This document shows positions 1 through 64,000 of a stretch of DNA of 64,000 nt, piece after piece. A program made the translations under genes and the position numbers. Each line of letters begins with the position of its first letter. Position 1 is the first letter of the stretch. Source of the DNA: Akkermansia sp. (GTDB lineage Bacteria > Verrucomicrobiota > Verrucomicrobiia > Verrucomicrobiales > Akkermansiaceae); assembly GCA_017415555.1 (NCBI GenBank), contig JAFQGF010000056.1, forward strand, positions 1 to 64,000, read 5' to 3'. The notes beneath the pieces are model-generated. The model was given only the letters and a program-made list of their open reading frames with translations, did not search any database and was not told where the DNA came from.

Positions 1-500
1 CTCGCCAGGCGGCTCGCGATTCAATGTATTGGCAAGCACCGCGAGCCAGCCTGCCGTTAGGCAGGCCAAATCCGGAGCCTCGCCGCACGGCGAGGCGGCA
101 AAAAATAGCCACGGTGTGGAGTGAGCAACGCGAACGAAACCCGTGGGTATAGCGAAAAAAACAAACCGAACCCCACCGGATGGTGGGGTGGCATAAAGCG
201 CTGCAAGATATTGATACATGGGCATTTCCCTCTCCGCGCTTCGTGCTACGCCGAGACAAGATGCCACCCCTCCTTACGTCGGGGTTCCCATATTTATACG
301 TCTCTACCCCAGGGCTGAAGCCCTAGGCTACCATGTGCCGCCTCGCCATCCGGCGAGGCTCTTGATTAGGCTCGCCTGAAGGCTCGCGGGCGCCAGCCCG
401 CCGAACTATTACTTCGTCCCTCGGAATTCGTCCTTCGTCCTCAGAAGTCGCCCGCCGAACTTTCTCTTCGTAACTCGCCTGCCTGCCGGCAGGCAGGTAA
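1..500. repeat. Intergenic mosaic of palindromic repeats, island 1
   Basis: No credible gene is seen here. The stretch is built of short palindromes that recur at 2.3-3.1, 3.6-4.0, 6.4-6.6, 10.0-10.7 and 13.15-13.48 kb. They include an imperfect GCCTGCC..GGCAGGC (about 50-66), a perfect copy at 477-497, GCCTCGCCG..CGGCGAGGC (about 78-100 and 340-358) and a CCCCACC..GGTGGGG hairpin (about 171-190). The order resembles bacterial interspersed mosaic elements. Whether each island is transcribed is unknown. Confidence 0.75.
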
Positions 501-566
501 ATCCTAATTCGTAAATCCGAAAAATCCCAAATTTATCCAAATATGTAATTTTTTGTCAAATTTGGC

Positions 567-594
567 TTGCATATTGGGCAAAAGGGTGTATAGT
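567..594 (+). promoter_or_regulatory. Promoter of the rpsM-rpsK-rpsD operon
   Basis: TTGCAT at 567-572 and TATAGT at 589-594 are separated by 16 nt, and GGGTG sits directly before the -10. The same arrangement lies upstream of serS. It leaves a leader of roughly 60 nt before rpsM, room for autogenous control by S4, though no S4 target is evident by eye. Confidence 0.6.
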
Positions 595-659
595 TTCGGC
601 ACGCAACTGCGCCGCAGTGTATGCGGCGCATCACACAACGAACAAACAAACACACCAAT

Positions 660-1028
660 ATGGCTCGTCTTTTCGGTATCGAAATACCCAATGAGAAGCG
701 CGTAGAGGCCTCCCTGTGCTACATTTACGGCATCGGCCCCTCCACCGCCAAGAAGGTGCTCGAGCAGGCCGGTATCTCCCCGGACCTTCGCACGGGCACG
801 CTTTCTGACGCTCAGCTGACCAAGATTGTACAGGCTATCACCAGCAACAACATCCTCATCGAGGGTGACCTGCGCCGTGAGAAGCAGATGGCTCTGAAGC
901 GCCTTACCACCATCAACTGCCTGCGCGGTATCCGTCACCGCAAGGGTCTGCCGGTTCGTGGTCAGCGCACCCGCACCAATGCCCGCACCCGCAAGGGCCG
1001 CAAGAAGACTGTCGGCGCCAAGAAGTAA
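660..1028 (+). CDS. rpsM: 30S ribosomal protein S13
   Basis: This 122-residue protein is S13, which contacts the head of the 30S subunit and P-site tRNA. The N-terminal MARLFGIEIP, the helix-two-turn-helix segment around YIYGIGPSTAKKVLEQAGI and the basic tail with RGQRTRTNARTRKGRKK are diagnostic, and the length is normal. The start at 660 is chosen because S13 begins MAR. An upstream in-frame extension to 621 is not conserved. The leader before the ATG is A/C-rich with no Shine-Dalgarno. It is the first gene of a three-gene operon. Confidence 0.98.
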   Translation: MARLFGIEIPNEKRVEASLCYIYGIGPSTAKKVLEQAGISPDLRTGTLSDAQLTKIVQAITSNNILIEGDLRREKQMALKRLTTINCLRGIRHRKGLPVRGQRTRTNARTRKGRKKTVGAKK

Positions 1029-1056
1029 TTAACCCCTTACATACAAGATACTGAAA

Positions 1057-1587
1057 ATGGCTGAAGAAACCATACAGGAAGTAGTAGAGACAGTGGCTCC
1101 CGCTGTTGAGGCTCCCGCCACCGAGGCTCCCGCCCCTGCTGAGCAGAAGAAGCCCGAGGGTCGCCGCGACATTTTCGCCGAGCTCGGCCTTGTGGACGAC
1201 GAGGAGAAAATCAAGATTCTCAAAGCTAAGGGTAGCAAGAACGTCACCACCGGCATCGTTCACATCTCCTCCACCTTCAACAACACCGTGGTGAGCGTGA
1301 CCGACCTCAAGGGTAACGTGATTGGCTGGTCCTCCGCCGGTAAGCTCAACTTCAAGGGCAGCCGCAAGAGCACCGCTTATGCCGGTCAGGTTGTTTGCCA
1401 GGATGCCTGCCGCCAGGCTATGGGCCACGGCCTCAAGGAGGTCGAGGTTCGTGTGAAGGGCCCGGGTTCCGGTCGTGAGTCCGCCGTTCGTGCCGTGCAG
1501 ACCATGGGTCTGGAGATCTCCAGCATTGCTGATGTGACCCCCATCCCCCACAACGGCTGCCGTCCTCCCAAGGCTCGTCGCGCCTAA
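1057..1587 (+). CDS. rpsK: 30S ribosomal protein S11 with acidic N-terminal extension
   Basis: S11 binds 16S rRNA in the platform of the 30S subunit. The core begins near residue 55 ([19 protein letters not shown]) and runs to the usual KARRA-type C-terminus with RGSGRES and [12 protein letters not shown]-like features. The family is normally about 129 residues, but this one has 176. The extra 45 or so N-terminal residues are rich in Glu, Ala and Pro and look disordered. It follows rpsM after 28 nt. No internal Met sits at the expected core start, so the extension is probably translated. Confidence 0.97.
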
Positions 1588-1623
1588 TAGTTTACTAACC
1601 CAGAAGAAAGATTACACAAGATT

Positions 1624-2235
1624 ATGGCTCGTTATACAGGTCCTACCGCCAAGATCAGCCGTCGTTTCGGTGTTGAGCTCTTCGGTGCCAGCAAGGCTTT
1701 TGCCCGCCGTCCCTTCCCCCCGGGTCAGCACGGTGCCCGCGCCGGCCGTAAGAAGAAGTCCGACTACGGCATCATGCTCGCCGAGAAGCAGAAGCTCCGC
1801 TTCATGTACGGCGTGCTCGAGGGTCAGTTCCGCAAGTACTATGAGGAGGCTTCCCGCCGTTCCGGCGTGACGGGTGAGATTCTTCTCCAGCTGCTGGAGC
1901 TCCGTCTCGACAACATCATCTACCGCCTCAACTTCGCCAACACCCGCGCCGCTGCTCGTCAGATGGTGTCCCACGGCCACGTGACCGTGAATGGTAAGAA
2001 GGTGAACATCGCCTCCTACAGCTGCAAGCCCGGCGACGTTGTGGCCGTGGCCGCCAAGGCTCGCTCCCAGGCTCTCGCCGGTCGCGCTCAGGAGCTCACC
2101 GCTAACGCTGTGACCCCCGATTGGCTCGAGGTGGACGCCGCTAAGCTTTCCGCTAAGGTGGCCCGCATCCCCTCCATGGAGGAGATTGCTCCCATCGTGA
2201 ACGTGCAGCTCATCGTGGAGTTCTACTCCCGCTAA
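1624..2235 (+). CDS. rpsD: 30S ribosomal protein S4
   Basis: S4 (203 residues) is a primary 16S rRNA binder that nucleates 30S assembly and often represses its own operon. The MARYTGPTAKISRRFG start, the KSDYGIMLAEKQKLRFMYG segment, the S4 RNA-binding domain (LDNIIYRLNFANTRAAARQMVSHGHVTVNGKKVNI, about 95-130) and the C-terminal IVEFYSR are typical. A strong terminator follows at once. The usual downstream neighbours rpoA and rplQ are absent. Confidence 0.98.
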   Translation: MARYTGPTAKISRRFGVELFGASKAFARRPFPPGQHGARAGRKKKSDYGIMLAEKQKLRFMYGVLEGQFRKYYEEASRRSGVTGEILLQLLELRLDNIIYRLNFANTRAAARQMVSHGHVTVNGKKVNIASYSCKPGDVVAVAAKARSQALAGRAQELTANAVTPDWLEVDAAKLSAKVARIPSMEEIAPIVNVQLIVEFYSR

Positions 2236-2261
2236 GCCGCTACGCTCCACAGAGCATTTTG

Positions 2262-2299
2262 CAAAAAAAAGCGCTCCCATCCCCGGGAGCGCTTTTTTT
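2262..2299 (+). terminator. Rho-independent terminator of the rpsMKD operon
   Basis: GCGCTCCC pairs with GGGAGCGC around a 6-nt loop. A run of A precedes the stem and a run of T follows it, so the hairpin could stop transcription in both directions. Confidence 0.9.
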
Positions 2300-2332
2300 G
2301 TTCCCACAAGAAAAGAAAGGAGATTAACGAAT

Positions 2333-3060
2333 TTGGATTTACCTGCCTGCCGGCAGGCAGGCGAGTTACGAAGAGGAGGTTCGTCCTTCAGGAGCCGGAG
2401 GGCGAAAGAACTCAGGCAGGAGGTGGAGCGGCGAAGCCGCGAAACCCCTGCACAATGCAGAAAAAGATATCAGAAGCCCAGGGAACCTGCGGCGACAGGC
2501 TGTCTCGGCGAAGCTTTGGCGGAGACGGAAATGCGTCGCAATACTTTGATTCATCGCTTTCTGTCACCCCGTTTCACGGGGCTCAAAATTATTTTCCATC
2601 TTCTAGCAGGGGCGGCGCTCACTATCGTTCGCTTGCCCCTGCCTGAGTTCTTTCGCCCTTATAGGGCTCATGTTTTGCGCTCGCCTGCGGCTCGCATGGA
2701 GTATCAGAGCCATGCCACAGCTTCGCTCTGCTCGAGGGCGAATTCTAAAGGACAAAGGACGAATTCCGAGGGACGAAGTAATAGTTCGGCGGGCTGGCGC
2801 CCGCGAGCTTTTGGGCGAGCAAGCCTGCCGTGCCGGCAGGGCGAATTCAGGAGCCTCGCCGCATGTCGAGGCGGCATATGGTAGCCCACGGTGCAGCCGC
2901 GTCAGCGGCGAAACCGTGGGAATAGCGCAAAAAAACAAACTGAACCCCGCCGGACGGCGGGGTGGCATAATGCCGTGTCGTCTTGTCTCGGCCAAGCTTT
3001 AACGGAGACGGGCGCACGGAAATGCCCCAGCGTAAATACGCGCTTTAGGAGTGCTTTCTG
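2333..3060. repeat. Intergenic mosaic of palindromic repeats, island 2
   Basis: No gene is supported. The perfect palindrome CCTGCCTGCCGGCAGGCAGG (about 2342-2361) is followed by modules shared almost base for base with 10.2-10.6 kb. One is the stretch from CTGTCTCGGCGAAGCTTTGGC to the CACCCCG..CGGGG hairpin (about 2500-2585). Another is the CAGGGGC..GCCCCTG module (about 2604-2644). A third is the CCCACGGT..ACCGTGGG stem and the CCCCGCC..GGCGGGG hairpin (about 2882-2965). The interval directly abuts the Y1 transposase gene. Confidence 0.75.
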
Positions 3061-3130
3061 TACCTCGCGCGGGAGAATCATGTTTTTCTCCTTGCTATAC
3101 TTTACATATCATGGTAGCATTCATCATACT

Positions 3131-3568
3131 ATGGGGCACACCTTTGCAAACATCAATGTACACATCATTTTCCATACGAAAAGCACAGGATGTGTCATGC
3201 AAGAGAAAGATTTGACGACTATTTTTCATTATGTCGGAGGTTTGATTCGCTCCTTTTACGGGACAGCTTATATGATAGGTGGCCGCCCGGACCACTTACA
3301 TATACTTACCTCACTCCCCATTTCTGTGAGTCTGTCCGAGTTTGTGCGTACCATCAAAGCAAATTCGAGCAGGTGGATAAAGGAACTTTCTCCGGAATAC
3401 AAGGATTTTTTCTGGCAGACGGGATACGGAGCTTTTTCTGTAAGCGAGTCAAATAAAGAACATGTTATCGACTACATCCGAAAACAGAAGGAACACCACA
3501 GGGGGTATTCAGCGCAAGAGGAGTTCAGAATGTTTCTGAATAAACATGGAATAACGGCCAGTGATTAA
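3131..3568 (+). CDS. IS200-like Y1 (HUH) transposase
   Basis: This 145-residue protein matches the single-strand Y1 transposase fold of the IS200/IS605 and REP-associated transposases. It has an HxH metal motif in RPDHLHIL, a helix with the likely nucleophilic tyrosine in HVIDYIRKQKEHH, and the typical NINVHIIFHTKS opening. No tnpB partner is present. The start at 3131 gives MGHTFANINVH, the normal family start. A TATACT box at 3096-3101 may drive it. Mosaic repeats flank it on both sides, so it may be a RAYT-like enzyme acting on those palindromes or an IS that landed among them. Confidence 0.85.
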   Translation: MGHTFANINVHIIFHTKSTGCVMQEKDLTTIFHYVGGLIRSFYGTAYMIGGRPDHLHILTSLPISVSLSEFVRTIKANSSRWIKELSPEYKDFFWQTGYGAFSVSESNKEHVIDYIRKQKEHHRGYSAQEEFRMFLNKHGITASD

Positions 3569-3569
3569 A

Positions 3570-3990
3570 CCCGGCATTATGCCACCCCACCATCCGGTGG
3601 GGTTCTTATTGATTTTTTCGCGAGTCCCATGGTTCCGCTGCTGACGCAGCTCCACCATGGGCTACGTTATGCCGCCTCGCCATCCGGCGAGGCTCTTGAT
3701 TAGGCTCGCCTGGAGGCTCGCTTTCCCCGCCTGAGTTCTTTCGCCCTTCCAGGGCTCTTGCTTTTAGGCTCGCCTGCGGCTCGCATAGAGCCCAGGGAAC
3801 CTGCGGCGACAGGCTGTCACCCCGTTTCACGGGGCTCAAAACTATTCTTATCCCCTAGCAGGGGCGGCGCTCACTATCGTTCGCTTGCCCCTGCCTGAGT
3901 TCTTTCGCCCCCCGAGGGGGCTCCCTGAATTCCGCCTTGCCTGCCTTTGAGCGCCAGCCCGCTGAACTTGCCATTCGTAAATCGTAATTC
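3570..3990. repeat. Intergenic mosaic of palindromic repeats, island 3
   Basis: This begins two bases after the transposase stop with the CCCCACC..GGTGGGG module in inverted orientation relative to island 2. It then carries the CCATGG stem (about 3627-3663), the GCCTCGCC..GGCGAGGC module, the CACCCCG..CGGGG hairpin (about 3819-3835) and the CAGGGGC..GCCCCTG module (about 3860-3895). From about 3815 on it is collinear with 10.48 kb onward. Confidence 0.75.
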
Positions 3991-3996
3991 CACAGG

Positions 3997-4030
3997 AAAA
4001 GCCGCTGAGCCGTGAAGACCGGCCGCTTTT
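3997..4030. terminator. Terminator-like hairpin upstream of invertible segment 1
   Basis: AAAAGC pairs with GCTTTT around a GC-rich stem. Near-identical hairpins sit upstream of the second invertible segment (10648-10681) and directly after the first PEP-CTERM gene (6332-6365). Here it would insulate the switch from upstream transcription. It could also be the relic 3' end of a lost PEP-CTERM gene. Confidence 0.55.
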
Positions 4031-4106
4031 GCTGTATTGCACCGAGTCCGGACAGCGCGAGCTCGCCGTCTACCCGAAAAAATTGCCCATGTGGTGCACA
4101 TGTATT

Positions 4107-4124
4107 TCTCATTTGGAATGCGAT
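4107..4124 (+). repeat. Left inverted repeat of invertible segment 1
   Basis: TCTCATTTGGAATGCGAT is the exact reverse complement of the 18 bp at 4263-4280 and is identical to the left repeat of the second locus at 10759-10776. Confidence 0.9.
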
Positions 4125-4257
4125 GTACAGCCAAAAATGCAAAGAATGTTTTTTTTCTGTCGCTTATGGAGAACGAAACGTGTGATTCGCAGGGGCTAAA
4201 ACGCGGGATTCAGGCCATTAATAACAAGCTAACAGTTTTAATTTCAATGCGCTAGAG

Positions 4258-4286
4258 AAAGCATCGCATTCCAAATGAGATATACT
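4258..4286 (+). promoter_or_regulatory. Fixed -10 box of PEP-CTERM gene 1 with weak -35
   Basis: TATACT at 4281-4286 directly abuts the right inverted repeat. Seventeen nucleotides upstream lies AAAGCA, a poor -35 contributed by the segment end now adjacent. Flipping the segment would put TGTACA there, as at the second locus. Confidence 0.6.
4263..4280 (-). repeat. Right inverted repeat of invertible segment 1
   Basis: ATCGCATTCCAAATGAGA, the perfect inverse of 4107-4124, ends one base before the -10 box. Confidence 0.9.
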
Positions 4287-4346
4287 GCCCTTGTTCTCTC
4301 TCGGGGCGGGGAAGCTTCCGGCCCCGATACAAAAAATCTCCATATC

Positions 4347-6251
4347 ATGAAATTACATTTACCTATCGCACTTTTTGCTTTTGTCTCCGCCGCAGTACAA
4401 GCCGCGCCTCTTACACCTGAAAAAATTATGACGGTGTCAGATGGGGAGGTTAAATATGCAACAGACATTGCAAATACTGAAACCGGTGAGACCTTCCTGG
4501 AAATGCTGCAAACAACACAGACGATTCCTGCCAATGACAAGGACAATAGCGGCGGTGGAGCTATTATAAAGGATGGAGCCGGTGAATTGAAGGTGACATC
4601 CGGATTTGCTCCGAAGGATGGAACTTCTACAAGTCTTACTAATACACTTGTGGTACGTGAGGGTACATTGACCTTCGGTGCCGGTAAAGAAGCCACACAT
4701 GTCGCAATTACCAATAACCCTGCCAAAATTAACAGCCCTAATTTAGTCGTGGGCGGTAAGAATGGCCGTTTGGTATTTGATAATGCATCGTATGTGCAGG
4801 TTGCAGGATCTTATGTTAGTTCTATCAATATTGGCACACCTGATGGGGCCGGGCATATGGAACTGAAAAACGGCTCGTATGTTGCCAATACTCAAACCCT
4901 TTTCGGTGGTTATAATGTGACTAGCTCAGACCATGTTCATGCTACTTGGACCGATGGAACTCAAAAGTCCGTATACCAAGGAGTACAGGGAACTTCTACT
5001 CTTGATATCAGTGGAGGATCCAAGTATGCCGTTGGTACATGTTTTTATTTTGGAAACATGGACGTGAAGGTTACAGATGAGGGTTCTGTGTTTGAAGATG
5101 GTAATCGTTATGTTGATAATAAACGCGATAAGAGTGATATAGTGAGCTTCATGGGTGACTTGGATAATAGTAATACCACTATCCGTATAGAAGAGGGGGC
5201 TGATTGGTATAGCCGCAACAGACTTATTGCTGGGTATGCAGATGGTTCCACAACAACGATTGATGTAAAGGGCGAAGGCTCCACCTTTAACAGCTCGAGT
5301 ATCGTAGCTATGGGCTATGATAGTACGCTTCCCGGAGGCAGCGACGAAAATTATAAGTCCACTAGTGTCTTTACTGTGTCTGATAAAGCTCAGGTAAATG
5401 TGGTGGATTTACGCGTTGGAAATTCCGGTAGCGCAGAAGCAACACTGACTGTTGATGAGACATCTTCATACAATGGCTCTTCTATATCGGTCGGCAAGAA
5501 AGGTTATATTTCGAACAGTGGTACGATAACTTTGAATGATGGCGCTACGGGGGATTATTATTTAAATAATTCCGACTATATGGTTCCCGATGCAGCTCAT
5601 GAGTTTGCTGAAGATAAAATGACCTCCGTCGATTCCGCTTTGACAGTTAGCGGGCGCTTGGAGAATACTGCTACCGGTAAGATTCTCACTTCCGATGATG
5701 CATTGTTGAACATTGTAGGAGGTGGTTTGGTTGAAAATAGTGGTAACATTGGTTTGTCCACTGTTGTTAATGGAGGTGCTCTGACCCTTAATGGTGGCTC
5801 CATGGCTGCTGTTACCTTGATTGATGGTGACATCTATGTGAATGGTGCTACAACGACAGGTGCACTGACCCTTACCGGTGGTACCATTACGTTTAATCTG
5901 GATGCTCAGGTGGCAACGTACGCTCGCAATGCAACACCTGCCACCATGTTGACGGTGGATTCTCTGGATGTAACTGGCACCAAGATTGTGGTGAATCTTT
6001 CTGATGAGGCTTTCAACAAGTTGGATGGTTCTACCTTCAATCTGTTTAAGGTTGAAGGTGAGGAGGGTGCTGATTTGTCCGGTGCTGATATTGTGTTCAC
6101 GAACGGCACTCAGAGCAAGGTTGGTACCGTTACCGCAAATGAGGATGGTAGCTTTACGGTAAAGGACACGAAGCTTGTCCCCGAGCCCACCACGGCTACG
6201 CTGAGCCTGCTGGCCTTGGCTGCCTTGGCAGCTCGCCGCCGCCGTCGCTAA
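4347..6251 (+). CDS. PEP-CTERM surface protein with beta-helix-like repeats (1)
   Basis: The 634-residue product is exported and probably anchored by the exosortase route. A signal peptide (MKLHLPIALFAFVSAAVQA) opens it. The middle is rich in Gly, Thr, Asn and Val with the ladder-like pattern of autotransporter beta-helix passengers, for example GALTLNGGSMAAV and GALTLTGGTITFN near 490-550. The last 24 residues form a PEP-CTERM tail: VPEP, a hydrophobic helix and an RRRRR end. The start at 4347 matches MKLHLP of the paralogue at 10997. The body is visibly more AT-rich than its neighbours, but the 3' end is GC-rich and nearly identical to the paralogue. Ligand or role is unknown. Confidence 0.88.
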   Translation: MKLHLPIALFAFVSAAVQAAPLTPEKIMTVSDGEVKYATDIANTETGETFLEMLQTTQTIPANDKDNSGGGAIIKDGAGELKVTSGFAPKDGTSTSLTNTLVVREGTLTFGAGKEATHVAITNNPAKINSPNLVVGGKNGRLVFDNASYVQVAGSYVSSINIGTPDGAGHMELKNGSYVANTQTLFGGYNVTSSDHVHATWTDGTQKSVYQGVQGTSTLDISGGSKYAVGTCFYFGNMDVKVTDEGSVFEDGNRYVDNKRDKSDIVSFMGDLDNSNTTIRIEEGADWYSRNRLIAGYADGSTTTIDVKGEGSTFNSSSIVAMGYDSTLPGGSDENYKSTSVFTVSDKAQVNVVDLRVGNSGSAEATLTVDETSSYNGSSISVGKKGYISNSGTITLNDGATGDYYLNNSDYMVPDAAHEFAEDKMTSVDSALTVSGRLENTATGKILTSDDALLNIVGGGLVENSGNIGLSTVVNGGALTLNGGSMAAVTLIDGDIYVNGATTTGALTLTGGTITFNLDAQVATYARNATPATMLTVDSLDVTGTKIVVNLSDEAFNKLDGSTFNLFKVEGEEGADLSGADIVFTNGTQSKVGTVTANEDGSFTVKDTKLVPEPTTATLSLLALAALAARRRRR

Positions 6252-6331
6252 AGCGACTTTGGCGTGGCAAGCGCCGCCGCCGCAGAAAGTAATTTGGTAT
6301 AATGATCCGGGCTGTTCATGCCCGTTGCAGT

Positions 6332-6365
6332 AAAAGCCGCTGAGCCGTGAAGGCCGGCGGCTTTT
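6332..6365 (+). terminator. Terminator of PEP-CTERM gene 1
   Basis: AAAAGCCGC pairs with GCGGCTTTT, 80 bp after the stop codon. The 60 bp between stop and hairpin (6252 to about 6310) is almost identical to the sequence after the second PEP-CTERM gene. Confidence 0.75.
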
Positions 6366-6394
6366 GCTGTATGGGTGGGGGAAATTGGATCTTT

Positions 6395-6600
6395 GTAGGG
6401 TAGTTTGCGAGCTTGCAGGCGAGACAAATTCAGGAGCCTCGTCGTATGGCGAGGCGGCATCATGCAGAGCACGGTGCAGCCGCACAGCGGCGGAACCGTG
6501 GGGAGGGGAGAAAATAAATTGAACCTGCACTTGTGCGGGCACTAAGTCTGGCTTGCGGAATTTTAAATTCGTCCCTCGGAATTCGTAACTCGTACTTCTA
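6395..6600. repeat. Intergenic mosaic of palindromic repeats, island 4
   Basis: A short island holds the GCCTCG..CGAGGC module (about 6437-6458), a CACGGT..ACCGTG stem (about 6469-6502) and the TCGTCCCTCGGAATTCGTAA tract shared with other islands. No gene is seen. Confidence 0.65.
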
Positions 6601-6660
6601 CACATTCTCATTTAACTTTGGGACAGAAGTGAAAAAAACGAGTTGGGACGCACTTTCCGC

Positions 6661-6688
6661 TTGAATATATGGCGCAAGGGTGTAGAAT
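6661..6688 (+). promoter_or_regulatory. serS promoter giving a near-leaderless mRNA
   Basis: TTGAAT (6661-6666), a 16-nt spacer ending GGGTG, and TAGAAT (6683-6688). Only 9 nt separate the -10 from the ATG at 6698, so transcription should start about 2-4 nt before the start codon. Confidence 0.65.
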
Positions 6689-6697
6689 GGTGTTGCT

Positions 6698-7981
6698 ATG
6701 CTAGATATCCGAGTTGTCAGGGAAAATCCTGAATATGTGAAAGAGCGTGTCCGCCTGCGCGGTGGAGACCACTGGATGCTTGTAGACAAGGTGCTGGAGT
6801 GTGATGAAAAGCGCCGTAATGCTGAGACGGAGAAGCAGGGGCTTTCTTCCGAGCGTAATAGTTCTTCCAAATTAATTGGGCAGATGATGAAGGAGGGCCG
6901 CCGCGAGGAGGCCGAGGAGCTCAAGAAACGCATGAGCGAGGTGGGAGAGCGAATCAAGGAGCTGGAAGCCGTGGCCACTGCTGCGGCAGAGGAGCAGGAG
7001 AGCCTGCTGCTCAACATCCCGAATATGCCGCATGATGCCGCTCCTGTGGGCGCGGATGAGAGTGCCAACCCGGAGCTGCGAGTGTGGGGCAGCAAGCCCG
7101 AGATTGCTGAGCCGAAAGACCATGTGCAGATTGCAACCGCGTGTGGATTGCTGAATTTTGAGGATGCTACGCGTATTTCCGGTTCCGGTTTCATCGTATA
7201 CCGCGGGCTTGGTGCGCGGCTGGAGCGAGCTCTGATTAACTTCCTGCTGGATACACAGACTCAGGAGAACGGCTACCAGGAGGTGGGCGTGCCCTTTATT
7301 GTGAAGCGCGAGTGCATGTATGGCACGGGCCAGCTGCCTAAGTTTGAGGAAGATATGTACGGGCTGGAGGGCAACAGCATGTTCCTGGTGCCAACTGCCG
7401 AGGTGCCGGTAACGAACCTGTGCCGCGACCAGATTCTGAAGGAGAGCGACCTGCCGGTGAAGATGACGGCCTATACACCCTGCTTCCGCCGCGAAGCCGG
7501 TTCTGCCGGTCGCGAGAATAAGGGCATGATCCGTGTGCACCAGTTCGATAAGGTGGAGCTGGTGGAAATCTGCCGCCCGGAAGATGGCTTTGCGGAGCTG
7601 GAGAAGCTGACGAGCCACGCGGAGTGCATTCTGCAGAAGCTGGGGCTGCACTACCGTGTGATTGAGCTGTGCACGGGCGATGTGGGCTTCTCCTCTGCCA
7701 AGACCTACGATATCGAAGTATGGGCACCGGGGCAGGGCAAGTATCTGGAGGTGTCCAGCTGCTCCTGCTTCACCGATTACCAGGCCCGCCGCATGAAGCT
7801 GCGCTACAAGGACGCCACGGGCAAGATGCGCGTGCCCTACACGCTGAACGGCTCCGGCACGGCTCTGCCGCGCCTGTATGTGGCCCTGCTGGAGCAGTGC
7901 CAGCAGCCGGATGGCTCCGTGCGCATACCGGCTGCTCTGGTGCCGTATTTCGGGGCAGACCGCATAGAAGCCGGCCACTGA
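6698..7981 (+). CDS. serS: Serine--tRNA ligase
   Basis: SerS (427 residues) charges tRNA-Ser with serine in the cytoplasm. It shows the N-terminal antiparallel coiled-coil arm (about 30-105) that reads the tRNA long arm. Class II motif 2 lies around TPCFRREAGSAGRENKGMIR (about 258-277), and motif 3 around NGSGTALPRLYVALLE near the C-terminus. Length is normal. The start at 6698 (MLDIRVVRENPE) is the family start and lies 9 nt past the -10. No Shine-Dalgarno is present. Its substrate tRNA-Ser(GCU) is encoded at 37.1 kb. Confidence 0.97.
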   Translation: MLDIRVVRENPEYVKERVRLRGGDHWMLVDKVLECDEKRRNAETEKQGLSSERNSSSKLIGQMMKEGRREEAEELKKRMSEVGERIKELEAVATAAAEEQESLLLNIPNMPHDAAPVGADESANPELRVWGSKPEIAEPKDHVQIATACGLLNFEDATRISGSGFIVYRGLGARLERALINFLLDTQTQENGYQEVGVPFIVKRECMYGTGQLPKFEEDMYGLEGNSMFLVPTAEVPVTNLCRDQILKESDLPVKMTAYTPCFRREAGSAGRENKGMIRVHQFDKVELVEICRPEDGFAELEKLTSHAECILQKLGLHYRVIELCTGDVGFSSAKTYDIEVWAPGQGKYLEVSSCSCFTDYQARRMKLRYKDATGKMRVPYTLNGSGTALPRLYVALLEQCQQPDGSVRIPAALVPYFGADRIEAGH

Positions 7982-8067
7982 ATATTCGGAACAGCGGGGC
8001 GCTGAGCCGCCCCGCCGCCCGGCCAATTTTTTCAATATCCACTCTCATCTTACCGCCTGTTCACGTT

Positions 8068-8799
8068 ATGCTTGACCTCATAGAATCCATGGGCACTGTT
8101 GCCTGGCTGATGATTATCTGCGCCGCTTCTGCTTTAGTTGTTGTTGCAGAGCGTTTGTTCTACTTTCATCGTGTTAATATTAACGCGGAGGATTTTCTGC
8201 GTGGGCTCTCCTCCCTGCTGCGCAGTGGGCAGTACAACGAAGCCCTGCATGAGGTGCGGCTTCTGCCGGGGCCTATGGCGCGTGTGGTGGAGGCGGTTCT
8301 TTCCCGCCCGCGTCTGAAGCGCAGTGAGTTGCGCGATATTGCCCTGGAGGCGGCAGAGCTGGAGGTGTTCCGCGTGGAGCGGCATGTGCGCAGTCTGCTG
8401 GCCAGCACGACGATTCTGCCGCTGCTGGGCATACTGGGGACGGTGCTTGCGCTGGTGGAGTTTTATGACCAGCCGGGCATTACAGACGGAGCTGCGGCCA
8501 TGCCGGAGGTGGCGGCCACGCTGAGCCGTGCGCTGATGCTTTCTGCTATGGGCATAGCCCTGGCCATTCCCTGCTATTTGTTCTACTCGTATCTGGTAGC
8601 ACGCGCCCGCAAGACGGTGAACAACATTGAGCGAGCCGGCCTGGAATGCGTTCACATCATCTGCGATGCCCGTGAGCGCGATGCCGAGGCTGCCGCGGCG
8701 GCTTCTTCCCGCGGAGGGTGCCGCTCCGGACAGTGCCGGATGGAGGCAGCTGCCCCTGCGGAGCAACCTGCTGAGACAGAAAAAACGGAGGACGCCTGA
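8068..8799 (+). CDS. MotA/TolQ/ExbB-family proton channel protein
   Basis: This 243-residue inner-membrane protein belongs to the family that uses the proton gradient to drive outer-membrane work. The topology is typical: TM1 at about 8-30, a cytoplasmic loop, TM2 around TTILPLLGILGTVLALVEF (114-132) with the family GxLGT motif, and TM3 around LMLSAMGIALAIPCYLFYS (156-174). The C-terminus is Ala/Glu-rich and Cys-containing. The start at 8068 gives MLDLIESMG; longer in-frame sequence overlaps serS. It heads a four-gene cluster with an ExbD-like partner. Confidence 0.85.
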   Translation: MLDLIESMGTVAWLMIICAASALVVVAERLFYFHRVNINAEDFLRGLSSLLRSGQYNEALHEVRLLPGPMARVVEAVLSRPRLKRSELRDIALEAAELEVFRVERHVRSLLASTTILPLLGILGTVLALVEFYDQPGITDGAAAMPEVAATLSRALMLSAMGIALAIPCYLFYSYLVARARKTVNNIERAGLECVHIICDARERDAEAAAAASSRGGCRSGQCRMEAAAPAEQPAETEKTEDA

Positions 8800-8858
8800 T
8801 ACACCACGCCCCGGAAATACATTCCGCCGCCCCATCCTCACACAAAATCCCCCATTTC

Positions 8859-9287
8859 ATGCGCCGCGTACGTTCCAGATTATCGGATTCCGGGCTTTCG
8901 GTCATTGCCCTGGCCGGGGTGAACCTCGTGTTGTTGCTGTGCCTGTGTGTGCTGCTCAATACGCACCGCCTGCCCAAGTATGGGTTGAATGTGATACCGG
9001 CGGAATCTCATTTCCTGATTTCCCAGTTCGACCGTACACAGTCTCATGTTATCACCATTACCCCGGGCAGAGAGCCTCGCTTCTTCCTGGAAGGGCGAGA
9101 GATTAAAAATGGGATGCATGGTGTGGAAGAGGCGCTTCGCCAGTGGGATGGCCCGTTGAGTTCCCGTGTGACGATTGTTCTGGTATGCGATAATGCGGTC
9201 CCGGCCGGTACGGTGCAGAGCGTGGTGGACCGCATCCTTTCTCATGGTTTTAACTGCGCTCTTTCCGGGCGCCCCACAACAGATTAA
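8859..9287 (+). CDS. ExbD/TolR-like protein without the usual membrane aspartate
   Basis: The position after an ExbB/TolQ homologue, the 142-residue length, a single N-terminal TM (about 12-33) and a periplasmic domain with late VQSVVDRILSHGF-type helix suggest an ExbD/TolR partner. In ExbD and TolR an Asp in the TM takes part in proton transfer. Here the TM reads VIALAGVNLVLLLCLCVLL and has no Asp, Glu or other charge. The protein may be divergent, non-energised or use another residue. The stop codon overlaps the next start (TAATG). Confidence 0.6.
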   Translation: MRRVRSRLSDSGLSVIALAGVNLVLLLCLCVLLNTHRLPKYGLNVIPAESHFLISQFDRTQSHVITITPGREPRFFLEGREIKNGMHGVEEALRQWDGPLSSRVTIVLVCDNAVPAGTVQSVVDRILSHGFNCALSGRPTTD

Positions 9288-9733
9288 TGGAAGAGCAGGA
9301 AGACATCCTGGTGTATCACCCTAAGTATGGGCGCCCGTTGCGAGGGTGCCTGTGGGGGTTTGTGCTCTTTGCTGTTCTGGTCGTGGTGATGGTGTTCTGG
9401 ATGGTGCGTGTTGTGATGCCGGCTCCCCTGCCGCGTGCCCAGGAGGGTAATCTGTATTACCGCTGCGATGACCTGCTGCATCTGCAGGTGCTTATGCATA
9501 GTCCCATGCCGTTGCCCCTTCCGGCTTATGTGGACCCCGCCCGCTATGAGGAGGCTGCTGCGCAGGAGTTGCCCTCGCGCTTTACACCCGGTATCAGCCA
9601 CGCTCCGGCTGAGCATATTTTCAGTGCTGCGCATGATTCCGCTGTGCTGGATGCCGATATGCTTATTGCGCTGCCTCCCGAGGGGCTGAAGGATGCCGCA
9701 TCTGAGGCGGATGGAGAGGAGGTGGTGCCATGA
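9287..9733 (+). CDS. Single-pass membrane protein of the ExbB-like operon
   Basis: Unrecognised, 148 residues. A cytoplasmic N-terminus (MEEQEDILVYHPKYGRPLRG) precedes one strong TM (about 21-45) and a Pro/Ala/Glu-rich periplasmic tail. It is coupled to both neighbours by overlapping start and stop codons (9287 and 9730-9733), so it probably acts with the ExbB/ExbD-like pair, perhaps in the TolA/TonB position. It has no TonB-like proline repeats. Confidence 0.6.
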   Translation: MEEQEDILVYHPKYGRPLRGCLWGFVLFAVLVVVMVFWMVRVVMPAPLPRAQEGNLYYRCDDLLHLQVLMHSPMPLPLPAYVDPARYEEAAAQELPSRFTPGISHAPAEHIFSAAHDSAVLDADMLIALPPEGLKDAASEADGEEVVP

Positions 9734-9951
9734 CCGAGTGGCTCACGTTCACCCCGGCCTCGTTTTTTGAGATGATAGCCGTAGCTGCTTTTGTGGTGCT
9801 GCTGGGGGTGGTGATTCCCGTGCAACTGGGCGCAAAATGGCGCCGCTTGAGCCTGGCGCGCCTGCGCATCACCTGCCGCATCTGCGGCTACCGTTTCCTG
9901 CGCAAGGACCCGGAGGCCATCTGCCCCCATTGCGAAGCAAAGAACAGGTGA
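9730..9951 (+). CDS. Small membrane protein with C-terminal zinc ribbon
   Basis: A 73-residue protein with one TM (about 15-35) followed by CRICGYRF..CPHCEAK, two CxxC knuckles that should hold zinc on the cytoplasmic side. The start overlaps the preceding stop by 4 nt, so the two are translationally coupled. It ends the serS-side cluster. The function is unknown; a redox or assembly role is only a guess. Confidence 0.65.
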   Translation: MTEWLTFTPASFFEMIAVAAFVVLLGVVIPVQLGAKWRRLSLARLRITCRICGYRFLRKDPEAICPHCEAKNR

Positions 9952-9989
9952 GCTTCCCGAATGCGGCAAGCTCCCGCGCCACCATGGGA

Positions 9990-10645
9990 ATTTGGGGGAA
10001 TGACGAGTTACCTGCCTGCCGGCAGGCAGGCGATTTACGAATTTGGATTTACGAATGGCAAGTTAGGCGGGCTGGCGCTCAAAGGCAGGCAAAGCGGAAT
10101 TCAGGGAGCCCCCTGCTGGGGGCTTCTGTTTTTGGCTCGCCTGCGGTTCGCATGGAGTATCGGAGCCATGGCACAGCTTCGCTCTGCTCGCGGGAGAATT
10201 CTGAAGGACGAAGGACGAATTCCGAAAGACGAAGTAATAGTTCGGCGGGCTGACGCCCGCGAGCCTCCGGGCGAGCCTAATTCAAGAGCCTCGCCGCATG
10301 GCGAGGCGGTATAAGGTAGCCCACGGTGCAGCCGCGTCAGCGGCGAAACCGTGGGAATAGCGCAAAAAAACAAACTGAACCCCACCGGATGGTGGGGTGG
10401 CATAATGCCGTGTCGTCTTGTCTCGGCGAAGCTTTGGCGGAGACGGAAATGCGTCGCAATACTCTGATTCATCGCTTTCTGTCACCCCGTTTCACGGGGC
10501 TCAAAATTATTCTTATCCCCTAGCAGGGGCGTCGCTCACTATCGTTCGCTTGCCCCTGCCTGAGTTCTTTCGCCCCCGAGGGGGCTCCCAGAATTCCGCT
10601 TTGCCAGCCTTCGAGCGCCAGCCCGCCGTAAATCGTAATTCCACA
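9990..10645. repeat. Intergenic mosaic of palindromic repeats, island 5
   Basis: This is the fullest copy of the family. It contains CCTGCCTGCCGGCAGGCAGG (about 10012-10031), the GCCCGCGAGC module, GCCTCGCCGC..GGCGAGGC (about 10288-10308), CCCACGGT..ACCGTGGG (10320-10356), CCCCACC..GGTGGGG (10379-10398), CACCCCG..CGGGG and CAGGGGC..GCCCCTG (to about 10560). It is largely collinear with islands 2 and 3. No gene is supported inside it. Confidence 0.75.
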
Positions 10646-10647
10646 GG

Positions 10648-10681
10648 AAAAGCCGCTGGGCCGTGAAGGCCGGCCGCTTTT
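10648..10681. terminator. Terminator-like hairpin upstream of invertible segment 2
   Basis: Nearly the same AAAAGC..GCTTTT hairpin as at 3997-4030, at the same distance from the left inverted repeat, so each switch has the same upstream insulator. Confidence 0.55.
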
Positions 10682-10758
10682 GCTGTATTGCTCCGAGCCC
10701 CGGGCAGCGCGAGCTCGCCGTCTACCCGAAAAAATTGCCCACGTGGTGCGCATGTATT

Positions 10759-10776
10759 TCTCATTTGGAATGCGAT
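10759..10776 (+). repeat. Left inverted repeat of invertible segment 2
   Basis: TCTCATTTGGAATGCGAT, identical to 4107-4124 and inverse of 10915-10932. Confidence 0.9.
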
Positions 10777-10909
10777 ACTCTCTCTTGTGTATTGAAATTA
10801 AAACCGATAGCTTGTTATTAATGGCCTGAATTCCGCGTTTCAGCCCCTGCGAATCACACGTTTCGTTCTCCATAAGCGACAGAAAAAAAACATTTTTTGC
10901 ATTTTTGGC

Positions 10910-10938
10910 TGTACATCGCATTCCAAATGAGATATTAT
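10910..10938 (+). promoter_or_regulatory. Composite promoter of PEP-CTERM gene 2 across the inversion junction
   Basis: TGTACA (10910-10915) spans the junction of invertible core and right repeat. TATTAT (10933-10938) lies just outside the repeat, 17 nt away. The -10 is fixed and the -35 belongs mainly to the invertible part, which makes a simple on/off switch. Confidence 0.6.
10915..10932 (-). repeat. Right inverted repeat of invertible segment 2
   Basis: ATCGCATTCCAAATGAGA, identical to 4263-4280 and followed directly by the -10 box. Confidence 0.9.
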
Positions 10939-10996
10939 TACTTTGTTCTCTCGGGAAGGGTAGCACTCATTCCCCGATACAAGCAATCTCTGTACC

Positions 10997-13033
10997 ATGA
11001 AATTACACTTACCTAAAAAATTGTATGCTGCGCTTATAGCAGTGTTTGTCGTTCTGGGCTGCTCGTCTGCGCATGCCGTTGAGGCTGTCATCGATGTTGG
11101 ACTTGTTAACACTACCGTTGTAGGCGCTGAACACGGGACAGTTGATGTCTCCAATGAGGCAAAATATCAAGAAGAAGGTGTAACTGTCGGTACCGGGCAA
11201 GCAATCGGTGCATTCACGACGGATGGTGATGGCAATAAAAAACTGATAACCTCTTTTGGGGCATATACATTTGACGCGTCAACAGATCCTGATACTATAA
11301 CAGGCTCCGGTAGTATTGTTACTAATCATCTTAAAGTTAATAAATTAACGGTTAGTGGCTCCGGACAGGTTTATTTGGGCGGACAAGTAAAAATTGTCAA
11401 GGGCACAAGTGATGACGATGAGTATTATTCAAAAAAGGACGCGTATAGTGGTTTGATTGCTGGTAGCGTCGTGATTAATGGTGCTGAAGATAAAAATGGC
11501 GTACCCACCACTACAAACTTAGACGTTCAGACCGCTACAATTGATAACTTGATTGTAAATTCCGGAAGGGCCAATATCCATTACACTGGTGCTAGAGGCG
11601 GTAATAGTGGAGCTATGTCGGTCGGGAACGACTGCAAAATTACATGGATTAAAAAATCCATCGAAGTAAATGGTGGCGTTTTGAATCTGGGTTATTCCTC
11701 CAATGCGCAGACAGGTGATTATCAATATTTGAGCTATCTGGCGGGTAAAATTACCCAGACCGATGGAACCTTTAATCTATATGGCCAGTCAAAATTGGGT
11801 AGTGGTGTTACCATTACGCAGAGCGGTGGTACTTTTGATACCGCGAAAGGCACGAATGGTCCGCATGAATTGATGCTCACTGGCGGTACATACAATTTGA
11901 ACCAAGTTAATCCGGAAGAAGGTGATACCGCTGGTTCCACCCCCGAGTTTACGATTAGAAGATTAGTTGCACAAAGTGCTAAAGCTTTTAATATCACCCA
12001 AACAGCTGATGAAGGTGCCATTAATTTGACAACAGGGGTTTCGGCGCATACAAATAAATATACGTTTAAATTGTCAGGAATCAGTAATCTTAAGCAGGAT
12101 ACAAAAACAGGTGTTATTAATTTGAATGGCGATTTTTCCAATGCTAAATATAATATTGAGCAAAGTGGAACCGGCGAGATCAACATTAATAGTGACTATG
12201 TCTTTAATGCTAACGATGTTTCTGTAGGAAATGGTGCGACCCTTACTGTAAAGGATGGCTTGAATATTGCCGGTAATGGTGATGTGAGTGGTACTGTTGT
12301 TGCAGATTCTGTTACAAAGGTCGGCAGCGAATTGACAATCAAGAAAGATGGTCTCTTGGCTACTGGTACTATCAAACTGACGGATAATGCTAAGCTCGTT
12401 AACTATGGTACAATCAGCCAGACCTCTTCTAGCTCTCTTATATCGCTTGCCGAGGCGGATGCTATTGTTTCTATAGCCGATGATAAGGAGAATCTTATCA
12501 TTATCGCCAGCGGTGACGTTGTAAACTATGGTGTGATTGAGAAGGCTATTGAAGTTCAGGAAGGTGGTACGCTGACGCTGGGCGTTGTTGATGGGCAGAC
12601 GGTGCCTACCGCTGTAGGCGCTGTAACGCTGAAGGATGGTGCCAGCATGGTGGTGGCAGGTAATTCTACGACCGGCGCGCTGACGCTGGAGGGCGGTACC
12701 ATCACCTTCATGGAGGGCGTTGAGCTCGAATCCACATCTTCTGTCAGCGGCCTGGAGAATGTGACGATTACTCTGAACCTGAGTGCTGATACGTTTGCAG
12801 ATGTGGTGGATGGTAATGGCTACGCTGAGACGCTCTTCACATTGGCTGGTACTTCTGCTCTGAATGGTGACACGATATTTGTCGCCACAGAAGGTCAGGC
12901 TGCGCAGCAGGTTCAGGTGAAGCAGGATGCTGCTGGTAACGTGACTGTGGGGCCGCTTGTCCCCGAGCCGACGACTGCCACGCTGAGCCTGCTGGCTCTC
13001 GCTGCCCTGGCTGCTCGCCGCCGCCGTCGCTAA
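10997..13033 (+). CDS. PEP-CTERM surface protein with beta-helix-like repeats (2)
   Basis: The 678-residue paralogue of the protein at 4347. A signal peptide (MKLHLPKKLYAALIAVFVVLGCSSAHA) is followed by a Gly/Thr/Asn-rich passenger with repeated short strands such as ITQTDGTFNLYG and ITQSGGTFDTAKG (about 250-290), then a 24-residue VPEP..RRRRR tail. The passenger differs greatly from gene 1, while the signal region, last strands and 3' flank are shared, as in an antigen family that diversifies the exposed part. The tail should be recognised by an exosortase encoded elsewhere. Confidence 0.88.
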   Translation: MKLHLPKKLYAALIAVFVVLGCSSAHAVEAVIDVGLVNTTVVGAEHGTVDVSNEAKYQEEGVTVGTGQAIGAFTTDGDGNKKLITSFGAYTFDASTDPDTITGSGSIVTNHLKVNKLTVSGSGQVYLGGQVKIVKGTSDDDEYYSKKDAYSGLIAGSVVINGAEDKNGVPTTTNLDVQTATIDNLIVNSGRANIHYTGARGGNSGAMSVGNDCKITWIKKSIEVNGGVLNLGYSSNAQTGDYQYLSYLAGKITQTDGTFNLYGQSKLGSGVTITQSGGTFDTAKGTNGPHELMLTGGTYNLNQVNPEEGDTAGSTPEFTIRRLVAQSAKAFNITQTADEGAINLTTGVSAHTNKYTFKLSGISNLKQDTKTGVINLNGDFSNAKYNIEQSGTGEININSDYVFNANDVSVGNGATLTVKDGLNIAGNGDVSGTVVADSVTKVGSELTIKKDGLLATGTIKLTDNAKLVNYGTISQTSSSSLISLAEADAIVSIADDKENLIIIASGDVVNYGVIEKAIEVQEGGTLTLGVVDGQTVPTAVGAVTLKDGASMVVAGNSTTGALTLEGGTITFMEGVELESTSSVSGLENVTITLNLSADTFADVVDGNGYAETLFTLAGTSALNGDTIFVATEGQAAQQVQVKQDAAGNVTVGPLVPEPTTATLSLLALAALAARRRRR

Positions 13034-13106
13034 AGCGACTTTGGCGTGGCAAGCGCCGCTGCAGAAAGTAATTTGGTATAATGAGCCGGGCAGGGATGCC
13101 CGGGAA

Positions 13107-13146
13107 GGAAACGCCGCTGTGCCGGAAATGGGCAGCGGCGTTTTCC
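13107..13146 (+). terminator. Terminator of PEP-CTERM gene 2
   Basis: GGAAAACGCCGCT-type arm pairs with AGCGGCGTTTTCC around a short loop, 75 bp after the stop. Confidence 0.8.
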
Positions 13147-13464
13147 GTGCGATTTTTGGATTTACCTGCTTGCCGGCAGGCAGGCCAAATCCGGAGCCCC
13201 CAAATGGAGGCGAAAGATATAAGGCAGGGGCAAGCGAACGATAGTGAGCGCCCCGTCTCGGCGTAGGCTTGCCGAAGCCGGACGCCCCTGCTAGAGGTGG
13301 AAAATATTTTAGAGCCCCGTGAAACGGGGTGACAGAACATCACGGCATTATGCCACCCCACCATCCGGTGGGGTTCTTATTTATATTCATCACCATCCCA
13401 GGGCTGAAGCCCTGGGCTACGTTATGCCGCCTCGCCATCCGGCGAGGCTCTTGCTTTAGGTGTG
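13147..13464. repeat. Intergenic mosaic of palindromic repeats, island 6
   Basis: Contains the CTGCTTGCCGGCAGGCAG palindrome (about 13166-13184), and inverted copies of the CAGGGGC, CACCCCG, CCCCACC and GCCTCGCC modules. Its orientation is opposite to island 5, so the two islands bracket the second PEP-CTERM gene as an inverted pair. Confidence 0.7.
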
Positions 13465-13760
13465 CCCTTGCAGGTGTTGTGGTGCGGGGCGAATCCATGG
13501 TGCGGGGAACAAACAAAAAAGATGGTCGCCGTTGGCAAGCGGGATTCTACCCGCCCCCCTCGCCCTGCCGCAGGCAGGGTACCCCCGGGCAGGTGTGCCC
13601 GTGGCTCGGGGTCTGGCTGCTGCGTTACTCGCAGCCAGCCCACTCCCCCTTGCAGGTGTCGTGGTGCGGGGCGAATCCCGGGTGCGGGGAATAAACAAAA
13701 AAGAAGGTCGCCGACGGCGACCTTCTTTTTTGTTTATCGGGCAAGCGGGATTCGAACCCA
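13465..13760. repeat. Imperfect direct duplication that includes the tRNA-Pro 3' end
   Basis: Copy 1 (13465-13552) and copy 2 (13647-13760) share CCCTTGCAGGTGT.GTGGTGCGGGG, AAACAAAAAAGA.GGTCGCCG and CAAGCGGGATTC. Copy 2 runs into the intact tRNA-Pro gene. Copy 1 ends in GCGGGATTCTACCC, a decayed T-arm. Copy 1 also lacks the second arm of the terminator. No gene is seen between the copies. Confidence 0.7.
13693..13735. terminator. Bidirectional terminator beyond tRNA-Pro
   Basis: AAAAAAGAAGGTCGCC pairs with GGCGACCTTCTTTTTT around a 3-nt loop. It lies 2 nt past the 3' end of the minus-strand tRNA gene. Confidence 0.88.
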
Positions 13761-13810
13761 CGACCCCTTGCACCCCATGCAAGTGCGCTACCAGACTGCG
13801 CTACTGCCCG
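13737..13810 (-). tRNA. tRNA-Pro (GGG)
   Basis: Read on the minus strand this folds as a cloverleaf. The acceptor stem is CGGGCAG with TTGCCCG. The anticodon stem CTTGC/GCAAG holds loop ATGGGGT with anticodon GGG, and the T-loop is GTTCGAATC. The discriminator is A. CCA is not encoded. Confidence 0.95.
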
Positions 13811-13881
13811 AAAATGTGCTGTTTTTGTTGTCTTACCCGGTACAGGGTTTCGACAGGAGAAGTATACATGAATTTTTACAG

Positions 13882-13910
13882 TTGTCAATACATTTTTTTC
13901 ATGATATACT
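13882..13910 (+). promoter_or_regulatory. argC promoter giving a near-leaderless mRNA
   Basis: TTGTCA (13882-13887), a 17-nt spacer ending TGA (extended -10), and TATACT (13905-13910). The ATG is at 13921, only 10 nt beyond, so the mRNA leader should be about 3-4 nt. Confidence 0.7.
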
Positions 13911-13920
13911 CATTTTTGTC

Positions 13921-14964
13921 ATGAAAAAGGTAAAAATTGCCGTTGTCGGGGCCAGTGGCTATACTGGGCAGGAGTTGTTGCGCATACTGCTGCGCCATCC
14001 CGGAGTGGAGCTGGTGTGTGCCACATCCCGCCAGTATGCAGGGCAGGAGCTGTGCGATTTGTTCCCTCGCTTTCGGCATGTGCCCGGAGCGGAGCTGAAG
14101 TTTACGGATTCTGATGTGGCCGCTATAGCAGCGACGGGTGCCGAGGCTGCTTTCCTGGCATTGCCGCACGGGGTATCTGCTGCGTATGGCCGTGGACTGG
14201 TAGAGGCGGGGCTGCGTGTGATTGACCTTTCTGCGGATTTCCGCCTGAATGATCCGGCTGTGTATGAGGAGTTTTACGGCAAGCCGCATCCGGATGTGGA
14301 GCTGATGCAGGAGGCCGTGTACGGAATGCCGGAGTGGCACCGGGCGGAAATCGAGAAAGCTCGCATTGTGGGGTCTCCGGGGTGTTATCCCACGAGTATC
14401 ATTCTGCCGCTGGTGCCGCTGCTGCGGGCCGGGCTGGTGAAGGCGGAGGATATTGTGGTGAACAGTGGCAGTGGGGTGTCCGGCGCGGGGCGTAAGGCAG
14501 ATGTGAGTCTGCTGTACTGCGAGTGCAATGAGAGCATGCGTGCCTATGGCGTGCCGCGCCACCGACATCTCTCTGAGATTGAGCAGGAGCTTTCCGGCGC
14601 CGCCGGTCAGAAGGTGACCATCACGTTTACCCCCCACCTTATGCCTGTGAATACGGGTATTGTGACGACGACTGTTGCCAAGCTGGCAGAGGGGGTGACG
14701 GCTGAGGATATATCTGCCTGTTTTGAGAAGGCCTATGCCAACGCTCCGTTTGTGCGCTTGCTGGGAGCCAACAAGCCGGCCGATACCAAGAATGTAACCC
14801 GCACGAATTTTGTGGACATCGGCTGGGCGGTGGATACCCGTACCAACCGTGTTGTGCTGATGAGCGCCGAGGATAACGTGATTAAGGGTGCCGGTGGCCA
14901 GGGTGTACACGCATTCAATATCATGTTCGGGTTCGATGAGACCGAGGGGCTCTGGCTTATCTGA
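13921..14964 (+). CDS. argC: N-acetyl-gamma-glutamyl-phosphate reductase
   Basis: ArgC reduces N-acetylglutamyl phosphate to the semialdehyde with NADPH, the third step of arginine synthesis. The 347 residues show the Rossmann start KIAVVGASGYTGQELLRIL (4-22), the catalytic cysteine in SPGCYPTS (about 155) and the histidine in PHLMPVNTGI. The start at 13921 is set by the promoter and by the MKKVKIAVVG opening; upstream in-frame codons run through repeats and the tRNA. It leads a tight plus-strand block through recO. Confidence 0.96.
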   Translation: MKKVKIAVVGASGYTGQELLRILLRHPGVELVCATSRQYAGQELCDLFPRFRHVPGAELKFTDSDVAAIAATGAEAAFLALPHGVSAAYGRGLVEAGLRVIDLSADFRLNDPAVYEEFYGKPHPDVELMQEAVYGMPEWHRAEIEKARIVGSPGCYPTSIILPLVPLLRAGLVKAEDIVVNSGSGVSGAGRKADVSLLYCECNESMRAYGVPRHRHLSEIEQELSGAAGQKVTITFTPHLMPVNTGIVTTTVAKLAEGVTAEDISACFEKAYANAPFVRLLGANKPADTKNVTRTNFVDIGWAVDTRTNRVVLMSAEDNVIKGAGGQGVHAFNIMFGFDETEGLWLI

Positions 14965-14987
14965 CGCAATATATCAGTGCCGGCAAT

Positions 14988-16391
14988 ATGTTACCCATTC
15001 TGTTGATTGTAGATGATGAGAAGTCCACGCGCGATGCACTCCGCCTCGCGCTGGAGGACGACTACGAGGTGTATGCAGCCGCTAACGGCAAGGCGGCGCG
15101 TGCTATTCTGGACAGTGAGCCGGTGGATATATTGCTGACGGATCTGCGCCTGGGGGGGGAGAGCGGGATGGAGCTGATAGATTATGCTCAGGGGTTGCCC
15201 AACCCTCCCTCCAGTATCATGATGACGGCATACGGCAGCGCGGATACTGCTGCCGAGGCCCGGCGGCACGGGGCGTATTATTTTGTGACCAAACCGCTCA
15301 ACCTCGATGAGGTGGAGCTGTTGTTGCGCCGTGCCGTGCATACGCGGCAGCTGGAGGCAGAGAACCGCGAGCTCTCCACTCGCCTGAAGCCGACGGATGG
15401 GCTGGATGCCATGCTGGGCAACAGCCCGCCCATGCAGCGCATTTTCAATCGCATCCGCCAGGTGGCTCCCACGAATGCCACAGTGTTGATAGAGGGCGAA
15501 ACCGGTACGGGCAAGGAACTTGTAGCGCGGGCTATTCACTCGTTGTCTGCTCGCAGTGCCGCTAAGTTTGTGGCGGTAAACTGTGCAGCGCTTTCGCCCC
15601 AGCTGATGGAGAGTGAGCTTTTCGGGCACGAGAAGGGAGCCTTTACCGGAGCTTTGCAGCGCCGCAAAGGCCGTTTTGAGGAGGCGGATGGCGGAACTCT
15701 CTTCCTGGATGAAATAGGGGAGATAGACATGCAGACGCAGGTGAAACTGCTGCGTGTGCTTGCGGAGCGAAGTATTGAGCGCGTGGGGAGTAATGAACCC
15801 ATAGCCGTGAATGTGCGCGTGGTGGCGGCCACAAATCGTAATCTGGAGCAGATGGTACAACAGGGGAGCTTCCGCCAGGACCTCTACCAGCGCCTTAACG
15901 TGATTTCTCTGCACTTGCCTCCTTTGCGGGAACGGACAGGGGATGTTGTGTTGATGGCCAATGCTTTTGTACAGGAGCTCTGTCGAGAAAATAACAAATC
16001 TCCCAAAAGTCTGAGCCGGTCGGCTCTGGAGCTGCTGCGTGCGTACAGTTGGCCCGGAAATGTGCGGCAGCTCCGTACAGCGATGGAGCATGGAGTGGTA
16101 ATGAGCGAGGGCTCTGCCATCTGTCCGCAGGACTTGCCGGACTATCTGGCATCTGCCGGGGGTGGGGCTGCGGAATCTGCCGTTCCTCTACAAAGTAATG
16201 TGCATACGGAATTTAGGCTTGATTTTGCCCCCTCGTTTAATTTAAAATACATCGAGCGGCAGGTTATCCTGCAGGCGCTTCGCCACACGGGCGGTAACCG
16301 CTCTGTAGCGGCAGAGTTGCTGGGCATCAACCGCCGTACTCTACAGCGAAAGATGGCCGAAGAGGCAGATTTTTTTCGGGACTTTTTATAA
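14988..16391 (+). CDS. NtrC-family sigma-54-dependent response regulator
   Basis: The 467-residue protein has three domains. A receiver (1-120) carries phospho-acceptor D52 in ILLTDLRLGG. An AAA+ sigma-54 activation domain has Walker A GETGTGKE (about 170), the sigma-54 contact loop GAFTGA (about 217) and Walker B GGTLFLDEIGE. A Fis-type helix-turn-helix ends the protein (GGNRSVAAELLGINRRTLQRK). It should activate sigma-54 promoters after phosphorylation. It starts 23 nt after argC and has no adjacent kinase. Its targets are unknown. Confidence 0.93.
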   Translation: MLPILLIVDDEKSTRDALRLALEDDYEVYAAANGKAARAILDSEPVDILLTDLRLGGESGMELIDYAQGLPNPPSSIMMTAYGSADTAAEARRHGAYYFVTKPLNLDEVELLLRRAVHTRQLEAENRELSTRLKPTDGLDAMLGNSPPMQRIFNRIRQVAPTNATVLIEGETGTGKELVARAIHSLSARSAAKFVAVNCAALSPQLMESELFGHEKGAFTGALQRRKGRFEEADGGTLFLDEIGEIDMQTQVKLLRVLAERSIERVGSNEPIAVNVRVVAATNRNLEQMVQQGSFRQDLYQRLNVISLHLPPLRERTGDVVLMANAFVQELCRENNKSPKSLSRSALELLRAYSWPGNVRQLRTAMEHGVVMSEGSAICPQDLPDYLASAGGGAAESAVPLQSNVHTEFRLDFAPSFNLKYIERQVILQALRHTGGNRSVAAELLGINRRTLQRKMAEEADFFRDFL

Positions 16392-16414
16392 CACGAAATT
16401 AACAGAGCAGAATT

Positions 16415-18292
16415 ATGGCAGGCATGAGTATCAGCGGCATGAAGAGAGATGTGGTGATTTTGCGTCTCATTGCTTTGATTTTGCTTGTCGTGATGTGTGT
16501 GTTCAAGCTTTTCCTGACTTTCCGTGGTCTGGATCAGCCGGCTGCGATGGAGCAGGCGCAGATTGCCCGCTCCGTGGCACAGGGAAATGGCTTTGTCACC
16601 AAGAGCCTGCGGCCGGTGGAAGTTGTGACCGCTGCAAACAGGGCCACCCGGGATAACCCGGTGAATTTTACCGATTTCCGCGATTCCTCATACGCTCCGC
16701 TTAATGTAGCGGCCATGGCCGTGGCGCTCAAGCTGACGGGGATGGATGCATTTGATAGTTGCCGCATGGAGGAGGGGGTAGGGTACTTGTATGCCCCGGA
16801 CAGAGTTATAGCAGCGGTGAGTACGCTGTTTTTCATGCTGGCCATGTTGTTGTCCTACCTGCTGGCCGCCCGCTTATTTGACGAGGTGGTAGCGTGTGCG
16901 ACGGTGAGTTTCCTGGTGCTGAGTGATTTATTGCTGCAGTACTCGGTGAGCGGCTTGCCGCAACCGATGATGATGTGTGGCCTGCTGGGAGCGTTGCACT
17001 GCATGCTTACGGCGGTGCGAGTCAATGAGCAGGGGGATTTTCCCGGGGCTCTGCTGTATGTGGGGCTTGCCTTTGGCTGTTGCGGTCTTATGAGCCTGGC
17101 CGGCTGGATGGGGTTGTGGCCGTCCATGGGGCTGCTGGTGTTCTGTTGTCTGTATTTCCGTTCGGCCGGCTCGTATGTTCTGACGGCGGTTCTGGTGTTG
17201 CTGGGTTTCCTGGGCACGTCTGCCGTGCTCAATTATCTGGATTGCGGCTCTGTGCTGGGCAACGCCATGATGGGCTTGTACAACAGCTTCGGCGGAGGGG
17301 AGGAGATGGCCCTGCGCTCGGCCAACCTTTCGTCCACCCCGCTGGATTCCTCCAACTTCGTCCTGCGTTTTCTGGGGTACACATTCGCGCAGCTGCAGGG
17401 GCTGTATGAGAACATGGGCTCCATTATCGTGGTGCCGTTTTTCCTGCTGGCTTTGCTGAACCGCTACCGCAGGGAGGAGGTGCAGGCTGTCAAATGGGCC
17501 GTGTTCTGCATGTGGGCCATATCCTGCGTGGGCATGGCACTGTATGGAGTGGAGAGTCCGGTACATGTATCCCAGCTGGCCGTGCTGTTTGCGCCTCTTT
17601 TCACGGCCTATGGCATTTCGCTGGTGTTTAATTTCCTGGCTCGCCACACGTATGAGGGCGTGACCTTTAATCAGATGCGAGGTCTGGCCATGTTCATCAT
17701 GGTTGTTGTATCGGCTGGGCCGTTCCTTGCCACACTCCCCAAGAACCTGTACCTCGGCATCTGGCTGGGCGATAAGGGCCGCCCGCATTTCCCGCCGTAT
17801 TATCCGCCGGCATTGAATATCAAACTTGCGGATATTACGAATACCAGGGATGTTGTTGTGACGGATCAACCCTGGGCCGTGGCCTGGTATGCCAACAGAA
17901 CAGCTCTGTGGATTCCTACGCGTGTGGAGGATATGGTTACCTTTGTTGAACCCGCCCTGCAGAAGGGTGGGGTGGAGCTGCAGGGCTTCCTTATTACCCC
18001 CAGCTCTCACTCTGCCATCACCACAGAACTGACGGGGGCTCCCGGTGGTATGGCCGGTATTGTCAACAATATGGGCGATTTTGCACCGCTGGCCATGGAG
18101 GGGAAGATTCTTCAACTTGTGCCGCGCCATAATCTGGCGCTGGCGGATTTGTTTGTCGAGTCGGCAGGCGGGAAGGCTCACACCATCACCATGGGGCAGC
18201 TGGTGTCGTCCCGCGGGCGTTTTTCCGAGCGTGTGCCCTTGTTGGGCGCAGAGCTTCTGTACTATGGAAAACCTTCTTCCGGAGAACTTTAA
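16415..18292 (+). CDS. Polytopic membrane protein, possible glycosyltransferase (GT-C type)
   Basis: A 625-residue protein with about ten membrane helices in the first 440 residues and a soluble C-terminal part. An early extracytoplasmic segment follows TM1 (QPAAMEQAQIARSVAQGNGFVT), resembling the Asp/Glu-containing first loop of dolichol-phosphate-mannose/ArnT-like transferases. It lies 23 nt after the regulator and 12 nt before xseB. The family call is tentative and the substrate unknown. Confidence 0.55.
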   Translation: MAGMSISGMKRDVVILRLIALILLVVMCVFKLFLTFRGLDQPAAMEQAQIARSVAQGNGFVTKSLRPVEVVTAANRATRDNPVNFTDFRDSSYAPLNVAAMAVALKLTGMDAFDSCRMEEGVGYLYAPDRVIAAVSTLFFMLAMLLSYLLAARLFDEVVACATVSFLVLSDLLLQYSVSGLPQPMMMCGLLGALHCMLTAVRVNEQGDFPGALLYVGLAFGCCGLMSLAGWMGLWPSMGLLVFCCLYFRSAGSYVLTAVLVLLGFLGTSAVLNYLDCGSVLGNAMMGLYNSFGGGEEMALRSANLSSTPLDSSNFVLRFLGYTFAQLQGLYENMGSIIVVPFFLLALLNRYRREEVQAVKWAVFCMWAISCVGMALYGVESPVHVSQLAVLFAPLFTAYGISLVFNFLARHTYEGVTFNQMRGLAMFIMVVVSAGPFLATLPKNLYLGIWLGDKGRPHFPPYYPPALNIKLADITNTRDVVVTDQPWAVAWYANRTALWIPTRVEDMVTFVEPALQKGGVELQGFLITPSSHSAITTELTGAPGGMAGIVNNMGDFAPLAMEGKILQLVPRHNLALADLFVESAGGKAHTITMGQLVSSRGRFSERVPLLGAELLYYGKPSSGEL

Positions 18293-18304
18293 ACGAAACT
18301 AATC

Positions 18305-18562
18305 ATGCCTGCACGCACCCACAAGGAACAGAAACTCAATTTTGAGCAATCGATGACCCGATTGGAGGAGATAGCCTCCCGTCTGGAGCATCCGGAGACC
18401 GGGCTGGAGGAAACGATTTCTCTGGTGGAGGAAGGGCGCAAGTTGGTGGCCGCCTGCCGTAAACTCCTGGATGATGCGGAACTGAGAATCAAGACGCTGG
18501 ATAATCCGGCTCCTGCTACAGCTAACAAGAAAGACGACGAAGATGGATTTTCCCTCATATAA
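18305..18562 (+). CDS. xseB: Exodeoxyribonuclease VII small subunit
   Basis: XseB (85 residues) pairs with XseA in the single-strand-specific exonuclease VII. The NFEQSMTRLEEIASRLEHPETGLEETISLVEEGRKLVAACRKLLDDAE run is the two-helix signature of the family, and the length is normal. The 3' end overlaps the dxs start by 20 nt. XseA is not in the window. The xseB-dxs linkage is common in bacteria. Confidence 0.94.
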   Translation: MPARTHKEQKLNFEQSMTRLEEIASRLEHPETGLEETISLVEEGRKLVAACRKLLDDAELRIKTLDNPAPATANKKDDEDGFSLI

Positions 18563-20435
18563 ATTGCCGCCCCTGTTGGCGGGGATTCAGACGCCGGAGG
18601 ATTTGAAACGCCTGCCTGCCGAAAAGCTGCCGGAGCTGGCTGCCGAGGTGCGGGAGGTGCTGATACGCACGCTGGCCACCACCGGTGGGCATCTGGCGCC
18701 GAATCTGGGAGTGGTGGAGTTGAGCATTGCGTTGCACCGCGTGTTTGAGACACCACGCGACAAGATACTCTTTGATGTATCCCACCAGTGCTATGTGCAC
18801 AAGATGTTCACCGGTCGCGCTGCTGCTATGGGCACCATCCGTCAGTTCGGGGGGATATCCGGTTTCTGCAAGCGCAGTGAGTCCGAACACGATGCCTTTG
18901 GTGCAGGCCATGCAGGCACGGCTCTTTCCGCCGGTGTGGGGATAGCCTCTGCGCGCGACCTGACCGGGGAGGATTTTAACGTTGTTTCCGTGGTGGGAGA
19001 TGGTGCCTTCACCTGCGGTACCACGCTGGAGGGGCTCAACAGTATTTCCACCACGACACGTAAGTTTATCCTTATTCTCAACGATAATGAGTGGAGTATC
19101 GATAAGAATGTGGGCGCACTTTCCCGTTATTTCTCCTCTCTGCAGGAGACCGATACCTACACATGGCTGCGTGAGCGGGCCAAGAGTTTCATCGAGCGCC
19201 TGGCTGGGCCGGAGATGAAGGAGCAGGCCTCCAAGCTGTTCACTGCTGCCCGGGGGCTCATTACGCCGCTGAGTTTCTTCCGCCAGCTTGGGCTCACCTA
19301 TTACGGCCCCATCGATGGGCATGATATTCCCCGCCTGGAGAAGGTGCTGCGCATTGCAGCCCACAGCAACGAGCCGGTAGTGCTGCATGTCATTACCCAG
19401 AAGGGGCGGGGGTTTGAGCCGGCTGCCAGCAATCCCACCAAGTTCCACGGTGTAGGTAAGTATGATGTTACCAACGGTGCCACGCCTTCTGCGCCTACTA
19501 TTACCTATTCCGAGACTTTCGGGCGCTGCCTCTCGCAGCTTGCGGAGAAGGACTCCCGCATCACGGCTATTACAGCGGCCATGCCCAGTGGTACGCGCCT
19601 GGATATTTTCCGCTCCCGTTTCCCCCGGCGTTTCTTCGATGTGGGTATTGCAGAGGAGCACGCTGCCATTTTTGCCTGCGGGCAGGCTACCCAGGGGCTT
19701 AAACCCTATCTGGCCATATACTCCACGTTCATGCAGCGCTGTGTGGATATGATACAGCACGATGCGGCTCTGCAGAGCCTGCCTGTGCGATTCTGTATGG
19801 ACCGCGCCGGTTTGTCGCCGGATGACGGGCCGACGCACCATGGGCTGTTCGATATCAGCATGATGCGCTGCATTCCCAATCTCATCATGATGCAACCCAA
19901 GGATGAGGCCGAGTTTTGCCACATGCTGGCTACGATGCAGGGCATCAATCACTGCCCCAGTGTTATCCGCTACCCGCGCGGCGCCGGTGAGGGCGTTTCT
20001 CTGCCGGAGGAGCCGGTGGCTTTGCCCATTGGCAAGGCGGAGGTGCTGGCCGCCGAGGGCGAAGTGGCCCTGCTGGCACTGGGCAACATGAACAGCGTGG
20101 CCGCGCAGGTGCGCGCATTGTTGGCAGAGCAGGGCGTGCCGTGTGCCCACATCAATGCGCGCTTCATTAAACCGCTTGACACAGAGTGCCTGTACCGCTA
20201 TGCGAAGCAGTGCCGCCTGGTGGTGACGCTGGAGGACCACTGCATTGCGGGTGGCTTTGGCAGTGCCGTGCAGGAATCCCTCAATGAAGCCGGCATCGGC
20301 ACGCCTGTGCTGCGCATCGGCTGGGGGGATACATTTGTGGAGCATGGCAGCCTGCAGCAGCTGCGTGCCAAACATGGCCTTACCCCACAGGCGATTGCCG
20401 CAAAGATTAAATCTCAGCTTTCCACCGAATCATGA
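18543..20435 (+). CDS. dxs: 1-deoxy-D-xylulose-5-phosphate synthase
   Basis: Dxs condenses pyruvate and glyceraldehyde 3-phosphate with thiamine diphosphate, the entry step of the MEP isoprenoid pathway. The 630 residues show GGHLAPNLGVVELSIALH (about 48-65), the active-site SHQCYVHKMFTGR (about 80), the ThDP motif GDGAFTCGTTLEGLN (about 151-165) and catalytic Glu in VGIAEEHAAIFACG (about 368). The C-terminal transketolase domain includes DHCIAGGFGSAV. Translation is coupled to xseB by overlap. Confidence 0.97.
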   Translation: MDFPSYKLPPLLAGIQTPEDLKRLPAEKLPELAAEVREVLIRTLATTGGHLAPNLGVVELSIALHRVFETPRDKILFDVSHQCYVHKMFTGRAAAMGTIRQFGGISGFCKRSESEHDAFGAGHAGTALSAGVGIASARDLTGEDFNVVSVVGDGAFTCGTTLEGLNSISTTTRKFILILNDNEWSIDKNVGALSRYFSSLQETDTYTWLRERAKSFIERLAGPEMKEQASKLFTAARGLITPLSFFRQLGLTYYGPIDGHDIPRLEKVLRIAAHSNEPVVLHVITQKGRGFEPAASNPTKFHGVGKYDVTNGATPSAPTITYSETFGRCLSQLAEKDSRITAITAAMPSGTRLDIFRSRFPRRFFDVGIAEEHAAIFACGQATQGLKPYLAIYSTFMQRCVDMIQHDAALQSLPVRFCMDRAGLSPDDGPTHHGLFDISMMRCIPNLIMMQPKDEAEFCHMLATMQGINHCPSVIRYPRGAGEGVSLPEEPVALPIGKAEVLAAEGEVALLALGNMNSVAAQVRALLAEQGVPCAHINARFIKPLDTECLYRYAKQCRLVVTLEDHCIAGGFGSAVQESLNEAGIGTPVLRIGWGDTFVEHGSLQQLRAKHGLTPQAIAAKIKSQLSTES

Positions 20436-21187
20436 AATCGACCTTCCTCATCCTGCTTCTGTCAGCGTCATCTGTACTGATGGCGCAAGAAATTCTGTCC
20501 ACTACTGCCGGTGATACCCAGACATCTGAGTCGCAGCAGGCGCAGCTTGCAGAATGGGTGCGGGAGCTTTCCAATCTGCCGCCCGAGCAGCGTGCCCATT
20601 ATACGGAGGCTTTTGCCAAGGCCAAGCAGGCATACGCCCGAGGTTCTCTGGCGGAGTGTGATAGCCACCTCAATACCTGCGAACTCTACACAACAAGCAA
20701 CCCGAACGTGTGGAATCTGCGTGCCAGCGTCCTTATTTCGCAACGCAAGTTTGACGAAGCTCTGCCTCTGCTGGAGCGGGTCCGCAGCGAGAACCGGCAG
20801 GATGCCGTGGCAAATCTCTCGTTTTCCCTGCTTTATCTGGGGGCCGGTGAGTATTCCAAATGCCTGGAGGAGACGACTGCCCTCATTGAAACCCTGCGCT
20901 ACAGCAATATGGAGCAGCTGGTGCACAGCCTCAGGTTCCGCCGTATGCTCTGCTACATCATGCTGGGGAAGGAGGACGAGGCCCGCGCGGAAGTGGCAGA
21001 TATCGGCCCGTTGGATGATTCTCCGCTATACTACTACAGCCAGGCTGTGTTTTCTCTGCAGGCCGGCGACAGGCGTGCTGCTCAGCGAGATATGAACGCG
21101 GCAGATACGATATATGCCAGTGTGGGCTATATTCCCGCCTACAAACAGGCCCTCGAGTTCTCGGGGATTCTGGCGACGGCCCCATGA
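20432..21187 (+). CDS. Exported TPR-repeat protein
   Basis: The product has 251 residues. A signal peptide (MKSTFLILLLSASSVLMAQ) is followed by at least four tetratricopeptide-like helix pairs, for example AYARGSLAECDSHLNTCELYTTSNPNVWNLRASVLISQRKFDEALPLLERV in the first half. Such proteins act as scaffolds in the periplasm. Start and stop overlap dxs and recO by 4 nt, so the three genes are coupled. The partner is unknown. Confidence 0.75.
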   Translation: MKSTFLILLLSASSVLMAQEILSTTAGDTQTSESQQAQLAEWVRELSNLPPEQRAHYTEAFAKAKQAYARGSLAECDSHLNTCELYTTSNPNVWNLRASVLISQRKFDEALPLLERVRSENRQDAVANLSFSLLYLGAGEYSKCLEETTALIETLRYSNMEQLVHSLRFRRMLCYIMLGKEDEARAEVADIGPLDDSPLYYYSQAVFSLQAGDRRAAQRDMNAADTIYASVGYIPAYKQALEFSGILATAP

Positions 21188-21714
21188 AGGAGCGAGAACA
21201 GGGCTGCATTCTGCGGCTCAGTCCGCTTGGCGACTACGGACTCATTGTGACTTGGTGCACCGCCGGCCACGGTGTGTTGCGTACGGCTGCCCGCAATGCC
21301 CGAAAGCCCGGTAGCGATTTTACCGGTCGCCTGGATTTATTTCATGAGTGTGAGCTAGTGTTTTCCACCCCGGCACGGGGAGATTTGGCCACGCTGCATT
21401 CGGCAGAGCTGCTCCAGCCGCGCCTGGCTCTGCGGCAGAGCCTGCTGCAGTTGCGCCTCTGCAGCTACATGGCCAACCTCCTGTTGGCTACGGTGGAACC
21501 CGGTGCTCCCGGCGAGGAATGGCACAAACTTATGGCCGGGGCTCTGGACTATGTGGCGCAGAATCCGCCCCGGGCCGCCATTCTGTACCATTTCGAGAAA
21601 CGCCTGGCTGCCCTGCATGGTATCCATACCCCGGCTATGCCGCCTCATGCGGCTCTGCTGCAGCATTTCTCCCATCTCCCGGCCGGCAGAGCAGAACTGC
21701 TGGAAGCCCTTTGA
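21184..21714 (+). CDS. recO: DNA repair protein RecO (short form)
   Basis: RecO helps RecR load RecA on gapped DNA. The N-terminal OB-fold signature is clear: CILRLSPLGDYGLIVTWCTAGHGVLRTAARNARKPGSDFTGRLDLFHECELVF (about 8-60), followed by an all-helical domain. At 176 residues it is shorter than the usual 230-260 and lacks an obvious zinc-binding Cys set. This is the last gene of the block and ends before a terminator. Confidence 0.8.
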   Translation: MKEREQGCILRLSPLGDYGLIVTWCTAGHGVLRTAARNARKPGSDFTGRLDLFHECELVFSTPARGDLATLHSAELLQPRLALRQSLLQLRLCSYMANLLLATVEPGAPGEEWHKLMAGALDYVAQNPPRAAILYHFEKRLAALHGIHTPAMPPHAALLQHFSHLPAGRAELLEAL

Positions 21715-21761
21715 GCGTCTTGCGTTCCGGCACCTTGTATAGCGGGGGTGGTAGCTACAGC

Positions 21762-21786
21762 AAAGCCCTGCGGGATGCAGGGCTTT
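21762..21786. terminator. Terminator between convergent recO and porin genes
   Basis: AAAGCCCTGC pairs with GCAGGGCTTT around GGGAT. It separates the plus-strand block from the minus-strand porin operon and could serve both. Confidence 0.8.
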
Positions 21787-21811
21787 GGTGAATACAGTGG
21801 TGCTGGGGGAA

Positions 21812-23101
21812 TCAGAAGTTCCAACGCACGGCAGTGGTGAATTCCCAGCCGTTGTAGCAGTCTGCACCGTCTTTGCGGGCTGTGGTGTACTCTGCGCCGA
21901 ACATAATTTTGGCAGCGTGTTTGTTCTTGGCAGAGGCATACACGTTGGCACCCACATAGAAAGAATGGAGGCTGTCCACCCAGGAGGGGGCGGTAGTCTG
22001 TGTGCAGATGTAGCGGTCTCCCCCCAGCTTGCAGGCATCCTTGCCCATCATGCCGGTGTAGCGGCAGACGAGGTCCACGTGCGGAGTGAGGGAGTAGACG
22101 GGCTGAATCTCCCAGCCCAGGTTTTTGGAACCTGCGGCACTCAGGGGCTCGAAGGCGGTAATGACGTTGGTGAGCACAGAGAATTTGTCCCACTTGTACT
22201 CGTAGCCTACAGAGAGGGCATCCTGGAAGCCGGCACCATAGTTGTTGGCACCGGGCTTACGCTTGCTGTGGTAGGCGTTGTTGAAGTCGTGCAGGTATTC
22301 TGCGGAGACGGCGTGGTAGCCGTGCTCGCTCACGTTGAATTTGTGTGTACCGCCGATGATGGCGAAGCATTTGTCCTCCCAGCCGAACTCGCCCTTAAAG
22401 CCTTTGCCGTCGCCGTACACATCGCTGTGGCCCGCGTTTTTGCTGGAGCTGGCGCGGTCGTTGGCAAAGAGCTGTACAAAGAGGTGGTTCTTTTTGTCGG
22501 GCTTATAGTCCAGCTCAATACCCCAGTTGGTGTCCAGACCAAACTGATTGGAGATGAGGGAACGCTCTACGGTCATAATCTCCGCATTGGAGATGCGCAG
22601 GTCGCTGGTGAACTTGTGGGCGAACTTGCCGGCACGCATGGTCAAGCCATCGACTGCCTTGATTTTCTGCTGTACGTAGATATCGTAGAAGTCGGTGTAG
22701 GTGAAGTTGCGCTTGGTGCGACCGGCGGGGTAGGTGCTGCGGGTGGGCAGGCCACCGATGCGCAGGTAGGCGTGCAGACGAGTGTCGGTCTCCAAGTCGA
22801 TGTTTACGCCCAGCCAGCTGCGACGGAACTCGCTATTGAAGGGGCTGGCACCATCCTTGAGGTGCAGGCCGTTGCTGCCGTTGGGCTGTACAACAGCCAT
22901 CTGCCACTGCTCGCGCCACTGGAAGCTGACCTTCTGTACAAAGGTATCCTTGTTGTCGTATACTACGAGGGCTTTCTTCACGGCGTCCGTCCAGTCTGTA
23001 GTGGCCGGGGCGGCGGTTGTGACAGGTACTGCTGTGGTGAGCTCGCCTGCAAATACAGGCATGGCCGCGAGGGCGGCCATAGCAAGGTTGAGGGGTTTCA
23101 T
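21812..23101 (-). CDS. Outer-membrane porin of the OprO/OprP type
   Basis: The 429-residue product has a signal peptide (MKPLNLAMAALAAMPVFA) and alternating aromatic/polar strands ending in the C-terminal Phe (TAVRWNF) read by the BAM machinery. The RRSWLGVNIDLETDTRLHAYLRIGG and MRAGKFAHKFTSDLRISNAEIMTVERSLISNQ segments match those of the second porin at 30.5 kb (GKHKPAYMAEYRTSSAKLITMERSMLVNQ), so the two are paralogues. It is the last gene of the minus-strand operon, 5 nt after the response regulator. The substrate may be an anion. Confidence 0.8.
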   Translation of the reverse strand: MKPLNLAMAALAAMPVFAGELTTAVPVTTAAPATTDWTDAVKKALVVYDNKDTFVQKVSFQWREQWQMAVVQPNGSNGLHLKDGASPFNSEFRRSWLGVNIDLETDTRLHAYLRIGGLPTRSTYPAGRTKRNFTYTDFYDIYVQQKIKAVDGLTMRAGKFAHKFTSDLRISNAEIMTVERSLISNQFGLDTNWGIELDYKPDKKNHLFVQLFANDRASSSKNAGHSDVYGDGKGFKGEFGWEDKCFAIIGGTHKFNVSEHGYHAVSAEYLHDFNNAYHSKRKPGANNYGAGFQDALSVGYEYKWDKFSVLTNVITAFEPLSAAGSKNLGWEIQPVYSLTPHVDLVCRYTGMMGKDACKLGGDRYICTQTTAPSWVDSLHSFYVGANVYASAKNKHAAKIMFGAEYTTARKDGADCYNGWEFTTAVRWNF

Positions 23102-23106
23102 GTTTC

Positions 23107-23580
23107 TCAGCGAAGTTTTGCGAAGAGCGTGGGTTGGTCGAGGATGCTCATGTACTCCGTGTGGTCGATGCCGGCATCGATGATGTAGAGAGTGAGCAGC
23201 TTCTTAACAATGGCTAGCAGCTTTTCAGGCTGCCAGGGCTTTTCGACGTAGTTGTCGATGTGGCCATCGTTAATCGCATTAATGGTGTCGGCGTGGGTGG
23301 CCTGGCCGGTGAGCAGGACCTTGCGGGTCTTGGCGAAGCGGCGGTCGGAGGCAACCTTGGCCAGCAGCTCCGTGCCGTTGGCACCGGGCATCACCTGGTC
23401 GGAGATGACGATGCCTACATAATCGCCATCGTCGTCAATCTGCTCCATAAGGTTCAGGCAGTCCTCCACGCCGGAGGCTTCCTCCAGGCGGATGAGGGGG
23501 GTGAGCGGACGGAGGTCTCTCATGACGGAGTCCAGCACTTCCTGCTGGTCGTCTACGCAAATGATGTTAATCGTTTCCAT
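23107..23580 (-). CDS. Receiver-only response regulator
   Basis: The 157 residues form a single CheY-like receiver. The acidic pair is at D10-D11 (ICVDDQQEV), the phospho-acceptor is D61 in VISDQVMPG, the conserved Thr is in VLLTGQ and the Lys in VEKPWQPE. The DQVMPGANG and KPW motifs are those of RpfG/HD-GYP-type receivers. It has no output domain, so it probably acts by protein contact. The first 14 nt overlap the kinase gene. Confidence 0.9.
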   Translation of the reverse strand: METINIICVDDQQEVLDSVMRDLRPLTPLIRLEEASGVEDCLNLMEQIDDDGDYVGIVISDQVMPGANGTELLAKVASDRRFAKTRKVLLTGQATHADTINAINDGHIDNYVEKPWQPEKLLAIVKKLLTLYIIDAGIDHTEYMSILDQPTLFAKLR

Positions 23581-25009
23581 GGATTTGAGTGGTGGGAAGG
23601 TTAATGGTGAAGGTTGTTTCTGTTTCGTTGCTGGTAAGCTCGATGGTGCCTCCGTAGCTGTCTACCAGGCGGCGGACAATGGAGAGCCCCAGGCCGAGCC
23701 CGAAGTCCAGCCCGAGCTTCTTGGTGGTGAAGTTCGGGTTGAAGATTTTCTCGTGTATCTCCTCCGGGATAGGCGGTCCGTTGTTGGAGATGGCCACACG
23801 CACATATTCCGTGGGCAGCAGGTCGAGCCCCTCTGCGTGGAACGTGCTGGTGGAGATGCGTACGGTGGGAGCGGGTGTATTGGCCTGCTGCATGGCATCG
23901 TACGCGTTGTTGATGATGTTGGTCCAAATCTGCACCAACTCCGTGAGGTCGGCCGTGAGGAGAGGGCAGGGGCCCAGCTCGGTTTCGACCGTGATGTGTT
24001 TGAGTTTGTTGGTGAGGAGGTTCATGGCGTCGTTGACGCTTTCGCGTACGTCCACGCCTTCTTGTCGGGTGGAATTACCGCCTCCCAATAGTTTGACGGC
24101 ACGCACAATGCCGGTAGCGTGTTTAGCGGCTACCTGCAGGTCGCGCATATCGTGCCCCAGTTCCCAGAAGCTGTAGTTGTTGCGGACATGCTTCACAAAA
24201 TCCGGGCCGAACTTCACGAGTGTCTTGGTGTCCGGAATGATGTGCGCAAGCACTTTGGCCGCCGGCTGGGGCAGGTTGAGCTCTCGCTCCCACTTGCGGG
24301 CGATGGCACGCAGCTCGCTGGCGGCGGTGAAGCTCGTGTCATCATATCCGTAGCGGAAGAGCTGCGAGTTATATTTGTTATCCTCTGCGAGGAATTTTTC
24401 CAGATGTTCGGCCACGAATTCAGTACGGCGAGTAATGACGCCCACGGCGTTGTTGAGCTCGTGAGCAATACCTGCCGAAAGCTGGCCAAGGGTGGCCGCC
24501 ATTTCCGAGCGGTGCAGGAGTCTCTGCGCTTCCTCCTTGGCCGAGGCATGCACAAAGATACGCATGTTACGAGCCGCCAGCTCATGCACCAGCACCGGGA
24601 TGAACTGGTGCTCAAAGCTGCCGTATTTTTCCGGTTCTACAGCCTGTGTTGTGTCGTCCACATAGGCCAGGCGAGTGTCTTTCAGCGCCACAATCTCGTT
24701 GGAACTGCGGAACGCGCGGGAGAAGAAAGCCTGCACGCAGACGTAGGAGCCCACGCCGGCGCGGAATACCTCGTGCTTGCGTGTGGCTACCTCGGCGGGG
24801 AGCTCTGTGCCGGGCACCATTTCTGCCTGTCGATAGGCTACCAGTTCGCCTTCCAGCACGAGGTAGATGCGGTGGCACTCCTCGTCCTGCTGCACTACCG
24901 TATCACCCTTGGCGAACTCGACGGTTCGTCCGGCGTCGCTGAAGTAGACTTGGTTAAGTCTTTCCAGCGGCTCCAGGATGTGCTCTGGCAGTGGCAGCAG
25001 GACGCTCAT
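23567..25009 (-). CDS. Sensor histidine kinase with N-terminal cNMP-binding-like domain
   Basis: The protein has 480 residues from the start at 25009 (MSVLLPLPEHILEPL). Residues about 15-125 look like a cyclic-nucleotide-binding beta-barrel (FAKGDTVVQQDEECHRIYLVLEGEL). The H-box at H183 (GQLSAGIAHELNN) and the ATP domain with N, G1 and G2 boxes (IWTNIINNAYDAM, GLDFGLGLGLSIVRRLV) follow. No membrane segment is seen, so sensing is cytoplasmic. The longer start at 25054 would overlap the transporter gene. The cognate partner is the downstream receiver. Confidence 0.88.
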   Translation of the reverse strand: MSVLLPLPEHILEPLERLNQVYFSDAGRTVEFAKGDTVVQQDEECHRIYLVLEGELVAYRQAEMVPGTELPAEVATRKHEVFRAGVGSYVCVQAFFSRAFRSSNEIVALKDTRLAYVDDTTQAVEPEKYGSFEHQFIPVLVHELAARNMRIFVHASAKEEAQRLLHRSEMAATLGQLSAGIAHELNNAVGVITRRTEFVAEHLEKFLAEDNKYNSQLFRYGYDDTSFTAASELRAIARKWERELNLPQPAAKVLAHIIPDTKTLVKFGPDFVKHVRNNYSFWELGHDMRDLQVAAKHATGIVRAVKLLGGGNSTRQEGVDVRESVNDAMNLLTNKLKHITVETELGPCPLLTADLTELVQIWTNIINNAYDAMQQANTPAPTVRISTSTFHAEGLDLLPTEYVRVAISNNGPPIPEEIHEKIFNPNFTTKKLGLDFGLGLGLSIVRRLVDSYGGTIELTSNETETTFTINLPTTQIHGND

Positions 25010-25031
25010 GTGCGGAGTGGGTTTTAGATGT

Positions 25032-26732
25032 TTAGCCGAAGAAGCCAATGGCACCCAGACCCACCATCATGAAGATGGTGATAGCCAGGCCCAGCAGGCA
25101 GAGGATGGTGCCGGAGATGGCCATACCCTTCTGCTCGATGTGGCCGGTGGCGTAAGCCATGGCGTTGGGCGGGGTGGAGATGGGCAGAGCCATACCGAGG
25201 GAGGAGGCGAAAGCCACTGTTACCAGCAGAGCTACAGCGCCGGGGGTGTCCATGGAGCCGGCTGCCATCATGGCTCCGGCCACACCACCGAGGATGGGCA
25301 CCAGCAGAGCAGCTGTGGCGGTATGGCTCATGAAGGTGGCCATGAAGAGGCAGATGCAGCTTGCACCGATAAGCAGCACGGTGGAGTTCCACTCGCCGAA
25401 GGGAATGGCGTTAATCATATCCTTGGCCAGGTTGGTCTCGCTGAGAGCCACACCCAAGGCGAAGCCACCGGCTACCAGCCAGAGTACGTCCCAGGCCATG
25501 CCGCGCAAATCCTTCTTGGTGATAACTCCTGTTACGGAGAAGATAGCAATGGGGATGATAGCCACGGAGTTGGCATCCAGCCCATGGTACTGCTTGGGAA
25601 TAACCCACAGCAGGATGGTGATGATGAAGGTGGCGTATACCACGATGGCTTTGGGGGTGGTGAGGAACTTGCCCTTGAGCTCTTTGGAAAGGTCAAGCTT
25701 CTGCTGCTCGATGGGGAACATCTTGAGCAGTACAAACCAGCCGACCAGCAGCATGATGATAACGAAGGGAATGCCGAACATCATCCACTTGCCGAAGGTG
25801 ACATCCAGTCCCAAATCCTGCATGTACTTCAGGGCAATGGCATTGGGCGGGGTACCAATGGGGGTGCCGATACCACCCACGTTGGCGCCCACGGGGATGC
25901 AGAGAGCGAAGGCTGCGCGGCCGCGGTCCTCCGGCTTGAAGAGTGCCAGCACGGGGGTGAGCAGGGCGAGCATCATGGCGGCAGTGGCCGTGTTGCTCAT
26001 GAACATGGAGAAGACAGCCGTAACCGTCATAAGCCCCAGCAATACATACTTGGGATTGGTGCCGAAGGGCTTGAGGAGTACGCGGGCAAGGTTGATGTCC
26101 AGACGGAATTTGGTGGCGGCATCTGCCAGGAAGAAGCCACCGAGGAAAAGGATGATGATGGGATCCGCAAAGGTGCCGAAGATGCTCTTCTGCTTGGCAA
26201 CGCTCACAAGCTTCAGGTTGTCAATTTTCTTGCTGATTTCGCCATCGTAGAGTTTGCCGGCAGCGGTCTTGAGCGCCTCGGCGTTTTCTGCCTTGCCAGT
26301 CACGACGGGGGCAAGGATGGTGTTGTTGATGGTGGTGCGGACGTATGCGGGAGAGAGGGAGGTCTGCTTTTTCAGGTCTGCAAGCACAGTATCCTGCGTA
26401 GCTTTAACTGTTTCTGCATTTGCCTCGGGGCCGTATGCGTCTGCCACAATAGCCTTGATGGCGGCGGAATCGTAGCGCTCGGTCTGCATGCAGATGAGGG
26501 AGCTGTTGGACATGCAGAGAAGGGTGAGCGTAATAACCAGTACCGAGGTGGTCCAGATAGGAATGACCTCCAGAATCCACATAAGAGCGGCGAATACGAA
26601 CAACGCAATCACGCGGCTTTGCACGGTGTTAATCGGTACGCCCCATTCCTCAAACGGGAGCAGAAGCATGCTGCCACTGAGCAGCAGTACGATGAGCAAC
26701 TTTATCAGAGTGATTTTAGCTGATTTAGTCAT
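25032..26732 (-). CDS. SLC13/DASS-family sodium-coupled anion transporter
   Basis: This 566-residue inner-membrane protein should import di- or tricarboxylates or sulfate with sodium. Many helices are visible, with the two SNT-type hairpin motifs (MSNTATAAMML and MSHTATAALLVPIL) and the repeated GTPPNAIALKYM and STPPNAMAYATG motifs of the family. A soluble insert (about 80-165) separates the first helices from the rest. The start at 26732 (MTKSAKITLIK) follows a good promoter and is favoured over 26792. The kinase gene starts 22 nt later. Confidence 0.9.
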   Translation of the reverse strand: MTKSAKITLIKLLIVLLLSGSMLLLPFEEWGVPINTVQSRVIALFVFAALMWILEVIPIWTTSVLVITLTLLCMSNSSLICMQTERYDSAAIKAIVADAYGPEANAETVKATQDTVLADLKKQTSLSPAYVRTTINNTILAPVVTGKAENAEALKTAAGKLYDGEISKKIDNLKLVSVAKQKSIFGTFADPIIILFLGGFFLADAATKFRLDINLARVLLKPFGTNPKYVLLGLMTVTAVFSMFMSNTATAAMMLALLTPVLALFKPEDRGRAAFALCIPVGANVGGIGTPIGTPPNAIALKYMQDLGLDVTFGKWMMFGIPFVIIMLLVGWFVLLKMFPIEQQKLDLSKELKGKFLTTPKAIVVYATFIITILLWVIPKQYHGLDANSVAIIPIAIFSVTGVITKKDLRGMAWDVLWLVAGGFALGVALSETNLAKDMINAIPFGEWNSTVLLIGASCICLFMATFMSHTATAALLVPILGGVAGAMMAAGSMDTPGAVALLVTVAFASSLGMALPISTPPNAMAYATGHIEQKGMAISGTILCLLGLAITIFMMVGLGAIGFFG

Positions 26733-26818
26733 GGCTTTATTAGGTTTACATCCGCACCGGTACCTGCGTGCTTGCGTAACGTTTTCCCGCAATTTCCGCG
26801 GAGCCTGTGCTACCCCAC

Positions 26819-26847
26819 ATCATACTACTTTCTGCCGCCCTTGACAA
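26819..26847 (-). promoter_or_regulatory. Promoter of the transporter-kinase-regulator-porin operon
   Basis: On the minus strand TTGTCA (26842-26847) and TATGAT (26819-26824) are separated by 17 nt, about 85 nt before the start codon at 26732. Confidence 0.65.
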
Positions 26848-26867
26848 GTTTTACTTCTCGCAGACTA

Positions 26868-27140
26868 CCCCAAAAAACAAAAAAAAGCATCGGCCGTCCC
26901 CTCCCGGGGCTGCTTATCAGCCCTCAGTGGCGCCTTCTGTTGCCAACATCAGCCTCTTTCGTTCTCTGTCGTATCATAACTGCTGCGGAATTGGCGGTAG
27001 GGTTCCCGGGCGAGCTTTTTACGCAGTCGGTTGCGTTTGTTGTCGTCTTGCATCAGGTCATGTGCGTCTGCTCCCTTGGTTAATCCAACCTCCGGGCTAC
27101 ACAAGGCGGCTTCAATGTATGCTTAAAAATCTTTTACTTC
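26868..27140 (-). ncRNA. Possible structured RNA or untranslated transcript end
   Basis: About 440 bp between the transporter and the RhuM gene has no credible protein. On the minus strand it can form several stems: GGTT..AACC near 27090, a GCCCGG (about 27098) with CCGGGC (about 27012) long-range pair, and CGCA..TGCG near 27035. It ends in a CCCC-GGGA-GGGG hairpin (about 26905-26920) followed by T8 at about 26881-26888. TTGACA at 27170-27175 could be a -35, but no strong -10 follows. It could equally be the 3' UTR of the RhuM gene. Confidence 0.3.
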
Positions 27141-27172
27141 CATTTAGCCTTTATTTGTTTTGAGCTTCTTGT

Positions 27173-27213
27173 CAACTAGGAAGTTTTTTTTCCTAGTTCG
27201 ATTTTTTTGCTAT
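27173..27213. repeat. Direct repeat 1 flanking the RhuM gene
   Basis: A 41-bp sequence, CAACTAGGAAG-T8-CCTAGTTCG-A-T7-GCTAT. It matches 28317-28357 with one mismatch. It contains the inverted repeat AACTAGG..CCTAGTT and lies 4 bp past the RhuM stop, so it may also act as a terminator. Confidence 0.9.
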
Positions 27214-27217
27214 AGGT

Positions 27218-28270
27218 TTAATGTTTGCTCTTTGTCGCTTTTAGTGTATTTTGCAAGGAAGATATGCTCTCCAGATAGTCGCGTTCTACAGGTGAGAGCT
27301 CAATCTGTTGATAGATACGATACTCCCGCTCTGCTTTCTGCATGGCTTGCTCATGGCTTATGTGGCCATTGTGTTCTAATACGGGCTCGCCTATGCTTGT
27401 CAGCAGGCTGTCTAGCTGCTTCAGGTAGTCTTCCATGCGCATGATGCGGTGGCGATGTGCTGCCAGCTCGGCAAAATCAAAATAACCCGATACCAGGTTG
27501 TTGAGTGTCTTCAGCTCATCTTCCGTCAGGTAGTTCTTGGCTACCTGCGCATCTTTCAGCAGGGGAAAGGTTCCGCTGAATGTTTGTAAGCCCATGAACG
27601 GCTTGCGTGCATCCGCCCGGTCGTATATCACCTCGGCTGCTGTTTGTCCGTGGGCTGCATAGTGGAACTTGTTCTGCACGATGCTGAAGAACTTGCGACT
27701 GATGCTGCTCTTCGGGTCGTAGTCTGAACTCGTCGCGTACAAATCCAGCACCTGGCGAAACATGACTTTCTCCGATGAGCGGATGTCGCGGATGCGTTCC
27801 AGCAGCTCTTTCCAGTAGCCGCCGCCTCCAAGCTCTTTCAGGCGGGCGTCATCCATGGTAAAGCCCTTGCGAATGTATTCCGTCAACCGTGCCGTCGCCC
27901 ATTGGCGGAAGCGCGTCGCCAACAGGCTCTTCACGCGATACCCTACCGAGATAATCATGTCCAGGTTGTACAGGGTGACGCTGCGCGTTACCTCGCGCCG
28001 GCCTTCTTGTCGGGTTTGCAGGATGACTCGTGTCGCCTCCGTTTCCTCCAATTCATGCTCTTCCAGAATATTGTTGACGTGTATGGATATATTGCGCTTC
28101 GTTGTTTGGTAGAGTTCTGCCATTTGCTGTTGTGTCAGCCATACGGTTTCCCCCTCTATGCGCACATCCAGTTTTACTCCGGTGGCATCACTTTGGTAGA
28201 TGAGAATCCCCGGCCTCTCCTCGCGCTCGGCTGAAAAGTCAAATAATTCACCCTGTATATCGGCGTTCAT
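27218..28270 (-). CDS. RhuM-family protein
   Basis: A 350-residue protein of the RhuM family, first noted in Salmonella pathogenicity island 3 and later in many mobile loci. The N-terminal winged-helix-like segment (VWLTQQQMAELYQTTKRNISIHVNNILEEHEL, about 43-75), the YNLDMIISVGYRVKSLLATRFRQWATARL core and the C-terminal FDFAELAAHRHRIMRMEDYLKQLD are characteristic. The biochemical role is not established; toxin-like or defence roles are guesses. It stands alone between two 41-bp direct repeats, as a recently inserted cassette would. Confidence 0.88.
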   Translation of the reverse strand: MNADIQGELFDFSAEREERPGILIYQSDATGVKLDVRIEGETVWLTQQQMAELYQTTKRNISIHVNNILEEHELEETEATRVILQTRQEGRREVTRSVTLYNLDMIISVGYRVKSLLATRFRQWATARLTEYIRKGFTMDDARLKELGGGGYWKELLERIRDIRSSEKVMFRQVLDLYATSSDYDPKSSISRKFFSIVQNKFHYAAHGQTAAEVIYDRADARKPFMGLQTFSGTFPLLKDAQVAKNYLTEDELKTLNNLVSGYFDFAELAAHRHRIMRMEDYLKQLDSLLTSIGEPVLEHNGHISHEQAMQKAEREYRIYQQIELSPVERDYLESISSLQNTLKATKSKH

Positions 28271-28316
28271 TGATGTTTATATCTTTATTTTTTATAAGCG
28301 GTCGTAATTTTTGTTC

Positions 28317-28357
28317 CAACTAGGAAGTTTTTTTTCCTACTTCGATTTTTTTGCTAT
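28317..28357. repeat. Direct repeat 2 flanking the RhuM gene
   Basis: Second copy of the 41-bp repeat, 46 bp upstream of the RhuM start codon. It differs from 27173-27213 by a single G to C. The similarity fades but continues for some bases beyond. Confidence 0.9.
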
Positions 28358-28455
28358 GATGCTTATGTTAAAGCTTTGTGAGATTTTGTATATTGAGTAT
28401 TAAGAAAATTATTTCCTTATATTTGAATATGGGGCTTTTATTCCCGTGTTTATTT

Positions 28456-28632
28456 TTATGGTGTTTCCTTTTTGCCGGTGACGTATTCGTATATGAGGGA
28501 TTTCTGCCATCTCCCCGGTTCCTCAAAGATGCAGCCGTAATCCACCGCGCTGATTTTATCCACCCCCAGATAGCCCATGAGCGAGTCGAACGTCCTGAGT
28601 TTGCTAGCCTGCGGCGCGTGTACGAGGCCGCG
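28456..28632 (-). pseudogene. Coding remnant after the ABC-F gene
   Basis: Directly after the ABC-F stop, 58 sense codons continue in the same frame with protein-like composition. They include FDSLMGYLGVDKIS, DYGCIFEEPGRWQK and SLIYEYVTGKKETP, then TAA at 28456-28458. A Met at 28578 would allow a 40-residue product. The family is not recognised. It may be the C-terminal relic of a gene cut away when the RhuM cassette arrived, or a short real gene. Confidence 0.35.
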
Positions 28633-30237
28633 TTACATGTTCATGGCATCCGGGTTATCCAGCAGGCCGGACTTTTCCAGATAATAATCATAGCCGCCGG
28701 AGTAGGGGGTCACGGTGCCGTGGGAGATGTGCAGGGTTTTCTCGGCCAGAGCGCGGATGAAGTGCACATCGTGCGAGATGAAAACGAGAGTGCCCTCATA
28801 GCGTTTAAGCGCCTGGGAGAGAGCCTCCACACTCATGATGTCCAGGTGGGTGGTAGGCTCGTCCATGAGCAGCAGGTTCGGCGGGTTTACGAGGAACTTC
28901 ACGAGGCTCAGGCGCGACTTTTCGCCACCGCTGAGCACTTCTACGCGTTTTTCGCAGTCCAGCTTGCGGAACATGAAGGAGCCGAGCACGGCGCGGGCTT
29001 CTTCCTCGCGCAGCTCCGGGTCGGCGTTCATAATTTCCTCCAGCACGGTGAAGTTGGGCGTCAGGTTCTCAGAGCGCATCTGCGAGAAGTAGCCGATGCG
29101 TGTGGTGGTGCCCAGCACGCGCTGCCCTTCATCGATGGGGACGACGCCGGCTAATATCTTCAGCAGGGTAGATTTGCCTGCACCATTGGGGCCTACCAGC
29201 ACAATGCGGTCGCCGCGCTCGATAAGCAGGTTCAGATTCTTGTAAATGCGTTTGTCGCCATAGCTCTGCCCGACTTTCTCCAGCTCCAGTACGCGCTGCA
29301 TGGCGCGAGGGGGCTGCGGGAAGATGAACTTGAACACGCGGCGAGCTTGGCGGGGCTTCTCGATGCGGCGGATTTTCTCCAGCTGCTTAATGCGGCTCTG
29401 CACCTGTGCGGCTTTGGAGGCCACGGAGCGGAAACGCTCGATGAAGAACTCCATGTGGGCAATTTCCCTCTGTTGATTGCGCCAGGCAGCCATTTGGAGT
29501 TCATAACGCTGTTCTTTGAGCTCCAGGAATTTGGTGTAATTGCCAGTATAGCGCACCAGCTCCTGGTTTTCTATATCGTACACGGTTTCCACCAGTTCGT
29601 CCATGAAGTCGCGGTCGTGCGAAATCATGAAGATGGCGCCCGGGTAGTTCATGAGGTAGCGGCGCAGCCACAGCAGGCTCATGAGGTCCAGGTGATTCGT
29701 CGGCTCGTCCAGCATCAGCAGATCCGGCTCCGCCACCAGCAGCTGTGCCAGGTGGGCTCGCATTACCCAGCCGCCACTCATTTCGCGGGCAGGGCGGTGG
29801 AAATCGCTGTCCTTGAAGGCCAGGCCTTTCAGAATGCGCTTGGCCTTGGGTTCCAGCTGGTAGCCGTTGTTGGCAATGAAAATGTCCATGGCGTGGGCGT
29901 AGTCATCGCTGGTGTTGTCGCCCTTGGCGTCGCAGAGCTGAATGGTACGGATGGCCTGCCCCATCTCCGGGGTGATGCTCATGGCAATCTCCAGCACGGT
30001 GCGGTCGCTTGGGTCACCGGCCTCCTGTGGCAGGTAGCCCACCACACCGTACTCATCCATCACAATCTGACCTTCGTCCGGGGTATCTTCGCCCAATATC
30101 ATGCGGAACAGCGTGGATTTGCCCGCGCCGTTCGGCCCTACCAGTGCTATGCGCTCGCCCCAGTTCACGATGAGTTCCGTCTCGTAAAACAGGGTACGCC
30201 CCGCGTGTGCCTTCGTCAGTTTCTTGATGGTAAGCAT
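28633..30237 (-). CDS. ABC-F family ATPase (ribosome-associated type)
   Basis: A soluble protein of 534 residues with two ABC cassettes. Walker A GPNGAGKST occurs twice (about 36 and 350), with signatures MSGGW and LSGGEKS, and Walker B LLMLDEPTNHLD and LLLMDEPTTHLD. A charged linker rich in Arg/Lys/Gln (about 235-310) corresponds to the P-site tRNA interaction motif of ABC-F factors. No membrane part is present. The start at 30237 (MLTIKKLTKAHAG) lies 8 nt after a -10, favouring it over 30273. Confidence 0.92.
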   Translation of the reverse strand: MLTIKKLTKAHAGRTLFYETELIVNWGERIALVGPNGAGKSTLFRMILGEDTPDEGQIVMDEYGVVGYLPQEAGDPSDRTVLEIAMSITPEMGQAIRTIQLCDAKGDNTSDDYAHAMDIFIANNGYQLEPKAKRILKGLAFKDSDFHRPAREMSGGWVMRAHLAQLLVAEPDLLMLDEPTNHLDLMSLLWLRRYLMNYPGAIFMISHDRDFMDELVETVYDIENQELVRYTGNYTKFLELKEQRYELQMAAWRNQQREIAHMEFFIERFRSVASKAAQVQSRIKQLEKIRRIEKPRQARRVFKFIFPQPPRAMQRVLELEKVGQSYGDKRIYKNLNLLIERGDRIVLVGPNGAGKSTLLKILAGVVPIDEGQRVLGTTTRIGYFSQMRSENLTPNFTVLEEIMNADPELREEEARAVLGSFMFRKLDCEKRVEVLSGGEKSRLSLVKFLVNPPNLLLMDEPTTHLDIMSVEALSQALKRYEGTLVFISHDVHFIRALAEKTLHISHGTVTPYSGGYDYYLEKSGLLDNPDAMNM

Positions 30238-30245
30238 GCGCGGGT

Positions 30246-30273
30246 AGTATACACCATATCCCGCAAATTGCAA
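30246..30273 (-). promoter_or_regulatory. ABC-F promoter giving a leaderless mRNA
   Basis: On the minus strand TTGCAA (30268-30273), a 16-nt spacer ending TGGTG, and TATACT (30246-30251). Only 8 nt remain before the ATG at 30237. It has the same form as the rpsM and serS promoters. Confidence 0.65.
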
Positions 30274-30356
30274 CCTTTTTGAGTCAAATACTCAAAAACA
30301 AGCACAGCGCGGAATATAGTAGAGTATAAATAGAAACCGGATTAAAGCTTTTTATG

Positions 30357-30370
30357 TGTCGAAAGTGTCA
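30357..30370 (+). promoter_or_regulatory. Candidate phosphate-control site upstream of the porin
   Basis: TGTCGAAAGTGTCA contains two TGTC cores. The half AAAGTGTCA recurs at 36225-36233 in front of pstC. PhoB boxes of other bacteria use TGTCA-type repeats 11 nt apart; here they are 9 nt apart, so the match is loose. Confidence 0.35.
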
Positions 30371-30479
30371 CAATATATGTGGTTTTTGATTCACAATAGG
30401 ATGCTTGCAAAAAAATAAAAAATGCCATTTAATAAACGTGTCGACCGCAACAGGCGACATCTAATCAACAAAATACAAT

Positions 30480-31694
30480 ATGAATACGAATACCATTCTG
30501 GCGCTGGCTCTGACAGTAGGAGCCGCTTCTGTAACACAAGCTGCTGATTTCGATCTTGGCGCACACATGAAGGATGCGTTCAAGGTGTTTGATGCCAAGC
30601 GGGATAATGCAGAAAATCCCTATTTGCAGGAATTGTCCATCAAAATGCGTGGCCAGTACCAATGGGGATATCTCGATCCCGCCGGCGGCGATGACCGAGT
30701 GAAGGGCAATCGCAATGATAACAATGAGTGGAGGCGTTTTCGCCTCGGGTTGCAGGCAAAGGTGCTGAACCAATTCACTCTGAAGGGAGTCTGGAATATT
30801 GGCGGTCTGGATGCCCGCAATAAGTTCAGTGATGGTGAGTGGGGGCGCTCACAAACTGAAGGAACACTGGATGAACTGACTATTTCCACAACCTGGAACC
30901 CGGTAACTGTGACGTTGGGTAAACATAAGCCGGCCTACATGGCAGAATATCGAACATCAAGTGCCAAGCTGATTACCATGGAACGTTCGATGCTGGTAAA
31001 CCAGCTTAAAGCGGAAAAGCTTTACGGTGTCTCAGTATCAAATGCTGATAAGAAGGCAGAATGGGGGTGGAATGCCGGTCTCTGGGTGAATGGCCAGAGA
31101 GATAATACCTGGTTAGAACCCTCTTTTAACAGCGAGGATAACGTCACGCTGGGTATGTCTGTCTCACGCGCAACAGGTTGCAATGGGCGGATTCAGTTTG
31201 ATTACATGCACAGTTTCCACAAGGATGGCGAAACAAATGATGGCTCCGAATATGCCGGCCCCGGCGCTCAGGATGTGATTGCTCTGAGTTGGGAAGGCAA
31301 GCAGGAAAAGCTGTCCATTCTGGCCGAAGCCATTGCCGGTTTTAATGTATACGATGGCGCACCGGGCGCAGAGAATGTGTACGGCCTGGTATTGATGCCC
31401 AGCTATCGGTTTACACCGAATTGGGAAGGTGTGGTAAGATATCAGCTGGCAAGCGGCAGTAATGCCGTAAAGAGCGATAGTCGCTACTATACGACCAATT
31501 CCACATATTCCGCTACGAGTGATTTTCTGCAAGGCTTGTATATCGGTGCCAACTATTATGTGTGCCCGTCCAATCCGCACATGCTCAAACTTATGGTAGG
31601 AGCTGAATACCTTAATTCCGGTGGCACGGATGCCAAGGGGAATAAGGGCTTTACCGGGTGGCAGTTCTCTTCTGCTGTGCGTTTCGATTTTTGA
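30480..31694 (+). CDS. Outer-membrane porin, probably phosphate-selective (OprP/OprO-like)
   Basis: The 404-residue product has a signal peptide (MNTNTILALALTVGAASVTQA) and a beta-barrel pattern that ends in Phe (AVRFDF). It is a paralogue of the porin at 21812. The EWRRFRLGLQAKVLNQFTLKGVWNIGG and TLGKHKPAYMAEYRTSS segments place it in the phosphate-selective porin family. It lies 38 nt before pstS on the same strand, which supports uptake of phosphate into the periplasm as its role. Confidence 0.85.
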   Translation: MNTNTILALALTVGAASVTQAADFDLGAHMKDAFKVFDAKRDNAENPYLQELSIKMRGQYQWGYLDPAGGDDRVKGNRNDNNEWRRFRLGLQAKVLNQFTLKGVWNIGGLDARNKFSDGEWGRSQTEGTLDELTISTTWNPVTVTLGKHKPAYMAEYRTSSAKLITMERSMLVNQLKAEKLYGVSVSNADKKAEWGWNAGLWVNGQRDNTWLEPSFNSEDNVTLGMSVSRATGCNGRIQFDYMHSFHKDGETNDGSEYAGPGAQDVIALSWEGKQEKLSILAEAIAGFNVYDGAPGAENVYGLVLMPSYRFTPNWEGVVRYQLASGSNAVKSDSRYYTTNSTYSATSDFLQGLYIGANYYVCPSNPHMLKLMVGAEYLNSGGTDAKGNKGFTGWQFSSAVRFDF

Positions 31695-31732
31695 TTGTTA
31701 ACCTCTAACTTTAGTAATAGAAAGATACTCAT

Positions 31733-32722
31733 ATGTTTAAGTCGCTATTCATAGCTGCTGTGGGCCTGAGCGCTTTTGTTCAGGCAGAAGAAATGACGAT
31801 AACGGGTGCCGGCGCATCGTTCCCCGCACCTGTATACCAGAAATGGACTTACACTTATTCCCGGGAGAATCCCGAGACTCAGGTTATTTACCAAAGCATG
31901 GGCTCAGGAGCCGGGCTTAATCAGATTAAAGCCGGAACCGTCGACTTCGCCGGTTCCGATAACCCGTTGACCTTAGAGCAGCAGGAAGAAGCGGGGCTAG
32001 TGCAATATCCCATGCTCACTGGTGGCGTGGTGGTTATTGTCAACCTGCCGGGGGTGAAGAATAATCAGCTCAAGTTGAGTCAGGATGTCCTCGCCCGGAT
32101 TTTTCTGGGAGAAATTACTAACTGGAATGACCCCGCCATTAAGGCGCTTAATCCGAAGGTGCGTTTGCCGAAGTTGAAAATTACGGTTGTTCGTCGCTCG
32201 GATTCCAGCGGTACTTCTTTCATCTTCACCAATTACCTGTCCAAGATTTCAGAAACATGGAAGAAGAAGGTGGGGCAAGGCTCTTCAGTAAAGTGGCCGG
32301 TGGGTATCGGTGGCCAGAAGAACCCCGGAGTCTGCAACAACGTAGCGCGTATTCGCGGTGCTATTGGTTACACGGAATACACTTATGCGGTGGAGGCAAA
32401 GCTGGCATGTGCCATGCTGGAAAACGCTAGCGGCAATTATGTGGCGCCCACGCAAGCCAGCTTCTCCACGTCTGCTGCAGCGGCGGATTGGAAAAATGCC
32501 CCCGGTTTCTACATGGAGCTCACCAATGTACCGGGTGCAACCAGTTGGCCTATCACGGGTGTAACCTACATCCTTTTCCGCAAGGACGCTCCTGCTGAAA
32601 AGAAAGCCGCTCTGCGCGATTACTTCATGTGGTGCTATACGAAGGGGGCGCCCACTGCCACCAAGCTTAATTATGTTGCTTTGCCGAAGCCGGTTGTTGA
32701 TATCATTCAACAGCAATTATAA
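31733..32722 (+). CDS. pstS: Phosphate ABC transporter substrate-binding protein
   Basis: PstS binds phosphate in the periplasm and delivers it to PstCA. The 329 residues include a signal peptide (MFKSLFIAAVGLSAFVQA), the TGAGASFPAPVYQKW opening, YQSMGSGAGLNQI, DFAGSDNPL and the phosphate-contact RSDSSGTSFIF. Length is normal. It forms an operon with the upstream porin and converges on phoU. Confidence 0.96.
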   Translation: MFKSLFIAAVGLSAFVQAEEMTITGAGASFPAPVYQKWTYTYSRENPETQVIYQSMGSGAGLNQIKAGTVDFAGSDNPLTLEQQEEAGLVQYPMLTGGVVVIVNLPGVKNNQLKLSQDVLARIFLGEITNWNDPAIKALNPKVRLPKLKITVVRRSDSSGTSFIFTNYLSKISETWKKKVGQGSSVKWPVGIGGQKNPGVCNNVARIRGAIGYTEYTYAVEAKLACAMLENASGNYVAPTQASFSTSAAAADWKNAPGFYMELTNVPGATSWPITGVTYILFRKDAPAEKKAALRDYFMWCYTKGAPTATKLNYVALPKPVVDIIQQQL

Positions 32723-32745
32723 AGCGCTTCGTCAGCACCATAGCG

Positions 32746-32781
32746 AAATCCCCTGTTGCTCATGAAGCAACAGGGGATTTT
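32746..32781 (+). terminator. Terminator of the porin-pstS operon
   Basis: AAATCCCCTGTTGCT pairs with AAGCAACAGGGGATTT around a 4-nt loop, 24 nt after the stop. Confidence 0.9.
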
Positions 32782-32859
32782 GAATGCTTTATACGTTGGA
32801 ACAATGCGGAAAATGTCAAGTTGGCGGGGGTGATTGCGAGCCGAGGTCGAGCGATATTT

Positions 32860-32887
32860 AAAAGCCCCGCCGGTTGGCGGGGCTTTT
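32860..32887. terminator. Terminator of the pst-phoU operon (bidirectional)
   Basis: AAAAGCCCCGCC pairs with GGCGGGGCTTTT around GGTT. It lies 37 nt past the phoU stop on the minus strand. Confidence 0.88.
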
Positions 32888-32924
32888 GAGTTCGGTAACA
32901 GGAGGGGGGATGATGCCAACGGTG

Positions 32925-33584
32925 TCAGCCCTTATGTCGTGTAATGAGGCCGGTGCGCAAATAGATGATCTGTTGGCAAATACCCGTTGCTAAATCTGCG
33001 ATTCGTTCCAAATCCCGAGCCAGGCCTATGCAGTCTATGTAGTACTCGGCTGCGTGCGGATAGGAAATAATGGCGGCCTTTGCATGGCTGCGGTGATTGT
33101 TGCGCATGGCATCGACGGCCTCGTCTTGTTCAATCACCTTGTGAGCCATTCTAAAATCTCCGGTATCAACAATATGTAATGTGTTGAGAAGCATATCCTG
33201 AACAAGGGAGGACATGGGTGTAAAATCAAACAGCTCCTGTTCTGAAAGCGGAGAATGCCGGGCAATGTTAATAGCGCGTTCCGCCATGTGGCAGGCGAAG
33301 TCTGCCATTCGTTCCAATGATGTGTTGATTTTAATGTATGAGATGACTGTGCGCAAATCGCCGGCTACCGGTTGATAGAGCGCCAGGGTTTTGAGGCATT
33401 CTTCCTCAATGCGGATTTCTTCCATGTCAATGACTGAATCCTGAGAAATAACCTGTTGAGCCAGTACTGTATCTCCTGTGCTGAAAGATTGTATGGCCTG
33501 CTCGATGGCCTTTTGAACATTGGCGCCCTGTAGGCAGAGCAGGCCTCGCAGATTACCGAGCTCTTTCATGAAATGGTTTTGCAT
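32925..33584 (-). CDS. phoU: Phosphate transport regulator PhoU
   Basis: PhoU (219 residues) links the Pst transporter to the PhoR/PhoB system and restrains phosphate uptake. It is built of two similar three-helix bundles with the metal-binding pattern E-x-x-x-D: RMADFACHMAERAINIA (about 91-107) and RDLERIADLATGICQQIIYL (about 191-210). It is the last gene of the pstCAB-phoU operon. No PhoB or PhoR gene is in the window. Confidence 0.93.
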   Translation of the reverse strand: MQNHFMKELGNLRGLLCLQGANVQKAIEQAIQSFSTGDTVLAQQVISQDSVIDMEEIRIEEECLKTLALYQPVAGDLRTVISYIKINTSLERMADFACHMAERAINIARHSPLSEQELFDFTPMSSLVQDMLLNTLHIVDTGDFRMAHKVIEQDEAVDAMRNNHRSHAKAAIISYPHAAEYYIDCIGLARDLERIADLATGICQQIIYLRTGLITRHKG

Positions 33585-33607
33585 AGTATGTGATTGGTAT
33601 CAGTTTT

Positions 33608-34369
33608 TTAACCGAAACGGCCGGTTATATAGTCTTCTGTTTGTTTATTTACGGGGTTGGTGAATATTTTTGTTGTGTCGTCTACTTCCACAATACGCCC
33701 CTTGTAAAAGAACGCCGTGCGATCTGATATGCGGGAAGCCTGTTGCATATTGTGGGTTACGATGACAATGGTGTATTGTTGTTTCAAGTCCAGTACCAGT
33801 TCTTCAATACGCGAGGTTGCTACCGGGTCTATGGCACTGGTTGGTTCGTCCATGAGAAGCACCTCCGGCTCTGCAGCCAGAGCTCTGGCTATACACAGGC
33901 GTTGTTGTTGCCCTCCGGAAAGAGCCAGGCCATCGGATTTGAGCTTGTCTTTCACTTCATCCCAGAGAGCGGCACCACGCAGTGCCTGTTCTACCCGGTC
34001 TGCTATTTCGCTGCGGTTGAGCTTATAGTGCAAGCGAAGCGGATATGCCACATTGTCGGCGATACTCATGGGAAATGGTGTCGGCTTCTGGAAAATCATG
34101 CCTATGCGGTGACGTAATCGGAGCAAGTCTGTATTCGGGTCGAGAATATTCTTGCCGTCCAGCAGAACCTCACCCGTTGCTTTTTGATTGCGGTAAAGTT
34201 CGAATATGCGGTTGTATACACGCAGGTGAGTGGATTTGCCGCAGCCACTGGGGCCGATGACCGCCGTGATTTTGTTGGCGTGGATATCCAGGTTGTTGTC
34301 AAACAGAGCCTGGCTGCTCCCGTAGAAGAAGTTGAGATTACGGGCGGATATTTTAATGTTTGTTTTCAT
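33608..34369 (-). CDS. pstB: Phosphate ABC transporter ATP-binding protein
   Basis: PstB (253 residues) powers phosphate import. Walker [10 protein letters not shown] (about 38-46), Q-loop, signature [16 protein letters not shown] and Walker [14 protein letters not shown] are intact, as is the switch His in IVTHNMQQA. The [21 protein letters not shown] ending is typical of PstB. It overlaps pstA by 17 nt. Confidence 0.97.
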
Positions 34370-35204
34370 GGAAGACGAAGCGGGTTACAATGTTGACGAT
34401 AAGGATGAAAGCGGTTATGAGTAATGCTGCCCCCCAGCCCATGCTGTGCATGCTTTCAAAGGGGGAATTCGTTGTATATTCGGTAATGAGCACCGGTGCA
34501 CTTGCCGTCGGTTTGCTGAAAAATGAATCCGGCCAGGTATCTGCAAATAATGCAGTAAATAAGAGCGGGGCAGTTTCTCCGCTGACACGGGCGAGTGCAA
34601 GCAAGGTACCTGTAGCCAGACCGTTCCGAGCGCTGCGCATCACGATGTGCAGGGTGGTACGCATGCGGCTCATGCCCAATGCCAAGGCCGACTCTCGCAA
34701 GGTATTCGGTACCATCAGCAGCATATCTTCTGTCGTGCGCATGATAACCGGGAACATGATGATAGCCAGTGCAATGGTGCCGGCCATGCCTGAGAAATTT
34801 CCTGTAGGTATAACAATGAGCGCATAGACGAACAAGCCGACCAGAATGGAAGGTACGCCCATCATGACATCTGCACAGAAACGCAGCATAGCCGCAAAAC
34901 GGCTTTCTTTACCGAACTCTGACAAATAGATACCACCCGCCAGCGCCGGAGGAACCGCCAGAATGGTGGCGCCCATTGTCATCATCAGGGTGCCGATAAG
35001 TGCATTGGCAACACCCGCTCCGGGTTCTCCATAGGGTTTGGATGGAGATGTGAGAAATTCAAGGTTGATAACTGTTCCGCCATTGCAGATGACGGTATAG
35101 AGAATCCACCCCATGCCACCTAAGGCTATACTGATGGAGGCCAGCGCAAGTAAAGTGAGGAGTAGGTTTGCAAGCTTTCGAAAAATGACAGATCTGGTTT
35201 TCAT
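34353..35204 (-). CDS. pstA: Phosphate ABC transporter permease PstA
   Basis: PstA (283 residues) is one half of the membrane channel. About six helices are seen, with the EAA-like loop around [23 protein letters not shown] (about 175-197) that contacts PstB. The [35 protein letters not shown] stretch is typical of PstA. It follows pstC after 12 nt. Confidence 0.95.
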
Positions 35205-35216
35205 GAGTCCGATTAT

Positions 35217-36149
35217 TTAAGATTTTTTCCCCTGTGTTGATGTGGAAAGGCTCAGGTAATAGCGAGTTATAAGTTGAATACCAAAGCTCATGAGCAGTAG
35301 GACCAGCCCCAGTGCGAACAGGGCACTTTGCTGTAACCCTGTAGCCTCTGCAAAGTTATTGGCCAGAGTCGCAGCAATTGTGGTACCGCATGAGAATAGC
35401 CCGGTCGGATTTTCCATCAGGTTTCCTATGACAAAGAGAACAGCCATTGTTTCCCCCATTGCTCTTCCCATGCCGATGAAAATGCCGCCTATGATACCGC
35501 GGATTCCATAGCGTACTACCACATCTCGTGTTACTTCCAAACGGGTGCAGCCTAAACCGTAGGCAGATTCTTTCAGCATGGGCGGTGTCATACGGAACAC
35601 ATCTCGCATGACGGCGCACATATAGGGGAGTACCATGAGCGCCAGAATCACACCGGCGGTCAGGAACCCGAATCCACTGCCGCAGCCCTCTTCTCCAAGC
35701 AGCCATGTACCTCCCGGCAGGTGAATCAGCCCCAGCGTCTCCGACAGGAATGGCTGAATATCATCCTGCATGATGGGTACCAGAACAAAGAGCCCCCACA
35801 TGCCATAGATGACAGATGGAATCGCTGCTAGCAGGTCTACACAATGACTCAGCGGGCGGTTGAGACAGGCCGGGGCTTCGGTAATCAGCAATGCTACTGC
35901 AAATGATAGCGGTATGGCCAGCAGCAGGGATAGAGTTGTGGTAAGTAGCGTACCCAGAATGTGAGGTAATGCACCATACGCATCGATGGAAGGCTCCCAA
36001 TTACTATCCCACAGGAAAGACAGGCCAGAGTGCTGCCAGGTGTCTGCCGAATGAATGCAGAGCTGCCCGAGTATACCTGCGACGAGCAGCAATGACAAAG
36101 CAGCACCGGTCATACAGATCGTTCGGAATATGGTATCTGTGTGTTGCAT
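35217..36149 (-). CDS. pstC: Phosphate ABC transporter permease PstC
   Basis: PstC (310 residues) is the partner permease. It has about six helices, the VDLLAAIPSVIYGMWGLFVLVP segment, and the EAA-type loop PPMLKESAYGLGCTRLEVTRDVV (about 195-217). It is the first gene of the minus-strand pst operon. The start at 36149 gives MQHTDTIFRTI. The upstream region carries the AAAGTGTCA motif shared with the porin promoter region. Confidence 0.95.
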   Translation of the reverse strand: MQHTDTIFRTICMTGAALSLLLVAGILGQLCIHSADTWQHSGLSFLWDSNWEPSIDAYGALPHILGTLLTTTLSLLLAIPLSFAVALLITEAPACLNRPLSHCVDLLAAIPSVIYGMWGLFVLVPIMQDDIQPFLSETLGLIHLPGGTWLLGEEGCGSGFGFLTAGVILALMVLPYMCAVMRDVFRMTPPMLKESAYGLGCTRLEVTRDVVVRYGIRGIIGGIFIGMGRAMGETMAVLFVIGNLMENPTGLFSCGTTIAATLANNFAEATGLQQSALFALGLVLLLMSFGIQLITRYYLSLSTSTQGKKS

Positions 36150-36224
36150 GGTGTGTGTTGCTTATACTAAACACCCATTTGCCGGATTGTGCAAGTATTC
36201 TGGTGTGAATAAAGCGCTACACGT

Positions 36225-36233
36225 AAAGTGTCA
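36225..36233 (+). promoter_or_regulatory. Motif shared with the porin-pstS upstream region
   Basis: AAAGTGTCA, within CGTAAAGTGTCAAAAA, recurs from 30362-30370. It lies 76 nt before pstC, on the strand opposite to transcription. A PhoB site is possible but unproven. Confidence 0.3.
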
Positions 36234-36264
36234 AAAAAATCACATGGAGGTAGTGCTCCGATAA

Positions 36265-36390
36265 TATCGTTGCAGCCGCTGTTTTATGCTCGGCGCGGAA
36301 GTGTTCGATAACGAACACCATGTGGGCAATCTTGCGTTGCTACTTGTGCTCAAGGAATTCGGTGTAATTTTCTGTATAAATCCGGTACGC
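36265..36390 (-). pseudogene. Fragment of a second ABC-F gene
   Basis: Read on the minus strand this gives AYRIYTENYTEFLEHK, a stop, then QRKIAHMVFVIEHFRAEHK. The pieces match the linker of the intact ABC-F protein at 28633 (RYTGNYTKFLELKEQR and QQREIAHMEFFIERFRSVASK) with an internal deletion of about 14 residues. Nothing on either side matches the rest of an ABC-F gene. It is a short relic of a paralogue, sitting in the pstC upstream region. Confidence 0.7.
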
Positions 36391-36416
36391 CTTGCGTGTG
36401 CCTTCGGCGTATACAA

Positions 36417-36447
36417 AAAACATCAAGGCCGCAAAGCCTTGATGTTT
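36417..36447 (-). terminator. Terminator of the small secreted protein gene
   Basis: AAAACATCAAGGC pairs with GCCTTGATGTTTT around CGCAAA, 27 nt after the stop at 36474. Confidence 0.85.
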
Positions 36448-36473
36448 TGCAAACTGAGCTGTAGTTTTTTTCT

Positions 36474-36992
36474 TCAGCGGGTTAGCGGCATGATGCTGTA
36501 GTCCCCGACACGAGTAGGTGGGGTGGCTGGTACGCGGGGGGCTTTTTCCTCGACTTCGATGTGGGTGACGGGGCGGAACGGCAGCAGAGCGTGGCCGAAA
36601 TCTCCGTAGTAGTGGGCTTGTGTGAAGCGCACGGTAGCACCTACTTGCAGCTTGCCGATGAAGGAAAAGAGCAGTTTGTCTTCCTGCCCGGGAGTGGGCT
36701 TTTTGATGTCTACCATCACGATGGAACCCGGCTCCATCTTATCGTCGCCATATTCTCCAAGCTTTTGATAGTTCTGGTTCTGGAGTACGCGGAAGCGTGC
36801 CACCTTGGTGGCGTGGTCGCATTTATCGGGGCAATCTGCCGTGAGGTGGCGGCAGGGGATATCCAGTGTGCCGAGGTAGTGAGCGCGCACGGTGTTGGTG
36901 GCCAGAAGCTCAGCCTTGGCCGGCATGGGGGCTGCGGACAGTGAGGTTGCAGCGGCTGCAGTCAGGCAGATAGTGGTGATAGTGTGTTTCAT
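36474..36992 (-). CDS. Exported protein of unknown function
   Basis: A 172-residue protein with a signal peptide (MKHTITTICLTAAAATSLSA). Two cysteine pairs lie in a short stretch (CRHLTADCPDKCDHAT, about 47-62), suggesting a disulfide or metal site. The rest looks like a beta-rich fold (GSIVMVDIKKPTPGQEDKLLFSFIGKLQVGATVRF). It is a single gene with its own terminator. No family is recognised. Confidence 0.7.
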   Translation of the reverse strand: MKHTITTICLTAAAATSLSAAPMPAKAELLATNTVRAHYLGTLDIPCRHLTADCPDKCDHATKVARFRVLQNQNYQKLGEYGDDKMEPGSIVMVDIKKPTPGQEDKLLFSFIGKLQVGATVRFTQAHYYGDFGHALLPFRPVTHIEVEEKAPRVPATPPTRVGDYSIMPLTR

Positions 36993-37074
36993 GATGTGGA
37001 AATGATGTGTATTCGCCCTGATTAATACGCCCCGAACGGGAAAACGCGAAATGAGGCATGTTTTTCTTGAAATA

Positions 37075-37100
37075 AAAAGCCCTGCATGTTGCAGGGCTTT
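37075..37100 (-). terminator. Terminator after tRNA-Ser
   Basis: AAAGCCCTGC pairs with GCAGGGCTTT around AACAT, 4 nt past the tRNA 3' end, followed on the minus strand by a T run. Confidence 0.85.
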
Positions 37101-37103
37101 GCG

Positions 37104-37193
37104 CGGAGCGGGGGGGATTCGAACCCCCGGTACTGTTTAACGCAGTACGACCATTTAGCAAACGGTTGCTTTCAGCCTCTCAGCCACCGCTCC
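37104..37193 (-). tRNA. tRNA-Ser (GCU)
   Basis: A 90-nt cloverleaf on the minus strand. The acceptor stem is GGAGCGG/CCGCTCC, the D arm is GGCTGAGAGGC, and anticodon loop TTGCTAA holds anticodon GCT. A long variable arm (TCGTACTGCGTTAAACAGTAC) and T-loop GTTCGAATC follow. The discriminator is G. CCA is not encoded. Confidence 0.95.
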
Positions 37194-37277
37194 GTGTGTG
37201 CGGCAGAGTATAGCGGAACTTTGTCGCTTCGTCAACCCGAAAATGATAAAATACCCAAAAAAAGTGCGTGTGCGGGC

Positions 37278-37519
37278 CTAATCGGCGGGTTGAATACCGG
37301 CTCGGAGGAGGAAATCACGCATATCGGCGTAGAGTTTGCCGCTATTGCTGCGGTCCCAAAGCTGGTGGAGGGCGTTGTAGCTGTGCCAGTATTCCTGCCC
37401 CGCGTCCTCATAGCTCAGAGGCTGCGCGACGGGGGGCAGGGTGGGGTGGGCCAGACTTCGGCTGTGCAGACGGCTGCAAGTGCAGAAAATGCAATGGAGC
37501 TGATAGCGGTGCTGTTCAT
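37278..37519 (-). pseudogene. Small secreted protein broken at a C6 tract
   Basis: The reading frame starts at ATG 37517-37519 with a good signal peptide (MNSTAISSIAFSALAAVCTAEVW) but stops after 34 codons. One base away, the frame continues as QPLSYEDAGQEYWHSYN and LWDRSNSGKLYADMRDFLLRAG to TAG at 37278-37280. The frames meet at a run of six C (G6 at 37431-37436 on the plus strand). Seven C would restore an 80-residue secreted protein. It may be a true frameshift, a phase-variable tract or a sequencing error. Confidence 0.6.
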
Positions 37520-37595
37520 GGCTAAAGTGGTGTGTTGTACTATGGATACGCCCTCTACTACTCCAATCTTTCATTTAGTTGGCATTTTTTGCAAA

Positions 37596-37632
37596 AAAAC
37601 TCCCGCGTTCCGAGAGCCGGAGGCGGGAGCGG
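37596..37632 (-). terminator. Terminator of the CorC/HlyC-like gene
   Basis: GCTCCCGC pairs with GCGGGAG, followed on the minus strand by T7. Confidence 0.8.
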
Positions 37633-37652
37633 AAAATGTGCTGTGGTGAGCC

Positions 37653-39062
37653 TTAGGCCTGGGGAGCCGTGGGGCAGAGCTCGATGCGGGTCTGCGTGAC
37701 GCGGCGGCCATCCGTACCGGTGACGGTGAAGATGTAGTCGCGGATGCGGATTTGCTCGTTGAGCTCGGGCAGGTGCCCCAGGCAATCCGTGATGTGACCG
37801 CCGATGGTGGAGATGCCGCTGTCGCTGTCGATTTCGCCGAGTGCGGGCAGGGCTTCCTCCAGATCGAAGAGAGCCATGGCGCCGCTGGCAATGTATTGGT
37901 CGGGGCCGATAGCCAGGAAGTCTTTGGGCTCCTCCATTTCGAATTCATCCTGAATGTCGTTGCCCACAATCTCCTCAATCACATCATCGAGGTATACCAG
38001 GCCGGTTACAATTCCGTGCTCGTCCACCACAAGGGCAGAGTGGGTTTTCTCTTTGGTGAAGAAATTGAGCAGGTTGTCCAGCTTCATGGTTTCGGGTACC
38101 ATTTTGATGGCGCGTTTGACACTCATGATGTCCTTGCTGCCACTGCGCAGCATGCGCATGATGTCCTTCACATGCACCCAGCCTTTAACATCGTCCAGAT
38201 GGCCATCCACCAGGGTAAAGCGGCTGTGGCGGCTGTTGGTTACGATATCAACGTTCTCCTCGAAACTGTCGTTGATATCCAGCACCTCAACCTCGTTGCG
38301 CGGGACAAGGATGTCGCGCACGGCCCGGTCGTTGAGCTCCAGCGCGTTGGTGGAAATCTCGGCTTCGGTGGCTGTCACCTCGTGGCTGCGTCCGCTTTCC
38401 TCCACGATGTGGGCTATTTCCTCGGCGCTGTGGTGAGATTCGGGGGAATAGTTCGGATCCACCCCGAAGATGTGGTGGGCGATGGCATTGGCTGTATTAT
38501 TGAAGAGCTTAATGATGAGGGAGGTCCACTTGGCAAAGCGAGTCATCCATACAGAAGTACCCATGGATACCTCCAGCGGCTTGCGGATGGCCAGGCTCTT
38601 GGGCACCAGCTCACCCAACACCACGTGGGCAAAGGTGAACAGGGCGTAGGCCAGGGTGTAGGAAATGACGCTCACCACTGCCGGGCGCAGGTGCAGGTAG
38701 TAGCTCAGGAAGGGCTCGATGAGGCTTTTGATGAAAGGCTCGCCCAATGCACCGAGTGCCAGGGAGGCGAGGGTGATGCCCACCTGATTGGCGGAGAGGT
38801 AGGAATCCAGGTGGTTAACGATGTTGAGGGCCTTGGCGCGTTTGTGAGCCTGGGCTTTGGTGTCATCCATGTTTTCCCTCAGCTGGCTGGGGCGTACGCG
38901 GGCGCTGGCGAACTCGTTAGCAACGAAGAAGGCATTGAGGAAGAGGAAGAAGCTGATGCCGATGACGAAGAGGAAGATGGAGAAGAAGCTGGGGTACTTC
39001 CATTGCAGCTCAGTGACTTCTCCGGGGCTCAGAAAGAGGTAATTCAGTATCTGGTCTATCAT
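37653..39062 (-). CDS. CNNM/CorC (HlyC)-family membrane protein with CBS domains
   Basis: The 469-residue protein has the DUF21/CNNM membrane domain (about 25-205, with NAFFVANEFASARVRPSQL and FAHVVLGELVPKSLAIRKP). A CBS pair follows (about 230-365, VRDILVPRNEVEVLDI and HSALVVDEHGIVTGLVYLDD), then a CorC_HlyC domain (about 385-465). Such proteins are linked to magnesium and cobalt homeostasis or efflux. The gene lies 27 nt after the FmdB-like gene on the same strand. Confidence 0.9.
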   Translation of the reverse strand: MIDQILNYLFLSPGEVTELQWKYPSFFSIFLFVIGISFFLFLNAFFVANEFASARVRPSQLRENMDDTKAQAHKRAKALNIVNHLDSYLSANQVGITLASLALGALGEPFIKSLIEPFLSYYLHLRPAVVSVISYTLAYALFTFAHVVLGELVPKSLAIRKPLEVSMGTSVWMTRFAKWTSLIIKLFNNTANAIAHHIFGVDPNYSPESHHSAEEIAHIVEESGRSHEVTATEAEISTNALELNDRAVRDILVPRNEVEVLDINDSFEENVDIVTNSRHSRFTLVDGHLDDVKGWVHVKDIMRMLRSGSKDIMSVKRAIKMVPETMKLDNLLNFFTKEKTHSALVVDEHGIVTGLVYLDDVIEEIVGNDIQDEFEMEEPKDFLAIGPDQYIASGAMALFDLEEALPALGEIDSDSGISTIGGHITDCLGHLPELNEQIRIRDYIFTVTGTDGRRVTQTRIELCPTAPQA

Positions 39063-39089
39063 TTTAGGTGGGTGAGAGATGGGTGTCGG

Positions 39090-39350
39090 TCAGAGTTTTT
39101 CGTAGACGCCCTGGTCACGCTTCTGCATGACGGTAAAGCCGGCTTTCTTGGCGTCGGATATGGAGATGGGGGCAAGTATTTTTGGCACGTTGACCTTGCC
39201 TATTTTTTTACGGACGGGATTTTTGCAGTACAGGCAGTGAGTGAGTGGGGCACGATCAACGGGCCGCATCAGTTCAAAACCGTTGCGGCAAAACCGGCAG
39301 GACTTCGCAGGGTCTTCCGGGTTTTCAGAGATGTACTCGTAAATTGGCAT
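39090..39350 (-). CDS. FmdB-like zinc-ribbon protein
   Basis: An 86-residue protein starting MPIYEYISENPE, with two cysteine knuckles (CRFC at about 18-21 and CLYC at about 39-42) as in the FmdB/putative regulatory family. The cysteines should bind one zinc. The start at 39350 is the family start and lies 21 nt past a promoter. Role unknown. It heads a two-gene operon with the CNNM protein. Confidence 0.8.
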   Translation of the reverse strand: MPIYEYISENPEDPAKSCRFCRNGFELMRPVDRAPLTHCLYCKNPVRKKIGKVNVPKILAPISISDAKKAGFTVMQKRDQGVYEKL

Positions 39351-39371
39351 AGGCAAGCGCGAGCTATCCGT

Positions 39372-39400
39372 AGAATAGCCCGCGCTTAAAAGATTGTCAA
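39372..39400 (-). promoter_or_regulatory. Promoter of the zinc-ribbon/CNNM operon
   Basis: On the minus strand TTGACA (39395-39400) and TATTCT (39372-39377) are 17 nt apart. It lies between the rpsN stop and the next start. Confidence 0.65.
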
Positions 39401-39414
39401 GTTCAAACCGTGGC

Positions 39415-39684
39415 TTACCAGCTGGACTTGGTAACACCGGGAATCATGCCGGCGTTGGCAAGCTCGCGGAAAGCGATACGGGAGAGGTGGAAGCGACGCA
39501 GGAATGCGTGGCGACGCCCGGTGAGCTCGCAGCGGTTCACCAGGCGAACGGGGGAAGCATTACGGGGGAGCATCGTCAGACCGATGTAATCGCCCTCAGC
39601 CTTCAGCTTGGCGCGGAGGTCTGCATAGCGAGCCGCGACAGCTGCCTTCTTCTTGTTTCTTTCGATCCAGCTTTTCTTAGCCAT
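39415..39684 (-). CDS. rpsN: 30S ribosomal protein S14 (zinc-free form)
   Basis: S14 (89 residues) binds the 30S head. The [15 protein letters not shown] start and the [40 protein letters not shown] end are diagnostic. The CxxC zinc knuckles of the alternative form are absent. It stands outside any ribosomal protein cluster, with its own promoter. Confidence 0.97.
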
Positions 39685-39700
39685 AACTTTGTGGGGGCGG

Positions 39701-39728
39701 ATTTTACACGAGTAATTAATTTTGTCAA
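39701..39728 (-). promoter_or_regulatory. rpsN promoter
   Basis: On the minus strand TTGACA (39723-39728), a 16-nt spacer ending CGTG, and TAAAAT (39701-39706). The ATG lies 16 nt further on. The spacer length and GTG match the rpsM, serS and ABC-F promoters. Confidence 0.65.
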
Positions 39729-39833
39729 GCAGAATTTGAAAAAATTGCGTTTTTTATCCGCGAAAATGCAAATCCAGCAGATATAAAACACTTACGTCAG
39801 CAGGAGTGTCTATGCCCAAGTATGGAAATGCAA

Positions 39834-40011
39834 TATAATCCTGAGGTGGCCGGCGAGGGAAAAGCCCCCTGCCGGGAAGGAGCCGCCGACGAGCCACATC
39901 TTCTCAATCAGATGTGCTCGCTATATTATGAAAGCACGGGCTACTCGCCTGCCGTAGAGCTAACCCCTCCCCGGCACGATGCTCACATTGAACCCGCATA
40001 CGGTACATTCT
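39834..40011 (+). promoter_or_regulatory. -10 box and long leader of the interrupted permease
   Basis: TATAAT (39834-39839) has no clear -35. About 165 nt of GC-rich leader separate it from the ATG at 40012. It contains short complementary stretches (for example CACATCTTCTCAATCAGATGTG at 39895-39916) and may hold post-transcriptional control. No known riboswitch class is recognised. The 39685-39833 interval otherwise holds only the rpsN promoter. Confidence 0.35.
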
Positions 40012-40278
40012 ATGAATAATACAGCAAATACAGACGGAACGCCCCGACGTATCGCCCCCGCGGCGACGCTTGGCGTATTTACACTGGCCATGATAAATGT
40101 GGCCGCCATTGTGAGTCTGCGAGGCTTGCCTGCAGAAAGTACCTATGGTCTCAGCTCGGCCTTCTATTACCTATTTGCGGCCGTGTTTTTTCTGGTGCCG
40201 GTGTCACTGGTGGCGGCAGAGTTGACGACGGGATGGCCGCAGAAGGCGCACCAGCTCAACAGAGGTGAGGAGGGGTGA
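40012..40278 (+). pseudogene. N-terminal fragment of a GadC-like amino acid permease, cut by the prophage
   Basis: The frame opens MNNTANTDGTPRRIAPAATLGVF and shows the first two helices of an APC-superfamily antiporter (FTLAMINVAAIVSLRGLP and FYYLFAAVFFLVPVSLVAAEL), then TTGWPQK. In glutamate:GABA antiporter-like proteins TGWPxK is followed by GGVYRWV. Here it changes to AHQLNRGEEG and stops. The break is at about 40246. The remainder should lie beyond the right end of the prophage, outside the window. Confidence 0.75.
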
Positions 40279-40458
40279 TTTATGGGTGATAACCGTTGAA
40301 AACGCGCTCTTTGCATAGTTCAAATCACCCTTACCGGATGTTGCGGCGGTTGCGGTGTAACGTGTGGCGTTTTCTCAAATAGTTGAGGGAAGACAGGAAC
40401 AAAAAAAGCCCGGCAGGTTTAACGCCCGCCGGGTGTTGTGTGTTCGCGGATCCGCAAA

Positions 40459-40995
40459 TCATGAAGCCGCCACAAACGCGCGAAGCGTGCCCCATTCGTC
40501 ACGCGAAATGCGCACATGAAGGAAACGGTCAAGAAAATGGCGGGCATAGTGTACGGGGCCGCTGCAATGTGCCGGCTCAGGGCCACAGGCCGCCCCGGCA
40601 ATGTATGCCACCGCGTCAATGATGGTTTGGCGGTCATATAGCTGCGGGAGCTCTGCGCGGGCTCTGGTGGCTGCTTCACGGCGTTGGGCTGCTACTTCCC
40701 CGGGCTGCCAAGAAAGCTCGCTGTCGGGCGTCCTGTGGCGTGGACGCATGAAAAGCGAGCCGTCACCATCACGCGCTACGGAGAGGCAGAGGTAAGCACG
40801 CAGAAAGTGACGGGCGAAAAACTCAGCGCCGTTGCATTCTTCCGGCTCCGGCCCGGCGGCCACCCATACCAGCCGGGCGAGAAAGTCAGAAAGAGCGAAG
40901 CCGCCCCGCAGTTTAGGCAGAGCGGCTCGCATGATGTGAAACGCACGGCGGCGCGGGTCTTCATGATAACCGGTGGCAATGAACACGGGCGTCAT
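40459..40995 (-). CDS. Phage early protein with an internal duplication
   Basis: Unrecognised, 178 residues. Two halves resemble each other: AAGPEPEECNGAEFFARHFLRAYLCLSVARD and ACGPEPAHCSGPVHYARHFLDRFLHVRISRD, each followed by a short variable stretch. It is the last early gene and overlaps the preceding stop by 4 nt (ATGA). About 180 bp beyond it toward the host junction hold no gene. Confidence 0.65.
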   Translation of the reverse strand: MTPVFIATGYHEDPRRRAFHIMRAALPKLRGGFALSDFLARLVWVAAGPEPEECNGAEFFARHFLRAYLCLSVARDGDGSLFMRPRHRTPDSELSWQPGEVAAQRREAATRARAELPQLYDRQTIIDAVAYIAGAACGPEPAHCSGPVHYARHFLDRFLHVRISRDEWGTLRAFVAAS

Positions 40996-41594
40996 GACGT
41001 GGCAGCGGTTTTCAGTTTTCGTTTAGGCATCACCGGCTGCGGCTCCACCAGCACAGCCCCGAAATGCTCAGCAAGCCCGCCGGGTGGCAATGTGATAGCG
41101 GTGTGCGGTTCCGGTACATCACCCGCTCCACAGGTTGCGGCCACCTTTCGGGTTTTTGAGCGCCCGCGATTGTTTACGGTATAAACAAGCTGCCATACCT
41201 GTGAAGCTGACAGCGTGGCGCAAAGCTCTGCCACCGTGGCGCTGGTGCCACGGGTAATGTTGAACTTGTCACGCACCAGCGCTGCCACGTAGCCCACGGT
41301 CAGCTCATGGCGGTGCAGATGTATCTCGAGAATGCGCACGGCTTTGGCCTGTGCGTCCGGCGTGCGATCAGGGCGCGGCGGCACACCTGCCAACGTGGCA
41401 AACGCATTCCACGCGGGCACAAAATCGGCCTGTTCCAATTTGCGGAAACTTTCCTTGCCGGTAGCGTCAAAACAGGTGGCGTGGCGGAAGTCATCCACGC
41501 TGGCAAAGTCTAGCGCAAAACCGGCTTGCCGCCATGCCTTTTGGGCGATGACGGCAAGGGAAGTGATTTGCTTACTGCTCAGATTGCGTGCCAT
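40992..41594 (-). CDS. Phage early protein, possible GemA-position regulator
   Basis: The 200-residue protein starts MARNLSSKQITSLAVIAQKAWRQAG. Its position after the Gam-like gene is where Mu-like phages carry GemA/gp16-type proteins, and the N-terminal half is helical. The similarity is not strong enough to name it. The start overlaps the Gam-like gene by 23 nt. Confidence 0.6.
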   Translation of the reverse strand: MARNLSSKQITSLAVIAQKAWRQAGFALDFASVDDFRHATCFDATGKESFRKLEQADFVPAWNAFATLAGVPPRPDRTPDAQAKAVRILEIHLHRHELTVGYVAALVRDKFNITRGTSATVAELCATLSASQVWQLVYTVNNRGRSKTRKVAATCGAGDVPEPHTAITLPPGGLAEHFGAVLVEPQPVMPKRKLKTAATS

Positions 41595-42108
41595 TGTCTT
41601 TCGGTTCAATGAAGAAAGTTTCCTTTTGCTGCAACTTCAAGCCAAGCTTGGTGAGGTTAGCCGTGCGCAGGTGGGCAGCCTTGATGGCGCTTTTGTTCAC
41701 TTCCGGCTCTTTCCAGATGAGCCAGAAACGTGCGAGCCGTGGGTATTTCTCGCGGATGTACTCAGCCACGCCCGCCCAATTTCTGCGCTTGCTGGCCAGT
41801 ACCAGAGAGGGCGCGGGGAAATTGAAGCCAAAGCGGGCCAGCGTGGTGGCTGCGGATTTTTTGCCTGCCTCAAAGAGCGCAGCGCGGTTTTCTGTAGCAT
41901 AGGCGGCGCAAGCGTCAGATATGCCGGCAAGTAATTCTTTCTTTGCCTTAATGGCCACCTCTGCGCGTTCGCGTACTTCCTGCAATTCCTTGTCGCGGTC
42001 TGCTTCCAGCCTGCGGATTTCCACGCTCAGCGTGGCTGCGGTGTCAACCTTGGCGAAGAATTCAGCCTCAGTTTCAATGCCTGTTTTCTGTGTTTTGATT
42101 CGTGCCAT
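41572..42108 (-). CDS. Gam-like host-nuclease inhibitor
   Basis: A 178-residue protein. Mu Gam binds DNA ends and shields them from RecBCD-type nucleases. The protein opens MARIKTQKTGIETEAEFF, then a long charged helix (RRLEADRDKELQEVRERAEVAIKAKKELL, about 31-60) and a C-terminal KAAHLRTANLTKLGLKLQQKETFFIEPK like Gam. The start at 42108 follows an A/C-rich, SD-free leader like the other phage genes. Confidence 0.8.
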   Translation of the reverse strand: MARIKTQKTGIETEAEFFAKVDTAATLSVEIRRLEADRDKELQEVRERAEVAIKAKKELLAGISDACAAYATENRAALFEAGKKSAATTLARFGFNFPAPSLVLASKRRNWAGVAEYIREKYPRLARFWLIWKEPEVNKSAIKAAHLRTANLTKLGLKLQQKETFFIEPKDNGTQSEQ

Positions 42109-42131
42109 AATGGTTTTGGTTGGGTTGGGGA

Positions 42132-42452
42132 TTAGGTAAGATCTGCAAGCACGGCAAGCGCACCAAGCTTGCCGGGAATAACGCCCCAAAAAGGATCTAC
42201 CGCGTCAAAGCCGCAACTTTGCAGCGTATCGCGCAGCTTGCGGCAGCAAGTCAATGCTGTTCCCTCTGTGCATGTGTACCACACCACAGCAAGCTTGGTG
42301 CCGTCTTTTTCAACACGCATGAGCCCGGCCTCTGATTTGTCACCGGTAAGGCGCAAAAGCGCGCGGTCAAGTCTGCCCATATCCTCGGGGCTTACGCTGT
42401 CCGCCGTCATGGCTTCCAGCATTTCAAAAGTTAAAAGTTCCACCTGTTGCAT
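42132..42452 (-). CDS. Small phage early protein
   Basis: 106 residues from Met at 42452 (MQQVELLTFEMLEAM). It is acidic at the N-terminus and has CTEGTALTCCRKLRDTLQSCGFDAVDP in the middle. It lies between the MuB-like and Gam-like genes in the leftward transcript. No family is recognised. Confidence 0.6.
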   Translation of the reverse strand: MQQVELLTFEMLEAMTADSVSPEDMGRLDRALLRLTGDKSEAGLMRVEKDGTKLAVVWYTCTEGTALTCCRKLRDTLQSCGFDAVDPFWGVIPGKLGALAVLADLT

Positions 42453-42471
42453 GATACTTTTTCGGTTGAGG

Positions 42472-43500
42472 TTAAACCAAGCCGTCAAGGCGTTTATTTG
42501 CACCGATAAAGCTTGCAATGGTGAAGCTCTTACCGTCACGTGCGGCAGCCCATGCAGCAAAGCGCAGGCGGCGAGTAAATCGGCCGATGCCTTGCTCTTG
42601 CGCAGTCACCACCACGTAGTCCAAATCTTTGGCGGCCGGGCTTGGCAAGCCGTATGCAGCCAACACGCGCAGCACGTCTGCCGTATCCATGCAATCAGGC
42701 AAGTTGAGAATCTCGCCGCGCCGCTCAAACTGCGAGAGAATGCCGGCAAGCTCAGCGGCCTTGCTTTCCATGGGGCTAAGCTGTTGCCCTGCCTTGTAAC
42801 CGGCAGCCATGCGGGTTGTGAAAATCTCAGTGGTGGCAATCACCATGCCTGCCCGGTTTTTGATGCAGTCGTAAAGCTCGCGCAAGTGTTCCCATACGCG
42901 GCAGCAATCCAGCCGCCCGGCGGTGGTAAAAGTCTGGTGGGCTTCATCTATAATGAAGAGATCGCCGGGGCGTGCCCAATCGGCCAGCGCGTCAATGGCG
43001 GCGCTGGCGTCCCATGTACCGGGCAGCCCGGCAGCCGCGAGCAGGCGGCGGCTCAGTTTGGAAACCGTGGGCGCAGTGGGCATGCGTACCATGATAACGC
43101 GGCCGGGCAACTCCGGGCGGCTCTTGTACTGTTCCAGCGCTTCCGTTTTGCCAATCTGCGTGCGACCCACCACCCATGTGAGGGAGGCGTCCCGTTGAGC
43201 CATTTTGCAAGCCGTCATAATGCGCCGGGCGATTTCCGTTTCAATGAAACCGATTCGCTTACCGCTCAGCACAGCCTCGAGGTATCGCTGCCGGGCCTCT
43301 TCCACCTTGGCAATGGCCGCAGTGAGGTTGCCCTCAAAGTTGCCGTTTTTGAGTTTCAGCACGGTGGTGGCGGTGAGCCCGGTTTGCTCTGCCACTTTGG
43401 CGGCGCTTGCGGTTTTGAGCTGTTCGCGCAGCCATGCCAGATTTACTTCACGGAGCAGGATTTCTTCCTGCTGATCCTTGGTAATTATTTCGTTTTTCAT
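42472..43500 (-). CDS. MuB-like AAA+ ATPase (transposition target factor)
   Basis: MuB binds target DNA with ATP and stimulates the transposase. The 342-residue protein has an N-terminal helix-turn-helix (AAKVAEQTGLTATTVLKLKNGNFEGN, 33-58), Walker A GRTQIGKT (113-119) and Walker B DLFIIDEAHQ (about 180). This is the MuB arrangement. It lies 27 nt after the transposase gene. Confidence 0.88.
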   Translation of the reverse strand: MKNEIITKDQQEEILLREVNLAWLREQLKTASAAKVAEQTGLTATTVLKLKNGNFEGNLTAAIAKVEEARQRYLEAVLSGKRIGFIETEIARRIMTACKMAQRDASLTWVVGRTQIGKTEALEQYKSRPELPGRVIMVRMPTAPTVSKLSRRLLAAAGLPGTWDASAAIDALADWARPGDLFIIDEAHQTFTTAGRLDCCRVWEHLRELYDCIKNRAGMVIATTEIFTTRMAAGYKAGQQLSPMESKAAELAGILSQFERRGEILNLPDCMDTADVLRVLAAYGLPSPAAKDLDYVVVTAQEQGIGRFTRRLRFAAWAAARDGKSFTIASFIGANKRLDGLV

Positions 43501-43527
43501 TTTGTTTGTTTATGGGGGGTAAAATGG

Positions 43528-45522
43528 TTAAATATCGAAGGGGTTTGCGCCGTAGCTGTCAAGATTGCGGCGCGGGGTTTCAGCGATGGCGCGGCGTTCA
43601 TAGCGGCGGGTGGTGCGCTCGCTTATTTCCACCACTTCACGGCGTGCAATGGCGAGCGGGTCAGCCGGTTCACCTTCCATGATTCGGAGGTTGTACTCAT
43701 TGAGCCCGGCGAGCTCGCGTTCCATGGGGGCCATATCGGTGCGCAGCTCTTCCAGCATATCGGCATTGCGTTTTTTATTGCGTGCCCATTGGCGGCGAAT
43801 GGCCTCTTCATCGTGGCGGGGTGCGGCCTGTATCTGCCGGGCAATACCAAGCAGGCGGTTGCCGGCGTCAAACACAAACAGCTTGTCCGGTGCAAAGGGG
43901 TTTACAATGCCCGTGAGCCCGTCTTCCTTGTAGCGGATTTCTCTTTCATAGCCTCGCCCGTCAATGATGCGGGTTTCGTACCACAAATCCTGCCCGCAAA
44001 GTTCGCCGTCCTTATCTCGCCACACGAACTTTGCACCGTCACGCCTCAGCGGTCTGCGCAGGCGTTTTGAGGTAGTCAGCAACATGGCGCATTGCTCAGC
44101 GGTAAAGCGGCGCAATTTATTGCCCGGTTGCTGCATGGCGGTGTCCCACGCTTCATCGGGGCTCATGCGGCGCAGGCGGCGGCAGGCGGGCGGCAACTGT
44201 GCCACAAATTCAACCATGCCGGGATTATTGGCAATGCGGGCAATGGGGCCCCAATTTCCTTCCGCCGGATTAAGGCTGAATTCCGGCAGGCAAAAGCCGC
44301 ATTCTTCCCACCCTTCCAGCGCGTGATCACAGCGCGCATTTATCATGGCTACCACCTTGTTAATTTCCTGATTCAGTTCAAGGAAAGATGGCAAGTGGTG
44401 GTTCAAGCGGGCGGCTTTATCAATGGGCAAATCAAGCGCATGTTTCAGCAGCTTTTTTTCCGCTTCAATGATGCCGTGCAAGGTCTCCGGCGGTTGGCGG
44501 TCTTTACCCACAGAGCCGGGGCCATAGCAAATCGTGTTGTGAAAGAGATTATGCCAGCTTTCGATGTGTGCTTTATGGTTGGGGTTGCCCACGGCGCGGC
44601 CACCGTAGCCACCCAGCACCGCCTGCTTGGCACCTATCATGCCGGAGCGGTCAACGCGTATCATGCCGCCGCTCATGGCAGCGAGCAGCTCTTCCAGCTC
44701 CGGGCTGATTGCGGCCGTGCCGTTTTCCACCACAAAGGTGGTGCCGCGCTCTGCATTGTAACCATAAGTCATGAGCAGATCACAAACCACAAGCAACATT
44801 TCATCACCATTGAGGTAGACGTGGGTGCCGTCTTTTCTGGTGTGGCGGAACTTGGTTCCGTAACTCAAACGGCGGCCGGTGTAAAAATCCAGCGTGCCGA
44901 TTTGGAAGCAGCGGTCAATTTCGTTCCCGTAGTAGGACAGGCGGTCAACCCATACGTCATCGAAGAAAACGAAGGCAAGCGGCCAGCTACCCACCCGCGT
45001 GGTGAAGGTCTGCGCCATAAGCGGCTTGGCTTGGCGCAAGCCCTTGCGGTAGATGGCAAGCTCTTTTTTAGGCGGCAGCAGTTTGGCAAGGTTGGGAAAG
45101 CTCCACCCCTGCGGCAAGCTGTTGCGTTTGTAGTTTTTCTCATAGCCGGGGATGGTTTCGCCTGCGTACCACATTTCAAGCAGTCTTTTGTAGGCGGCTT
45201 TTGTGCTGCGTTGGGAATTGGCCACCATAGCGCGCCAAAAGCTCAGGAAGCGCGGATTTTTCACCGCAGAGCGCGGGGCCTTGCGCCCCGCCTTGCGGCC
45301 GTCCAGCAGAGCCTCGCTGCCGTCTTTTTTCCAAGCAAGGAATTTTCTTTCCATAGTCTTTACGGATATGTTCACGCCGTGCGCTGCAAGGTACTTCACG
45401 CCCCAATCGTAGGCTTCACCACGTACGGCGAAGTCCTGCACGTGCTTACAGACGTGTTCCAACAGCACGGCAGTGGTGCGCTCCTCAATATCAATCGGCA
45501 ATTCTGCCAAGTAGCTTGTCAT
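43528..45522 (-). CDS. MuA-type DDE transposase with altered catalytic triad
   Basis: The 664-residue protein joins phage ends to target DNA. N-terminal DNA-binding parts precede an RNase H-like core. The likely residues are D188/D189 in FFDDVWVDRL, E266 in VVENGTAAI where an Asp is expected, and E321 in NPNHKAHIESWHNLF. A C-terminal basic and coiled segment follows (about 585-650), the region that in MuA contacts MuB. The reading frame is intact and the length matches MuA (663). Confidence 0.9.
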   Translation of the reverse strand: MTSYLAELPIDIEERTTAVLLEHVCKHVQDFAVRGEAYDWGVKYLAAHGVNISVKTMERKFLAWKKDGSEALLDGRKAGRKAPRSAVKNPRFLSFWRAMVANSQRSTKAAYKRLLEMWYAGETIPGYEKNYKRNSLPQGWSFPNLAKLLPPKKELAIYRKGLRQAKPLMAQTFTTRVGSWPLAFVFFDDVWVDRLSYYGNEIDRCFQIGTLDFYTGRRLSYGTKFRHTRKDGTHVYLNGDEMLLVVCDLLMTYGYNAERGTTFVVENGTAAISPELEELLAAMSGGMIRVDRSGMIGAKQAVLGGYGGRAVGNPNHKAHIESWHNLFHNTICYGPGSVGKDRQPPETLHGIIEAEKKLLKHALDLPIDKAARLNHHLPSFLELNQEINKVVAMINARCDHALEGWEECGFCLPEFSLNPAEGNWGPIARIANNPGMVEFVAQLPPACRRLRRMSPDEAWDTAMQQPGNKLRRFTAEQCAMLLTTSKRLRRPLRRDGAKFVWRDKDGELCGQDLWYETRIIDGRGYEREIRYKEDGLTGIVNPFAPDKLFVFDAGNRLLGIARQIQAAPRHDEEAIRRQWARNKKRNADMLEELRTDMAPMERELAGLNEYNLRIMEGEPADPLAIARREVVEISERTTRRYERRAIAETPRRNLDSYGANPFDI

Positions 45523-45546
45523 GGCACAGAGTTTGGGTTAATGGGG

Positions 45547-46452
45547 TTATGCGTTGAGTTCGCGGCGTGCTGCTGCCAGCAGCTCTTCCAGCTTGGAGAT
45601 TACCGCCTCACGGCTGTTGCGGTTCATGTTGCGCCAATCGTGCTGAATGATGACTTCCCAACCGGCCAGCCACTTACTGGTGGCGGCCCATGCGTTTTCT
45701 GCCAATTCATCCACACTCATCAGCCCGGCGGCGGGGTTTTCATCCTGCATGGTAATGGCGGGCTTATCGGGAGCGGGCAGCATGGAGAGATCGGCAATAA
45801 ACTTGTTCAGGCTGGTAGCGTCACCCGCGAGCTGTTCCAGTACCGGCAGCGTGGCCGCTCGCCGTCCTTCCAGCATATCGCGAAGTTGAGCAGCAAGCAC
45901 GCCGGTGAGGTTGCACTGTTTGGCACGGTTGGCCACCAGCGTGGCAACGGCGATGTACTTGTCGGCGGTCTTGCGGGTGAAGGCAAAGCAACCCGGGCCG
46001 GTTTTACCAAAGCGCTTGCCCCATGTACCATGGGCACCAGTGCGCTTGACTTCATCCAGCACAAAGCCCAATGCCACGCACTGCGATATATTGCGTTTGA
46101 TGAGGTCTACCAGCGCCTCATTATTCTTGCGGCAGCGTTTTTCCAGATTGTTGGCCATGGCGATGGCTTCCTCTGTGCTCAGGCCAAGAGTTATGCTTTC
46201 CACCGTTTCGACAGCCGGCGGCTCTGTGGTTTCTGCGGTGTCCGACTCTGCGGTCACGTCTATGATTTCGCTGCCTGCGTTTTCCTCAAAGGGAAACACA
46301 GTTTGCCCACGGGCGGCGCGCAGGTCTGACTCTGTAACGTCAGCCACGCAGGTTTTGCCCATGGCAATCAGGTTGGCAGTGGTGCTTTCCCCGTATTCCT
46401 GCACCATGACAAGGCGGGCCGGGGCCGATATTGTTTGTGTATTATTGTTCAT
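45547..46452 (-). CDS. Phage early protein with DUF3102-like core
   Basis: The 301-residue protein has an acidic linker (about 60-90). Its core, QCVALGFVLDEVKRTGAHGTWGKRF and FTRKTADKYIAVATLVAN (about 125-170), recalls DUF3102-type proteins of mobile elements. The ending is a charged helix. It precedes the transposase gene in the leftward transcript by 24 nt. The function is unknown; a DNA-binding role is plausible. Confidence 0.65.
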   Translation of the reverse strand: MNNNTQTISAPARLVMVQEYGESTTANLIAMGKTCVADVTESDLRAARGQTVFPFEENAGSEIIDVTAESDTAETTEPPAVETVESITLGLSTEEAIAMANNLEKRCRKNNEALVDLIKRNISQCVALGFVLDEVKRTGAHGTWGKRFGKTGPGCFAFTRKTADKYIAVATLVANRAKQCNLTGVLAAQLRDMLEGRRAATLPVLEQLAGDATSLNKFIADLSMLPAPDKPAITMQDENPAAGLMSVDELAENAWAATSKWLAGWEVIIQHDWRNMNRNSREAVISKLEELLAAARRELNA

Positions 46453-46684
46453 TGTGATTGATTTGGTTGATAAGAGCGCGGCGCATTTTACGCAGCGCGG
46501 TTTGAGTGATGCGGAAAAGCTGAATGCGGCTCACGCCCATGATGGTTGCCACTACCTCTTCCGGATCCCCGCCGCAGGGCATGGGCGGCAAGCCGGCACG
46601 GCGGCGGAACTCCGGCACGCTCAGCAGGGCCACGGCGATGGCCTGCTCGCGTTCGCGCTCGCGCTGTTGGCGGCTTTTGCTCAT
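46442..46684 (-). CDS. Sigma-70 region 4-like small DNA-binding protein
   Basis: An 80-residue protein. The C-terminal half (VVATIMGVSRIQLFRITQTALRKMRRAL) closely follows the region 4.2 helix-turn-helix of sigma-70 factors (GVSRERVRQIEKKALRKLR type). There is no room for regions 1-3. It overlaps the next gene by 11 nt. It could redirect host RNA polymerase or act as an activator like Mor/C of Mu. Confidence 0.65.
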   Translation of the reverse strand: MSKSRQQREREREQAIAVALLSVPEFRRRAGLPPMPCGGDPEEVVATIMGVSRIQLFRITQTALRKMRRALINQINHNEQ

Positions 46685-46695
46685 GTGGGAGAAAA

Positions 46696-46923
46696 TCAGA
46701 ATGCGCCACGTGTGTGGCAGGTGGCAAATTCATGAGTTGGCGGCAAGGTGTTTTCCGGTGCTTCCCATTCCGGGCATTCCGGTGAGAATCCGCTGTGTGG
46801 GTATTCCGGTGCGTCCCAATGCTCCGCCACATGAGCCACCACGAAGGGCAGGCACATGAGGGCAAAGAGGAACAGCAGGAAGTAGAAGAGGAAGCGCAGC
46901 AGCTCCAAGAGGTCATCGAACAT
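46696..46923 (-). CDS. Small membrane protein
   Basis: 75 residues. A strongly hydrophobic helix (LLRFLFYFLLFLFALMCLPFVVAHVA, about 8-33) is followed by a Pro/Glu-rich tail with a Cys and His. It lies between phage early genes in the same orientation. It is unrecognised; superinfection exclusion or inhibition of host membrane functions is possible. Confidence 0.5.
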   Translation of the reverse strand: MFDDLLELLRFLFYFLLFLFALMCLPFVVAHVAEHWDAPEYPHSGFSPECPEWEAPENTLPPTHEFATCHTRGAF

Positions 46924-46946
46924 GGGCGGGCGGCAGGGCTACGGAT

Positions 46947-47543
46947 TCAGCGGGCGGCGTGGGTAGGTTCCGGCAGGGTAAAGCCCGGCGTGGGCTCTGC
47001 ACTCTCTGCCTTGCGTATGTAATAGCTGCAATGCACTTCAAAGCGGGTGAGCGCTTCCGTGCTTGCCGGGTCTTCCGGTAAACCGGGCACCAGCAGGGTT
47101 TTGTTGTCGTATGCCAAGCGGCAGAATACACCAAGGGTGCGGCGGTAGTGCTTGCTGCCTGCAAGGTGGCGCAGCACGGGCAGCGTGCCCTCCGGCTCTG
47201 TGGCGCTGAATACCAGCTCGCCGCTGGCATAGCACCACGCAATCATTTTCGGTTTCTGTTTCATTTCGTTTGTTGGAGTGGGTTTTGGTGGGAGGATAGG
47301 GGATGTGGTGATCAATCTTTTGCGCATTTTTTCAGTAAGCAACAAGTACCAATTCTGAGGTGGAATGCTCGGTGTGCCTCGCTGCCAGCGTTTGAACAGG
47401 AAACGCAGCTCAGCGGCAGTCACCAATTCCTCTGTTATAGTGTAGTGCTCCATAAGCAGGCAGCGAAGCTCTGCCGCTGCCTGCTCGTAGGCTGTGGCGC
47501 AACGCGGTTCAACATCCTGCCATGCGCAGAATAGTTTGCGCAT
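46947..47543 (-). CDS. Phage early protein (start uncertain)
   Basis: 198 residues from Met 47543. An in-frame ATG at 47264 (MKQKPKMIAW) is preceded by the CAACAAACGAA-type leader seen before other phage genes and would give 105 residues. The first part (CATAYEQAAAELRCLLMEHYTITEELVTAAELRFLF) is helical. The second part has RRTLGVFCRLAYDNKTLLVPG. Either one gene or two in-frame products. The family is unknown. Confidence 0.5.
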   Translation of the reverse strand: MRKLFCAWQDVEPRCATAYEQAAAELRCLLMEHYTITEELVTAAELRFLFKRWQRGTPSIPPQNWYLLLTEKMRKRLITTSPILPPKPTPTNEMKQKPKMIAWCYASGELVFSATEPEGTLPVLRHLAGSKHYRRTLGVFCRLAYDNKTLLVPGLPEDPASTEALTRFEVHCSYYIRKAESAEPTPGFTLPEPTHAAR

Positions 47544-47587
47544 GTGCGAAAGAATGCAAAAATCTATATAGCAAAGTTCCATGGCAA

Positions 47588-47923
47588 TTATGCAGAGGGG
47601 CAATGGTTCATGGCTCCGGCAGCGGTGCGGATGGCCGCTGCCATGCGGTTGATTTCCGCTTCCAGCTCATGCGCAATCTTGCTTTCATGGAAGGGGCGGG
47701 CAAAGGCGGCGAATGTTTCGCATTCCTGCATTTCGTACTTGTAGGCACTCACCCACCGGCTGAGCTTGGAAAAGATGATAAGCCCGGTTTCCTTTTCCAG
47801 TTTCCACAGCGCGCAAAATACGTCTTTATCCGTATTCGGTAGCGCCATGTACAGGGCCTCTGCGTGGGTGAATTCGTTGGCGTACTGCTCGCCAACACGG
47901 GCGGTGAATTCTTGCTGGTTCAT
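47588..47923 (-). CDS. Phage early protein, helical
   Basis: 111 residues, MNQQEFTARVGEQYANEFTHAEALYMALP, mostly helical and acidic. Second gene of the leftward early transcript after the small regulator. No family is recognised. Confidence 0.55.
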   Translation of the reverse strand: MNQQEFTARVGEQYANEFTHAEALYMALPNTDKDVFCALWKLEKETGLIIFSKLSRWVSAYKYEMQECETFAAFARPFHESKIAHELEAEINRMAAAIRTAAGAMNHCPSA

Positions 47924-47944
47924 TATGTTTGCAGGTTGGGTGGG

Positions 47945-48148
47945 TTAAGAGTGCAAAATCTCGCGTAAAGTGAGCCTGCGTTGAGGTAATGCGACTAAAC
48001 GAGCCATTAAAGACTTGCTTTGCCGTTCACCGCGCAACACACATGAAACGTGGGTCGGAGATACTTTCAACACCTTTGCTGCTTGGCGTATAGTGTAGCC
48101 GCGCGCGTAAAGTTCGTTACTGTTCATTTTTTGCGATTGATTATCCAT
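47945..48148 (-). CDS. Ner/Cro-like small regulator
   Basis: 67 residues from Met 48148 (MDNQSQKMNSNELYARG); Met 48127 is an alternative. A helix-turn-helix is clear in YTIRQAAKVLKVSPTHVSCVLRG. It is the first early gene and is transcribed divergently from the XRE repressor, the position of Mu Ner. It probably controls the early promoter. Confidence 0.7.
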   Translation of the reverse strand: MDNQSQKMNSNELYARGYTIRQAAKVLKVSPTHVSCVLRGERQSKSLMARLVALPQRRLTLREILHS

Positions 48149-48236
48149 AAGAAATTTGATAGTATCGTGTAACGCGGTATTCTTAACCGCTCCACAGGTG
48201 AAAATAAACCAAATTAACCAGCAAGTCAAGAATAAA
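48149..48236. promoter_or_regulatory. Early/repressor control region of the prophage
   Basis: 88 bp between divergent regulator genes. GTGTAACGCGG at 48167-48177 recurs exactly at 48645-48655, just after the repressor gene, and as GTGTAACGTG at 40355-40364 near the left end. These are good operator candidates. Confidence 0.5.
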
Positions 48237-48644
48237 ATGGATAATTCTGCTATTTTATTGGATAATTTACGGGAGCTAGTGAAGAACAGCGGCAGGTCTC
48301 AAAAGGAGCTTGCCGCTGATGCTGGTATTACACCCGTTACCCTTAATCGTTGGCTACAAGGAAAAAGAGAGCCAAGAGAAGAAGAGCTTACCCGGCTTTT
48401 GGGCGTGCTGGGCGTGAGTGCTGAAATTATCCGCAAGTCGGATAATTTAACCAAGGAAGGGCAGCCCACGGATACATTGGAAGCGTGGAAAGCACGTGCG
48501 CTGCGTGCAGAAAGCGAGCTTGCCGTACTTAAAGGTAGCAGTGGGCCTTATGAGGGAATGACAGCAGAAGAATATCTTGCTCGCTTGCATTCTAGCATGC
48601 GATTTGTGCTTTCATTTATTACAAAGGAAACTTTTACGCCGTAA
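48237..48644 (+). CDS. XRE-family phage repressor
   Basis: 135 residues. The helix-turn-helix is RSQKELAADAGITPVTLNRWLQGKREP (about 18-44), followed by a helical C-terminal part (WKARALRAESELAVLKG) that may dimerise. No peptidase catalytic residues of LexA-type repressors are seen. It is divergent from the early genes, so it is the likely lysogeny repressor. Confidence 0.8.
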   Translation: MDNSAILLDNLRELVKNSGRSQKELAADAGITPVTLNRWLQGKREPREEELTRLLGVLGVSAEIIRKSDNLTKEGQPTDTLEAWKARALRAESELAVLKGSSGPYEGMTAEEYLARLHSSMRFVLSFITKETFTP

Positions 48645-48655
48645 GTGTAACGCGG
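48645..48655 (+). promoter_or_regulatory. Second copy of the candidate operator
   Basis: GTGTAACGCGG, identical to 48167-48177. It overlaps the last base of the repressor stop codon and lies upstream of the AT-rich gene at 48710. Confidence 0.45.
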
Positions 48656-48709
48656 CACATTTGGGAACCGGGTTACAAATGGCAGAACTGATAATAGAAC
48701 AGGTAAAAT

Positions 48710-49351
48710 ATGACCCAATGGAGAAAATCGTACGATGTTACCAGAACAGAGCGCTGGGTGTTTGTCTTGGCATTGGCAAGGGTTGCTCGGTGCCGTTATG
48801 ATGATGAATTGATGGAATGCAGCCGTGAAAATGACCTTGAATGGTACTCGCAGAGTTTAACAAAAATTGATAATGTTTTGACGTCTGAGAAGATTTCAAA
48901 AACGATGAGAGAAATTTGGGCGACTCTCTTTCAAAAAGGTTATTTCCCCGATATTCCAAACTCGCAAGGGTTGGGGGTTAGTTTAAGGCTTTTATTTTTA
49001 GAAGATATTGCAAGAAGTTTATTGAGGGTAGAATTACCAGATCAGAGCCGCTGTTTCGTTGATACAATAATGAAAAAAATGACGTTGTATTACCGAAAAA
49101 GCATGGATGCGCTCATTGAAGGAATGACAACGAAAGCGTGGAAGTATATTGGAGCTGATTGGCTGATGGAAAAAATAGGCCTGACAAGTAATTATCTTGA
49201 TATTCCCCCGGCCGCAATTCCTGAGAATTACTCAAGAAGCGTCCAAGATACAGAGAAATTATTGTCAGAAATGCTGTTGGCGCAACCTTCACAGCCCAAT
49301 CTAACCACGTCAAGAAGATTGGTGGATGTGTTCAATGCATGTTTACCCTGA
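48710..49351 (+). CDS. AT-rich prophage accessory protein (moron candidate)
   Basis: A 213-residue cytoplasmic, helical protein without a recognised family: MTQWRKSYDVTRTERWVFVL, SLTKIDNVLTSEKISKTMREIW, YRKSMDALIEGMTTKAWKYIG. Base composition is clearly more AT-rich than the phage genes around it. It has its own terminator and lies next to the repressor, a place where lysogenic-conversion or defence genes often sit. Confidence 0.6.
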   Translation: MTQWRKSYDVTRTERWVFVLALARVARCRYDDELMECSRENDLEWYSQSLTKIDNVLTSEKISKTMREIWATLFQKGYFPDIPNSQGLGVSLRLLFLEDIARSLLRVELPDQSRCFVDTIMKKMTLYYRKSMDALIEGMTTKAWKYIGADWLMEKIGLTSNYLDIPPAAIPENYSRSVQDTEKLLSEMLLAQPSQPNLTTSRRLVDVFNACLP

Positions 49352-49352
49352 T

Positions 49353-49386
49353 TTCCCCGCCCCGGAGCCCGCCGGGGCTTTTTTAT
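49353..49386 (+). terminator. Terminator of the accessory gene
   Basis: GCCCCGG pairs with CCGGGGC and is followed by T6. Confidence 0.8.
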
Positions 49387-49396
49387 TGCCTACCGC

Positions 49397-49651
49397 TCAG
49401 AAGAGTTCAAGCTGAGTGAGCTTGGCCTGAGTGTCTTCATAGTCTTGGCGGGCGTGGGTGATGCGGGATTTTTGGACAGCGGCAAGGGCTATTTCATCCA
49501 CCAGCCACATGCGGCCGCGCTGGCCGCGCGGTTTCCATGCCACCAAATCGCCGGCAGCAATCATCCGCCGGACTTGGGATTCTGAATAACGGAGGGCGGC
49601 GGCAGCTTGCGCCACGGTGATGCCCTTTGGCATGCTGAGACTCTTAACCAT
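49397..49651 (-). CDS. Excisionase/MerR-like helix-turn-helix protein
   Basis: 84 residues from Met 49651 (MVKSLSMPKGITVAQAAAALRYSESQVRRMIAAGDLVAWKPRG). The HTH_17-type pattern and the SESQVRRMIAAGDL helix mark the excisionase/DNA-binding family. The longer upstream frame is repeat-derived (YARYSRYARY) and rejected. Convergent with the accessory gene. Confidence 0.75.
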   Translation of the reverse strand: MVKSLSMPKGITVAQAAAALRYSESQVRRMIAAGDLVAWKPRGQRGRMWLVDEIALAAVQKSRITHARQDYEDTQAKLTQLELF

Positions 49652-49785
49652 GGGGCTATTGTAGCACAGGTGGGAGCGGATGTTACATGGAAAGTGTGAC
49701 TTTTTTTCAAAAAAGTTGAAAATATGGGGATTTATGCGCGTGGTGGCGCATAAATGTGCAGATTGCGGGCACGGGGTAAAATAGC

Positions 49786-49830
49786 GCGCATAACGTGAAT
49801 AACGCGCATAGCGCGCATAATGCGCATAAC
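49786..49830. repeat. Five tandem 9-bp repeats
   Basis: GCGCATAAC, GTGAATAAC, GCGCATAGC, GCGCATAAT, GCGCATAAC in direct series. They lie in the 340-bp gene-free gap (49652-49992) between the HTH gene and the amidase gene, which otherwise holds only AT-rich sequence. They look like binding sites for a regulator or transposase. Confidence 0.8.
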
Positions 49831-49992
49831 GAAGTAACATGGGGCAGCGGTGGTGATATATTGCGTGGCACAGAGCAGTATTGCTTTTTCATTTTGTTTG
49901 TGAAATGGCCGCCCGGTGGCAGATTCTTAACCATACAACACCCACCGGGCGGCAAACAAACAGACAGCGCAAAACACGAGAGCAAACACGGA

Positions 49993-50631
49993 ATGAAGAT
50001 TAACCATATATGCCTGATGCCCGGCCACAGTACGAAAGACGGTGGTGCGGTGGTATGCGGGGAGCCGGAGCCGGGGCTGAGTGAATATCAGCTTGCGAGC
50101 CGCTACCTGCCGGAGATAGCACGCGGTCTGCGGGCGCGTGGCTATGATGTGACGATAACCAGCCGCGAGCAAGCGGGCGGCACCACGCCCTCATACAGCG
50201 GGCGTGCAGCACTGGCCACGGGGGCGCAACTGGCCGTGGAGTTTCATTTCAACAGCGCCGGAGCAAGTGCCAGCGGCGCAGAATGCTTGTACTGGTATGC
50301 CAGCAGCAAGGGTGAGTATGTGGCCAAGGTGTTGGCGGGAAGCTGTGCGACAGTGCTTGGCCTGCGCAACAGGGGAGCAAAGCCGCGATTCAGCAATGCC
50401 GTACAGGCGCGTGCCCACGGGTATGATGCAAGCGCGGCACGTGGCGCGGGCATGTTTGAAACCTGTTGGGATAGCCCGCAAGTGTGCATATCGGTAATGG
50501 TAGAGCCGTGTTTTGCGGGCAGTAATGAGGTGGACGCTGTGCGACTGTTGCGCACGGTGGCCAATGGAGAATTTGCCGCAGCCATGGTGGAAGCCATAGA
50601 CATGGCGGCGAAAGGAATTGAAAACAACTGA
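49993..50631 (+). CDS. Phage endolysin, N-acetylmuramoyl-L-alanine amidase (Amidase_3)
   Basis: The 212-residue enzyme cuts the amide bond between MurNAc and the stem peptide. Zinc ligands are seen as His in LMPGHSTKDGG, Glu in LSEYQLA and His in AVEFHFNSAG; a catalytic Glu is in VMVEPCF. The start at 49993 (MKINHICLMPGHS) removes a repeat-derived extension. It has no signal peptide, so it needs a holin, probably the next gene. Confidence 0.9.
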   Translation: MKINHICLMPGHSTKDGGAVVCGEPEPGLSEYQLASRYLPEIARGLRARGYDVTITSREQAGGTTPSYSGRAALATGAQLAVEFHFNSAGASASGAECLYWYASSKGEYVAKVLAGSCATVLGLRNRGAKPRFSNAVQARAHGYDASAARGAGMFETCWDSPQVCISVMVEPCFAGSNEVDAVRLLRTVANGEFAAAMVEAIDMAAKGIENN

Positions 50632-50645
50632 GCACGCTTGGCACC

Positions 50646-50957
50646 ATGATGGCAACGGTAATAGCAGCGGCATTGGAGCCAACAGAGGCGCAGCAATGGT
50701 GGTGGGTGTTTGCCGCCGTGATAACAACCTGCGCGGGCTGGTTTGGCTGGCAGAAGTTGAAGCAAAGCGGTGATGGCGGCTATGTGACACGTAAAGAACA
50801 CCGTGAGGATATAACCCGGCTGCATAAAAAGATTGAAGAGAGCGACAACCGGACGCAGCAACAGCTCAACACCATTACAGCCGTGCTGTACCGCGTGGAC
50901 GGCAAGCTTGAAGTGATGGCCGGCAAACCCACGCCCAATGATACCAAGAAAGAATAA
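50646..50957 (+). CDS. Holin-like small membrane protein
   Basis: 103 residues, one TM with aromatic border (QQWWWVFAAVITTCAGWFGWQKL, about 16-38), then a charged coiled-coil (EHREDITRLHKKIEESDNRTQQQLNTITAVL). It lies 14 nt after the amidase. This could be a holin or an inner-membrane spanin-type protein. Confidence 0.65.
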   Translation: MMATVIAAALEPTEAQQWWWVFAAVITTCAGWFGWQKLKQSGDGGYVTRKEHREDITRLHKKIEESDNRTQQQLNTITAVLYRVDGKLEVMAGKPTPNDTKKE

Positions 50958-51002
50958 CCCCCAATCGGGATTTACGAATTACGATTTACGAATTACGAAG
51001 TT

Positions 51003-51272
51003 ATGAGCAGCTACGAAGAGAACGCCCGCCTGCGGCTTGAGATCCTGCGCCAACTTGCCCAGACGCCGGCAGGCTATATGCAGGCCGAAACGCCGCTATT
51101 CAACAGCGTGGCACTGGCCATGTGCCCCGACCCTACGCGGGCAGATTTTACCGCCGCGCTTGCGCGGTTGGAAGCAGATAAAGCCATACTGTGCGAGACT
51201 ACGCCGTACAGGGGCAAGCTGTACACCATCACCGCCTACGGGCGCGCATGCCTTGCAGATGCGCTGAATTAA
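51003..51272 (+). CDS. Winged-helix-like phage protein
   Basis: 89 residues (MSSYEENARLRLEILRQLAQTPAGYMQAETPLFN), with a wing-like RGKLYTITAYGRACL. It is in the position of Mu gp25/gp26, before the gp27-like gene. The leader contains TTTACGAATTACGA repeats like those in the host intergenic islands. Confidence 0.65.
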   Translation: MSSYEENARLRLEILRQLAQTPAGYMQAETPLFNSVALAMCPDPTRADFTAALARLEADKAILCETTPYRGKLYTITAYGRACLADALN

Positions 51273-51280
51273 CCGCCGCC

Positions 51281-51796
51281 ATGACCCCGACCCACCAGAA
51301 GAAGCTGAGAGCTGACAGCAAATTTGCCCTGCTCACCGAAGAGCAGCGCGGGGAGCTGGCCGACCTGATGCTTAGCGGGCAGGCAACGCAGCGGGATGCG
51401 CTTGATTGGTTGGCCGGCCACGGTGTAACGGTAAGCGCACAGAGCTTGAGCGAGTATTACCGCAACCGGGTTTTGCCGTTGCGTTATGAGCGCATGATAG
51501 CGGCTGCCGCCACGCTGAACAAACTGCGCAGCGCAGAGGTGGCCAGCGCCACGCATGAAGCGGTGGCACAGCGTGCCTTTCAGCTCGCCACGGAGCAGGA
51601 AATGGATCCGAAACTGCTTGCCACCTTTTATACCCTCATGCTGCAAGGGCAGCAGAGTGACCGCGAAGAGCGCAAGCTGCGCTTGGCCGAAGATCGGGCA
51701 CGCAAGGCCGATGAAGCCGAAGCCGCTGCCAAGGATAGCACGCTCACCCCGGAGCAGAAGGCAGAGCGTATCAAGGCCATTTTCGGCCTGAATTAA
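51281..51796 (+). CDS. DUF3486/Mu gp27-like protein (terminase small-subunit position)
   Basis: 171 residues. The N-terminal DNA-binding part is TEEQRGELADLMLSGQATQRDALDWLAGHGVTVSAQSLSEYYRN, with a long helical C-terminus. In Mu-like phages gp27 precedes the large terminase and probably recognises DNA for packaging. It starts 8 nt after the previous stop. Confidence 0.8.
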   Translation: MTPTHQKKLRADSKFALLTEEQRGELADLMLSGQATQRDALDWLAGHGVTVSAQSLSEYYRNRVLPLRYERMIAAAATLNKLRSAEVASATHEAVAQRAFQLATEQEMDPKLLATFYTLMLQGQQSDREERKLRLAEDRARKADEAEAAAKDSTLTPEQKAERIKAIFGLN

Positions 51797-51830
51797 GCAA
51801 GATTTTACCTGCAAAGAGAGAGCAAGAATC

Positions 51831-53354
51831 ATGGGAAACAAGACACCACGCACTGCCACAGGGAAAGCGAAGGCGAAAGCCCCCGCCAAGGCGGCGCGTG
51901 GTGATGCGGCCATTGCCGCAAACCCGCTCAATATCCTTTTACCCTACCAGCGCGCAGTGGTAGAAGACAAGAGCCGCTTTCTTGCGTGCTGTTTCAGCCG
52001 TCAGAGCGGCAAGAGCTTTACCGTTGCCGCGCGTGAAGCCCGGCGGCTCATGAGTGTGCCGAAGCTTACTGTGGTGATAGCTGCGCCGTCAGAGCGTCAG
52101 AGCCATGAAAGCCTTGAAAAAGTAAAAGACTGGTTGCGGGCATTTGGTGAGGCTTACGCAGATGAGGAAGAATTTTTCAGCGGTGATGAGATAGAAAAGA
52201 GCTTCAAAGCGAAGGCAATCAAGCTGCCGAATGAAAGCCGCTGCATAGCGGTGCCGGGGCGCCCTGACACGGTGCGCGGTTTCTCTGGTGATATTTGGCT
52301 TGATGAGTTTGCTTTCTTTGAGGATCCGGCGAGCACATGGAAGGCGATTGTCCCCTCAATCCTCAACCCGCTGCGCGGTGGTGAAAAGAGCTTCATCATA
52401 ACCAGTACCCCGAATGGTAAGGGGGCACGCGGCAAGCGTTTTTATGAGATAATGACCGGGCAGGCAAGTGGCAAATGGGCCACGCATTTGGTGCCGCTGA
52501 AAAAGGCGATTGCAGATGGCCTGCCGGTTGATTATGACGAAATGTGCGCCCTGCTGGCAGACCCTCTGGCCATTGCTCAGGAATTGGATTGCGAATTCTT
52601 GGACGCTACGAACGAGCTGCTGCCGCTTGATTTGATAGCCGCTGCCACCAGTACGGAGGCCACGCTGACCCGCCCGGCAGAGTGGTGGCAGCAGGCACGT
52701 GCGCGCCGGGCTGATATACGGCTTGGCATTGACTTTGGGCGAACGAATGACCCAACCGTATGCGTGGCGTTGGAAAAGGTGGCCGGGCTTGAGGTGGTGC
52801 GGGAAGTGCTGGTACTGCGCAACATGCCCACCGATGAGCAGGAAGCTATATTAACCACCCGCGTGGGCGTGTGTGTGCGCGCGTGCCATGACTACACAGG
52901 CCCGGGCATTGGGCTTGGCGATTATCTGGTGCGCACGCATGGTGAGTACAAGCCCACCGGGCACCATTTGGGCAAGGTGGAACTGTGCCGCTTTTCGCAA
53001 CAGTTCAAGTGTGAGATATTCCCGCGCTTGCGCCGCGCCTTTGAGCCACCGGTGGTGATACGTATTCCGGCAGATCCCGCCCTGCGCGATGACCTGCACG
53101 CCATGCAGCAGCTTGTAAGTGGTGAGCATTTTTCGTATGAAGCACCGCGCACCAAAGAGGGGCACAGCGACCGCTGCACGGCCTTGGCCTTGGCACACCG
53201 TGCCTGTGAGGGTGCGGTGGTGTGCGCCCCGCAAAGCTACCGCAGCCGGGCAACCGGCAACCCACGCCGCCGCACAGGTGCGCGGCAGAAGTTGAACCGC
53301 ACCATTATGCAGAACGTAGCCGCGCGCCATGCCGTGCGCGGGCAAATCCGCTGA
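51831..53354 (+). CDS. Terminase large subunit (Mu gp28-like)
   Basis: The 507-residue motor packages DNA. Walker A is in CCFSRQSGKSFTVAA (about 42-56), Walker B in DIWLDEFAFF (about 155), coupling motif in SFIITSTPNGKG. The RNase H-like nuclease has Asp in LGIDFGRTNDPTV (about 300) and later acidic residues. The N-terminus is basic and Ala-rich. Confidence 0.93.
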   Translation: MGNKTPRTATGKAKAKAPAKAARGDAAIAANPLNILLPYQRAVVEDKSRFLACCFSRQSGKSFTVAAREARRLMSVPKLTVVIAAPSERQSHESLEKVKDWLRAFGEAYADEEEFFSGDEIEKSFKAKAIKLPNESRCIAVPGRPDTVRGFSGDIWLDEFAFFEDPASTWKAIVPSILNPLRGGEKSFIITSTPNGKGARGKRFYEIMTGQASGKWATHLVPLKKAIADGLPVDYDEMCALLADPLAIAQELDCEFLDATNELLPLDLIAAATSTEATLTRPAEWWQQARARRADIRLGIDFGRTNDPTVCVALEKVAGLEVVREVLVLRNMPTDEQEAILTTRVGVCVRACHDYTGPGIGLGDYLVRTHGEYKPTGHHLGKVELCRFSQQFKCEIFPRLRRAFEPPVVIRIPADPALRDDLHAMQQLVSGEHFSYEAPRTKEGHSDRCTALALAHRACEGAVVCAPQSYRSRATGNPRRRTGARQKLNRTIMQNVAARHAVRGQIR

Positions 53355-53368
53355 GAGAGAGAATAAAC

Positions 53369-55639
53369 ATGCTGACCGATACCACAGAGACAAGCCTATC
53401 CCTTACAAAAGCGCGCCACATTGGCGGGCGAGTGGCTCAGGAGTTCCGCCGTGCAAGCGCGGGAGCCCTGCGCCCCGGCCGTGCCGCAGAGCGTGCGCAG
53501 AAAAACCAGCTTCAACAGCTCACGGCAGAGCGGTGCGCTGACCTTTACAACGCCCTGCGCCGTGGGTGGCTGGCAGATGTGATGATTGCATGGGATGAGC
53601 TGGAAGAGTATGACGACATTCTCAGTACGGTGGCCGACAAGCGCGCGGCCGGGTTGGCAGAGTGTGAGGCAAGCATATTGCCGGATTCTGCCATGATTGG
53701 TGAGAATGAAGAATTGCGCGCCATGGCCGACCGGCAACAGGCTTTCCTCGTGCATTACCTCAGCCGTATTGTGAACATGGAAGAGGCAATCGCGCACCTT
53801 GGCAGTGCTGCTTTCCGTGGCTTTGCCCACTTGTACAAGCACACGCGAGAGGACGGCAGCCTGCAACTGGTGGTGTTCCCGCAGTGGTACTTTGCCCGCC
53901 CTGCGGGTACGGGCTATCTTTTGAACCCGACAGCAGCGAGCAGCACCGGCGAGCTTTACGAGCTGAACCCGGCAAGCTGGATTGTGCGAGAGGTGAAGCG
54001 GCCCATTGATTTGGTGGCCATGTTTGCCTGTGTGGCTAAGTACAACGCAGAGCAAGGCAATGCCAGTTTCTTGGAGGTTTTCGGCAATCCTTCCATTTTC
54101 TTTGAGTACCCGCCCGGCACCAGCGATGAGCGCGCCCGCGAATATGACGCGGTGGTGCGCGAGATGATAGGCGATGGGCGCGGCGGCTTCCCTGCCGGTG
54201 GCAAAATTACCACGGTGGAAAGCAAGGCCGCCGGCGGGCAAAGTTTCATTGATGCAGCCACTTGGGCCAACAAAAAGATTGTGCGCAAGGCGCTTGGCGG
54301 CGAGCTCACGCTACTGAGCGAGAGCGGCAGCGGCACGCTGGCCGGCGGTGCGCATGAGGATGGCCTGATTTCTCTTTACAAGGCAGATGCCAAGAGTATA
54401 GCCGCCGTGCTGCATGAACAGCTTTTCAAGCCGGCGATACAAGACGCTTTCCCGGGTGCGCCGGTGCTGGTGCGCTACAAGCTCGACTATCCGCAGCAAT
54501 ACGATATTGCCGTGGAAACTGCCGCCATTGCCACGCTGGTGAATGCGGGCTTTAAGCCAAGCACGGAACAGGTGAAAGAGCGCACCGGCTATGATTGCAC
54601 AGAGGTGGCCACCGCTGCTTCACAGGGCATGAATATGGGCACCCCGCCCGCTTGGCAAGGCGGCGGCATGAGCATGAACCGTGAAGAGACGTGGGCTGAT
54701 GGCCCCGGCTACGAGTCTCGCGGGGCTCGCTTTCTACGCCGTGGTGATTCTGTCTCCGATGGCGAAGACGCCGGCGAGTCTCCGACAGAATCAGAGCCGC
54801 CACTGACGGATGACGAATGGGCACAGTTTGAGGCTGCCGGGCAGGTTGATGCCGGACACCTTGAACGCATGCGCGCTGCCATAGAAGCAAAATTAATAGC
54901 GGCGGCAGAGCCGTACAGGGAACAAAACGCGCAAAACGCCCCACAAACGCCTGCAAGCCCTGCGGTGGGTACTTTTACGAAAAACAGGCAAAACACCCCT
55001 GCGGAGCCTATGCGGAGCGCGAAAAACGGGCAAAATGCCCTGCGCGGTGGATTCTTTGGGCGCGTGATGGGGTATATACGGCATATTTTCACGAATAAGG
55101 GGCCGCACAAATGCACGGCTACAAAACGAGCCTGCCCGCTTACTGCGGTGGGCGAACTGGCAGAAAGCTGCAAGCGTGGTTATGTGCGACCGGCGCGTCA
55201 CGAGTCAGCCAAGGCCCGCAAGGAATATCAAGCGGAAATTGCGCAGGCGGCAGCAGAAGGCAAGTTAAGCGTGACAAGTGAAGCCACGGGGCAACCGCTG
55301 GCATTCACAGAGGAAACGGTAAAGCACCTGCGTTTGCAAAATGATCAGCAATATAATATGCGCATGGATAATGTGGGCAACTTTCTTGCCACTGCTCATG
55401 ATCCTGACTATGTGATGGAGCAAAAAAACGGGAAGGAGCTTGAAAGGGTTTATTTGCGCGCGATGAATGACGGAAGCGGCAAAAAGGGCAACCGTGGCAA
55501 AGAACGCTACTTTTGTGTGGTAGAAAAGGCAACCAGCATGCCGGGGCAGATGTATACGGCCTATGAGATAGAAGAATCCGGCAACTACGGAAGGAAAATC
55601 AAGCCAAATAGAATTACGTACCAGAAGAAACGCAGATAA
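53369..55639 (+). CDS. Phage portal protein (DUF935) with C-terminal toxin/RNase-like extension
   Basis: A 756-residue protein. Residues 1 to about 440 match the DUF935/Mu gp29 portal, through which DNA enters the head (IAWDELEEYDDILSTVADKR and FGNPSIFFEYPPGTSDERAREYDAVVREM). A Pro/Gln-rich linker follows (about 460-585). The last 150 residues (LAFTEETVKHLRLQNDQQYN, NVGNFLATAHDPDYVM, KERYFCVVEKATS) resemble the phage barnase/EndoU/ColicinE5-RelE-like domains found on virion proteins. The call for this tail is an inference from pattern. The start is at 53369 (MLTDTTETSLS). Confidence 0.82.
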   Translation: MLTDTTETSLSLTKARHIGGRVAQEFRRASAGALRPGRAAERAQKNQLQQLTAERCADLYNALRRGWLADVMIAWDELEEYDDILSTVADKRAAGLAECEASILPDSAMIGENEELRAMADRQQAFLVHYLSRIVNMEEAIAHLGSAAFRGFAHLYKHTREDGSLQLVVFPQWYFARPAGTGYLLNPTAASSTGELYELNPASWIVREVKRPIDLVAMFACVAKYNAEQGNASFLEVFGNPSIFFEYPPGTSDERAREYDAVVREMIGDGRGGFPAGGKITTVESKAAGGQSFIDAATWANKKIVRKALGGELTLLSESGSGTLAGGAHEDGLISLYKADAKSIAAVLHEQLFKPAIQDAFPGAPVLVRYKLDYPQQYDIAVETAAIATLVNAGFKPSTEQVKERTGYDCTEVATAASQGMNMGTPPAWQGGGMSMNREETWADGPGYESRGARFLRRGDSVSDGEDAGESPTESEPPLTDDEWAQFEAAGQVDAGHLERMRAAIEAKLIAAAEPYREQNAQNAPQTPASPAVGTFTKNRQNTPAEPMRSAKNGQNALRGGFFGRVMGYIRHIFTNKGPHKCTATKRACPLTAVGELAESCKRGYVRPARHESAKARKEYQAEIAQAAAEGKLSVTSEATGQPLAFTEETVKHLRLQNDQQYNMRMDNVGNFLATAHDPDYVMEQKNGKELERVYLRAMNDGSGKKGNRGKERYFCVVEKATSMPGQMYTAYEIEESGNYGRKIKPNRITYQKKRR

Positions 55640-55764
55640 AAAAATCCCGCCGGCGGCTATTTCCGGCGATCGCCCGGGCCTGCTCCTGACGTGATAGCCC
55701 ACACAAAGGAACAGCGGGAACGGGCACAACGTAACACAGCAGCAACATAAAGTCAACAGTAAAA

Positions 55765-56745
55765 ATGAAAATAATTCAACGCAGTGCGCTGGCAAACCAG
55801 CGGAAGCCCTCTGACGGCTGGCAGATTATTGAGGCCGCAGGGGAACACTCTTGCCATATCACCACGCCGGAGGGCGAACAGGTGCCGGCGGTGATGATTA
55901 TCGACAATGCGGCCATTGAGGCGATTGTAGAGGCGGGCGTACCGGCAGAAGGGCTGCTGGTGGACAAAGACCACCTGAGCCACGACATGAGCCAGAGCAC
56001 GGAGGCGCTGGCATGGGTGCGCGAGCTGGCCGCCTGCCCGCGAGAGGATGACGCGGGGAGCTATGACCTTGCCGCATGGCTGGAACTGACGGCGAGCGGC
56101 CGCCCGCTGATAGCGGGTAAGGTGTACAAGCATTTTTCCACAGAATACCTTTTAGAGCATTGTGAGCAGGTGGCGGAAGACAGCTACCGCCCGCAGAGGC
56201 TTGACGGCTTGGCATTGACCAACCGACCGAACAACCCCGGCCAGCGGCCTATTACTAACAGGCTGGCAGCCAACCCAAACAACAACCAAACAACAAAAAT
56301 GAATATCACTGAAAGCGATATGATGACGGCCCTTGCCAAGCTTGGCTTGGGTGAAGAGGCCACGGGCGAAGATCTGCTCAAGGCCATTGACGATTTGCAG
56401 CTTTCTGTTCAGAACAGCGAGCAGGCTGCTGCGGAAGAGATTGTCAAGAATACTGATACGGAAGGCGAGCTGGACAAGGAAGAACAGCAGCTTTATGCCG
56501 ATGAGGTGGTGAAGAACCGTGAGCGTGGCCTGCGCCTGCTCAACCGCCGCCTGCGCAAGACCGGAGCCAACCACAACCGTGGCCCCGTTGCCCCGTCTGC
56601 GGTGCGCCCGCGCGCCGTGCTTGGCGGGCAGCAGCCCGGCGAGATGATGGTGGCCAACCGTGCCCGCGAGATTCAGCGCAGTTGCCCCGATAAGAATTGG
56701 ACGACTTGCTACAACGAAGCCCGCCGCGAACTGTGCGGGCGCTGA
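55765..56745 (+). CDS. Phage prohead protease with nested scaffold
   Basis: The 326-residue protein is in the Mu gpI position. The protease part (1 to about 175) has VDKDHLSHD and GLALTNRPNNPGQRP, as in Mu-like head proteases. An in-frame ATG at 56299 behind CAACAACAAAA would yield a 148-residue scaffold, the same nested arrangement as Mu I/Z. A 125-bp gap with no gene precedes it (55640-55764). Confidence 0.82.
   Translation: MKIIQRSALANQRKPSDGWQIIEAAGEHSCHITTPEGEQVPAVMIIDNAAIEAIVEAGVPAEGLLVDKDHLSHDMSQSTEALAWVRELAACPREDDAGSYDLAAWLELTASGRPLIAGKVYKHFSTEYLLEHCEQVAEDSYRPQRLDGLALTNRPNNPGQRPITNRLAANPNNNQTTKMNITESDMMTALAKLGLGEEATGEDLLKAIDDLQLSVQNSEQAAAEEIVKNTDTEGELDKEEQQLYADEVVKNRERGLRLLNRRLRKTGANHNRGPVAPSAVRPRAVLGGQQPGEMMVANRAREIQRSCPDKNWTTCYNEARRELCGR
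56299..56745 (+). CDS. Scaffold protein nested in the protease gene
   Basis: 148 residues (MNITESDMMTALAKLGLGEEATGEDLL), acidic and helical with a basic C-terminus. The start codon has an A/C-rich leader like those of the neighbouring phage genes. In Mu gpZ is made the same way from within gpI. Inference from position and leader. Confidence 0.5.
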   Translation: MNITESDMMTALAKLGLGEEATGEDLLKAIDDLQLSVQNSEQAAAEEIVKNTDTEGELDKEEQQLYADEVVKNRERGLRLLNRRLRKTGANHNRGPVAPSAVRPRAVLGGQQPGEMMVANRAREIQRSCPDKNWTTCYNEARRELCGR

Positions 56746-56779
56746 TACCCAAAATCAACCAATCAAAACAAGAATAAAT

Positions 56780-57181
56780 ATGGCTATTATTCGCGATTCT
56801 GCCATTATTGTGGCAACGGCTGCCGTGGATTTTACGGCAGAGGAAGAAGGCAAGGCGGTTTTCATTGTGAAGCCGCTTGATGTGGCCGGCGGCTGTGAGG
56901 CATACGCCACGCAGGCTGCTGCAACCGGTGCCGCCAATGGCACGGGCACTGTAACCGCCATTCTGGTGCGAGCTGCTGCTACGGGTGAGCCCGTGGAAGT
57001 TGCACTGCCGGGCTGTGGCGCTATTGTAGAAGGCCGCTGCGGCGGTGCTGTGACTGCCGGGGCTGAGCTTGCGGCGGGCACGGATGGCACGCTGACTGTG
57101 GCCGGAAGTGGTGCCACGGTGGTGGCCGTGGCCCTGAGCGCCGGCGAGAGCGGCGATCTTATCCCTTGCACGATGAAGTAA
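56780..57181 (+). CDS. Head decoration-like protein
   Basis: 133 residues (MAIIRDSAIIVATAAVDFTAEEEG), rich in Gly, Ala, Val and Thr, with a beta-barrel pattern like small capsid-stabilising proteins. It lies directly before the major capsid gene, the usual decoration position. Confidence 0.65.
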   Translation: MAIIRDSAIIVATAAVDFTAEEEGKAVFIVKPLDVAGGCEAYATQAAATGAANGTGTVTAILVRAAATGEPVEVALPGCGAIVEGRCGGAVTAGAELAAGTDGTLTVAGSGATVVAVALSAGESGDLIPCTMK

Positions 57182-57203
57182 CCCCCAACGATAACAAAAC
57201 GAT

Positions 57204-58160
57204 ATGAGCAACGTAACTTATTCCGCCGATACGGTGAACCGGCCTTTGACTGATTTTGCCGTTGGCCTGTGGCCGGAGCTGACCAAGGGCACCATTGCCG
57301 AATTTGTGGCACCCACGGTGCCAGTGCAAAGCACGGATGGTGAATATGCGCAGTTTGACACCGGCATTCCCTTTGACCGCGTAAACACGCAGATTGATGA
57401 TGACGCCGACCTGCCGCAGGTGAAGTTCAACGGCACACGCGCCAAGTTCAACATTCGCCCGCATGGCCTGCAAATCCCTATTTCTGACTTTGCCCACCAC
57501 CGCAGTGGCTCGGCAGCCGATGTGTACGAGCAGGCCAAGATTAAGAATATGCTGAGCCAGCAGCTTATTGCCCGCGAGTTCGCGGTGGCTGATATGGTGG
57601 CAAAATCCACCCGCGTGGCCGATGGTGCCACGTATGGCACATGGAAGGGCACGGCCGGGGCGCAGGCTGATATTATCGGCCAGCTTGATGATCTGATTGT
57701 GAAGGTTACAACGGATTGCGGCGGCGGTATCATGCCCAATAAGATGGTGATTCCGCTTGGTCTGTGGGTGCTTATTAAGAACCACCCCAGCGTGCGCGAG
57801 CGACTGGCCGGTATTAAGAGCGCGGCCGCGTTGAGTGAGTTTGCCGGGATGCTGGCAAACCCTGCGATTGATATTCGCATTGGCTCCATTTGCTACAATG
57901 CGGGCAAGCCGGGGCGGGCAAAGGCCATGACGCCGATTTACAATAGCAGCATTCTGCTTTTCCATGGCGAAGATACGCCCACCACAGAGGATTTCAGCTT
58001 CATGAAAACCTTTATGCTGGATGATGCCAACTTCAACGCCAATGGTACTGTGCATACCGTGCGCAATAAGCTGAATAACGGTGATATTCATTATGTGCAA
58101 TGGGCACAGGATGTGCGCGAGACTGCAAGCCACGCCGGCATTGTGGTGAATGTGAAGTGA
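57204..58160 (+). CDS. Major capsid protein
   Basis: A 318-residue protein in the Mu gp34 position. It has VNRPLTDFAVGLWPELTKGTIAEFVAPTVPVQ at the N-terminus, a helix with QAKIKNMLSQQLIAREFAVADMV (about 112-134) and MPNKMVIPLGLWVLIKNHPSVRERL. The HK97-type P-domain is suggested by the order of helices and strands. It starts 22 nt after the decoration gene. Confidence 0.85.
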   Translation: MSNVTYSADTVNRPLTDFAVGLWPELTKGTIAEFVAPTVPVQSTDGEYAQFDTGIPFDRVNTQIDDDADLPQVKFNGTRAKFNIRPHGLQIPISDFAHHRSGSAADVYEQAKIKNMLSQQLIAREFAVADMVAKSTRVADGATYGTWKGTAGAQADIIGQLDDLIVKVTTDCGGGIMPNKMVIPLGLWVLIKNHPSVRERLAGIKSAAALSEFAGMLANPAIDIRIGSICYNAGKPGRAKAMTPIYNSSILLFHGEDTPTTEDFSFMKTFMLDDANFNANGTVHTVRNKLNNGDIHYVQWAQDVRETASHAGIVVNVK

Positions 58161-58175
58161 TGAAAGGGAACCGCT

Positions 58176-58703
58176 ATGCGTTGGGCAGCTATTAACTTTG
58201 ATAACCTGCGCGCCGGTTTTGCACCGGGCGAGCGTGCCGCCATGCTGAATGCTGAGTCTGCCGTGCTGCGTGCTGAGGTGGGCCGCAGGGAGCGTGAGGG
58301 GGCGCTGACACCGGAGGAAGCGGCAGAGGAATTGAAGGGAATTGACGCCCGCGCAGAAGCCCTGTGGCTGGCCGCTGTACAGGCGGCAGCCACGGAGCTG
58401 GTGGCAGAGATACGCGCAGAGGTGGCGAGCAGCGGCCGCGTGGCGATGAATGCAGAGCCGCTGACCGTACCGGAGGGGCTGCTGCGCAGCGCCACCAGCG
58501 TGCTGCGCTACCACCTCTTAACCCGCTACAACTGCCAGATAAGCGATGACCGCAAGCAAACGTACCTTGACGCCAAGGAGCTGCTGGCCGCCGTGCGGCG
58601 GGGGGAAGTGAACCTTGACCCGGCGGCAGATGCACTGCCCCGGCCAAGCTACCGCCGCCGCAAGTCAAAGAATTTCACCGTAAACCGACCGGGGATTATG
58701 TGA
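58176..58703 (+). CDS. Mu gp36-like (DUF1320) head-tail protein
   Basis: 175 residues. The C-terminal half (SVLRYHLLTRYNCQISDDRKQTYLDAKELLAAVRRGEVNLDP) has the DUF1320 pattern seen in Mu gp36, probably a head-completion protein. It starts 15 nt after the capsid gene. Confidence 0.75.
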   Translation: MRWAAINFDNLRAGFAPGERAAMLNAESAVLRAEVGRREREGALTPEEAAEELKGIDARAEALWLAAVQAAATELVAEIRAEVASSGRVAMNAEPLTVPEGLLRSATSVLRYHLLTRYNCQISDDRKQTYLDAKELLAAVRRGEVNLDPAADALPRPSYRRRKSKNFTVNRPGIM

Positions 58704-58715
58704 CCCACCACCGCC

Positions 58716-59468
58716 ATGGCTACGGATCAGAAAGAACACATTGAGGAAAAGAAGCTGCAACCCATTGCGCTGAGCTCAGCACAATGGGAAGCGATGAGCC
58801 GCGAATTCCGCGAGGCCTCTTTCTGGATTGCCGGGCAGGAACAGGTGGCCGCGCTGGCTGTGTACCGCAAAGCCGCTGCCATGGTGGCTGCCGGTGATGT
58901 GAGTTCAACGGAGGTGCGCCGTGCTGTGCGTGCTGCGTTGGCTGCCGCCAACTATATGCCCGCAGATATTGACGATGTGGGCACGTTCCGCGATATTCGC
59001 ACGCCTGCACGCATGGAGTTTATTATCCGCACCAATGTGGAAATGGCAGCAGGTTACGCTCGCCATAAGGCATTTAATGGCTCTTTGTCGCACCCCGCGC
59101 AACGACTTGTCCGCGCCGGGCACCGGCAACAGCCGCGAGATTGGGAACAGCGGTGGCGCATTGCTTATGGCAGTTTGCCGCCGGGTGAGCGCGAAAAGGC
59201 TTGCGCCGGGGACATGGTGGCGCGTAATGACTGCCTGATATGGCAGCGCCTCAGCCGTTTTGATCAACCGTACCCGCCATTTGATTACAATTCAGGCATG
59301 GTGTTGCGTGCGGTAACGTACAGCGAAGCCGTGGCACTGGGCATTGCTATGGATGGCTACGGTGATGGCGAACAGGCGAGCTTTGCCAGCGATGCCCGCA
59401 AGCCGGATTTGTCCGGACTGACTGCAGAACAGGCTGCGGAACTTGAAAAATGGATGGCTGCACAATGA
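58716..59468 (+). CDS. Possible MuF-like minor head protein
   Basis: 250 residues. RMEFIIRTNVEMAAGYARHKA (about 105-125) recalls the conserved helix of MuF/gp30-type minor head proteins. In Mu that gene lies right after the portal; here it would be displaced beyond the capsid genes. The call is tentative. It overlaps the next gene by 4 nt. Confidence 0.5.
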   Translation: MATDQKEHIEEKKLQPIALSSAQWEAMSREFREASFWIAGQEQVAALAVYRKAAAMVAAGDVSSTEVRRAVRAALAAANYMPADIDDVGTFRDIRTPARMEFIIRTNVEMAAGYARHKAFNGSLSHPAQRLVRAGHRQQPRDWEQRWRIAYGSLPPGEREKACAGDMVARNDCLIWQRLSRFDQPYPPFDYNSGMVLRAVTYSEAVALGIAMDGYGDGEQASFASDARKPDLSGLTAEQAAELEKWMAAQ

Positions 59469-60088
59469 TTGAGACACGCATACAGATGCCCCGTATCAAA
59501 GGGCTGACGCTTCCGCCCTCTCTGACACCGCAAGAGCTCAGCGAAGTTGCAGCAGGCAGCGCAAACGAAGTGCGCTCTGCCATGGAGCTTAATTTTGATA
59601 AGCTGGTGGCTAAGTCAAAAAGCCGGCACTTTTGGCGCGGAGCAAGTGACAGCATAAGCATGGGGAAAGTTGCCAACGGTGTGGCCACCATTACTGTTTC
59701 ACAGGTAGGCGTGCGCTTGCATTGGAAAGGTGGCACGGTGCGCCCCACCGGCCGCATTTCGGCCGTAACGGGCAAGCCCACACGCTCGCTGCTCATTCCC
59801 TTTGATGATTCGCCGCTGAGGAAGACCCGCCAAACCCTCAAGGAGTGGGCGGGAACCAAGCAAATTCGCGTTATTAAAAGCCGCAATGGTTGCCCCATAC
59901 TGATTGCGACAGAGGAAAAGAAAACGCGAACAAATATCACTTGGCTTGGCAAACTGGTGAAGCAAGCGCACCACAAGCCGCGCCCGGAGGTAATGCCGGA
60001 CAGCGACACGCTTTCCGCAGCGCTTTACACGGGCGCAAAGGAAGCAGTCGCACACCTGCTTGCAAAACACGCAAAACAAACCCAATAA
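59465..60088 (+). CDS. Virion morphogenesis protein, Mu gpG-like
   Basis: 207 residues. FDKLVAKSKSRHFWRGASDSI and the VRLHWKGGTVRPTGRISAVTGKPTRSLLIP motif resemble the phage virion morphogenesis (tail completion) family, in which KGGxV..T..K..L.IP is conserved. It is translationally coupled to the preceding gene. Confidence 0.72.
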   Translation: MIETRIQMPRIKGLTLPPSLTPQELSEVAAGSANEVRSAMELNFDKLVAKSKSRHFWRGASDSISMGKVANGVATITVSQVGVRLHWKGGTVRPTGRISAVTGKPTRSLLIPFDDSPLRKTRQTLKEWAGTKQIRVIKSRNGCPILIATEEKKTRTNITWLGKLVKQAHHKPRPEVMPDSDTLSAALYTGAKEAVAHLLAKHAKQTQ

Positions 60089-60096
60089 CACAGACC

Positions 60097-60381
60097 ATGG
60101 AAACAAATACCAAGATTGAGAAGGCCAAGAAGGCCGCCGGAGTGCTGACCGGGATTTTTACCGGTTGGGGAGTACCGGGTAGCGTAGCGAAGGCGATTGC
60201 CGGCGCGATTATCGGAGCAGTTGCCGCTGTGGCGGCGATGCTGACAAGTAGCTGCACGGTGGCAGCCACGCAAACACAGGCAGACGGGAGCGCGAGCAGC
60301 TACCACGCAACGGTAAGCCTGCCGCTGGATGCTGTGCTGGATGCCACGGCTGGTGCGCAGAAGGTTGAACCCACAAAGTGA
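60097..60381 (+). CDS. Small membrane/lipoprotein-like phage protein
   Basis: 94 residues. A Gly/Ala-rich hydrophobic helix (about 27-50, AIAGAIIGAVAAVAAMLTSSC) ends in a cysteine that could be lipidated, followed by a short polar tail. An outer-membrane spanin-like role in lysis is possible. It lies among tail genes, not next to the amidase. Confidence 0.55.
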   Translation: METNTKIEKAKKAAGVLTGIFTGWGVPGSVAKAIAGAIIGAVAAVAAMLTSSCTVAATQTQADGSASSYHATVSLPLDAVLDATAGAQKVEPTK

Positions 60382-60391
60382 AGCAGGAGAG

Positions 60392-60649
60392 ATGCTGCAA
60401 TTCCGAACAAGACCGAACCCGGAAGGTGCGTGGGTGAACGCGGCGGGGGAACCGGTGGACGTGCTGCTGGTTGAGGCGGCCACGTTGCAGCCGGGGGCTG
60501 CGCCGTGCTATGAGTTCACCAAGCCGCGCATGGTGCCGCTTGCGTTGGGCTGCAAGCCTAATGCCGCCGGTGCTGTAGCTGAGCCACAGACGGAGGCAAC
60601 GCAGGCGAGCACGGGGAAGAAAGCGAGCAAGAAGAAGAGCCATGCCTAA
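60392..60649 (+). CDS. Small phage protein with lysine-rich tail
   Basis: 85 residues (MLQFRTRPNPEGAWVNAAGEPVDV), ending KKASKKKSHA. Overlaps the next gene by 8 nt. The family is unknown; its position suggests a head-tail joining role. Confidence 0.6.
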   Translation: MLQFRTRPNPEGAWVNAAGEPVDVLLVEAATLQPGAAPCYEFTKPRMVPLALGCKPNAAGAVAEPQTEATQASTGKKASKKKSHA

Positions 60650-61133
60650 GCACCACGCAACAGCGCACAATTATGCCGCAGCGCGGCAACTGCTGGAAGA
60701 TCTGAAAGGGTTGCCGGAGTTTCGGGCTTATGTGTTCCCGGAGCTGTTCGACAATGTGAGCCACAGCAAGAACATTGAGGCAGCAGCAGCGGGGGCTCCG
60801 TGCCAGATAGCGGTGACGCCGGGCGGCTTTGAGCTGGTGAACAGCGGGGAGCTGCACGGGGGGGCGCTGGTGGATGCCGGGGTGGTGGTGTATGTGTTCA
60901 CGTCTTCACAGTATGCGAGCGGCCCGGCAGAAAATGAGGCTGTGGACGCTTTGCTGGTGGAGTTGCTGCACACGGTGTGCCGCTTCCAATACAAGCCCAC
61001 GGCGGTGCATGCCGGGATTGCGGCAAGGCTGACGGGGCTTGCTGATTTGGACATGATAACGGAAGCCGGCTTCACGGATAAGGTGGCGGCGCGAGCGCTG
61101 AGCCTTGCCGTGCGGCTTAACCTTTCAAAATAG
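60642..61133 (+). CDS. Mu gp37-like tail terminator candidate
   Basis: 163 residues. It lies directly before the tail-tube gene, where Mu-like phages carry the gp37/DUF1834 tail terminator. The ALVDAGVVVYVFTSS strand and ENEAVDALLVELLHTV helix fit that fold. The assignment rests mainly on order. Confidence 0.6.
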   Translation: MPKHHATAHNYAAARQLLEDLKGLPEFRAYVFPELFDNVSHSKNIEAAAAGAPCQIAVTPGGFELVNSGELHGGALVDAGVVVYVFTSSQYASGPAENEAVDALLVELLHTVCRFQYKPTAVHAGIAARLTGLADLDMITEAGFTDKVAARALSLAVRLNLSK

Positions 61134-61170
61134 TTTTTCTTAATAACCCAAACACAACAATTCAGAGACG

Positions 61171-61773
61171 ATGATCCAGAAAATTAACCGCCTTGGTGCG
61201 GAAACGATACACGGCGCTATTATTCACTTTGTGGCTGATGGCGACACGATAGAGCGAGATGGCGAGAGCGTGACTGTAGACGCCACGACCCTGCCCACAC
61301 TGGATGAGGCGCTGGCCCATGGCAAGTGCCTTGGCCAGATTTACCAATGGAAATGGGGCGTGACTTACAAGACGCTGACCCGAAAAGGGGTTTACCCGCC
61401 CACGCAGAGGCACACGACACGTGACAGCAAGATCCTGCAAGGTGTGAAGCCTACCTTTGCCACGCAGGATGTGAACCTTGAAGCGCTGGCCCTTGAGTAT
61501 GGCCTGAAGAAGCTGCCGGCACAGGGCACCAAAGTGGTGCCGTTTACGAATGCGGGCGGCTGCCTGCCGGGCTGGCTGTTCATTCAGGTGGTGGATTCTT
61601 ACCGCACGACCGGCAGCGATGGCAACCTTATCAACGTGCGCTTACGTGGTGAACTTGGCTTGCAGGATGGCGGCAGCGACAACGTGGACGACCTCAAGGA
61701 CGTGCCGTTTGAGTTCCCGATCACCGATTTTTCTGCTTGCGAGTTTGAAAACGTGGGCATTGAAGTAGCGTAA
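61171..61773 (+). CDS. Tail tube-like protein
   Basis: 200 residues, beta-rich, with repeated strands (FATQDVNLEALALEYGLKKLP and GWLFIQVVDSYRTTG). Size and place between the tail terminator and fibre genes suggest the major tail (tube) protein. No sheath gene is seen beside it, so a non-contractile tail is possible. Confidence 0.6.
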   Translation: MIQKINRLGAETIHGAIIHFVADGDTIERDGESVTVDATTLPTLDEALAHGKCLGQIYQWKWGVTYKTLTRKGVYPPTQRHTTRDSKILQGVKPTFATQDVNLEALALEYGLKKLPAQGTKVVPFTNAGGCLPGWLFIQVVDSYRTTGSDGNLINVRLRGELGLQDGGSDNVDDLKDVPFEFPITDFSACEFENVGIEVA

Positions 61774-61852
61774 CGCTTAACCGCTCAAAGCTCCGCCGCC
61801 GGTTTGGATAGCTTGCGGCGGAGCGAGCATTGAAAGAACAGGACAAGAAAGT

Positions 61853-62953
61853 ATGAAAGATTTGACCATATCGAGCGGGCAGCCGGGGCGGCTGGTGTTT
61901 AACCTGACCGGCGGGGCTGCGAGTCTCACGCCGGTGGGCTGGATAGCCGTAACGGAGTACCCGGGCGCAAAGCCCGTGCCCACGCAGATGCAGTGGGTGG
62001 CGGCTGATAATGCGCTTTATTTGCCGCCGATGCCATTTGGCTGCTTTTTCTATGAGGTGCGCGTGGGCGCGCTGGAGGTGGCCAAGGGGCATATTGATGT
62101 GACGCCCTCGCCGTTCCCCTACGATGGGCAGGAGTATAAAACATGGGTGGTGAGTGATGGCGACATTGTGAACGATGTTGCCACGTTCAACATTGATGCT
62201 GCCCCGGGGCTACAGGGCCCGCAGGGTGAGAAAGGGGAAAAGGGCGACACCGGAGACACAGGCCCACAGGGGCCGCAGGGCGAGAAAGGGGAGGCGTTGG
62301 CCTATGCAGATTTGACAGAGGCGCAGCGGGCAGAGCTGGTGGAGACGCTGGTGTATGAAGAAGCCACGGTAGCCCCCGGGGGCAACGCAGAGGATAATTA
62401 CAACGCTTACGGATTCGGAATTGTGATGCGGCTTACCGGACGCGTAACCGCGCTGGAACTTGAGTGCCGGGATAACGAATCGGCTACGCCTGCCAATGCG
62501 CCCATATGGCTGAAAGTGTGGCGCGGGGAGACGCAGCAGATGATTACAGTTTCGGCCAATGCACAGACGCACGCTGTGGGGGAAGTACTGCACTACACTT
62601 TTGCTGAAACATTCTCTGTGGTAGCGGGTGAGGAGATACGGGTGAGCTTCCATACCGAAGACGGGTTGGCCACTACTGCCTACCAGATGGGGCAACAGTG
62701 CTGTTTGCGCGTGTTGGCCAAGGAACCTACAACGCCCGGCGGGATTTTGGGCCTCGCGGGTGGATACGGAGTAGATGGGAATGTGACACAGCGAAGCTGG
62801 ATACCCAAGCACACATGGCATATGCAAATCAGCAGATTTGCCCCTGCCGCCCACACTGCCGACACCACCGCCCATATGACGGCAGAAGAGCACGCCGGCC
62901 TTGTGGATTTGCTGGCAAACAAGGATGCTTTGCTGGCTTTACTTAATTCGTAG
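61853..62953 (+). CDS. Tail fibre-like protein with collagen-like repeats
   Basis: 366 residues. After a beta-rich N-terminal domain comes a collagen-like Gly-X-Y block (119-147, GLQGPQGEKGEKGDTGDTGP). A carbohydrate-binding-like domain and a short helical tail (EEHAGLVDLLANKDALLALLNS) follow. Collagen-like stretches trimerise fibres in many phages. It probably contacts the host surface. Confidence 0.75.
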   Translation: MKDLTISSGQPGRLVFNLTGGAASLTPVGWIAVTEYPGAKPVPTQMQWVAADNALYLPPMPFGCFFYEVRVGALEVAKGHIDVTPSPFPYDGQEYKTWVVSDGDIVNDVATFNIDAAPGLQGPQGEKGEKGDTGDTGPQGPQGEKGEALAYADLTEAQRAELVETLVYEEATVAPGGNAEDNYNAYGFGIVMRLTGRVTALELECRDNESATPANAPIWLKVWRGETQQMITVSANAQTHAVGEVLHYTFAETFSVVAGEEIRVSFHTEDGLATTAYQMGQQCCLRVLAKEPTTPGGILGLAGGYGVDGNVTQRSWIPKHTWHMQISRFAPAAHTADTTAHMTAEEHAGLVDLLANKDALLALLNS

Positions 62954-62956
62954 CCC

Positions 62957-64000
62957 ATGAGAATTGATGAATTGAAAGCGCTTGGAGTGGGTGATGTGCT
63001 GGTGAGTTTTTGCCGTGGCACAAGCAGCACTTTAACGCTGAATTTTGGGCTGGCCGGGCAAACGGTGCCGGCGGCATTGAGCACATTTGACGCATTGGAA
63101 ATGCCGGACGGTGAAACCGTGTGGCAGGCAGCGGATTCGTACAAGCGCGTGCTGTCGCTCAATTATGCTGCTGACAGGTACGCGGGCACGCTGACGCTCA
63201 CAGACCGCGTGGAGCGCCTCAATCAGTGCGTTTACGCGAGTATTAACAAGCACACCGGCTTGCCTGATTTTGCTGTAAGTACGGATGCCATACAGGCCGC
63301 AAAACAAGGATTCCCCGCCAGCTCGGTGCTGGTAAAGACGGCGGCCACGGTAAGCGCTGTGATGGAATATGCCGGCGTTTCCATGACGTATACGGCACCG
63401 GTGGGCGTGCATATTGTGAGCGCGGGCGTGCAAAGTTGCATGAGCCACCTAAATGCGGCGCACGTCAAGCTTGGTTGGGCACACGGTGAAGCCGGCAGCG
63501 TTGTGCTGAAATTGAACAAGAATGCGGCCGGTTATGTGACCGGCGGCACCATAGAAAAGGACGGCAGCAAGGTGGGCGATTTTGAAGGCATAGCCACCGT
63601 GACGCTGGCCAACCGTGCCGGCGTAGGTTGCCCGGGTGCCGGGTTGCGCGGCAAGTATAATATCACCGTTGGCAATTTGCGTGAGCCGGGCGCGTTTTGT
63701 TCCTACATATCGCCCACAGTGGGCGGTGCAGATGCCGGTACGCCAACTTATGCCAGCGCAAATGCGCGCGCTAACAAGGTGGAAGTGTTGGGCTTGAAGG
63801 TGCCGACCGGTTGGAAGGTTGACAGCCCGGAGATGCGCAAGAAGACGAATACGCCGCCGGGCGAGCTGCTGAAATTCTGGGGGAGTTTTCCGGCATTCAA
63901 GACGCTGGCCAAGGTGGGTGGCTGCGTGACCTTTGGCGGTATGTGGCTGCAACCGCTGGCAGCGGAAGAGGCATTCCCGGCAGAGGGTGAAGAGGGCGGC
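62957..64000 (+). CDS. Phage virion protein, partial (runs off the window)
   Basis: The frame is open for 348 codons from ATG 62957 (MRIDELKALGVGDVLVSF) to the window end. It is beta-rich with a late Gly/Pro-rich segment (RKKTNTPPGELLKFWGSFP). It overlaps nothing and starts 3 nt after the fibre stop. A tail or baseplate-associated role is suggested only by position. Confidence 0.7.
   Translation, partial: MRIDELKALGVGDVLVSFCRGTSSTLTLNFGLAGQTVPAALSTFDALEMPDGETVWQAADSYKRVLSLNYAADRYAGTLTLTDRVERLNQCVYASINKHTGLPDFAVSTDAIQAAKQGFPASSVLVKTAATVSAVMEYAGVSMTYTAPVGVHIVSAGVQSCMSHLNAAHVKLGWAHGEAGSVVLKLNKNAAGYVTGGTIEKDGSKVGDFEGIATVTLANRAGVGCPGAGLRGKYNITVGNLREPGAFCSYISPTVGGADAGTPTYASANARANKVEVLGLKVPTGWKVDSPEMRKKTNTPPGELLKFWGSFPAFKTLAKVGGCVTFGGMWLQPLAAEEAFPAEGEEGG

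What the first reader, a model, noticed from the sequence alone, without database searches (positions are those of the whole stretch)
40012..40300. Prophage insertion that disrupts a GadC-like permease
The permease frame is intact for the first two helices and then departs at TGWPQK. The lysogen should lack this antiporter, which in other bacteria aids acid resistance or GABA export. This gives the left host-phage junction within a few bases.
Basis: partly seen in the sequence, partly recalled or inferred. Interest (0 to 1): 0.52.

Follow-up and report, generated by a model that had tools for sequence, protein, structure and literature searches.

The report
Jumping phage splits Akkermansia gadC gene
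A virus of the gut bacterium Akkermansia that spreads by jumping into DNA has landed inside a GABA-exchanging transporter gene and cut it in two; the cut itself is ordinary, but this virus lineage leaves an unusually short four-letter scar and this one has unusual ends.

Summary
Confirmed. The GadC-like permease starts at 40012 and stops matching after 40246. The rest lies on the same contig beyond the window, at C6 71157-72419. Joined, the halves make a 498-aa protein scoring 779 bits (cut-off 650) on the NCBI model of the glutamine/GABA antiporter GadC. Relatives carry the uninterrupted gene. The assembly holds no second copy, but is only 79% complete.

The insert is a 30.9-kb transposable (Mu-like) prophage with genes ordered as in phage B3. 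Its transposase model matches the MuA core best (Z 19.4).

The new part is the family's ends. I paired left and right ends of eight insertions, this one included. All eight show a 4-bp target duplication, and in four the fifth base differs. Mu makes 5 bp and B3 6 bp. The window phage has CG...CG termini, where 16 of 19 left ends begin TG and 9 of 10 right ends finish CA. The transposase family has glutamate (E266) where MuA has its second catalytic aspartate, D336.

The gene disruption is ordinary; the termini and duplication length make the phage a new variant of a known kind.

The parts
40012..40246 (+). N-terminal piece (78 codons) of the split GadC-type antiporter; the rest is outside the window at C6 71157-72419
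   Evidence: TIGR03813 E 5.7e-29 for this piece; 668 bits for the other
40243..40246 (.). left copy of the 4-bp target duplication AAGG; right copy at C6 71157-71160
   Evidence: empty site in relatives
40247..64000 (.). transposable prophage, left part; it continues beyond the window to C6 71156 (30.9 kb in all)
40247..40291 (.). left phage end beginning CG, with the TGRG site at nucleotide 20 (40266)
40370..40391 (.). inner left-end site, an inverted repeat of the second right-end site (21 of 22 bases)
40992..41609 (-). early gene of unknown function, conserved in related Akkermansia prophages
   Evidence: no Pfam or PHROG match
41572..42189 (-). Gam-like end-protection protein
   Evidence: PF07352 E 2.7e-11; PHROG 491 E 1.7e-16
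42472..43500 (-). MuB-like transposition ATPase
   Evidence: PHROG 296 E 2.5e-21; AAA_22
43528..45522 (-). MuA-like transposase with D189, E266, E321
   Evidence: PHROG 310 E 3.6e-16; MuA core Z 19.4
48156..48644 (+). helix-turn-helix repressor
   Evidence: PHROG 8 E 9.4e-12 and others
49795..50631 (+). amidase, probable endolysin
   Evidence: Amidase_3 E 1.2e-15
51831..53354 (+). large terminase
   Evidence: PF03237 E 2.8e-12
53222..55639 (+). Mu-type portal protein (longest ORF; the true start may be later)
   Evidence: Portal_Mu E 1.2e-39
55765..56745 (+). Mu I-type protease/scaffold
   Evidence: Mu-like_Pro E 8.5e-15
57204..58160 (+). major head protein
   Evidence: PHROG 1005 E 3.6e-28

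Best explanation
A transposable phage of Akkermansia integrated by transposition into a gadC-type antiporter gene that lies between rpsN and ribH. Its MuA-like transposase, helped by the MuB-like ATPase, joined the two phage ends to the target strands 4 bp apart, and gap repair duplicated AAGG. The gene was cut after codon 78, leaving no frame for a full antiporter. Shown: the two halves, the empty site in relatives, the duplication, both phage ends and the transposition module. Inferred: that the cells lack this antiporter's activity, that the site was chosen nearly at random, and that the phage is still active.
For: Second half found in frame on the same contig; joined protein over the GadC cut-off; 11 of 11 examined relatives uninterrupted at the site; 4-bp duplication in this and seven related insertions, 8 of 8; transposase, ATPase, Gam, Mu portal, Mu protease; MuA core as best structural match; related prophages at other, unrelated sites.
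Against: Single draft assembly of 79% completeness: an intact second copy could be in the missing part, and only some cells may carry the insertion. The phage ends are not the usual TG...CA. No read-level data.
Confidence: 0.95

Rival explanations
1. Assembly chimera: a phage sequence and a host gene were joined wrongly.
For: It is a metagenome-style draft in 65 contigs.
Against: Two separate junctions meet at one codon with a matching 4-bp duplication and restore the frame; the phage ends lie at the positions that relatives predict.
Confidence: 0.03
2. A prophage of the site-specific integrase type whose attachment site lies in gadC.
For: The insertion lies at one clean site.
Against: No integrase turned up among the phage proteins scanned (not every ORF was scanned); a full transposition module is present; related phages sit at unrelated sites with different 4-bp repeats.
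Confidence: 0.01
3. For the ends only: the duplication here is 5 bp (GAAGG), so the phage is one base shorter and its termini are not CG...CG.
For: Five bases do match in this insertion; Mu makes 5 bp.
Against: In 4 of 8 related insertions the fifth base differs; only with 4 bp are the TGRG sites of this phage at nucleotide 20 from both ends, as in relatives; the right end CGTAACG then lines up with the relatives' TGTATCG.
Confidence: 0.08

Closest known systems
Pseudomonas phage B3 (Beetrevirus)
   Same: Gene order: early genes, ATPase and transposase run leftward from a central control region, late genes rightward; related terminase, 29% identical.
   Different: B3 duplicates 6 bp (PMC8705779), here 4 bp; the B3 transposase has D where this one has E266 (B3's place read from the alignment with Mu).
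Phage Mu (Muvirus)
   Same: MuA-fold transposase, MuB-like ATPase, Gam, Mu portal and protease.
   Different: Mu's early genes run rightward; 5-bp duplication; usual TG-CA ends; D-D-E triad.
Leptospira transposable prophages with TA-TA ends
   Same: Transposable prophages whose terminal dinucleotides depart from TG-CA (PMC8705779, section 3.3).
   Different: TA-TA ends and 6-bp repeats there; CG-CG and 4 bp here.
GadC antiporter (TIGR03813; E. coli GadC 4dji)
   Same: The joined host protein passes the equivalog cut-off; its right piece aligns with 4dji.
   Different: Split by the phage after residue 78.

Membership tests
Transposable (Mu-like) phages, broad sense | transposase of MuA fold | tested here: met
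   Z 19.4 over 273 residues to the MuA core; Foldseek E 1.1e-13 to 4fcy; PHROG 310
Transposable (Mu-like) phages, broad sense | MuB-like ATPase beside the transposase | tested here: met
   PHROG 296 E 2.5e-21
Transposable (Mu-like) phages, broad sense | insertion at varied sites, flanked by a short target duplication | tested here: met
   8 of 8 paired insertions, eight different 4-bp repeats
Transposable (Mu-like) phages, broad sense | TG...CA ends (usual, with known exceptions) | tested here: not met
   window phage CG...CG; relatives 16 of 19 left ends TG and 9 of 10 right ends CA, window counted. Not treated as defining, because TA-TA members are accepted
Muvirus or Beetrevirus in the strict sense | 5-bp (Mu) or 6-bp (B3) duplication | tested here: not met
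   4 bp in 8 of 8, fifth base differing in 4; so not filed in either genus
MuA transposases | D-D-E catalytic triad | tested here: inconclusive
   D189 and E266 fall on MuA D269 and D336; E321 by motif and spacing only
Transposable phages | replicative transposition in the lytic cycle | not testable with these tools
   needs induction and sequencing
GadC antiporter (TIGR03813) | score above the equivalog cut-off of 650 bits | tested here: met
   779 bits joined, 668 for the right piece alone

The most novel reading that the evidence does not exclude
Verrucomicrobiota carry a distinct lineage of transposable phages whose transposase uses a D-E-E acidic triad, cuts the target 4 bp apart and tolerates changed terminal base pairs. 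The window phage is the extreme case: it moved with CG...CG ends where the family norm is TG...CA.
Probability: 0.5. Interest if true: 0.5.

Novelty: new variant of a known kind. Interest (0 to 1): 0.35.

Why it matters
For the host: a member of a common gut genus has its only detected gadC-type gene broken by a phage, a small case of strain-level loss of a trait linked to GABA. For mobile DNA: the terminal CA and the D-D-E triad are near-constant in this enzyme superfamily (recalled). A lineage with glutamate in the second acidic position, a 4-bp stagger and changed terminal bases would let the role of these constants be tested in natural variants. PMC8705779 says that the role of the end base pair is not understood well enough to predict the effect of such changes (section 3.3).

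Tried and rejected
Site-specific integration and assembly chimera were rejected for the reasons given under rivals. A 5-bp duplication was my first reading; relatives overturned it. I considered that the left end lay near 40357, because the strongest left-right inverted repeat is inside; the relatives' ends put it at 40247. I first thought that the window phage alone departed from TG; re-reading the end alignments showed two further left ends with GG (G143 and G006:C36), so the claim was weakened from 'unique' to 'most changed'.

Led nowhere: two identical 39-kb stretches in G013 (breakpoint inside a phage gene); exact searches for the window's ends in genome contigs and viral contigs (0 hits); a major-head search of IMG/VR (0 relatives); a right-end search of the genus with the window's own end, which found no clear right end elsewhere; right-end searches by duplication alone. 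Sequence searches of the transposase family against Pfam (no transposase family in 13 of 13) and the PDB (0 hits) gave nothing. Paper searches for Akkermansia transposable phages and a D-E-E MuA gave nothing on point; led to PMC8705779.

Rows left out of the pair count: right ends of G044 (no matching left end found) and G064 (the contig stops at the phage end); left ends of G064, G023, G035, G044, G067, G033 (two), G006:C36, G043:C118, G009 and G042 (no right end found, or no host sequence beyond it). In one search the 'permeaseC' query was translated in the wrong frame; that column is not used.

Full report
OBSERVATION. The reading frame from ATG 40012 encodes 78 residues of a GadC-like permease and leaves it after ...AELTTGWPQK. 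The window is the start of contig C6 (77,864 bp) of a 65-contig assembly, 2.02 Mb and 79.3% complete. A search of that assembly for the permease family PF13520 found one match, at C6 71154-72305, model positions 60-426. With the joined 498-aa protein the assembly gave exactly two matches, residues 1-80 at 40012-40251 and 76-498 at 71151-72419. The joined protein scores 779 bits on TIGR03813, the glutamine/GABA antiporter GadC (cut-off 650), and the right piece alone 668. E. coli GadC (4dji) is the best solved relative of the right piece, E 2.4e-60.

EMPTY SITE. Of 142 genomes searched, 51 same-genus genomes (my count of the listed rows) hold a full-length match with no stop; two others have short fragments. 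In 11 of 11 loci examined (of those 51 genomes) the DNA runs straight through the insertion point. rpsN and ribH flank the permease in 8 of those 11 loci; in the other 3 neither was found within the stretch held.

THE INSERT. From 40247 to C6 71156 lies a 30.9-kb transposable prophage with a MuA-like transposase, MuB-like ATPase, Gam, repressor, amidase, large terminase, Mu portal, Mu protease, major head protein and, next to the right end, a DNA methyltransferase. Early genes run leftward and late genes rightward, as in phage B3 and unlike Mu. The transposase occurs once in this assembly, and 19 of 76 same-genus genomes (this one included) have a relative of it. No phage record matched it at 1e-5; among phage records the terminase reaches about 32% identity in the best-ranked rows, such as Alteromonadaceae phage B23, and 29% in B3.

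THE ENDS. I collected 19 left ends and 10 right ends of this kind of prophage, the window included. All 19 left ends carry TGRG at nucleotide 20. Eight of 10 right ends do too, the other two reading TGCG there, and all 10 have a second such site at nucleotide 42. Left termini: 16 TG, 2 GG (G143 and G006:C36), 1 CG (window). Right termini: 9 CA, 1 CG (window). The 19 left ends are 15 distinct 45-mers, so they are not all independent. For eight insertions both ends were paired. Each has a 4-bp duplication: AAGG (window), TTGC, GGGG, ACCC, ACAA, AGGG, AATG, GTGC. The fifth base differs in four of the eight and matches in four, the window among the latter. In 182 mismatched left-right combinations, 4 bp or more occurred twice. 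Several right ends were found by looking for the duplication or by likeness to a right end so found, so the frame test matters: the joined host is open across the junction in at least one frame for the window (161 of 162 codons) and for G032, G043 and G002 (158 of 158 each), but not for G010 or G024; G143 and G006 were not tested. G024 is a 649-bp remnant with both ends on one contig. The two ends lie on different contigs in G010, G043 and G006. So the stagger is 4 bp, and the window phage most likely moved with CG at both ends, since later mutation of exactly both terminal bases is unlikely (inference).

THE TRANSPOSASE. An alignment of 20 sequences, mostly of Verrucomicrobiota, has D188, D189, E266 and E321 invariant. 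The model (mean pLDDT 80) matches the MuA catalytic core best, Z 19.4, rmsd 3.6 over 273 residues; TnsB reaches 17.3 and IstA 13.9. In the profile alignment with the transposases of Mu, B3 and two other phages (E 1.4e-10), D189 falls on MuA D269 and E266 on D336, as I read the printed alignment; the E321 region was not aligned, so its match to E392 rests on motif and spacing. MuA's triad D269, D336, E392 is from passages of PMC3362531. A D-E-E triad is therefore predicted, not shown.

CONSEQUENCE. The gene is broken after codon 78 of 498. Whether that matters for acid resistance or GABA export is untested. In A. muciniphila the permease Amuc_0037, glutaminase Amuc_0038 and decarboxylase Amuc_0372 are the described GABA genes (passages of PMC10807452); Amuc_0037 was not compared directly. 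No family PF00282 decarboxylase was found here, but about a fifth of the genome is missing.

COMPARISON. Mu duplicates 5 bp and B3 6 bp, and some Leptospira prophages have TA-TA ends (passages and section 3.3 of PMC8705779). A 4-bp duplication and CG-CG ends were not seen in the passages I read; my searches were in an open-access library only, so priority is not claimed.

VERDICT. The gene disruption is ordinary biology of transposable phages. The unusual part is the phage lineage: 4-bp stagger, a terminal base pair that varies, and a predicted D-E-E transposase.

Noticed in passing
L161 (G024:C138, about 4245-4893): A 649-bp remnant with both phage ends, most of the phage deleted, flanked by a 4-bp duplication ACAA.
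   Followed up: partly
L113 (G006:C36) and L073 (G006:C54): One genome holds two related phage left ends at different sites that differ in the terminal base, GG and TG.
   Followed up: partly
window 53222-55639: The portal ORF has a weak C-terminal match to the PBECR2 nuclease-like domain (E 2.7e-4, below the curated cut-off), which suggests a portal fused to a nuclease-like domain.
   Followed up: no
L002 10322-11041 (C6 70322-71041): A DNA methyltransferase gene (N6_N4_Mtase) ends 115 bp before the right phage end; relatives in five of seven genomes searched, two of them (G006, G064) near phage right ends.
   Followed up: partly
L056, L057, L108 (G013:C1 88001-127123) and L104, L106, L107 (G013:C18 38202-77324): Two contigs share at least 39,123 bp at 100% identity in opposite orientation, holding a related transposase; the breakpoint is inside a phage gene, so assembly or recombination is possible.
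   Followed up: partly
own genome G000: No glutamate decarboxylase family PF00282 was found, although a GadC-type antiporter gene was present before the insertion; the assembly is incomplete.
   Followed up: no
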